Virus record (IMG/VR): IMGVR_UViG_3300020191_001890
Location: 1-26,446 of that record
Strand: one strand, 5' to 3'
Length of the DNA: 26,446 nt
DNA from: a virus
Shown: positions 1 through 26,446 of the stretch, piece after piece
Layout: every line of letters starts with the position of its first letter
Numbering within the stretch: the stretch's first letter is position 1
The notes under the pieces: generated by a model
Databases searched by the model: none
The model's input: only the letters and a program-made list of their open reading frames with translations
Told to the model about the DNA's origin: nothing
Program-made: the position numbers and the translations under genes

Positions 1-472
1 TTTCACCTACTAATATGTGATCTAAAAAGTCTAAGTGTCTTAATACAATATCATAATTGATTACAGACGTTGAAGAAAAATCATACAAGTCATTTAATCT
101 TAATTGATATCTTACATCAAATAGGTTTAGATTACCTTTATCCGAAAAAGGAAAAATATTAATTACAGAAATAATACTTGAAGGCACTACAAGATAATTA
201 TTATCTTCATACCAAGTTGTAGATACAGAACTTTGAGTTGCTGTTTCACTTGAAGGATTAGTAGCCGAAAGTCTTGTTTTATCAGCAGCAGTTAACTTGT
301 ACTTTAAATATGTTCTTTTAATACCATCGTAGTGATATTGTTGAAAAAACTGTACTGCTTCATCTATTCTGTCTTCTAATTGGTCGTCATCTACGTTAAT
401 TTCAATGACTGGCTTACCTAATGCTCTTAAAGCATATTGTTTTAGTGATTCTCTTGTAGCTGGTTCTGCCAT
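1..472 (-). CDS. T4-like neck protein, gp13-type (partial, C-terminus outside window)
   Basis: The frame is open from the ATG at 472 to the window edge, giving 157 codons and no stop. The protein begins MAEPATRESLKQYALRALGK, followed by a conserved stretch with VIEINVDDDQLEDRIDEA and then QFFQQYHYDG. I recognise this pattern from a structural protein of marine T4-like phages that is usually annotated as neck protein gp13, a part of the head-tail connector. The assignment rests on memory of the family, not on a search; another neck or baseplate protein such as gp14 is possible. An exact late promoter octamer (497-504) lies 24 bases upstream, fitting late expression. The next late genes should lie to the left, outside the window. 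Confidence 0.6.
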   Translation of the reverse strand, partial: MAEPATRESLKQYALRALGKPVIEINVDDDQLEDRIDEAVQFFQQYHYDGIKRTYLKYKLTAADKTRLSATNPSSETATQSSVSTTWYEDNNYLVVPSSIISVINIFPFSDKGNLNLFDVRYQLRLNDLYDFSSTSVINYDIVLRHLDFLDHILVGE

Positions 473-496
473 AGTATTCCTTTATAATTCTATGTA

Positions 497-504
497 TATT
501 TATA
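497..504 (-). promoter_or_regulatory. T4-type late promoter TATAAATA
   Basis: The exact octamer TATAAATA reads on the minus strand in the short gap between the neck gene (ATG at 472) and the divergent sulfotransferase-like gene (ATG at 528). In T4-like phages this octamer is recognised by the gp55 late sigma factor. The sequence and position are seen directly; activity is inferred. Confidence 0.7.
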
Positions 505-527
505 ATAGTTAACAACTAAATAATGCT

Positions 528-1145
528 ATGAAAGTGTTTTTAAATGGGTTACAAAGAACAGGCACCAACTACGTCTTAAAATTGTTTAGACAAAACTTAC
601 CTAACGTAGAATTTAAAGACGACACTCATCATCCTTATTATCATAAACATAATTTATATAATTTTAAAAATCCTTTTACAGACAAATATCCAGATAAAAT
701 ACTCACCATTATAAAACACCCTTATAGTTGGGTAGAAAGTATTTGTTTTCGTAATTGTGTAGATATTAAAAGATGGTTTCCTAATTATTACCTACATAAT
801 ACACAAGATTACTGTGGTCCATTTCAGATCAATTTAAAAAATCTATGTAAATTATACTATGACTTTTATGATACATGGTTAAAAACACAACAAATTACTT
901 TAATACAATATGAAAGAACATTAACTCAAAAAGATATACAAAGAGAAATATTTAAACTCTTTAACATTAAACCTAAACAAATAACATTACCTAAGACAAT
1001 ACCTCAATCCGATGACTTTGTGTATGAAAGAAAAGAAATCTACCGTAACTATAGAACACAACATCTAAATGATTCTCAAAAACAAATTATTAAAGAGTGT
1101 TTATCAAAAGATTTTCTTAATCGTATTAAATATAGATTATCTTAA
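528..1145 (+). CDS. Sulfotransferase-like protein
   Basis: This 205-residue protein starts MKVFLNGLQRTGTNYVLKLF. Residues 7-19 resemble the 5'-phosphosulfate-binding loop of PAPS-dependent sulfotransferases (the RSGTxY/F type of P-loop), and IIKHPYSWVESICFR at 61-75 resembles the 3'-phosphate-binding motif with its Arg/Lys-x-Pro and Ser. The family transfers sulfate from PAPS to sugars or other hydroxyls; the substrate here is unknown. It is one of only two plus-strand genes in the window and converges on the epimerase gene with a 9-base tail-to-tail overlap. No Shine-Dalgarno sequence precedes the ATG; instead CTAAATA lies five bases upstream. A short P-loop kinase-like protein is the alternative. 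Confidence 0.6.
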   Translation: MKVFLNGLQRTGTNYVLKLFRQNLPNVEFKDDTHHPYYHKHNLYNFKNPFTDKYPDKILTIIKHPYSWVESICFRNCVDIKRWFPNYYLHNTQDYCGPFQINLKNLCKLYYDFYDTWLKTQQITLIQYERTLTQKDIQREIFKLFNIKPKQITLPKTIPQSDDFVYERKEIYRNYRTQHLNDSQKQIIKECLSKDFLNRIKYRLS

Positions 1146-2039
1146 TCTTTCTTTTAACCAATCCTCTATATTAATAGTAGGATTATAACCTAATATAGTT
1201 TTTGCTTTATCTATATTTGCAAGTGTTGCTCTTGCCTCACCTTTTCTAGGCGGTATGTATGTAGTAGTATGATTATACATTTTTGCTAATTCATTAATAG
1301 AATAATTTTGCCCTCTACCAATATTAAATACAGTACCAAAATATTTTTTGTCAATTTCTTTAGTTGCAGCCAATATATTTGCTTGAACAGCATCTTCTAC
1401 GTTTGTAAAATCTCTAGTTTGTTCTCCATCACCTACGATTGTAAGAGGTTCATTATTTCTCATTTGTCTTTCAAAGATACCGACAACGGTACTATATTGC
1501 CCTTTCATAGGTTGTTTATCACCATAAATATTAAAATATCTAAACACAATTGTTTCTAAATCAAATAAATTACTATACATTTTACAAAGTTTTTCACCAG
1601 TAACTTTTCCTACAGAATAAGGATTTAAACAATCATCAGGTTGATCTTCTACATTCGGTGTAGAATTTAATCCATAACCTGATGATGTAGATGAATAAAC
1701 AACTCGTTTAACACCCATTTCTCTTGCGGCTTGTAGAACTGAACAAGTGCCCATAACATTTGCATATATTGATTTTAATGGATTGATGATAGACGGTTGT
1801 ATTCTTGCTTCAGCGGCTAAATGAAATACTACATCTACATCTTTAAAGTGTGGTTTGATTTGCTCAAAATTTATTATATCTAAATTTAAATTTTCAGCAT
1901 CATCATTGTAGTAAAATTGTTCTGCTGATTCTGCACTCTCATTATCTATTACAGTAACTTTATGATTTGTATGAATTAACTTATCCACTAAGTTTGATCC
2001 TATAAATCCAGCCCCGCCTGTTACCAATACTTTTTTCAT
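1137..2039 (-). CDS. NAD-dependent sugar-nucleotide epimerase/dehydratase (extended SDR)
   Basis: This 300-residue protein has a near-complete extended short-chain dehydrogenase plan. The NAD-binding loop TGGAGFIG is at residues 7-14, FHLAAEA at 72-78, a Ser/Thr-rich SSTSSGYG at 116-123, and the catalytic pair Tyr141/Lys145 in YSVGK. RYFNIYG and GDGEQTRDF further on are typical of UDP-glucose, UDP-GlcNAc or UDP-uronate 4-epimerases and dTDP-glucose 4,6-dehydratases. It would supply an activated sugar for the glycosyltransferase genes next to it. Exact substrate is not decidable; the GxGxQTRDF region favours a 4-epimerase. A late promoter octamer lies 32 bases upstream of the ATG. Confidence 0.88.
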   Translation of the reverse strand: MKKVLVTGGAGFIGSNLVDKLIHTNHKVTVIDNESAESAEQFYYNDDAENLNLDIINFEQIKPHFKDVDVVFHLAAEARIQPSIINPLKSIYANVMGTCSVLQAAREMGVKRVVYSSTSSGYGLNSTPNVEDQPDDCLNPYSVGKVTGEKLCKMYSNLFDLETIVFRYFNIYGDKQPMKGQYSTVVGIFERQMRNNEPLTIVGDGEQTRDFTNVEDAVQANILAATKEIDKKYFGTVFNIGRGQNYSINELAKMYNHTTTYIPPRKGEARATLANIDKAKTILGYNPTINIEDWLKERLR

Positions 2040-2069
2040 ATTTTATTCACTATTAAACTTTTAATAATT

Positions 2070-2753
2070 TTATTTATACATTTTGTATTCTATATTTTCA
2101 TCATAATTACCATTGATTGATATCGTAAATGTAAAATTATGAGTATTTCCATTTTGTTGGTTTAAACCATATTTTCCTATATTTTCAGACCGAGTAGAAG
2201 AAGGATATAAACACATAATATTATTATTTTTAACATAATTGGTAATATTCATATCCCAAGTTCTATTCCATTTAATATTTTTTTTGAGACTATTCCATAT
2301 TGTCTTATTAACTGACCATACCCATGGAGTAAACCAATTACATTCAAAAATATTTTCTTGTACACTTAAATCAAACTTATGTGAAAATGCACAAGTTATT
2401 AAATTCAAATCATATGTCTGATAAAAATATTTTAATGTGTCATTAGCAATAAGTACATCTTCTTCTATACACACAACTTGATCATAGCCTAGACTAAAAA
2501 TTCTATCTATCCCATCTCTATGATTTGCACCACAACCTAAATGTGTGTCATTAATTTTTATTGTATCAGAAGTTAAAGGATAATTAATATTTTTTAAAAA
2601 TTTGGTAGCAATTTTAATAACATTATTATTACGAGAATCAAAATTAAAAAACAAATCATATTTTTCTAAATATAAAGTTTTAGAAACAGAATCTAATACT
2701 TGTTGAAAATATTCAGGTCTATTATATACTATGAATACAATTGCTGATTTCAC
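2070..2753 (-). CDS. GT-A fold glycosyltransferase-like protein (GTG start)
   Basis: This 227-residue protein begins KSAIVFIVYNRPEYFQQVL after a GTG start. The opening is the first strand of GT-A glycosyltransferases. HLGCGANHRDGIDRIF (71-86) followed by CIEEDVLIANDTLKYF (95-110) resembles the nucleotide/metal-binding region of the GT2/GT13-like group, in which EED acts as a DxD-type motif. The GTG at 2753 overlaps the TGA stop of the 24-codon methyltransferase remnant and has no clear Shine-Dalgarno sequence, so translation probably depends on reading through that remnant ORF. Donor and acceptor are unknown. Confidence 0.68.
   Translation of the reverse strand: MKSAIVFIVYNRPEYFQQVLDSVSKTLYLEKYDLFFNFDSRNNNVIKIATKFLKNINYPLTSDTIKINDTHLGCGANHRDGIDRIFSLGYDQVVCIEEDVLIANDTLKYFYQTYDLNLITCAFSHKFDLSVQENIFECNWFTPWVWSVNKTIWNSLKKNIKWNRTWDMNITNYVKNNNIMCLYPSSTRSENIGKYGLNQQNGNTHNFTFTISINGNYDENIEYKMYK
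2071..2078 (-). promoter_or_regulatory. T4-type late promoter TATAAATA
   Basis: An exact TATAAATA on the minus strand starts immediately after the stop codon of the glycosyltransferase gene ending at 2070, and 32 bases before the epimerase ATG at 2039. The position fits a late promoter for the epimerase gene. Confidence 0.65.
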
Positions 2754-2824
2754 TTACGAATAATATCTTTATCTGATGAAACATAATGTTGACCACAACC
2801 TATATCTACAAATTTATATTTCAT
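2750..2824 (-). pseudogene. Truncated duplicate of the FkbM methyltransferase N-terminus
   Basis: A 24-codon ORF from the ATG at 2824 to the TGA at 2750-2752 reads MKYKFVDIGCGQHYVSSDKD then IIRK. Its first 18 residues match the start of the FkbM-type methyltransferase at 4261 (MKYKFIDIGCGCNSVSSD) at 14 positions. The rest of the methyltransferase is absent, and the stop overlaps the GTG start of the next glycosyltransferase. It is therefore a broken copy left by duplication or gene replacement, possibly kept as a leader peptide that couples translation to the following gene. Confidence 0.75.
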
Positions 2825-2828
2825 AAAA

Positions 2829-3617
2829 TTAATTTTTAGTTTTTAAATAATTAAAATATTCTTCAGTCATGTAAAAACTATCCTCAAACCCATTTACTTT
2901 ATCTTTTAGTTCTACATTAAGAAATCGTCCTTCAGTATGTCCAATAGTTTCCAAACAATTTTTATCACCATATACAGCCAATACTGTATGACTCATATCA
3001 CTATAATAATAATGGTCTTCTGTACCCCATGTATTAATTTTTTTACCAGAATATTTTTTTAATATAGGAAGCATATCTTTTCTATATATATCAAGCCTAA
3101 TTAAATTTGGTTGATTAGATGGATTTTTAGTAGTACAGTAATTTAAAAACTTACCTTTAACTTCTTGGTAACAATTATATTTTTCTATTCGTTGATCAAA
3201 ATTTTTAAAATTAGATTGTACATTAAATCGTAAGTGATGTATATTATCATATATCATTTGTTTCATACAGGTATGTAAATTGTGTTGAATTCTATCTTTA
3301 AAAAAAATGAAGTCATGTTCTAACATAAAATTAAACATAGAATTTGAACTCTCAACAGCATCTACAAACGCATCATAGTAACTATTCATTATTTTTATAT
3401 TATAAGGGTTTATATATTCTTTTATTTTTGATGTATATTCCTTTAACACTTTATTGTCATTTAAAGGATACCTGTCAATATAAACACAAGTTGGCCTAAT
3501 ATCAGAATATTCACTAAAAGTATTTCTAAATGAATTAAATGTTTCAAATATTGTTTGTTTTTCTCTTATAATATTAGTGAGATTAGTGAACATATATAAA
3601 TTTAATGAGGGTTTCAT
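2829..3617 (-). CDS. Probable glycosyltransferase of GT-A type
   Basis: This 262-residue protein has FMLEHDFIFFKD at 97-108, where EHD sits like a DxD nucleotide-sugar-binding motif. Near residues 196-207 is TWGTEDHYYYSD, which resembles the acidic catalytic/acceptor region of GT-A enzymes. The N-terminal LNLYMFTNLTN fits a first beta strand. Similarity to a named family is weak, so the call leans on these two motifs and on context: the start overlaps the methyltransferase stop by four bases (ATGA), in a run of glycosyltransferase genes. Substrates cannot be read from the sequence. Confidence 0.5.
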   Translation of the reverse strand: MKPSLNLYMFTNLTNIIREKQTIFETFNSFRNTFSEYSDIRPTCVYIDRYPLNDNKVLKEYTSKIKEYINPYNIKIMNSYYDAFVDAVESSNSMFNFMLEHDFIFFKDRIQHNLHTCMKQMIYDNIHHLRFNVQSNFKNFDQRIEKYNCYQEVKGKFLNYCTTKNPSNQPNLIRLDIYRKDMLPILKKYSGKKINTWGTEDHYYYSDMSHTVLAVYGDKNCLETIGHTEGRFLNVELKDKVNGFEDSFYMTEEYFNYLKTKN

Positions 3618-4261
3618 TGTTTTACCATTACTATATCAGAATCCCAATTAGAAATAATATGAGAGGCACTAAATCCAAACTTAGAACATATCTCATCTTT
3701 TAGCCTATCTAATTCTTCATTATTTCCAAATTCTTTTACATATTCAAATATAATTCTTTCATTTACTTTCAATTTTTCAGAATCCATAAGTTCTATTAGT
3801 TGAGATAAAACAATCGCTTCATATCCCTCCACATCTATTTTTATTTGGTCAACTTCCGTTATTTTATATTTTTTAATTAATGTATTAAGTGTAATTAACT
3901 TAACTAATCTTGGTTCAGTAGTGTTTTTATGAACTATTAAATCTGGATCACATAATGAAGATGTGCCACAATGCTGAATACCATGATTTTTCATATACCT
4001 AGACATTTTACTTTGATTTGAGTAAAGTTTATAAGGTATATATTCTATAATATCACCCTCAATAACTGTATTTAAATCTTTAAATCCATCATATTCACCA
4101 ACAGCCGCACATTCAACAAGCACTGTATCTGATTGAGGTAGTATCTTACAATATTCTTCTATTGGTTCAACAAGTAAACCTTTTACTTTTGTGCCAAAAA
4201 AATGATCATCAGACGATACTGAATTACAACCACATCCAATGTCTATAAATTTATATTTCAT
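3614..4261 (-). CDS. FkbM-family SAM-dependent methyltransferase
   Basis: This 215-residue protein has FIDIGCG (5-11) as the SAM-binding motif I, LLVEP (29-33) with the acidic residue that usually binds the ribose, and IKIDVEGYEAIVLSQL (140-155), the hallmark of FkbM-type O-methyltransferases. Such enzymes in phage and bacterial glycan clusters usually methylate sugar hydroxyls. Start and stop overlap the flanking glycosyltransferase genes as ATGA, so the three genes should be co-translated. A truncated copy of its 5' end lies at 2750-2824. A protein or lipid substrate is possible, but the context favours a glycan. Confidence 0.85.
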   Translation of the reverse strand: MKYKFIDIGCGCNSVSSDDHFFGTKVKGLLVEPIEEYCKILPQSDTVLVECAAVGEYDGFKDLNTVIEGDIIEYIPYKLYSNQSKMSRYMKNHGIQHCGTSSLCDPDLIVHKNTTEPRLVKLITLNTLIKKYKITEVDQIKIDVEGYEAIVLSQLIELMDSEKLKVNERIIFEYVKEFGNNEELDRLKDEICSKFGFSASHIISNWDSDIVMVKQ

Positions 4262-5073
4262 AAATTTTTAAACTCGTTTCTTAACATTTCGATTACACTT
4301 CTATCTTTAACAAAAATAGAGTCTGGTTCTTCACCATTTAAAAAAATATTTTTAACACATACGTTTTTTGATAAACTTCTTTTTCTGATAACCTGTGTAA
4401 ATTCATTATTAATATGAAAAACACAATTATTATAATCAAAATCTATACAATATCCTTGTTGATATATTCTATAACTTAATTCATGGTCTTCAGCTGATTT
4501 CCAGTTTTTTAAATCTAAGTTTTTATTTTTTACTCCTCCATAATACTTTAAGGTTTCATCAAATTTAAATTTTTTAAAAAAATCTCGCTTAGTAACAAAA
4601 AATGTAGAACAAAAATATAATCTTTTATCATATTTATCGTGTTCATAATCAACCATTGTATGTATAGTATCGTTAATAATTGACCTATCCCAATACCTGC
4701 CACCATTTGGTAATAAAATTTTATTAGTTAAAAAATTCCAATCATTATTATTATTGTATTCTAAAAACTTATTTAACCAATTTTTTGGCATCAAAACATC
4801 ATCATCACAATAAACCACTATTTCAGTATTACATTTTTCGATTATTTTATTTCTTAATTTACCCACAAATCCATTATTAGCTTCCTCTTTAAAATTATGC
4901 AAAAAAATGTTCTCGTCTTTTAAAAATGAAAATTTTGAAATATTTCCTCCTATATGGATATCGCATTTATAATTTGTTACATTTTGAATAGATTTGATTG
5001 TTTTTTTTGTTAAATCGTATCGCTTACCATTAGTAGCTATTGCAAAGGAAATGTTATTATATATATCTTTCAT
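4258..5073 (-). CDS. Family 2 glycosyltransferase (GT-A)
   Basis: This 271-residue protein starts with a GT2-like strand (ISFAIATNGKRYDLTKKTI, 8-26). VVYCDDDVLMPKNWL at 86-100 carries the DxD-type metal-binding site, and WKSAEDHELSYRIYQQGY at 191-208 supplies the ED motif of the catalytic base region. The order and spacing fit inverting GT2 enzymes, slightly compact. The ATG is preceded by AAGAGAA, an acceptable Shine-Dalgarno. The stop overlaps the methyltransferase start. It probably adds a sugar to a glycan on virion protein or host surface; the specific linkage is not predictable. Confidence 0.82.
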   Translation of the reverse strand: MKDIYNNISFAIATNGKRYDLTKKTIKSIQNVTNYKCDIHIGGNISKFSFLKDENIFLHNFKEEANNGFVGKLRNKIIEKCNTEIVVYCDDDVLMPKNWLNKFLEYNNNNDWNFLTNKILLPNGGRYWDRSIINDTIHTMVDYEHDKYDKRLYFCSTFFVTKRDFFKKFKFDETLKYYGGVKNKNLDLKNWKSAEDHELSYRIYQQGYCIDFDYNNCVFHINNEFTQVIRKRSLSKNVCVKNIFLNGEEPDSIFVKDRSVIEMLRNEFKNL

Positions 5074-5090
5074 TTCTCTTAATTTTTCCT

Positions 5091-6623
5091 TTAACTTTTT
5101 GATTTTAATCGTCTTAATTTTTCAAGTTTATTAAAAAGTCTTTTTCGTTTTTCTTGTTTTTCTTTTTTATTGCCAAAAAGTGTGTTTTCAAGTTTAGTTA
5201 AAATGTCATCTCTGCTTTTAATTAATTCAAATCCTTTATATTGATTTTTACCTGTCCAACCTATATTATGCACAAATCTTTTTTTAATTTCTGGATGTAA
5301 AAATGTTAAAGATGGATCAGATTGAATACCACCTTTACCAAAATTCTCATTTAAATTAAAATAATCTAATTTAGATGTAATAAGAGATTTTGAAACAATA
5401 AAACCATCATAAGGTTCACTCATTTTTATAACATTATCTATTTTATAATTTTCTTTAAAGTGTTTATTAAATATCTTTGTATTAGGGTGATTGCCATCAA
5501 ATATTAATATACCACTTTCCACATGATTTAAGTCCTGTGCGTGTTCTAATTGACAAGCCATAAATTTGTCTTGTAAAATGTTTTTAGGAAATTCCGTAAA
5601 ATTCTCATTTTGATATACACAATCACCATCCAACCATATAAGATAATTATTGTTATGTTTGTCTAATACGTCTTGTATAACAAATCCTTTATGACTAAAA
5701 CGAACACACATTGTTTTTACATAATCAGTGTGCTTGTTTTTTTCTAAGTATTCTTTTTTCCATTGTTCATGCTGAGGTATTTCTTTTTTAAAATCAACCC
5801 ATTGTATATTAGAATGATTTTGTTTTGGAGTAAAACCTTCGTAGTATATTTTTGCTCTAAATTTATTATAATAATTAGCAACTTTAGTAAAACTATCTAC
5901 CCATGTTTTACCATAAAGGTCATAACCATTTTTATTAAATGTTGTAAAAAATAAAATATCGTTTGATTGTTGTCTTTCTTCTATCATTAACTTTTCTCTT
6001 TTTCTCCATGATTCATAATCTTTTTGATCATCTAAACTAGCCATAGTATGTATAATATATTTATCTTGTCTGACTTTACTATCTAATATAAAATCAACTT
6101 CATCATTAGGAATATAATTTGTGCCTATGACTTTATAATAATCTCGTACAGATTGGTGTAGGCCGTGCATTCCCCACGATTGTGATTCTTTTTTATTAAT
6201 ATTACCTGTTTCTGATAACATACGATCAATGGCCATTTTGATAACAGGATGTTTAGGTACGGCACCAAAAAAATAATTACCTATGTTATTAATTTCTCGT
6301 ATAAAAACAGCATCCACACCTGATTTGATAAAATAATTTAAATTCATTTTACAAGTGATATCTAAATCTGAATAATAACCACCATGTATATAAACAACAG
6401 CTAATCTCCAAAAATCAGCACGATTAATCGGTTGAGGAAGTTGATGATATTTTAAATGAACGTCTTGGCCAAAATGATTTAAAATAAAATCAGAACATTG
6501 CTGATCATCCATAAACTCTTTTTTAAGTTGAGGATTACTATAGTTCCAAGACTCTGATTGTTTTTTAAGTAAAGTTGGTAAAGTTTTAGTTTTCCAAGTT
6601 TGCCATAATATATTTGGTATCAT
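5091..6623 (-). CDS. Two-domain glycosyltransferase: GT32-like domain fused to a second GT-A-like domain
   Basis: This 510-residue protein has two glycosyltransferase-like halves. Residues 1-200 begin IPNILWQTWKTKTLP and contain NRADFWRLAVVYIHGGYYSD then LD at 67-88, the DXD sugar-binding motif of GT32/OCH1-like enzymes, with DLD at 86-88. From about 222 a second domain begins (ILFFTTFNKNGYDLYGKTWV) with YLIWLDGDCVY near 327-337, another DxD at 332-334. The C-terminal 30 residues are very rich in Lys and Arg and may bind nucleic acid or a membrane surface. Two activities in one chain suggest processive or alternating sugar addition, but the second domain may be non-catalytic. Confidence 0.78.
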   Translation of the reverse strand: MIPNILWQTWKTKTLPTLLKKQSESWNYSNPQLKKEFMDDQQCSDFILNHFGQDVHLKYHQLPQPINRADFWRLAVVYIHGGYYSDLDITCKMNLNYFIKSGVDAVFIREINNIGNYFFGAVPKHPVIKMAIDRMLSETGNINKKESQSWGMHGLHQSVRDYYKVIGTNYIPNDEVDFILDSKVRQDKYIIHTMASLDDQKDYESWRKREKLMIEERQQSNDILFFTTFNKNGYDLYGKTWVDSFTKVANYYNKFRAKIYYEGFTPKQNHSNIQWVDFKKEIPQHEQWKKEYLEKNKHTDYVKTMCVRFSHKGFVIQDVLDKHNNNYLIWLDGDCVYQNENFTEFPKNILQDKFMACQLEHAQDLNHVESGILIFDGNHPNTKIFNKHFKENYKIDNVIKMSEPYDGFIVSKSLITSKLDYFNLNENFGKGGIQSDPSLTFLHPEIKKRFVHNIGWTGKNQYKGFELIKSRDDILTKLENTLFGNKKEKQEKRKRLFNKLEKLRRLKSKS

Positions 6624-6635
6624 ATATCATACTAT

Positions 6636-6673
6636 TTAGTCAACAATTGAAAAGTTAGTCAACAATTGAAAAG
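6636..6673. repeat. Perfect 19-bp tandem duplication
   Basis: The 19 bases at 6636-6654 (ttagtcaacaattgaaaag) are repeated exactly at 6655-6673. On the minus strand the duplicated unit encodes the last residues of the propeller gene and its TAA stop, so a second copy of the same coding end, including stop, follows the gene. This looks like a recent slippage or recombination scar at the border between the propeller genes and the glycosyltransferase genes. Confidence 0.9.
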
Positions 6674-7836
6674 ATGTCTTTTATATTTGGTGTTTCATAG
6701 ATATAGACATATCCAGCACCGTTACCACCACCATTTCCACTACGTGATATTAATATTTTACCGTCTCCTATGAAAACTTTATTACCAAAATTAGTACCAT
6801 TTGTTGATGTGGGTGTTATCTTTTTTAATTCGTTACCGTCAAGGTCAAAGATGTAAGCTGATTCATCATCTGACCCCACCACTATTCTACCAGAGCCTAC
6901 AGCAACTGATCGGCCAAATCTATCATAAGCAACACCATCGGAGGCCGTGATCTTGGACAATTGGGTACCATCTAGGTCAAAAATGTAAGCTGAGCCTGAA
7001 TCAGTACCATTGTCGTCATCATAAAGAGCCCCTACCACTATACGGCCATTACCTACAGCAACTGATTGGCCAAATTCATCACTAGAAGCACCATCTGAAG
7101 CTGTTATCTTGGCCAATTGGGTGCCATCTAGGTCAAAGATGTAGGCTGAGCCTGAAGAACCACCATTGTCGTCATCTCTCTCAGCCCCTACCACTATTCT
7201 ACCGTTACCTATAGCAACTGATCGGCCAAAGTAATCATTAGCAGCACCATCTGAAGGTGTGATTTTGGCTAATTGGGTTCCATCAAGGTCAAAGATGTAG
7301 GCTGAGCCTGAATCAGTACTATTGTCGTCATCTCTATAAGCCCCCACCACTATTCTACCAGAGCCTACAGCAACTGACCAGCCAAATTGATCATCAGCAG
7401 CACCATCTGAAGCGGTGATCTTGGCCAATTGGGTACCATCAAGGTTAAAGATGTAAGCTGCGCCTGATACAGCACCAATGTCGTTATTTCCATATACAGC
7501 CCCCACCACTATTCTTCCAGAGCCTACAGCAACTGATTTGCCAAATCTATCATTAGCAGCACCATCTGAAGCGGTGATCTTGGCTAATTGAGTGCCATCT
7601 AGGTCAAAGATGTAGGCTGAGCCTGATTCATCACCATTGTCGTCATCTCCTTCAGCCCCAACCACTATTCTACTGTTACCTATAGCAACTGAAGAGCCAA
7701 AGCTATCATTATATGCAGCATCTGAGGATTGTATTACAGTTTCATTTGAAGGGGTTGTCGTTAAATCTAAAGCACCTTCTGTTGAAAATAGGCCTGTTTT
7801 ATTGTCGTATTGTGAATATGTTGTTTTAAATGCCAT
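6655..7836 (-). CDS. FG-GAP seven-bladed beta-propeller protein, paralogue 1
   Basis: After a 45-residue unique N-terminus, this 393-residue protein contains seven consecutive repeats of about 52 residues on the pattern FGxSVAVGxGRIVVGA, then DDDNGxxSGSAYIFDLDGTQ, then LAKITASDGAxxDx. Seven repeats is the number of blades in integrin-alpha-type FG-GAP propellers, and DDDNG resembles their calcium-binding loop. Blade 6 lacks that loop and blade 7 is diverged, as expected at the closing blade. Variation concentrates at the same few loop positions in every blade. No signal peptide is seen. Its place behind the fibre genes suggests a virion-surface adhesin. The ATG has an AGGAT Shine-Dalgarno, and the gene begins four bases after paralogue 2 ends. 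Confidence 0.85.
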   Translation of the reverse strand: MAFKTTYSQYDNKTGLFSTEGALDLTTTPSNETVIQSSDAAYNDSFGSSVAIGNSRIVVGAEGDDDNGDESGSAYIFDLDGTQLAKITASDGAANDRFGKSVAVGSGRIVVGAVYGNNDIGAVSGAAYIFNLDGTQLAKITASDGAADDQFGWSVAVGSGRIVVGAYRDDDNSTDSGSAYIFDLDGTQLAKITPSDGAANDYFGRSVAIGNGRIVVGAERDDDNGGSSGSAYIFDLDGTQLAKITASDGASSDEFGQSVAVGNGRIVVGALYDDDNGTDSGSAYIFDLDGTQLSKITASDGVAYDRFGRSVAVGSGRIVVGSDDESAYIFDLDGNELKKITPTSTNGTNFGNKVFIGDGKILISRSGNGGGNGAGYVYIYETPNIKDIFSIVD

Positions 7837-10180
7837 AGTTTTATCCTGTTAATCTTGTGTATTGGCCAATTCTATTATCAGCAATTTTTTCTACATAATC
7901 GTCGTAGTATTCGTTGGTGTTGTAGATGTAGGCTGATCCTGAAGAAGAAGCATTGTCGTCATCTAAATAAGCCCCTACCACTATTCTACCGTTACCCACA
8001 GCAACTGATATGCCAAAGTTATCAAGAGCAGCACCATCTGAAGCAGTGATCTTGGCCAATTGGTTTCCGTCTAAATCAAAAATATAGGCCGAGCCTGTTC
8101 CATAACCATTGTCGGCATCTCTATTAGCCCCCACCACTATTCTACCGTTACCTATAGCAACTGAAGAGCCAAATTTATCTTCAGCAGCAGCATCTGAACG
8201 TGTGATCTTGGCCAATTGGGTACCATCTAGGTCAAAGATGTAGGCTGCGCCTGTATCGCTACCATTGTCGTCATCTCCATAAGCCCCTACCACTATTCTA
8301 CCACAACCCACAGCAACTGCTGAATCGCTAAAATAATCACCAGAAGCTCCATCTGAAGCCGTGATCTTGGCCAGTTGATTTCCATCTAGGTCAAAGATAT
8401 AGGCTGAACCTGAAGCACTACCATTGTCGTCATCTTGGTAAGCCCCTACCACTATTCTACCTGAACCTACAGCAACTGATTGGCCAAAGGAATCAAAAGC
8501 AGCAGCATCAGAAGCTGTGATCTTGGCCAATTGGGTTCCATCTAGGTCAAAGATGTAGGCTGAGCCTGAATTGGAACCATTGTCGTCATCTGAAGAAGCC
8601 CCTACCACTATTCTACCGTTACCTATAGCAACTGAAGAGCCAAAGGTATCATCAGCAGCACCATCGGAAGCTGTAATCTTGGTTTCATTGGTTCCATCTA
8701 GGTCGTAGATGTAGGCTGAGCCTGAACCAGAACCATTGTCGGCATCTCCCCTAGCCCCTACCACTATTCTACCGTTACCTACAGCAACTGATCGGCCAAA
8801 ACGATCATCAGCAGCACCATCGGAAGCTGTTATCTTGGCTAATTGGGTGCCATCAAGGTCAAAGATGTAGGCTGAGCCTGAAGCAGATCCATTGTCGTCA
8901 TCTAAATAAGCCCCTACCACTATTCTACCTGAACCTACAGCAACTGAATAGCCAAATTCATCAGCAGAAGCACCATCTGAAGGTGTGATCTTGTTTTCTG
9001 TGCTTGCAACTGTAGCGGCCTCACTATAAGCAAATGAACTATTGCTTATCTCACCTTTATCTCCAAAGACTAAATTTTGATTTGTTTTTGATCCTGAATA
9101 AAATGCCATGTGTTAAACCTCGTTGTATATTAAATCGTATGGTGTATAAACTCTTGGTGTTTCGTAGATGTAGGCTGAGCCTTGATTTTCGTTAGCACCT
9201 ACGTCATCTTGGTAAGCCCCTACCACTATTCTACCGTTACCTATAGCGACTGCTGATTTGCTAAATAGATCAGCAACATCACCATCAGAAGCCGTGATCT
9301 TGGCCAATTGATTTCCATCTAGGTCAAAGACATAAGCTGAGCCTGAAGCAGAAGCATTGTCGTCATCTGCCCAAGCCCCTACCACTATTCTACCGTTACC
9401 TACAGCAACTGCTTCCCCAAATCTATCACCATCAGCACCATCGGAAGCCGTGATTTTGGCTAATTGAGTTCCATTTATGTCAAAGATGTAGGCAGCGCCT
9501 GAATTGGAACCATTGTCGTCATCATCATCAGCCCCTACCACTATTCTACCGTTACCTACAGCAACTGAATTGCCAAAAAAATTATTAGTTGGACCATCGG
9601 AAGCCGTGATCTTGGCCAATTGGGTACCATCTAGGTCAAAGATATAGGCGGTGCTATCTCCAGAAGCTCCCACCACTATTCTACCTGAACCTACAGCAAC
9701 TGATCGGCCAAATAACTTACCACCAGCAGCATCGGAAGGCATGATCTTGGCTAATTGAGTACCATCTAGGTCAAAGATGTAGGCTGAGCCTGTATAAGAA
9801 CCATTGTCGCTATTTTGTTCAGCACCTACCACTATTCTACCGCACCCTACAGCAACTGACCCGCCAAATCTATCTTGTGTATCCCCATCGGAAGCCGTGA
9901 TCTTGGCTAATTGAGTACCATCTAGGTCAAAGATGTAGGCCGAGCCTGATTGAGAACCATTGTCGTCATCTCCATAAGCCCCTACCACTATTCGACCAGA
10001 GCCTATAGCAACTGACTCGCCAAAGAAATCATTAAGAACCCCATCGGAAGCCGTGATCTTGGTCAATTGGTTTCCATCAAGGTCAAAGATGTAGGCTGAG
10101 CCTGAAGCAGAACCATTGTCGTCATCTTGGTAAGCCCCTACCACTATTCTACCGCACCCTACAGCAACTGACCCGCCAAA
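6700..10180. repeat. Array of 21 FG-GAP blade repeats (about 153-159 bp each) in three genes
   Basis: Three adjacent genes together hold 3 x 7 = 21 coding repeats. Their scaffold is nearly identical at DNA level: stretches such as cccctaccactattctacc recur in most units. The arrays are at roughly 6700-7701, 7900-8956 and 9170-10180, separated only by each gene's unique terminal segments. Such long near-identical repeats should recombine readily and may also be hard to assemble from short reads. Confidence 0.9.
7841..9109 (-). CDS. FG-GAP seven-bladed beta-propeller protein, paralogue 2
   Basis: This 422-residue protein has a 51-residue unique N-terminus starting MAFYSGSKTNQN, then seven FG-GAP repeats from residue 52 to about 405, and a short unique tail ending QYTRLTG. 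Most blades carry the DDDNGSxSG loop (DADNG in blades 2 and 6), which is likely to bind calcium. Blade 5 is a variant type, FSDSAVAVGCG, with one extra residue and Ser for the second Gly; the same variant occurs in blade 7 of paralogue 3. The N-terminus is unlike those of the other two copies except for the initial MAF, so each copy may attach at a different site. A GAGGT Shine-Dalgarno precedes the ATG. Confidence 0.85.
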   Translation of the reverse strand: MAFYSGSKTNQNLVFGDKGEISNSSFAYSEAATVASTENKITPSDGASADEFGYSVAVGSGRIVVGAYLDDDNGSASGSAYIFDLDGTQLAKITASDGAADDRFGRSVAVGNGRIVVGARGDADNGSGSGSAYIYDLDGTNETKITASDGAADDTFGSSVAIGNGRIVVGASSDDDNGSNSGSAYIFDLDGTQLAKITASDAAAFDSFGQSVAVGSGRIVVGAYQDDDNGSASGSAYIFDLDGNQLAKITASDGASGDYFSDSAVAVGCGRIVVGAYGDDDNGSDTGAAYIFDLDGTQLAKITRSDAAAEDKFGSSVAIGNGRIVVGANRDADNGYGTGSAYIFDLDGNQLAKITASDGAALDNFGISVAVGNGRIVVGAYLDDDNASSSGSAYIYNTNEYYDDYVEKIADNRIGQYTRLTG

Positions 10181-10321
10181 GGAATCATCAGCAGCCCCAT
10201 CTGAAGCCGTGATCTTGGTTTCGTTTGAAGGGAGTGTTGTAACATCACCTGAACCCCATAGATAAGGTTCACCGTACTTTGTTGTATGGTTTTTGTTGTA
10301 AGTTGATATTTTAAAGGCCAT
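9113..10321 (-). CDS. FG-GAP seven-bladed beta-propeller protein, paralogue 3
   Basis: This 402-residue protein has a 47-residue N-terminus beginning MAFKISTYNKNHTTKYG, followed by seven blades. The segment TTLPSNET just before blade 1 is shared with paralogue 1 (TTTPSNET). Blade 4 lacks the DDDNG loop and is seven residues shorter; blade 7 is the FSKSAVAIG variant. The chain ends SAYIYETPRVYTPYDLIYNE plus a final Val, and paralogue 1 also has YETP at its closing strand. A strong GGAGGT Shine-Dalgarno lies about ten bases before the ATG, so this first gene of the trio should be well translated, with the next two spaced by only a few bases. Role: probably receptor or surface binding. Confidence 0.85.
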   Translation of the reverse strand: MAFKISTYNKNHTTKYGEPYLWGSGDVTTLPSNETKITASDGAADDSFGGSVAVGCGRIVVGAYQDDDNGSASGSAYIFDLDGNQLTKITASDGVLNDFFGESVAIGSGRIVVGAYGDDDNGSQSGSAYIFDLDGTQLAKITASDGDTQDRFGGSVAVGCGRIVVGAEQNSDNGSYTGSAYIFDLDGTQLAKIMPSDAAGGKLFGRSVAVGSGRIVVGASGDSTAYIFDLDGTQLAKITASDGPTNNFFGNSVAVGNGRIVVGADDDDDNGSNSGAAYIFDINGTQLAKITASDGADGDRFGEAVAVGNGRIVVGAWADDDNASASGSAYVFDLDGNQLAKITASDGDVADLFSKSAVAIGNGRIVVGAYQDDVGANENQGSAYIYETPRVYTPYDLIYNEV

Positions 10322-10333
10322 TGACCTGACCTC

Positions 10334-12730
10334 CTATTTCTTTAAATCTTCTATCTTCTGGTTCAACTCTTTGATAGCCTCAACTAATAACGCAGCCACA
10401 TTACCATAAGATACGGATTTGATGCCGTTAGAGTCTGTTGACACAACTTGAGGTAAATGTTGTTCAATTTCTTGTGCAATAAAACCAACTTTTTCTTTTT
10501 GAGTTTCATCGGATTTCATTGTAAACATTTTACCAGAAAGTTTTGTTACGATATCTAACGCACCTTCGATTGATTTAATGTTATCTTTTAGTGTTTCATC
10601 TGAAGTAGATGTAATGTCGCCTGATACGACTAAATTTCCTGTAATGATATTATCACCAGCCTCATTAGTTTCTAAACCACCAAGTGAAGCCCAACCTTCT
10701 GCATTGTAACCTTCAAATCGGCCTTCGTCTTTGTTGTAACGTATAATACCTTCAGCACCTGTTGTAAGTGGAGTTGTTGTGGTTGATGATGATGTAGTTG
10801 TATTAATGGTTGACGTAAATTCAGCAATCAGAGCGCTGTTGGCTATGTTAGAATCATCACTTGGTTCAAGTGATGTAAATGTACCACTTGATTTTTTCCA
10901 TTGAACAGTTCTGCCGCTTGAGTGAATGTATATTTGAGCATCTACGTCAGTGCCATTAAATGTAAAAACTGTAGTGTCATCACCATTTGAGTCAACAGCG
11001 GTAAAAGAACCAATATCAGTTTGATTTAAAAGTGCTAAAAAATTATTTGCGCCGTTCGAGTTTTGGAAGTTAAAATAATGATAATTACCTTCAACTGGCC
11101 CCCCAAAATCTGTTGTACCATCGTAATATTTTACAGTATTTGCTGATATCTGAGAAAATGCATCACCATCAGACACGTTAACGGTTATTGTATTAGTTGT
11201 TGTAGTTTCTACAACTGGAACACCAATCCAATCACCTTCTCTTACATCTAAGTTACTACTATTGATTTCAACAACACCTTTATCTCCAAGATATTGAAGA
11301 GCAGTTGAAGCATCAGCAGTAATTGTGTTTTCTGAAAGTAATAAACTATCTACTAAAAGTGAACCTACTGTTACATCTGAATTAATTGAAAGTGTACCAG
11401 ATGAATTTGTAAGAGCAATTGTATCTAAATTAATACTGTTTGTAAAGAAACCATCGTACCATTTGTATGTTGAAGAACCAATATCGTAAACTTCGTCAAA
11501 TGACGGTAATATGTCTTCAGAAACAGCAGAAAGATCGGCAGATCCACCACCACCACCTGAAATCGTAATAGTTTTTGTTGAACCTGTACCTGAAGCAGTA
11601 ACTCCAGAACCTACAAAGTTTAAAGTTGTAGCAGCCGTAGATAAAGTAGATCCTTCATCTTGGATTGTTAATGCACTACCACTTGCTGTTGAAGCAATTG
11701 TAATTGTATCTCCTGATGGAGTAATTGTAATATTTGAACCAGCAGCCAACGTTACGTCATCTGTAGAAGCATCTGATCCTGTTAATCTTATAATGGCATC
11801 ATCACCTGAATCTACAGCAGAAACAGTATAAGTTGTGTTAGTGTCAGCAGCTGCAGCTGTTCCCCACTCAACACCTGTACCTGTAGATTTTAAAACTTGG
11901 CCTGCAGTACCAACACCGCCGCCAGCAGTTAAAGTACCTGTTAAAGTAGCGTCATCTAAAGTTTTATTTGTTAATGTTTGAGATCCAGATAAAGTTACAA
12001 CACTACTTGTATTAGATAAATCTGTATAAGAACCACTTGTTGCAACAGTAGATAATCCTAAATTTGTAATCGCATTTGATTTTTGAGTAGATGTTAATCC
12101 TTGAGCATTTGTATCAATTCTTAATCTGTTAGATAATGCAGTTGTAGTTGTTGAAGCATAATTAGCATCATCACCTAAAGCAGCAGCTAATTCGTTTAAA
12201 GTATCTAAAGCACCTGGTGCTGAGTCAATTACATTTGCAACTGCTGTATCAACATAGTTTTCTGTAGCTAAATTTCCTGTACCACCTGAAATTGTTGAAC
12301 CAGATGGAAGAACAATTGAACTACCTGAAGCAGTAATAGTAGCATCTCCTAAATTAATAGAAGTACCACTTAAATATATATCTCTAAATTTAAATGATGA
12401 ACTACCTAGATCGTAAGTTACATCTGTATCTGGTAATATATGGCCAGAAACAGTTGTTGTTCCTGAAATATTTAAATTATCATCAATAGTAACTGTACCG
12501 CCAGCTGAATCTATTGTAAGATTTCCTGAAGACGTATCAATTTCATTGTCTCCTGTTATACCTAATTGAATATTTTTTTGTAGATTACCAACTAACGAAC
12601 CACCTGCTGTACTTCCATCATGTAATCTTACGGTGCTAAGAGTTGTATCTACAGTTATCTCACCAACTGAACCTGTATAGGCATCATTTTCAGCAGTGGA
12701 ACCTCTTCTTAATTGTAATATTGTTGGCAT
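10334..12730 (-). CDS. Tail fibre with C-terminal peptidase S74 intramolecular chaperone
   Basis: This 798-residue protein begins MPTILQLRRGSTAEND, an N-terminal module shared with two other fibre genes here (13897-14349 and 14373-16973). The middle is long, low-complexity and rich in Ser, Thr and Gly, with a fibre motif SQTLTNKTLDDATLTGTL and a poly-Gly linker near residues 390-400. The last 89 residues from Ser710 (SDETLKDNIKSIEGALDIV, later KVGFIAQEIEQHLPQVV) are a peptidase S74 domain. In that family the domain trimerises the fibre and then cleaves itself off just before the conserved Ser. The chain ends in a short coiled coil. The mature fibre would therefore be about 709 residues. Confidence 0.88.
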   Translation of the reverse strand: MPTILQLRRGSTAENDAYTGSVGEITVDTTLSTVRLHDGSTAGGSLVGNLQKNIQLGITGDNEIDTSSGNLTIDSAGGTVTIDDNLNISGTTTVSGHILPDTDVTYDLGSSSFKFRDIYLSGTSINLGDATITASGSSIVLPSGSTISGGTGNLATENYVDTAVANVIDSAPGALDTLNELAAALGDDANYASTTTTALSNRLRIDTNAQGLTSTQKSNAITNLGLSTVATSGSYTDLSNTSSVVTLSGSQTLTNKTLDDATLTGTLTAGGGVGTAGQVLKSTGTGVEWGTAAAADTNTTYTVSAVDSGDDAIIRLTGSDASTDDVTLAAGSNITITPSGDTITIASTASGSALTIQDEGSTLSTAATTLNFVGSGVTASGTGSTKTITISGGGGGSADLSAVSEDILPSFDEVYDIGSSTYKWYDGFFTNSINLDTIALTNSSGTLSINSDVTVGSLLVDSLLLSENTITADASTALQYLGDKGVVEINSSNLDVREGDWIGVPVVETTTTNTITVNVSDGDAFSQISANTVKYYDGTTDFGGPVEGNYHYFNFQNSNGANNFLALLNQTDIGSFTAVDSNGDDTTVFTFNGTDVDAQIYIHSSGRTVQWKKSSGTFTSLEPSDDSNIANSALIAEFTSTINTTTSSSTTTTPLTTGAEGIIRYNKDEGRFEGYNAEGWASLGGLETNEAGDNIITGNLVVSGDITSTSDETLKDNIKSIEGALDIVTKLSGKMFTMKSDETQKEKVGFIAQEIEQHLPQVVSTDSNGIKSVSYGNVAALLVEAIKELNQKIEDLKK

Positions 12731-12775
12731 TTATCTAACCTCTCTAAACTTTTTTTTAACAAATAACTCTAACAC

Positions 12776-12783
12776 TATTTATA
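12776..12783 (-). promoter_or_regulatory. T4-type late promoter TATAAATA
   Basis: An exact minus-strand TATAAATA lies in the 82-base gap upstream of the S74 fibre gene, 46 bases before its ATG at 12730. It is the only recognisable signal in this gap and would drive the fibre gene and the propeller genes that follow. Confidence 0.72.
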
Positions 12784-12812
12784 ATAAAAAATTGTTTAAC
12801 TCCTTTTATTTT

Positions 12813-13061
12813 TTATGCAACCGTTCCTAAATCTACGGTATCTGTAAAAGTTCCAAGATTTATAACATAATAGTTTTTACTGTTGCAATCTGTTATTGTG
12901 TTGTATAATGAAATATTAAAGGCGTCTGTAGGAGAATTATTAACTTCAGTTTCTCCACCGCCCATATCATAATAAATAGTACCTCTTTTATCAGTGCTTG
13001 TTAAATATAATTCTTGTTTTATAATATCACCAGCGTTTGTGTTATTTCCTATATAAGCCAT
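12813..13061 (-). CDS. Small virion-associated protein, unknown
   Basis: This 82-residue protein begins MAYIGNNTNAGDIIKQELYL and is rich in Asn, Thr and Gly, with no membrane segment or signal peptide. I do not recognise a family. Its location between fibre genes, a TAGGAA Shine-Dalgarno before the ATG, and a composition like its neighbours suggest a small structural or fibre-associated protein. It sits ten bases after the next upstream gene ends, so it is probably in the same transcript. Confidence 0.6.
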   Translation of the reverse strand: MAYIGNNTNAGDIIKQELYLTSTDKRGTIYYDMGGGETEVNNSPTDAFNISLYNTITDCNSKNYYVINLGTFTDTVDLGTVA

Positions 13062-13070
13062 TTATTGTTC

Positions 13071-13403
13071 CTATGTTGAAATATCATCTACTGTACTTAC
13101 AATGACATCAAGTGAACTAGCTGTATTAGAAACGACTTTTAAAACGTCTCCATTTTTTACTACGTATTTAGCTCCACCATCTATTACTTGTAAAGCACCT
13201 CCATTTTGAATTGGTGCACCTTTAACAAGGTACACGTCATTTGAAGAATCAGCATCATTTAATATTACATCAACTTTTATTTCAGTTGTTGTAGTATTAG
13301 CGCATCCTATACCAATTATTGTGTCGTAACTGTCAGCCGTAAATACTGTTTCAGCTGAAGTTCCAACATTTCTTGCTGTATATCTTCTAAAATTTTGTGC
13401 CAT
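13071..13403 (-). CDS. Conserved virion structural protein of marine T4-like phages
   Basis: This 110-residue, beta-rich protein begins MAQNFRRYTARNVGTSAETV and ends SSLDVIVSTVDDIST. I recall similar small proteins among the fibre and baseplate genes of marine T4-like phages; their exact position in the virion is not known to me. An AAAGAGAAAG-type Shine-Dalgarno precedes the ATG, and a late promoter octamer (13419-13426) lies 16 bases upstream, overlapping the stop codon of the gene before it. Confidence 0.65.
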   Translation of the reverse strand: MAQNFRRYTARNVGTSAETVFTADSYDTIIGIGCANTTTTEIKVDVILNDADSSNDVYLVKGAPIQNGGALQVIDGGAKYVVKNGDVLKVVSNTASSLDVIVSTVDDIST

Positions 13404-13418
13404 ATTTTCTTTCTCTTT

Positions 13419-13426
13419 TATTTATA
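13419..13426 (-). promoter_or_regulatory. T4-type late promoter TATAAATA overlapping a stop codon
   Basis: On the minus strand TATAAATA contains the TAA stop of the gene ending at 13422 and precedes the ATG at 13403 by 15 bases. A start site about six bases downstream would leave a leader just long enough for the Shine-Dalgarno sequence. Confidence 0.6.
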
Positions 13427-13895
13427 ATGCAATCGCCATTGCAATAGCAAATCCCGTTGACGCTTTGTTGTCTAATTGTGTTTGTAAATTACTTGTTACT
13501 CCATTTAAATACTGAAATTCTGTATTTGAAACTGATCCATCTGCTATTTGAGTTGCATCTAGTGCTGAAATACCCGATTGTACATAAGAGGTAATTTGAC
13601 TTGCTTCTATATATTTTTCAACACCGCCATCTGAAATAGCAAACTTATCTGTATCAGCAATTGTGATACTAGAACCATCAGTCATGCCATCAATATTTAA
13701 AATAGCCTCGACTTCACCCCACTCTAATGCTGTAGCACCAGAGTTTACTTTTAATATTTGTCCAGCAGTACCAAGTGTATTAAGACCTGTACCACCATCA
13801 GCATAACCAATTGTATCTGATGTTGTAAATTCAGCAAGGCCTGTGGGATCACCACTGCCGTTAAATATTCCTTTTATAGGTACTTGATCTGCCAT
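13422..13895 (-). CDS. Tail-fibre-like structural protein
   Basis: This 157-residue protein carries phrases common in phage fibre proteins: IGYADGGTGLNTLGTAGQIL, then GATALEWGEV, and near the end EFQYLNGVTSNLQTQLDNKA. The last ten residues, GFAIAMAIAL, form a hydrophobic tail that I recall from small fibre-like proteins of marine myoviruses. The ATG at 13895 lies one base before the stop of the preceding gene, so translation is probably coupled. A role in fibre assembly is likely but unspecified. Confidence 0.65.
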   Translation of the reverse strand: MADQVPIKGIFNGSGDPTGLAEFTTSDTIGYADGGTGLNTLGTAGQILKVNSGATALEWGEVEAILNIDGMTDGSSITIADTDKFAISDGGVEKYIEASQITSYVQSGISALDATQIADGSVSNTEFQYLNGVTSNLQTQLDNKASTGFAIAMAIAL

Positions 13896-13896
13896 A

Positions 13897-14349
13897 TTAT
13901 GCTAACACCAAAGTTGTTTTTGATGTTCCTCCTCTTGTTGTAAATGGTATATAAAGACTTGTAACAGCTGTACCTAATGTGGATCCTGTTGTACTAGGAT
14001 CTATATAGGTAGATGTTCCATTTCTTTTTACAAATGTTATACCACTTGATGTGCCAACGGTTAACGTATCAGTTGATGCATCAGTTGTAACAACATTTAA
14101 TCCGCCACCAACAACTGTTAATGTATCTGTACTTGAGTCTGCTGAAATATCAGATTGACCAGATACAGATATAGTTGTAAAAGAATTACCACTACTACCA
14201 CCACCACTACCACCACCAATTTCCTTTATGGTGCCATTATCATTAATATAAAATTTTTGTGCCGAGGTATCAATTGCAACCTCACCATTTACGATATTAC
14301 TCGTAGTTGGAGTGGCAGTACCTCGTTTTAATTTTATAACAGTCGCCAT
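13897..14349 (-). CDS. Short fibre-like protein with shared N-terminal attachment module
   Basis: This 150-residue protein begins MATVIKLKRGTATPTTSNIV, then GEVAIDTSAQKFYIND, matching the N-terminal module of the S74 fibre and the large fibre here. A Gly/Ser linker (GGGSGGGSSG, about 46-55) joins it to a beta-rich C-terminus. The shared module probably docks several different fibre proteins to the same type of site on the baseplate or on another fibre; that is inference. The 23-base gap upstream contains only TAAATA-like sequence and no good Shine-Dalgarno. Confidence 0.65.
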   Translation of the reverse strand: MATVIKLKRGTATPTTSNIVNGEVAIDTSAQKFYINDNGTIKEIGGGSGGGSSGNSFTTISVSGQSDISADSSTDTLTVVGGGLNVVTTDASTDTLTVGTSSGITFVKRNGTSTYIDPSTTGSTLGTAVTSLYIPFTTRGGTSKTTLVLA

Positions 14350-14372
14350 ATTTTTTTCTATTTATTTACGAT

Positions 14373-16973
14373 TTAACTATACGTTCCGCCGTCAATACTT
14401 GTAACTGTAACAGTACCACTTGTAACTGTAAAGTTATCTGAACTAAATGAAGCAACACCTTTATTTGATGTTGTTGCCAATTCAGCAGCAATCGTTAAAG
14501 TGTTTGCTAATATGCTTGTGTCAATACCTTCACCGTCTGTTATAGTTAGTGTTTCTCCTAATGCTATTGCATCTGTAGAAGAGTCTCCACCAGCAATTGT
14601 AAATGTAGAATTAGCAAGTTTTGCATTTGTAACATCACCATCTGTAATTTTTGCAGTTGTTACTGAATTTGATGCTAATTCATTATCTGTAATTCCACCT
14701 GACTTAACTTGTAAAGCATTTGAACTAATTTCAATTGTTGAGTCATCAACGTTAGCAGAAAATTCTGTACCAGTTAATGTTAATGCACCAGCAGAAGCAG
14801 CACTATAAACTGCTGTTTCAGCAATTTGTGAAAATGTAATATTTGTAGTACCAAAAGTAATAGTACCTTCAGTATTCATTACATATAATTCACCAGCACC
14901 TGTATCTCCTTCTTTAACGAAGAAAGCATCACCTTGACCAAGTGCGTCTGGATCAGAAACACCATAACTATCAGTATCAGTTGCTCTTGTTAATTCCCAA
15001 TTTGTTGCACCACTACCTACATCTGATACGTAGTAAATACCGTTATGAGCAGCGTTAGTTTGATTGTAAACTAAAACTCTATCATTTAAACTTAAAGTAA
15101 CACCGTCAATACTAAGTGCAGCCTGTGTGCCAGCGTTTGTTAACGTTGCACCTACACCTGAAGTACCGTTATTATAAGTTGCGTTTAAGTTTGAAGGAGC
15201 TTCAACTCTTACTGGATCATGGTAATGAATACCAGCAGCAGCAATTGTATCAACGTATGCTTTTGTAGCAGCGTCTGTTCCATCTGTAGGAGTTCCTAGT
15301 GATGTAATTTTTGCACTATTAACATCTACAGTACCAGCACCATTTGGACTTAATGAAATATTACCATCAGTATTAGTTGCGGTAATATCGTTACCGTTAA
15401 TATTAATATTATCTACTTGTAATTCAGTAACAGCACTTGTAGCACCTATAGAACCACCATTAATTGTAGCACCATCAATAGTACCGCCATTAATATCTGG
15501 AGATGTTAAAACTTTATTTGATAAAGTTTGTGAATCAGTTAATGTAGCAACTGAAGAATCAATATTGATTGTTAGTGTTTGTCCTGAACCCGCAGTATCA
15601 ATTCCAGTTCCACCTGCAATAGTTAATGCCTGTGAATCTAAATCAACAGTAAGAGCACCGCCTGTATCACCTTGAAAGTCTAAGACTTGTGCTGTAACCG
15701 AGTTATCAACATAATCTTTAACAGCAGCAGAAGTAGGAATAGTTGTATCGTTATCGTTTGAACCAATTCCTTCAGACTCTATTACAATAGCTGAACCAGC
15801 AAAATCAGCAACTTCAATATTTGATATTGAGTTACCAGTACCGTTAGCGTCAAAAGTTTTGTTTGTTAATGTATCTGTACTTGAAGCTGTTATGTAAGAA
15901 CCTAAATCAGAAATTTGTGATTCAGTAATACTTAATGCAGCCTCGTGTTGTGTTACACTTGATTCTGTAATGTTAGCATCGGGTACGTTTGCCCAAGTAA
16001 CAGAAGCAGTTAAATCATTTGTTTCTGATGTTAGGTATGATTGTAAATCAGATATATCTGCCTCAACAATTGTTATCGTGTTGTTTGCGGTATCAATTGT
16101 TTTGTTTGTTAAAATGTGAGTTGATGAAGCTGTTAATACGTCAGCGTGTGTACTAATTGTAATTGTATCACCCGAAACTGAAGTATCAATGTTTGTACCA
16201 CCAGTAAATGTTAATGTATCTGTTCCTAATGCAACACCATCGTCTGTACCACTATCAGCAGCAATATCTAAAGTTGTTGATATTGTAGCCGTACCAGCCG
16301 CTGTTAAACGACCTTGTTGATCAACAGTAAATGTTGGAATTGCAGTTGAAGAACCATAACTACCTGGAGTTACAGCAGTATCATCTAAGTCTATTTTAAT
16401 TTCGTTATCTGTATCAATAGATGTAGTAATTCCTGTATCACCAGTAAACGTTAAAGTTTGACCAGTAGTAAATGTGTCAGTACCACTATCACCAGCAATT
16501 GTAAATGAACCAGATGGTACAGCAGCAAAACTTAAATTACCTGAACCGTCAACTGTTAAGAATTGTCCATTACTAAAACTTCCTGGTAGTGTGTAAGTGA
16601 TATCTGAAGTAACACTATTAGGTGCTTTTAAGGCAACGAAATGAGCACCGTTATTAGTTCCTTCATTAAATTTAATTGTACCACCAATAGTTGTAGAGTT
16701 ACCAATATTTAATGTGCTAATTGCACTATTTGAATCTGTAGATAAAAGTTTTGATGCTTCTAACGTACCAAAAGTTGTTGGATATTTTGATGTAAAATAT
16801 TTACCACCAATTACTTCTATATTAGCGGCTACGCCGTTAGTTTCTGTACCTGTTCCTATATAAAGACGATCACCACCCGTACCATTATAATATGAATAGG
16901 CCAGTTCACCTTGTGCTAGTTCTGAAGGTGAACCAACTACACCTGAACGTTTAATTTGTAATATTGTTGCCAT
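14373..16973 (-). CDS. Large tail fibre protein
   Basis: This 866-residue protein starts MATILQIKRSGVVGSPSELA with the same N-terminal module as two neighbours. The body contains repeated fibre motifs (STHILTNKTIDTANNTI, SSTDTLTNKTFDANG, DSQTLSNKVLTSPDINGG) and repeated GGxxxDTxxSGxTLTI units. Around residues 580-720 lies a segment (AGIHYHDPVRVEAPSN, RVLVYNQTNAAHNGIYYV) that I recognise from many phage fibre proteins. The C-terminus is again repetitive and lacks an S74 chaperone, so folding may need another chaperone. A strong GGAGAG Shine-Dalgarno precedes the ATG. Host recognition is the likely job. Confidence 0.85.
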   Translation of the reverse strand: MATILQIKRSGVVGSPSELAQGELAYSYYNGTGGDRLYIGTGTETNGVAANIEVIGGKYFTSKYPTTFGTLEASKLLSTDSNSAISTLNIGNSTTIGGTIKFNEGTNNGAHFVALKAPNSVTSDITYTLPGSFSNGQFLTVDGSGNLSFAAVPSGSFTIAGDSGTDTFTTGQTLTFTGDTGITTSIDTDNEIKIDLDDTAVTPGSYGSSTAIPTFTVDQQGRLTAAGTATISTTLDIAADSGTDDGVALGTDTLTFTGGTNIDTSVSGDTITISTHADVLTASSTHILTNKTIDTANNTITIVEADISDLQSYLTSETNDLTASVTWANVPDANITESSVTQHEAALSITESQISDLGSYITASSTDTLTNKTFDANGTGNSISNIEVADFAGSAIVIESEGIGSNDNDTTIPTSAAVKDYVDNSVTAQVLDFQGDTGGALTVDLDSQALTIAGGTGIDTAGSGQTLTINIDSSVATLTDSQTLSNKVLTSPDINGGTIDGATINGGSIGATSAVTELQVDNININGNDITATNTDGNISLSPNGAGTVDVNSAKITSLGTPTDGTDAATKAYVDTIAAAGIHYHDPVRVEAPSNLNATYNNGTSGVGATLTNAGTQAALSIDGVTLSLNDRVLVYNQTNAAHNGIYYVSDVGSGATNWELTRATDTDSYGVSDPDALGQGDAFFVKEGDTGAGELYVMNTEGTITFGTTNITFSQIAETAVYSAASAGALTLTGTEFSANVDDSTIEISSNALQVKSGGITDNELASNSVTTAKITDGDVTNAKLANSTFTIAGGDSSTDAIALGETLTITDGEGIDTSILANTLTIAAELATTSNKGVASFSSDNFTVTSGTVTVTSIDGGTYS

Positions 16974-16985
16974 TTTTTTTCTCTC

Positions 16986-17210
16986 CTAAAAGTTACCACC
17001 GTTTAATTTTAGTGTACCTCTCTCTGTTTTAATATTTGTTCTAGTTATAAATTTATCACTCGTAGCATCATATTGAAGAATAGAACCATCTTCTAATGTT
17101 GTTGCATTAACATCAGTTAAACTTGTTAATTTTGATTTTTGGCTTGCACTAGGAACAGTAACGGATACTTTTTGAGTACCTGGTGAATTGATTCTAGCTG
17201 TAACTGCCAT
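16986..17210 (-). CDS. Small virion structural protein, unknown
   Basis: This 74-residue protein starts MAVTARINSPGTQKVSVTVP and includes LTSLTDVNATTLEDGSILQY, then DATSDKFITRTN, a pattern frequent in short fibre or baseplate-associated phage proteins. A GAGAGAA Shine-Dalgarno precedes the ATG, and two late-promoter-like octamers lie upstream. It sits directly before the large fibre gene, so it may be a cofactor or adaptor of that fibre. No catalytic motif is visible. Confidence 0.6.
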   Translation of the reverse strand: MAVTARINSPGTQKVSVTVPSASQKSKLTSLTDVNATTLEDGSILQYDATSDKFITRTNIKTERGTLKLNGGNF

Positions 17211-17253
17211 TTGTAGTTCTCTCTTTTATAATATTATTGTGTACTACTCACAA

Positions 17254-17272
17254 TATTTATGTAATATTTATA
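17254..17272 (-). promoter_or_regulatory. Tandem late promoter octamers TATAAATA and CATAAATA
   Basis: On the minus strand an exact TATAAATA (17265-17272) is followed three bases later by CATAAATA (17254-17261), in the 81-base gap upstream of the small gene starting at 17210. The exact octamer is the better candidate; the second may be an alternative start point. Transcription from here would run into the large fibre gene. Confidence 0.68.
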
Positions 17273-17291
17273 ATAAAATATTACTTAATAA

Positions 17292-17636
17292 TTAAATAGT
17301 TACATTTGGACTGACAGTTATAATTCCTTGTATTACTCGAATTACAGAATTATCAGATGCTTTCAATAACTCAACATCATAAACGTATCTAGCAGGTGCT
17401 TCTAAATTACTTGTTTCAGTTGGAGATAAAGATAATGTGATTATACCTGTGGTAGGATCACCATTAATTGAGGTATTTATTGTTGTTCTTGTTCTGGTCG
17501 AGGCATAACCTAATGCCATTTTAGCAGAAGCACTATATCCTGTTAAGTCAAATGCACTTCCATCTGTATCTTTTACAGTTACATCTGAAGTAAATGTAGC
17601 TCCTTGTTCAATGTATAGGTTAGCCGTCGCAGCCAT
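17292..17636 (-). CDS. Beta-sandwich baseplate/tail structural protein
   Basis: This 114-residue protein begins MAATANLYIEQGATFTSDVT, continues VKDTDGSAFDLTGYSASAKM, and ends VIRVIQGIITVSPNVTI. This layout (an IEQGATF start, a middle YSASAKMA, a YDVEL strand and an IxGxxTVSPxVT end) is typical of small Ig-like phage structural proteins, including the N-terminal domain of BppU-type baseplate proteins. A GAGGA Shine-Dalgarno is present upstream. It probably sits in the baseplate or fibre base; the exact location is unknown. Confidence 0.7.
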   Translation of the reverse strand: MAATANLYIEQGATFTSDVTVKDTDGSAFDLTGYSASAKMALGYASTRTRTTINTSINGDPTTGIITLSLSPTETSNLEAPARYVYDVELLKASDNSVIRVIQGIITVSPNVTI

Positions 17637-17644
17637 TTAGTTTT

Positions 17645-17863
17645 TTATTCCTCTTTTTCTTCAACAATCTCTTTAGGTTCTTGTTCTTTAACTAATTTCT
17701 CTATCTTTTTATTATAAAAGTCTGTCAAAACATCAATTTTTTCTAATTCTACTTGATGTCTTGCTTTAGAGTTTAGAATTTCCTGTCTTGCAATTAGTGT
17801 GTTTTTCAAATCAAGACTCAAACTTTGTTCATCATATTGTTTTCCATTTATGGTTATTGACAT
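17645..17863 (-). CDS. Small coiled-coil protein, phage conserved (DUF6447-like)
   Basis: This 72-residue protein starts MSITINGKQYDEQSLSLDLK, followed by a predicted helix with heptad-like spacing (about 20-60) and an acidic tail rich in Glu and Lys. The MxITINGKxYDxxxLS opening recalls the small proteins grouped as DUF6447 in marine phages, recognised by memory only. A GAGGAGA Shine-Dalgarno precedes the ATG, and a late octamer lies 44 bases upstream. The function is unknown; a structural or assembly-related role is suggested by its place at the head of the fibre genes. Confidence 0.6.
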   Translation of the reverse strand: MSITINGKQYDEQSLSLDLKNTLIARQEILNSKARHQVELEKIDVLTDFYNKKIEKLVKEQEPKEIVEEKEE

Positions 17864-17906
17864 AATATTCTCCTCGTTTATGGTTATAAATTTATATCTA
17901 TAGTAC

Positions 17907-17914
17907 TATTTATA
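17907..17914 (-). promoter_or_regulatory. T4-type late promoter TATAAATA
   Basis: An exact minus-strand TATAAATA lies just after the stop of the TauD-like gene (17920) and 44 bases before the ATG at 17863. It marks the border between the enzyme operon and the fibre genes and would start the fibre transcript. Confidence 0.72.
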
Positions 17915-17919
17915 ATACA

Positions 17920-18792
17920 TTATTTAAGTTTGTCAAAAATTACAGGTTGATAATTTTCTATTGATTTTGAGTAATCAAATGCCGTTCTCCATAGTTGTCT
18001 ATCTTTATTTTTAACAGCTGATCTTCTATGACTTGTAATTAGTTGATCCATAAACAATAAATCACCCTTTCTAAACACATGGTGTATCATGTATTTTGAT
18101 CTTGTTACATCATTCCATAATTTATTATAAAATGTATCAAAATCTTCTATTTCTTTACCATCTCTATACCATGCTTTATATAGATAGATAAACATAGGAT
18201 ACAAATATTCTTTGCCGTTTACAGGATGTTTTGCAACTAAAGGTCGTCTATCTATTTCTTCTTTATAATGTTTTTGTCCTGTTCTAAAGTTTTGTTCACC
18301 AACATTTTTGTATGCTTTAGAATAGACACCATCATCTCTCCATATTCGTGCTCGATCACCTTCATTATTAAGATTTATATCTATACTTCTATAATAATTT
18401 TTATCTTCTTCAGATAAATTTTCAAAAGCATATTGTTGATTTACAATTGAAAGAACAGTATCTATACATTCTTCAACACAATATAATCCTACACAAATTT
18501 CTTTAAAGTTATATCTTCCAGTACCATTTGCATGCCATTCTAGTTCTGTTGGACCAAACATACCAATTGGTTTGCCATTAATAACAGCACCTGACACAAT
18601 ACTTATTTGTGGTGAGTCTTTTGGATTCATAAAGTAGTCCAATTCTTCTACCTCACCTATTCTTGCACAAACTTGAGCAAGTTGCTGTCTTGTTAAATCT
18701 TGTTCATGTAAAACAACAGAGCCTTCATTAACAATTTTATAAACTAATTCTGTTAACTCTTTATCTGTATAATTTATTATTTGTTTACTCAT
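17920..18792 (-). CDS. TauD/TfdA-like Fe(II)/2OG dioxygenase with HxN metal motif
   Basis: I chose the ATG at 18792 (MSKQIINYTDKELTELV) over an upstream ATG at 18819, because it overlaps the preceding stop as ATGA, like most genes in this operon; the product is 290 residues. The protein follows the TauD plan: ELEWHANGTG with His87 and Asn89 where the family has HxD, then MDQLITSHRRSAV with the distal His255 and RQLWR with the 2OG-binding Arg269, fourteen residues after that His. TauD enzymes hydroxylate small carboxylic or sulfonic acids. The Asn in place of the metal-binding Asp is shared with the paralogue at 21429-22244. Substrate unknown. Confidence 0.8.
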   Translation of the reverse strand: MSKQIINYTDKELTELVYKIVNEGSVVLHEQDLTRQQLAQVCARIGEVEELDYFMNPKDSPQISIVSGAVINGKPIGMFGPTELEWHANGTGRYNFKEICVGLYCVEECIDTVLSIVNQQYAFENLSEEDKNYYRSIDINLNNEGDRARIWRDDGVYSKAYKNVGEQNFRTGQKHYKEEIDRRPLVAKHPVNGKEYLYPMFIYLYKAWYRDGKEIEDFDTFYNKLWNDVTRSKYMIHHVFRKGDLLFMDQLITSHRRSAVKNKDRQLWRTAFDYSKSIENYQPVIFDKLK

Positions 18793-19673
18793 AAATTTTC
18801 TAACAATGGTGTTATACAAATTCTTGCTGTATCATTCCATTTCATTCTACGTCTTTCAGCATAATACTCATCTCTAGTGGTTGCTAAATAAAAACAATCA
18901 GACGGTTTAAAGCTATATTCATTACAAATTTGTACTTGTTTTTCTCTATACTTATTCCACATTTCATCAACTTTAAAATTACTTATTATTAATTCTATAG
19001 TTTTAACGCCATTATAATTCCAATTCTCAAATCTTTTTAATCTATCAAGTGTAGAATGTGGTTCTTTTGTATATACTAATCCAAGTCGTTGACCTATAAG
19101 ACCAAATCCTTTAGAAAAACTAAAAAAAACTTGTTCAGTATTTTTTGGTAGATTTATTCTTTGAATATTTGTTGAACCTACATAAGTACAATCTAAAATT
19201 ACAGGTGCTTCAATTTTACCTGGATCAAAATAATTTCCATCAGCAGCTGAGGGTATTGATATATACAGAGGTTTATTATTATCTATTTTGCCTTTCAATG
19301 CTGCTCTTCCAGTTTCCTCATTCATATATTGACCCGGCACATCACAAGTTACAATACTAGGTCTACTTATAATGTCAGCATATTCATATTCACCGTAACA
19401 AAGTTTTTGCCACTCTCTTTTTTCTGTCATTACCCAATGATGAATAGCATCTGTTGTACCATTTGTAAAATAACAATAATTGAAATCTGATAAATCTATT
19501 ATTTCACTTACCCATTTTCTATGTAATTCTTCTACCTTATTTAAATCATTTGTTGCATGACCACTACCTCTTTTATAATAAGTATCTGAAATTAGTTGTT
19601 GACTTATTATATCTTTTACTTCTTTAAATGTTGGTACGTCTACCCAACGATTATCTTTTAATTTTTCCTTCAT
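18789..19673 (-). CDS. Compact PLP-dependent aminotransferase-like enzyme (fold type I)
   Basis: This 294-residue protein has the key elements of fold type I PLP enzymes. FTNGTTDAIHHWV (69-81) is the cofactor phosphate-binding turn, VILDCTYVGS (158-167) contains Asp161 for the pyridine nitrogen, and FFSFSKGFGLIGQRLGLVYT (183-202) contains Lys188 as the likely Schiff-base lysine and Arg196. It is about 100 residues shorter than usual class I/II aminotransferases, mainly in the C-terminal small domain. A transamination, decarboxylation or elimination on an amino acid is plausible. Start and stop both overlap neighbouring oxygenase genes as ATGA, so it probably acts in the same pathway. Confidence 0.8.
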   Translation of the reverse strand: MKEKLKDNRWVDVPTFKEVKDIISQQLISDTYYKRGSGHATNDLNKVEELHRKWVSEIIDLSDFNYCYFTNGTTDAIHHWVMTEKREWQKLCYGEYEYADIISRPSIVTCDVPGQYMNEETGRAALKGKIDNNKPLYISIPSAADGNYFDPGKIEAPVILDCTYVGSTNIQRINLPKNTEQVFFSFSKGFGLIGQRLGLVYTKEPHSTLDRLKRFENWNYNGVKTIELIISNFKVDEMWNKYREKQVQICNEYSFKPSDCFYLATTRDEYYAERRRMKWNDTARICITPLLENL

Positions 19674-20290
19674 ATATTCAGTAAGTCGTCTGTACCGTCT
19701 AAAGTAAACATTAAAGCTATTCTAGGTTTTTTACTCATATTTACAACAGCATGTTTATAACCTATATTTAAAAAATATGCTTGTCCATCTTCAAGGTTAT
19801 ACGCTTCAATCTTATCATTTCTTTTAAATAAATTAATTACATTATTGTCACCATATATAGGCACTATACATCTAACACCATAACTTACATCATAATCAAC
19901 ATGCCAAGGTATCATTTTACCAGGCGCTAATTTTGTTATTCTTATTCTACTTGCAGGTGCTTTACATTGAGATACAATATTTTCAAAATAACTACCTTTA
20001 TAAATTTCAGTTGGCATATTATATAAATGTTCTTCTTTTCTTTTTAATCTTTCTTTTATACTTGTTGTATGAGATAAAATTTCACTAGGTGTTGTTAAAT
20101 TTATTTGTTCAAAATTATCATATACACTTTTTACCAAATCTTCATGGTTCATACATAACATTGGATTGGCAGACCTAACGTCAACAAACGTATCTGCTAT
20201 TAAATCAGTTGACTTTCTTAACTGTGCTAAATTAATATTTAAATTTAAATTAGCTATTGTTGGTAGATTGTGTTTCGATAATTTCTCCAT
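19670..20290 (-). CDS. Aspartyl/asparaginyl beta-hydroxylase-like 2OG oxygenase
   Basis: This 206-residue protein carries RIRITKLAPGKMIPWHVDYD (115-134), with His130 and Asp132 of the HxD motif, then YGVRCIVPIYGDNNVINLF. LEDGQAYFLNIGYKHAVVN holds the distal His180 and KPRIALMF the Arg190 that would bind 2OG. The pattern fits the Asp/Asn beta-hydroxylase cupin family, which hydroxylates amino-acid side chains in proteins or as free substrates. The ATG at 20290 has an AAAGAG Shine-Dalgarno and overlaps the preceding gene by 41 bases; its stop overlaps the PLP enzyme start. Confidence 0.8.
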   Translation of the reverse strand: MEKLSKHNLPTIANLNLNINLAQLRKSTDLIADTFVDVRSANPMLCMNHEDLVKSVYDNFEQINLTTPSEILSHTTSIKERLKRKEEHLYNMPTEIYKGSYFENIVSQCKAPASRIRITKLAPGKMIPWHVDYDVSYGVRCIVPIYGDNNVINLFKRNDKIEAYNLEDGQAYFLNIGYKHAVVNMSKKPRIALMFTLDGTDDLLNI

Positions 20291-20855
20291 TGTGTTCTCT
20301 TTCTATTATAAAATTAGATTTAGGTTGCCAGTTGTAGTCACCTTGTAATCTAATACTATAAACATACTGTAACATTGTACCTGTTTTAAACAAAAACTTT
20401 GTTTCTAATTTTAAATTTTTGTACCACTCTCCATTTATAAATTTTTTAAATGCAGTATCAGTCATCTTTCTTTTTCTTTGATATAGATTATTTATTGCTC
20501 TATTTTTAATGTCATGTGTAATGTAAAGTATCTTAAATCCTTTTTCTCTTGCCCACTTTATCTGGTGTTCAGCCATAATTAATCCACAATGAGTATGTCT
20601 ATATTCTTTTAAGATATGATAACGACAAACTCGCACTGCTACAGTTGGATCGTTTGTATAGTGTGAACTTTCAGCAGCTGATATTGATATTAACTTATCA
20701 TCTTTAAAACACATCCACGTTTCTATATTAGGATTATCAGGATTATATTTTTTATAAGTTATACTATTATTGCCTTCATTAAAAGTTTGTAATCTAAATC
20801 TCTCAATTAAAGGCCAATACTTATTAGGATTTTCTGAATATCTTTTTACTATCAT
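20250..20855 (-). CDS. GNAT-like N-acyltransferase
   Basis: I chose the ATG at 20855 (MIVKRYSENPNKYW), which overlaps the preceding stop as ATGA, giving 201 residues; an upstream start at 20882 would lie inside the previous gene. ETWMCFKDDKLISISAAESS (45-64) looks like GNAT strands 2-3, and CRYHILKEYRHTHCGLIMAE (77-96) followed by HQIKWAREKGFKILYITHD looks like strand 4, the pyrophosphate loop and helix 3, with RHTHCG replacing the usual QxxGxG/A. NRAINNLYQRKRKM fits the C-terminal helix. It probably acylates an amine. A Fem-like or other acyltransferase is possible because the loop is atypical. Confidence 0.62.
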   Translation of the reverse strand: MIVKRYSENPNKYWPLIERFRLQTFNEGNNSITYKKYNPDNPNIETWMCFKDDKLISISAAESSHYTNDPTVAVRVCRYHILKEYRHTHCGLIMAEHQIKWAREKGFKILYITHDIKNRAINNLYQRKRKMTDTAFKKFINGEWYKNLKLETKFLFKTGTMLQYVYSIRLQGDYNWQPKSNFIIEREHNGEIIETQSTNNS

Positions 20856-21460
20856 ACATGAGCAATAAGTCTTCGACCACAAAATATTTCTGCCTCAACA
20901 ATATATTGTTCTTTAAATTTATATTGTTGCATATTGTTTGTAATTGTTTTTAACTTTAATTTTTCTTCATAGTATTTTTGTGTGTGATACGGTTCTTGTA
21001 TTACAGCATTTTTACATTGATAGTAATTCATTATATCAGTAAACATTTTATAATGATTTTCTTCATATAACAAAACACCACTAAAAATAATACAATCTAC
21101 TTTGTAATCTACTGATTTTAGATTTGCCCAATCTCTTACTTCGTACTCAATGTTGTTTTCATTAATCCATCTTTTTTGAGCAAACTCTATAGGCTCTGGC
21201 GATGTATCAAAACCGTAGTAACGATAATCTTTATAATTTTTTTCACGTAAAAAATCATTGATAGGTCCATGTCTGCAACCAATATCAACAATACCTTTAT
21301 AATTATTTTTTATAATTATTTCTGCTTGTTTTTCAAATATAGGTTTTGCTTCTAAAGTATCTAAGTATGACATATCTCTTAAACTATACTGTCTTTTCAT
21401 AGGTATTTCACCAGTTTTAGTTGTGATATTAGGCCAAGGTATAGATTTGTTTAAAGTCAC
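20852..21460 (-). CDS. Class I SAM-dependent methyltransferase (GTG start)
   Basis: The best start is the GTG at 21460: GGAGGA (21467-21472) lies at ideal distance before it, while a TTG at 21466 would sit directly on that sequence. The product is 202 residues. GIVDIGCRHGPINDFLRE, starting near residue 56, is SAM-binding motif I, YRYYGFDTSPEPIEFAQ contains motif II, and CIIFSGVLLYEENHYKMF corresponds to motif IV and its following helix. The family methylates O, N or C in small molecules or RNA; the substrate is not visible. It overlaps the TauD-like gene upstream by 32 bases and the GNAT-like gene by four, so it belongs to the coupled operon. Confidence 0.8.
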   Translation of the reverse strand: MTLNKSIPWPNITTKTGEIPMKRQYSLRDMSYLDTLEAKPIFEKQAEIIIKNNYKGIVDIGCRHGPINDFLREKNYKDYRYYGFDTSPEPIEFAQKRWINENNIEYEVRDWANLKSVDYKVDCIIFSGVLLYEENHYKMFTDIMNYYQCKNAVIQEPYHTQKYYEEKLKLKTITNNMQQYKFKEQYIVEAEIFCGRRLIAHV

Positions 21461-22244
21461 TTGCAATCCTCCATAATAGTCTATTGTTATCCATCACAGG
21501 TGTTCTACGGTGTAAACTTGTAAATTGATCCATTAATAACAAGTCACCCTCTTTAAAAATGTGATGATATTGATATTGTGATTTAAATATTTTAGGTTTT
21601 AATTTATTAATCATTTCTTCAGCGTCTATTTGTTTTTTACCTTCCCACGCTTTTGTTATAAAATGATACGGAAAATAAAAATATTCTAAGCCTGTATGGG
21701 GATGTTTATCAACTAGTTTACGAATACTTCCTTTGTTTTTACTCATAAATTCTAATTCGGGATCGTCATCCTCTAAATTGTATATTGTATTGTTTTTAAA
21801 TTTTAATCTTATTGTAATTGATCTCCAATAATTCTTTTCATCATCTGACATATCATAAAATGGTTGTTGAGTGTTACAGACACTTAAAGTTGTATTAATA
21901 TCTTCTTTTACACAATACAAGGCAATTAAAATTTTGTCTATCAAATGCCTAGAATTTCCATTTGAATGCCAACCTAATTCTGTATCTCCAAACATACCTA
22001 TTTTTTTACCATCAACTTTTTTACCTGTAACTAAAAAGATTTCTGGATAATCTTTTGGATTCATAAACAAGTTAGGAGCCTCACACTCACCAAATCTTTT
22101 CATTGTATCAATATATTCTTTTTCATTTAATTGTTGATTATAGAATACAGCTACACCTTGTTGATGTACATTTTTTGCAACATCAAGTAATTCTTCATTA
22201 ATCATATCTTTTATTTGTTTATCTATTTTTTTAGGGTATATCAT
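21429..22244 (-). CDS. TauD/TfdA-like Fe(II)/2OG dioxygenase, second copy with HxN motif
   Basis: This 271-residue protein is a paralogue of the enzyme at 17920-18792, sharing FMNPKDxPxIxxVxGxxxxG, then KxIGMFGxTEL, and the C-terminal block. Its metal motif is LGWHSNGNSRH, with His93 and Asn95 (codon AAT) where Asp is normal. The distal His245 lies in QFTSLHRRTPV and Arg259 in RLLWRIASDF, again fourteen residues apart. The pair may act in sequence on related substrates, or form a heteromer. The start overlaps the upstream oxygenase gene as ATGA. Confidence 0.8.
   Translation of the reverse strand: MIYPKKIDKQIKDMINEELLDVAKNVHQQGVAVFYNQQLNEKEYIDTMKRFGECEAPNLFMNPKDYPEIFLVTGKKVDGKKIGMFGDTELGWHSNGNSRHLIDKILIALYCVKEDINTTLSVCNTQQPFYDMSDDEKNYWRSITIRLKFKNNTIYNLEDDDPELEFMSKNKGSIRKLVDKHPHTGLEYFYFPYHFITKAWEGKKQIDAEEMINKLKPKIFKSQYQYHHIFKEGDLLLMDQFTSLHRRTPVMDNNRLLWRIASDFKQIYTLA
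21467..21472 (-). promoter_or_regulatory. Shine-Dalgarno GGAGGA deciding the methyltransferase start
   Basis: GGAGGA on the minus strand, inside the end of the TauD-like gene, lies six bases before the GTG at 21460. It supports that GTG as the start rather than the adjacent TTG. Confidence 0.7.
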
Positions 22245-22900
22245 AATATATTTTCTACCATTTCTTTAAAATCTTTATAGTCTAATATCTTAGGTATGTT
22301 ATTCCATCTTGTTACCCAAGCACATCTAGGTGCTTCTGTAATAACTACTCTATGCATAATATCAGTTCTAATTAACACTGGTCTATTTTCTAAAACTATT
22401 TCACCTATTTTTCTATCACTTAAAAACTTTTCAAACTCGGGTGTGTATTGACCCATTTCTTTTTGTGCTTTAAACTCATGGTAGTATGCATGACCATGTG
22501 CGTTTTTTTCAGGCAAATAAACTTCTTCATCTTTTGTTTCAAAATAATCAATACGAGATTTACCAAACACAGGTATAACAATGTTATAACCATTAGGGTG
22601 TTCAGTATCTAAATCTATATCTGTATGAGCAAATACATCTTTTTCTGTACTATCAGCTGTATTGAAACCTGTTGAACGAAATTGATAATGTGGATGTACT
22701 TTTCTATGTTTAGATAATATAGGATTAAATACTTGTTCATATCCCGTAGGTTTACCTGTTTTATTATCTTCAAGTGAATAACTTACAAATGGTGTTTTAC
22801 CAAATGTATTGTTAACATTACTTTTAACTTTATTGTACAAAGACAAAAGTAATTCTGTATCAGTTGCTACGTTTATGTATTCAGCTACACCTTGTATCAT
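22241..22900 (-). CDS. Fe(II)/2OG oxygenase, divergent type
   Basis: This 219-residue protein shows VFAHTDIDLD (89-98) with His92 and Asp94, followed by NGYNIVIPVFGKSRIDYFET on the double-stranded beta helix. VLIRTDIMHRVVITEAPRCA (175-194) holds the likely distal His183 and Arg192. The whole resembles Asp/Asn hydroxylase-like and phytanoyl-type oxygenases but matches neither closely. A His/Tyr-rich insertion between the strands (HGHAYYHEF, near 135-143) is notable. Start and stop overlap the neighbouring peroxiredoxin and TauD-like genes as ATGA. The substrate is unknown. Confidence 0.7.
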   Translation of the reverse strand: MIQGVAEYINVATDTELLLSLYNKVKSNVNNTFGKTPFVSYSLEDNKTGKPTGYEQVFNPILSKHRKVHPHYQFRSTGFNTADSTEKDVFAHTDIDLDTEHPNGYNIVIPVFGKSRIDYFETKDEEVYLPEKNAHGHAYYHEFKAQKEMGQYTPEFEKFLSDRKIGEIVLENRPVLIRTDIMHRVVITEAPRCAWVTRWNNIPKILDYKDFKEMVENIL

Positions 22901-23328
22901 AGTTTATATAAAACACCATCTATAAATGGGTCCTCAAATTCTTTTGTTATACTTCCATTTTCAACTAACAAAGCATATCGTTCACTTCTTACACCAAAAC
23001 TGTCTCCCCAATCAACATCTTTTTTAAGATGTTTTGTAAACACTGCCAATGGATCAGATACACTATCTATTTCAGAATGACCATGTTGTTTATTCCAAAC
23101 ATCCATGACATATGCGTCATTAACACTTACAAATATTACTTTATCTACACCAAATAATTTTAACTTATCTAATTTTTCTGCAAACCCTGGAAGATGTTTA
23201 TTTGTACAAGTGTTTGTAAATGCACCAGGAATACCACATAATATAATTTTTAATTTATCGTCTACTTCATAGGGTACAATTTTTTTATCTTTTAAAATGT
23301 AAAGACCTTTACTACTTATTTTTTCCAT
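22897..23328 (-). CDS. Peroxiredoxin (Prx5-like)
   Basis: This 143-residue protein contains CGIPGAFTNTCTNKHLPGF (31-49), the PxxxTxxC signature with Thr38 and the peroxidatic Cys41. IFVSVNDAYVMDVWNKQHG (65-83) is the typical second strand region of Prx5-type enzymes, and GVRSERYALLVENG near 112-125 supplies the conserved Arg. Prx5 enzymes reduce hydrogen peroxide and organic peroxides with thiol donors. The usual length is about 155-160, so it is slightly short. Its start overlaps the flavoprotein gene by 13 bases. It may protect the iron-dependent oxygenases downstream, or take part in an oxidative step. Confidence 0.85.
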   Translation of the reverse strand: MEKISSKGLYILKDKKIVPYEVDDKLKIILCGIPGAFTNTCTNKHLPGFAEKLDKLKLFGVDKVIFVSVNDAYVMDVWNKQHGHSEIDSVSDPLAVFTKHLKKDVDWGDSFGVRSERYALLVENGSITKEFEDPFIDGVLYKL

Positions 23329-23897
23329 TTACTATCCCATTCATTATATTTTTTCTGCCAATCACTTACTTGATCTAGCATGTTTTTGTTAATTATTTCT
23401 TTACTCTCACTTTCGACAAACTTGTAATTATCTGGTACTAACTTTTCCCAACAATCATGTTTTACAAACATTTTTTTTACGTTACCACCTAACTTTTCTA
23501 ACAACTCTTTTGTCATATCAAAATGTCTATCGCCAGCACCTTTTTTAACAGGTGTAAATGATATAACATATATTTCTTTATTTGATATTGAATACTGTTG
23601 ACCTAAATCTGCATTATAATATGCCTTTACAACTAACCAGTCCATAAGATTTTTAAAACCTACACAATAATGACCAGTGTATTCAGGTATAGAAAAAACT
23701 AATTTATCACTTTTACTTAATATATTGTCTATAGCTTCTACCTCTTTAGGAATAATACCGTCTGGTCTATTTGAATTGCAAATAGGTAAATCCAATTTAA
23801 TGATGTTTGAAAATTTGATGTAGTGGTCCATTAATAATAGACCTCTATAACTCATAGAGCTTTCACTATAACTAAAAGATACTGCTGTCGTATTCAT
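23316..23897 (-). CDS. NADPH-dependent FMN reductase-like flavoprotein
   Basis: This 193-residue protein has FSIPEYTGHYCVGFKNLMDW at 68-87, matching the PEYxxxxxGxxKNxxDWL signature of NADPH-dependent FMN reductases (flavodoxin fold, SsuE/azoreductase-like). The N-terminal phosphate loop SFSYSESSMSYRG is altered from the usual GSxRxxS, so flavin binding may be weaker. The family supplies reduced flavin or reduces quinones and dyes. It is the first gene of the overlapping enzyme operon and lies after a 25-base gap with no clear Shine-Dalgarno. It could reduce flavin or a partner needed by the peroxiredoxin or the oxygenases. Confidence 0.72.
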   Translation of the reverse strand: MNTTAVSFSYSESSMSYRGLLLMDHYIKFSNIIKLDLPICNSNRPDGIIPKEVEAIDNILSKSDKLVFSIPEYTGHYCVGFKNLMDWLVVKAYYNADLGQQYSISNKEIYVISFTPVKKGAGDRHFDMTKELLEKLGGNVKKMFVKHDCWEKLVPDNYKFVESESKEIINKNMLDQVSDWQKKYNEWDSKWKK

Positions 23898-23922
23898 AAT
23901 TTAAAAATCAATATAATATATA

Positions 23923-24552
23923 TTACTTAAATAACTTCTCTGCTAACCAACCACCTGTATCGTATTTGTGTAATCGTATTCTTTTAAAATTGTCATGGTG
24001 ATTTCTATGATATCCTTCACCTGCAATAAAAAAGTTTAACCATGGTACATTTGCACCACCTGGAGTTCTATGACCTACTGTATTTAATAAACCAAATCCT
24101 ATTTTAGCAAATACAAATGGTACAACACAAAATGATATCCAAAAGTACGGACTAATTAAAAAACTAATTATATTTACTGAAATTAAAATATGTAACCAGT
24201 ATTTGTGGCAAAAAACTAGTCTAGGATTTTTATACAAATCTCTAGCATATTTACTTGGTATATTTTTTATATCCCATGTTGTAAATAATACTTTCCAAAA
24301 ACCTACATACTTAGATGCATGAGGGTCTTCTGGACCATCTGAATGTTTGTGATGAATACGATGGCTTGCAATCCAACCAATGGGTGTTCTTATACATGCA
24401 ATCATCAGCATTGAAAGACCTAACACTTCAAACCATACAGGAACTTTAAACTGATTGTGACAATAATGTCTATGTAATAAAATACTAGCACCTAAGTGTG
24501 AAATTATTTCGGACCAAATGACACCTATAAAAATAGCAAATAACCAATCCAT
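23923..24552 (-). CDS. Delta-9-type fatty acid desaturase (membrane di-iron)
   Basis: This 209-residue protein contains the three histidine boxes of membrane acyl desaturases: LLHRHYCHNQF (25-35), ASHRIHHKHSDGPEDPHAS (62-80) and AGEGYHRNHHDNF (177-189), plus His161 in NTVGHRTPGG. Hydrophobic segments at about 3-26, 42-60 and 120-160 would anchor it in the membrane. It is shorter than bacterial Delta-9 desaturases (about 270-300), mainly between boxes 2 and 3 and at the ends. It would insert a double bond into host membrane acyl chains, perhaps adjusting fluidity during infection, or act on a lipid-like product of the neighbouring operon. Confidence 0.88.
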   Translation of the reverse strand: MDWLFAIFIGVIWSEIISHLGASILLHRHYCHNQFKVPVWFEVLGLSMLMIACIRTPIGWIASHRIHHKHSDGPEDPHASKYVGFWKVLFTTWDIKNIPSKYARDLYKNPRLVFCHKYWLHILISVNIISFLISPYFWISFCVVPFVFAKIGFGLLNTVGHRTPGGANVPWLNFFIAGEGYHRNHHDNFKRIRLHKYDTGGWLAEKLFK

Positions 24553-24558
24553 TATATT

Positions 24559-24846
24559 CTATTGACCCTCTAAACTATAAGATACTGAATTTTCAGAACA
24601 AAAGTTTTCTAAATTTTGACCGTTTTGTGTATTAACTGGTTCATTTATAAATTCCTGATAGGCAGCTTGATCTACAAAGACTGTTGTCCAAGTTTCTACT
24701 AAACCATCAACAGTTTTAACAGGTTTTTGTGTTATTTTACCTTGGTCAAAATAACTATCAATCAAAGCTAATATGTCATTGTTCCAAAAGTTAATTTCAA
24801 CACCTTCGTTTGGTTTTTGATAAACGTTTCTAAATGTATAACTCAT
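24559..24846 (-). CDS. Small hypothetical protein
   Basis: This 95-residue protein begins MSYTFRNVYQKPNEGVEINF and includes TWTTVFVDQAAYQEFINEPV (53-72). That stretch, with alternating strands and helices, suggests a small alpha/beta fold like a dimeric barrel, but I do not recognise a family. The ATG lies only five bases after an exact TATAAATA and has no Shine-Dalgarno, so a transcript from that element would be leaderless. It lies between the desaturase gene and a 2OG oxygenase gene. Confidence 0.6.
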   Translation of the reverse strand: MSYTFRNVYQKPNEGVEINFWNNDILALIDSYFDQGKITQKPVKTVDGLVETWTTVFVDQAAYQEFINEPVNTQNGQNLENFCSENSVSYSLEGQ

Positions 24847-24851
24847 AATAC

Positions 24852-24859
24852 TATTTATA
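24852..24859 (-). promoter_or_regulatory. Possible late promoter TATAAATA adjacent to a start codon
   Basis: An exact minus-strand octamer overlaps the TAA stop of the upstream gene (24855) and ends five bases before the ATG at 24846. If used, transcription would begin at about the start codon. The placement is unusual, so this may instead be chance in AT-rich sequence. Confidence 0.4.
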
Positions 24860-25304
24860 TAACCCCTACTATATGTATTCTATCCAGCATGGAGGCGTTT
24901 AATGCTGTGTGATTTTTTGTTGTATCAACTACATGATAATTACCATCTGCAGGATAATGAAAAATTTGTTTATCTATAATTATAAAACAACTTTCATTTG
25001 TTTCAATAGGTATGTGTATTCTTTTTGATAAATCTTTATGATAAGTATAACATGTTTTAGGTTTTAAATTCATTACTCTGGTACGATACATTTTTAAATC
25101 TGATAAAATACTGTTAATATAAGGCAGATCAAAAATAAATGTGCTAAAATCTGTTTCTTTATATCCCATTTCATATTTTTCATTCCATTTACCCACACCC
25201 CAAAATGGATCTAAATTATCTTTGGTACCTTGAAGACAAATTTGTTCATCAAACTTAGGTAATAGCTTTAGTTCACTTTTTATTTTTTCTATATCTAAGG
25301 ACAT
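24855..25304 (-). CDS. Small Asp/Asn beta-hydroxylase-like 2OG oxygenase
   Basis: This 149-residue protein has MYRTRVMNLKPKTCYTYHKD (72-91), with His89 and Asp91 of the HxD motif, followed by SKRIHIPIETNESCFIIID. GNYHVVDTTKNHTALNAS (121-138) holds the distal His132, and Arg142 lies in DRIHIVG. The layout matches the cupin core of Asp/Asn beta-hydroxylases with little extra sequence. The start overlaps the SDR-like gene by ten bases. It is the fifth 2OG oxygenase of this region and lies outside the strictly overlapping block. Confidence 0.72.
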   Translation of the reverse strand: MSLDIEKIKSELKLLPKFDEQICLQGTKDNLDPFWGVGKWNEKYEMGYKETDFSTFIFDLPYINSILSDLKMYRTRVMNLKPKTCYTYHKDLSKRIHIPIETNESCFIIIDKQIFHYPADGNYHVVDTTKNHTALNASMLDRIHIVGVI

Positions 25305-25729
25305 ACAGTTATCTCTTTGACTCTATGTGGTTGATTTAACACCCAATCTATAATTGAAATACAATAATCAATAGACATTTTTTTACTGTCTATATTAGCA
25401 CTTCTTGGTGAGTCAAAATAACCAAAGTTAATTATACAAGTGTCAACACCTTCATAATAAAGTTGTTCATTTACATCTCTTAGTGTTTTCTTTTCAATAC
25501 CATATCTATACATTTCTTTGTGACCTTTTATCCAATCACTTCCTGCAGACCCTATATTGATTATTTTTTTATGAAGTTTTGCAGCCTTATAAAGCAATTC
25601 TACTTGTTGAAAACCATCATGCTTACAATTAATGAATATATCACAATTATTTAAGTCATCAACTGTATCATATTTTTCATTTAATACTTTACCAAGGCCT
25701 CTACGAGTACCAGTAATATAGAATTTCAT
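25295..25729 (-). CDS. Short SDR-like NAD(P)-binding protein
   Basis: I chose the ATG at 25729 (MKFYITGTRRGLGKVLNEKY), because anything further upstream runs through the promoter of the divergent gene. The 144-residue product has the SDR cofactor loop TGTRRGLG at 6-13, IINIGSAGSD at 56-65 for the catalytic Ser, and YRYGIEKKTL with a YxxxK pair (Tyr76/Lys80). Typical SDRs are about 250 residues; here strands and helices between the cofactor loop and the active site are trimmed. It could be a minimal reductase or a degenerate relative. No Shine-Dalgarno is seen; TCTAAATA lies five bases before the ATG. Confidence 0.62.
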   Translation of the reverse strand: MKFYITGTRRGLGKVLNEKYDTVDDLNNCDIFINCKHDGFQQVELLYKAAKLHKKIINIGSAGSDWIKGHKEMYRYGIEKKTLRDVNEQLYYEGVDTCIINFGYFDSPRSANIDSKKMSIDYCISIIDWVLNQPHRVKEITVCP

Positions 25730-25751
25730 ATACTTATTTAGACGATAAATA

Positions 25752-25780
25752 TTGACAAATTTATCAAAATGTGTTATAAT
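25752..25780 (+). promoter_or_regulatory. Consensus sigma70 promoter (TTGACA - 17 bp - TATAAT)
   Basis: TTGACA at 25752-25757 and TATAAT at 25775-25780 are both exact consensus hexamers with an optimal 17-base spacer. The plus-strand gene's ATG at 25787 follows only six bases later. In T4-like phages such host-type promoters drive early genes, so this marks a change from late (minus) to early (plus) transcription. Confidence 0.85.
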
Positions 25781-25786
25781 ATATAT

Positions 25787-26446
25787 ATGAAAATTGTAAA
25801 TATAGTGTGTACAAGTAAGCCTGGTGATGGTCTCTTTCATTATAGTTATGAACACTGTTGCTATCTTAACTCAATTGGCATTAAAAGTCAACTAGTAATT
25901 TTGACACATCACAAATTTAGTCAACAAGACTATATTAATGCTATTAATGAATGTTATATAAAATACGAAAATGTGGTATTTAACTTTTATACACCTTCAT
26001 CAAACGATATAACATTAATACTAGGAAGAAGTATGTTGACACTAGCATACTTGAACAAAAGCTCATACACAAATGATCAATTACTTACTTTACATTTGTT
26101 GTTTAGTGGTAACCTCATATCTGTATATTCAGAAAATCATCCTAAAGAATATTCAAACGCCGTAGATTATTTTAAACCAAAAAAGATATACGACTTATGC
26201 GATTATGATGTTTATCCTAATGGCATAGGAGAACAATTTGAAAAAATAATAAACTTTAGTATTTACAAACCAGTTAAATCAGATATACAATTTAAGTATC
26301 TGTTTTTAGGTACAAATGAAATATACTATAGAGAAATAGAAAAACACATAGACAAATATCCAAATCACGGTATTGTAACTTACAATGAAAAGTGGATTAA
26401 TCCTAAGTTAAATAATCTATTCGTACCTATTAAAAATATATTAGGA
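25787..26446 (+). CDS. Hypothetical protein, partial (GT-B-like N-terminus possible)
   Basis: An open frame runs from the ATG at 25787 to the window end, 220 codons without a stop. It begins MKIVNIVCTSKPGDGLFHYS, then YEHCCYLNSIGIKSQLVILT, which resembles the first strand, glycine loop and helix of a GT-B glycosyltransferase. Further on are TLILGRSMLTLAYLNKSSYT and KSDIQFKYLFLGTNEIYY, the second suggesting the start of a second Rossmann-like domain. I recall similar genes in marine T4-like phages annotated only as hypothetical. There is no Shine-Dalgarno; the expected start site of the sigma70 promoter falls at the ATG. Confidence 0.7.
   Translation, partial: MKIVNIVCTSKPGDGLFHYSYEHCCYLNSIGIKSQLVILTHHKFSQQDYINAINECYIKYENVVFNFYTPSSNDITLILGRSMLTLAYLNKSSYTNDQLLTLHLLFSGNLISVYSENHPKEYSNAVDYFKPKKIYDLCDYDVYPNGIGEQFEKIINFSIYKPVKSDIQFKYLFLGTNEIYYREIEKHIDKYPNHGIVTYNEKWINPKLNNLFVPIKNILG

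Follow-up and report, generated by a model that had tools for sequence, protein, structure and literature searches.

The window, a 26,446-nucleotide stretch of viral DNA (positions 1 to 26,446 of IMG/VR record IMGVR_UViG_3300020191_001890), carries what we take, with moderate confidence, to be a modular virus-borne cluster of genes for O2-dependent tailoring chemistry, and we infer a product that is probably derived from an amino acid and likely serves as surface-glycan decoration. The unit that stays constant in related loci carrying the hydroxylase AAH is a desaturase-type protein (DES), a PLP enzyme and a PF05118 hydroxylase, not the nine overlapping genes that an earlier note had treated as the pathway. 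The genes of the region, in order along the minus strand after the divergent operon, are as follows.

25787..26446, plus strand: first gene of the divergent operon, truncated at the contig end (65% identity to Mosig_00083; no family match)
25295..25729, minus strand: SDR, short dehydrogenase-like protein (named by eye, Pfam and PHROGs giving no match)
24855..25304, minus strand: AAH2, second PF05118 hydroxylase (37 bits, cut-off 22.6)
24559..24846, minus strand: u246, small accessory protein without family
23923..24552, minus strand: DES, short membrane fatty-acid-desaturase-type di-iron protein, core gene (PF00487 44.5 bits, cut-off 29.7)
23316..23897, minus strand: FMN, NAD(P)H:FMN/quinone-reductase-like flavoprotein (PF03358 36.4 bits, cut-off 24; YieF-like PDB matches)
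22897..23328, minus strand: PRX, peroxiredoxin (PF08534 69.9 bits; phrog_2281)
22241..22900, minus strand: OGX, orphan 2OG-oxygenase-like protein (by predicted structure and residues; without family match)
21429..22244, minus strand: TAU1, TauD/TfdA-like protein with HxN for HxD (PF02668 77.6 bits)
20852..21460, minus strand: MT, SAM methyltransferase (PF13649 36.3 bits; GTG start, true start uncertain)
20250..20855, minus strand: GNAT, acyltransferase-like protein (PF00583, Acetyltransf_1, 24.5 bits, cut-off 20.7)
19670..20290, minus strand: AAH, aspartyl/asparaginyl-hydroxylase-family 2OG oxygenase, core gene (PF05118 29.1 bits, cut-off 22.6)
18789..19673, minus strand: PLP, compact fold-type-I PLP enzyme, core gene (PF00155 below cut-off; model pLDDT 79.4)
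17920..18792, minus strand: TAU2, second HxN TauD-like protein (PF02668 70.6 bits)
17292..17636, minus strand: homologue of an L-shaped tail-fibre-assembly protein, the downstream neighbour (phrog_3304)

As the earlier note described, the nine same-strand genes from 17920 to 23897 overlap at all eight junctions (ORF ends and start codons checked). Five of these are 4-base ATGA overlaps (PRX/OGX, OGX/TAU1, MT/GNAT, AAH/PLP and PLP/TAU2), and the others span 13 bases (FMN/PRX), 32 bases (TAU1/MT, provided that MT starts at GTG 21460) and 41 bases (GNAT/AAH), whereas the adjoining fibre-region genes are, again as described, separated by gaps of 56, 8, 81 and 12 bases. In relatives of the window, a spacing of -4 is kept between PRX and OGX in 24 of 27 contigs and between OGX and TAU1 in 22 of 23, and because the overlaps are kept in this way they are not a product of chance. 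The arrangement suggests that the nine-gene set is probably cotranscribed; the equal stoichiometry that had been proposed is something that overlaps cannot show. DES lies 25 bases upstream of the run.

AAH was confirmed in 174 stretches of viral contigs. From 80 of 174 AAH and 80 of 92 GNAT stretches among the matches listed, we drew 33 nonredundant AAH loci with at least 5 kb on either side. DES, a PLP enzyme (of PLP or AT79 type at that position) and AAH occur together in all 33 of the AAH loci among the matches listed, a count conditioned on AAH, itself one query; DES thus belongs to the unit, whose limits had been drawn one gene short. Around this core, modules are added or moved: TAU1-MT, PLP-TAU2, FMN-PRX-OGX and GNAT. 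Among the matches listed, TAU1 is found in 27 and MT in 26 of the 33 AAH loci, MT each time with TAU1, followed by GNAT (20), FMN (17), an AAH2 homologue (16), TAU2 (15), OGX (14) and PRX (13); 19 of these 33 loci have, no more than 9 kb away, an unassigned ORF of at least 180 amino acids with a CxxxCxxC motif, compared with 0 of 33 when the sequences are reversed. The order FMN-PRX-OGX-TAU1-MT-GNAT-AAH, among named genes, is kept in 22 of 32 contigs, TAU2 adjoins PLP in 18 contigs and SDR adjoins AAH2 in 8. The enzyme set recurs in many marine viral contigs, where the earlier note had proposed to look for it, but the full nine-gene order is kept in only 6 of 32, all of them near copies of the window (95 to 100% protein identity). 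A genome scan with one gene and strict patterns found the cassette in two contigs, neither titled SAR11.

The genes are in part independent of one another in relatives, an outcome that the earlier note had said would count against a shared pathway. FMN, PRX, OGX, TAU2 and GNAT are often missing, and PLP-TAU2 occurs without AAH and DES on L010, L011 and L014 (the last with PRX and OGX) and by itself on L023; whole-contig searches found no AAH or DES on these four contigs, two of which are 121 and 124 kb long and any of which may be fragments. The core is nevertheless inseparable in the 33 AAH loci among the matches listed. That accessory genes acquired one by one simply piled up by chance in a hypervariable island is, in our view, very unlikely: the modules are mobile, and the pelagimyophage host recognition region is hypervariable according to the available text of PMC7029224, but MT is present in 26 of 27 TAU1 loci among the matches listed, the overlaps are conserved and the same core recurs in bacteria (below).

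The identities proposed earlier for the FMN-reductase-like protein, peroxiredoxin, methyltransferase and GNAT hold up, with Pfam cut-offs exceeded for FMN_red, Redoxin, methyltransferase and Acetyltransf_1, as well as for Asp_Arg_Hydrox and TauD (two genes). There are indeed four 2OG-type proteins, but they fall into three types (TauD-like, PF05118 and OGX) rather than two. OGX drew no hit from Pfam (E up to 1), PHROGs or NCBIfam (E up to 0.1); its predicted structure (pLDDT 92.5) shows a double-stranded beta-helix as in 2OG oxygenases, aligning with 7v4m (VIA; Z 11.4, 140 aligned residues, rmsd 3.2), and its HTD...H motif is invariant in 23 of 23 sequences. On this model, OGX is 2OG-oxygenase-like and outside named families. 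The aminotransferase-like assignment of the PLP protein survives at the level of fold and not of profile: it scores 15.9 bits against class I/II aminotransferases (PF00155), under the cut-off of 19.7, although a homologue from the bacterial genome G075 passes at 20.2 bits, and the model (pLDDT 79.4) is predicted to be a fold-type-I PLP enzyme (Z up to 19.2 over 272 residues). Its nine top structure matches are all to the O2- and PLP-dependent arginine oxidases/hydroxylases MppP, RohP and Plu4 (Z 18.5 to 19.2), tied with the rest, since all 50 rows score 17.7 to 19.2; these three are only 6 to 9% identical to the PLP protein, which is shorter, and aminotransferases and C-S lyases score equally.

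Catalytic residues are intact, with one conserved exception described below; the broken active sites that the earlier note had named as counting against its reading are not seen. The Schiff-base Lys188 of PLP is kept in 16 of 17 sequences (Arg in L023), the HxD...H...R motif of AAH in 21 of 21, the three His boxes of DES in 15 of 15 save one residue in L022, and Cys41 and Thr38 of PRX in 21 of 21. Median dN/dS is 0.13 to 0.30 across the eleven families tested, with one TAU2 pair at 1.0. Judged by these residues and substitution rates, the enzyme set is intact and under purifying selection, which together with its recurrence in marine viral contigs agrees with the earlier suggestion of a phage-borne biosynthetic or modification pathway.

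The exception concerns TAU1 and TAU2, which match the TauD/TfdA family PF02668 well above its curated cut-off of 27 bits (77.6 and 70.6). Asn replaces the iron-binding Asp (HxN) in 65 of 65 distinct TAU1 and 31 of 34 TAU2-class proteins; in our own reading of the alignment, 19 noncassette TauD homologues have HxD (16) or HxE (3) and never HxN, five more rows having been left out as partial, oversized or duplicate. The distal His and 2OG-binding Arg are retained in 20 of 20 TAU1 and 14 of 15 TAU2 sequences, the remaining TAU2 row being truncated. To judge from these alignments, the Asn is a conserved trait, not decay. Fe/2OG halogenases are defined by Gly or Ala at the iron-binding Asp position; TAU1 and TAU2, with Asn there, are not canonical members of that group. 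Like ScoE (6dch) and TauD dioxygenases, they match the family profile and have the distal His and the Arg that binds 2OG, but those enzymes have the iron-binding Asp (HAD in the ScoE alignment) where TAU1 and most TAU2-class proteins have Asn. With this replacement, TAU1 and TAU2 could be unable to carry out standard oxygenase chemistry.

The cassette is present in a cultured phage of SAR11, a highly abundant group of ocean bacteria, namely Pelagibacter phage Mosig EXVC030M (Mosig_00072-00081; MT647606), whose DES, FMN, PRX, OGX, TAU1, MT, GNAT and AAH are 62 to 86% identical to those of the window and adjoin a divergent operon; in Mosig, however, AT79 (34% identical) takes the position of PLP, and TAU2 is lacking. 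Its cassette is annotated gene by gene, and the available text of the genome announcement does not mention it. The Mosig divergent operon encodes radical SAM proteins (one above the Pfam cut-off, one weak), DegT, a carbamoyltransferase and glycosyltransferase-like proteins. No cassette was found in HTVC008M, isolated on Mosig's host HTCC1062, where the homologous fibre-assembly gene comes after virion genes with no cassette between and VrlC lies four genes before it. The window has a head-tail connector protein (phrog_211) on one side, the VrlC side being past the contig end. VrlC and the neck gene bound the host recognition cluster of pelagimyophages, to which the available text of PMC7029224 assigns such genes, proposing a change of O-chain. 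The cassette resembles that cluster in lying among tail-fibre genes by the neck gene, with radical SAM cassettes and glycosyltransferases, and in varying from phage to phage, but the text mentions neither the DES-PLP-AAH core nor the TauD-like, MT and GNAT modules, nor how these are linked, nor the bacterial and other viral copies. In the literature searched we found no description of the cassette, in keeping with the earlier note, which knew of no described phage system with this set.

Four promoter-type motifs were located in the window.

25752..25780, plus strand: perfect sigma-70-like promoter (TTGACA, 17, TG before TATAAT; 12/12 consensus matches) before the divergent operon
25735..25741, minus strand: CTAAATA, late-promoter-like, right before ATG 25729 (not enriched: 9 versus 11.3 expected)
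24852..24859, minus strand: TATAAATA, late promoter motif of T4 type, 5 nt ahead of u246
17907..17914, minus strand: TATAAATA, after the TAU2 stop and ahead of the first fibre-region gene

Of 79 occurrences of TATAAATA, 62 stand right before a start, while the 55 other permutations of its letters do so in 684 of 4782 cases. In SAR11-type (pelagimyophage-type) phages the cassette is flanked by T4-type late-promoter motifs, and TATAAATA lies in the inter-operon gap of Mosig, L015, L016, L018, L032 and L035 and is absent in L019; among the matches listed, it heads the cassette directon in 7 of 33 loci under a strict head rule and precedes any cassette-family gene in 11 of 33. The flanking motifs and the continuation of the operon into same-strand fibre genes would also suit an operon whose enzymes modify virion proteins, tail fibres among them, after translation, as would the membership of peptidyl Asp/Asn hydroxylases in PF05118 and the Asp/Asn-rich FG-GAP proteins encoded close by. 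We consider this quite unlikely, given that HTVC008M, isolated on Mosig's host, carries the homologous fibre-assembly gene without a preceding cassette, that 15 of 33 AAH loci among the matches listed lack any fibre-type protein within 9 kb (naming partly by eye) and that no fibre gene was noticed beside the bacterial copies. Because of those 15 loci, the surface link of our preferred reading also rests on a subset.

DES, PLP and AAH occur together in two Bdellovibrionota genomes (G001 C101 and G075 C34). The first has AAH, TAU, FMN, OGX, MT, PLP and two DES genes in about 16 kb, and the second has three TAU genes, AAH, PLP, GNAT and two DES genes; the G001 locus adjoins aroA/aroB/aroC-like genes (named by eye). 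Both resemble the window in DES, PLP, AAH and HxN TauD-like genes, plus FMN, OGX, MT or GNAT, and differ in a larger number of radical SAM and hydroxylase-like genes, a fusion of GNAT to a SET domain (one bacterium), a weakly asparagine-synthase-like gene and the use of both strands. DES, PLP enzymes, oxygenases, methyltransferases and GNAT proteins together make up typical tailoring chemistry, which would fit a product that acts as a free small molecule (an inhibitor, a chelator, a signal or a protectant) instead of decorating a surface, as would the varied genome sites of the cassette, not always near fibres, and the bacterial cores with radical SAM and a weakly PP-loop/asparagine-synthase-like gene. 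Such a product seems doubtful though plausible: a nonsystematic search revealed no transporter, ligase or carrier protein among the genes searched, and the pelagimyophage cassette lies in the same region as glycosyltransferases, with late-promoter motifs. A bolder proposal, which we hold as a real but tentative possibility, is that the cassette represents a new class of virus-encoded natural-product-type cluster that also occurs in Bdellovibrionota, in which the DES-PLP-hydroxylase core would build a new scaffold and the HxN Fe/2OG branch, with an Asn iron ligand or an open iron site, would do nonstandard chemistry such as halogenation, desaturation or other ligand transfer.

Two further readings were weighed. 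Ornithine-lipid modification (OlsB, OlsC and OlsG-type enzymes) involves PF05118 hydroxylases, GNAT-like acyltransferases and N-methyltransferases, and DES belongs to the fatty-acid-desaturase family PF00487, so that DES, AAH and GNAT might remodel acyl chains or an ornithine-lipid-like headgroup; we find this unlikely, as GNAT matches generic Acetyltransf_1, a short DES could have other substrates and the named families include no acyl-carrier or further lipid gene. The many 2OG-type enzymes might instead alter the host 2-oxoglutarate level and hence nitrogen signaling, as proposed for cyanophage 2OG enzymes in the available text of PMC3037559, but that proposal depends on the cyanobacterial regulator NtcA, and the idea, which leaves DES, PLP, MT, GNAT and their linkage unexplained, is extremely unlikely.

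Under the preferred reading of a tailoring cluster for surface decoration, the PLP enzyme would act on an amino acid as an aminotransferase, a lyase or an O2-dependent oxidase like MppP/RohP, and the scaffold would be oxidized by DES, AAH, TAU1, TAU2 and OGX, methylated by MT and acylated by GNAT, with the flavin reductase FMN supplying reducing power and PRX clearing peroxide from the O2 chemistry. Since the most likely role of the divergent operon seen in Mosig is to make a sugar or attach one, the product is probably a glycan that decorates the host envelope or virion and is made late in infection. Phage-borne metabolic genes are usually reported as single host-like genes, unlike this cassette, which is a linked multi-enzyme pathway. 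Its HxN enzymes offer a natural test of why 2OG oxygenases need the iron-binding Asp, and the virus may make a compound that nobody has described.

The window, a 26,446-base virus record, bears out the nine overlapping minus-strand genes reported in the earlier note: from 23897 to 17920, one gene follows another with an overlap at all eight junctions (8/8).

Gene run in the window, in order from 23897 to 17920
FMN, minus strand, flavin reductase (Pfam above cut-off)
PRX, minus strand, peroxiredoxin (Pfam above cut-off)
OGX, minus strand, orphan 2OG-type protein (structure model)
TAU1, minus strand, TauD-like protein (Pfam above cut-off)
MT, minus strand, methyltransferase (Pfam above cut-off)
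GNAT, minus strand, acyltransferase-like protein (Pfam above cut-off)
AAH, minus strand, PF05118 hydroxylase (Pfam above cut-off)
PLP, minus strand, compact PLP enzyme (structure model)
TAU2, minus strand, second TauD-like protein (Pfam above cut-off)

The two TauD-like proteins share 41% identity. PLP is modeled as a fold-type-I PLP enzyme (pLDDT 79.4) and OGX as a double-stranded beta-helix of the 2OG-oxygenase kind (pLDDT 92.5); searches of solved structures with PLP, OGX, AAH, and GNAT alignments returned nothing useful. On the 5′ side lie a desaturase-family gene (DES), the small accessory protein u246, a second PF05118 hydroxylase (AAH2), and a gene named SDR-like by eye, followed by a divergent gene.

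As a unit, the nine genes do not hold together: their full order recurs in 6 of 32 contigs (31 from IMG/VR plus the Pelagibacter phage Mosig), all close copies of the window. More widespread is the series FMN-PRX-OGX-TAU1-MT-GNAT-AAH, consecutive in 22 of the 32 when other genes are ignored. PLP and TAU2 form a pair that is adjacent in 18 contigs and varies in position, standing at the cassette end in the window and after DES elsewhere; Mosig-type phages have no TAU2 and carry in place of the pair AT79, a PLP-type gene 34% identical to PLP. The pair accompanies PRX and OGX in L010, L011, and L014 and occurs alone in L023. Searches across the full length of these four records, of which two measure 121 and 124 kb, turned up no AAH and no DES; this slightly lowers our confidence in a modular, virus-borne, O2-dependent tailoring cluster, a reading we hold at somewhat better than even. 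Two proteins between OGX and TAU1 in L018 (6503-7532) have no Pfam match and look 2OG-like by eye; like pairs, also recognized by eye, precede PLP in L010 and L023 and follow OGX in L021, and by this inspection they appear to be another movable module.

Viral-contig scans gave 22 loci with the PLP query and 20 with OGX, while GNAT gave 92 confirmed stretches (80 loci kept) and AAH gave 174 (80 kept). AAH-bearing loci numbered 150, some contigs holding several, and collapsed to 61 clusters at 95% identity; counts use the 33 representatives with at least 5 kb on either side, presence meaning within 9 kb. DES, a PLP-type gene, and AAH occur together in 33/33 (lowest match scores 88, 115, and 145 bits, respectively), in a set that is conditioned on AAH, itself one query, and drawn from the kept AAH and GNAT lists. 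This core is joined by TAU1 in 27 loci, MT in 26 (all with TAU1), GNAT in 20, and FMN in 17, and more rarely by AAH2 (16), TAU2 (15), OGX (14), PRX (13), and AAH81 (12). The other 28 of the 61 representatives, left out for having less than 5 kb on one side, include DES in 15, a PLP-type gene in 18, and TAU1 in 22.

Catalytic residues are largely preserved: the PRX cysteine is kept in 21/21 sequences, the iron ligands in 21/21 for AAH and 23/23 for OGX, the desaturase His boxes save for one residue, and the PLP lysine in 16/17. The exception, in L023, has one Tyr and one Arg changed as well and is probably not an ordinary PLP enzyme. Median dN/dS, from a simple Nei-Gojobori count over pairs with dS of 0.1 to 1.2, ranges from 0.13 (TAU1, GNAT, AAH) to 0.30 (PRX), with single pairs up to 0.6 and one TAU2 pair at 1.0. 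The cassette is linked, modular, intact, and under selection.

Features in other contigs
L023 9992-10855, PLP homologue, Schiff-base Lys changed to Arg
L050 10992-11996 (Bdellovibrionota genome G075), GNAT-SET fusion inside the bacterial cluster (PF00856, 38.1 bits)
L080 1096-2166 and L081 2713-3561 (Prochlorococcus phages P-HM1 and MED4-213), "taurine catabolism dioxygenase" with HxN

Derivation from host metabolic genes was considered and set aside: a scan of one genome per species with the TauD alignment gave two loci, by strict patterns that other bacterial copies could escape. One is a Bacteriovoracaceae MAG (G001) and the other a short contig labeled Paceibacter, which from its gene content is probably phage. 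An AAH search of 368 genomes from the MAG's phylum found two (E up to 1e-20). G001 carries AAH-TAU-FMN-OGX-MT in a row with DES-PLP about 10 kb off; the cluster sits beside aromatic-biosynthesis genes (named by eye) and is thus probably chromosomal. G075 groups three TauD-like genes, AAH, PLP, the GNAT-SET fusion, and two DES genes. Radical SAM genes occur in both loci, as does a gene that in G001 is weakly PP-loop/asparagine synthase-like, below the Pfam cut-off, and in G075 was judged similar by eye. Next to the G001 cluster (L044 4162-6280) is a tandem array of four small genes, each encoding about 176 residues and hydroxylase-like by eye; the two searched had no Pfam match.

At the family's HxD position, both TAU1 and TAU2 read WHSN or WHAN. 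Profile alignment places this Asn on the HAD of ScoE, whose Asp is an iron ligand. The Asn is present in 65/65 TAU1 and 31/34 TAU2-class sequences, the three exceptions being Asp, and cassette copies in bacteria likewise carry it. The same phylum supplied 19 other TauD homologues, after five TauD rows were dropped; by inspection, 16 of them have HxD, 3 HxE, and 0 HxN. In the tree, from which three more rows were dropped, the G001 copy falls within the phage TAU1 clade, to which TAU2 is sister, with long branches elsewhere. HxN also occurs in cyanophages P-HM1 and MED4-213, where the TauD genes sit among unrelated genes and the label of taurine catabolism may mislead. Conservation under strong selection argues against decay of the site. 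Human AspH, as described in PMC10947486, is an active 2OG oxygenase whose iron is held by two His and no carboxylate, so the HxN change need not abolish activity.

Among 50,697 phage records, Mosig was the only match to PLP, OGX, GNAT, AAH, FMN, and MT; TAU1, the remaining query, matched Mosig and gave weak matches to six records of Prochlorococcus phages. The Mosig cassette spans Mosig_00072-00081 and is accompanied by a divergent operon. In HTVC008M, isolated on the same host, the homologous fibre-assembly gene lies a few genes after VrlC and is preceded by no cassette, with virion genes there instead. In the window, a fibre-assembly gene, fibres, and three FG-GAP repeat proteins lie 3′ of the cassette, and farther on come glycosyltransferase-, epimerase-, and FkbM-like genes, up to a head-tail connector gene (phrog_211) at the window end. 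This layout agrees with what PMC7029224 describes in SAR11 myophages as the "host recognition cluster".

Features 3′ of the cassette in the window
6655-10321, three tandem FG-GAP repeat proteins (PF14312, up to 395 bits)
528-6623, weak sulfotransferase-like, epimerase, GNT-I-like, FkbM, and DXD-sugar glycosyltransferase genes, adjoining the fibres

The FG-GAP trio is Asp/Asn-rich, with a G+C content of 0.43 to 0.47 in 1-kb steps versus 0.24 to 0.40 elsewhere; cyanophage S-TIM5 has a homologue annotated as a virion structural protein. The run of sugar genes suggests that this island also hosts a glycan programme. In Mosig, the divergent operon encodes a DegT aminotransferase, a carbamoyltransferase, a GT8-like protein scoring just under the Pfam cut-off, and two radical SAM proteins, of which one passes that cut-off and the other does not; these genes point to a sugar partner and hence to surface decoration. 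Since 15 of the 33 loci have no fibre-type gene nearby, the product may instead be a free small molecule. Mosig_00083 (L042 6866-7732), "molybdenum cofactor biosynthesis enzyme" in GenBank without Pfam support, is glycosyltransferase-like by eye, and the divergent ORF of the window is its homologue.

The T4 late promoter is TATAAATA; PMC2984593 gives NATAAATA in a cyanophage. In 21 loci chosen by eye as non-redundant, TATAAATA occurs 79 times, with 62/79 copies on the same strand −5 to 90 nt before a start, versus 684/4782 for 55 other letter orders; the next best, ATAAATAT (33/55) and ATATAAAT (31/81), both overlap TATAAATA in sequence. All seven copies in the window (7/7) lie close to starts on the minus strand; neither CTAAATA nor TATAAATA is more numerous there than chance predicts, and TATAAATA stands out by its placement only. 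TATAAATA lies in the inter-operon gap of Mosig, L015, L016, L018, L032, and L035, mostly as a palindrome serving both directions, and is absent from that of L019, by inspection of the sequences. The window's own gap has a perfect sigma-70-like promoter before the divergent gene and CTAAATA on the cassette side. Because TATAAATA heads the directon in only 7 loci of the 33-locus set, the case for late expression is limited to pelagimyophage-type loci. Intrinsic terminators in the window numbered 1, against 3.3 expected.

The cassette would encode a pathway that depends on O2 and acts on a scaffold derived from an amino acid, in which DES, PLP, and AAH may provide the founding steps and the remaining enzymes tailoring. 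Likeness of the PLP model to MppP/RohP/Plu4 is only a lead, as fold ranks were tied; if it holds, the peroxiredoxin would have a function in dealing with hydrogen peroxide from this enzyme. Two other functions were weighed and rejected: for anti-phage defence, the one PADLOC hit was to a methyltransferase and weak (mad2, 23.5 bits), and for DNA hypermodification, the cassette matches came without a kinase or nucleotide-modification gene. A search of titles and the starts of abstracts among the papers listed, covering few subscription journals, found no description of the linked cassette or of HxN TauD enzymes, nor was the linked set found in passages of PMC7892664, PMC7029224, PMC2984593, and PMC3037559. 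That metabolic genes occur in this island is, as a general idea, already known, and we class the cassette with phage-borne metabolic and surface-modification clusters; its product and the HxN chemistry have a real chance of being new.
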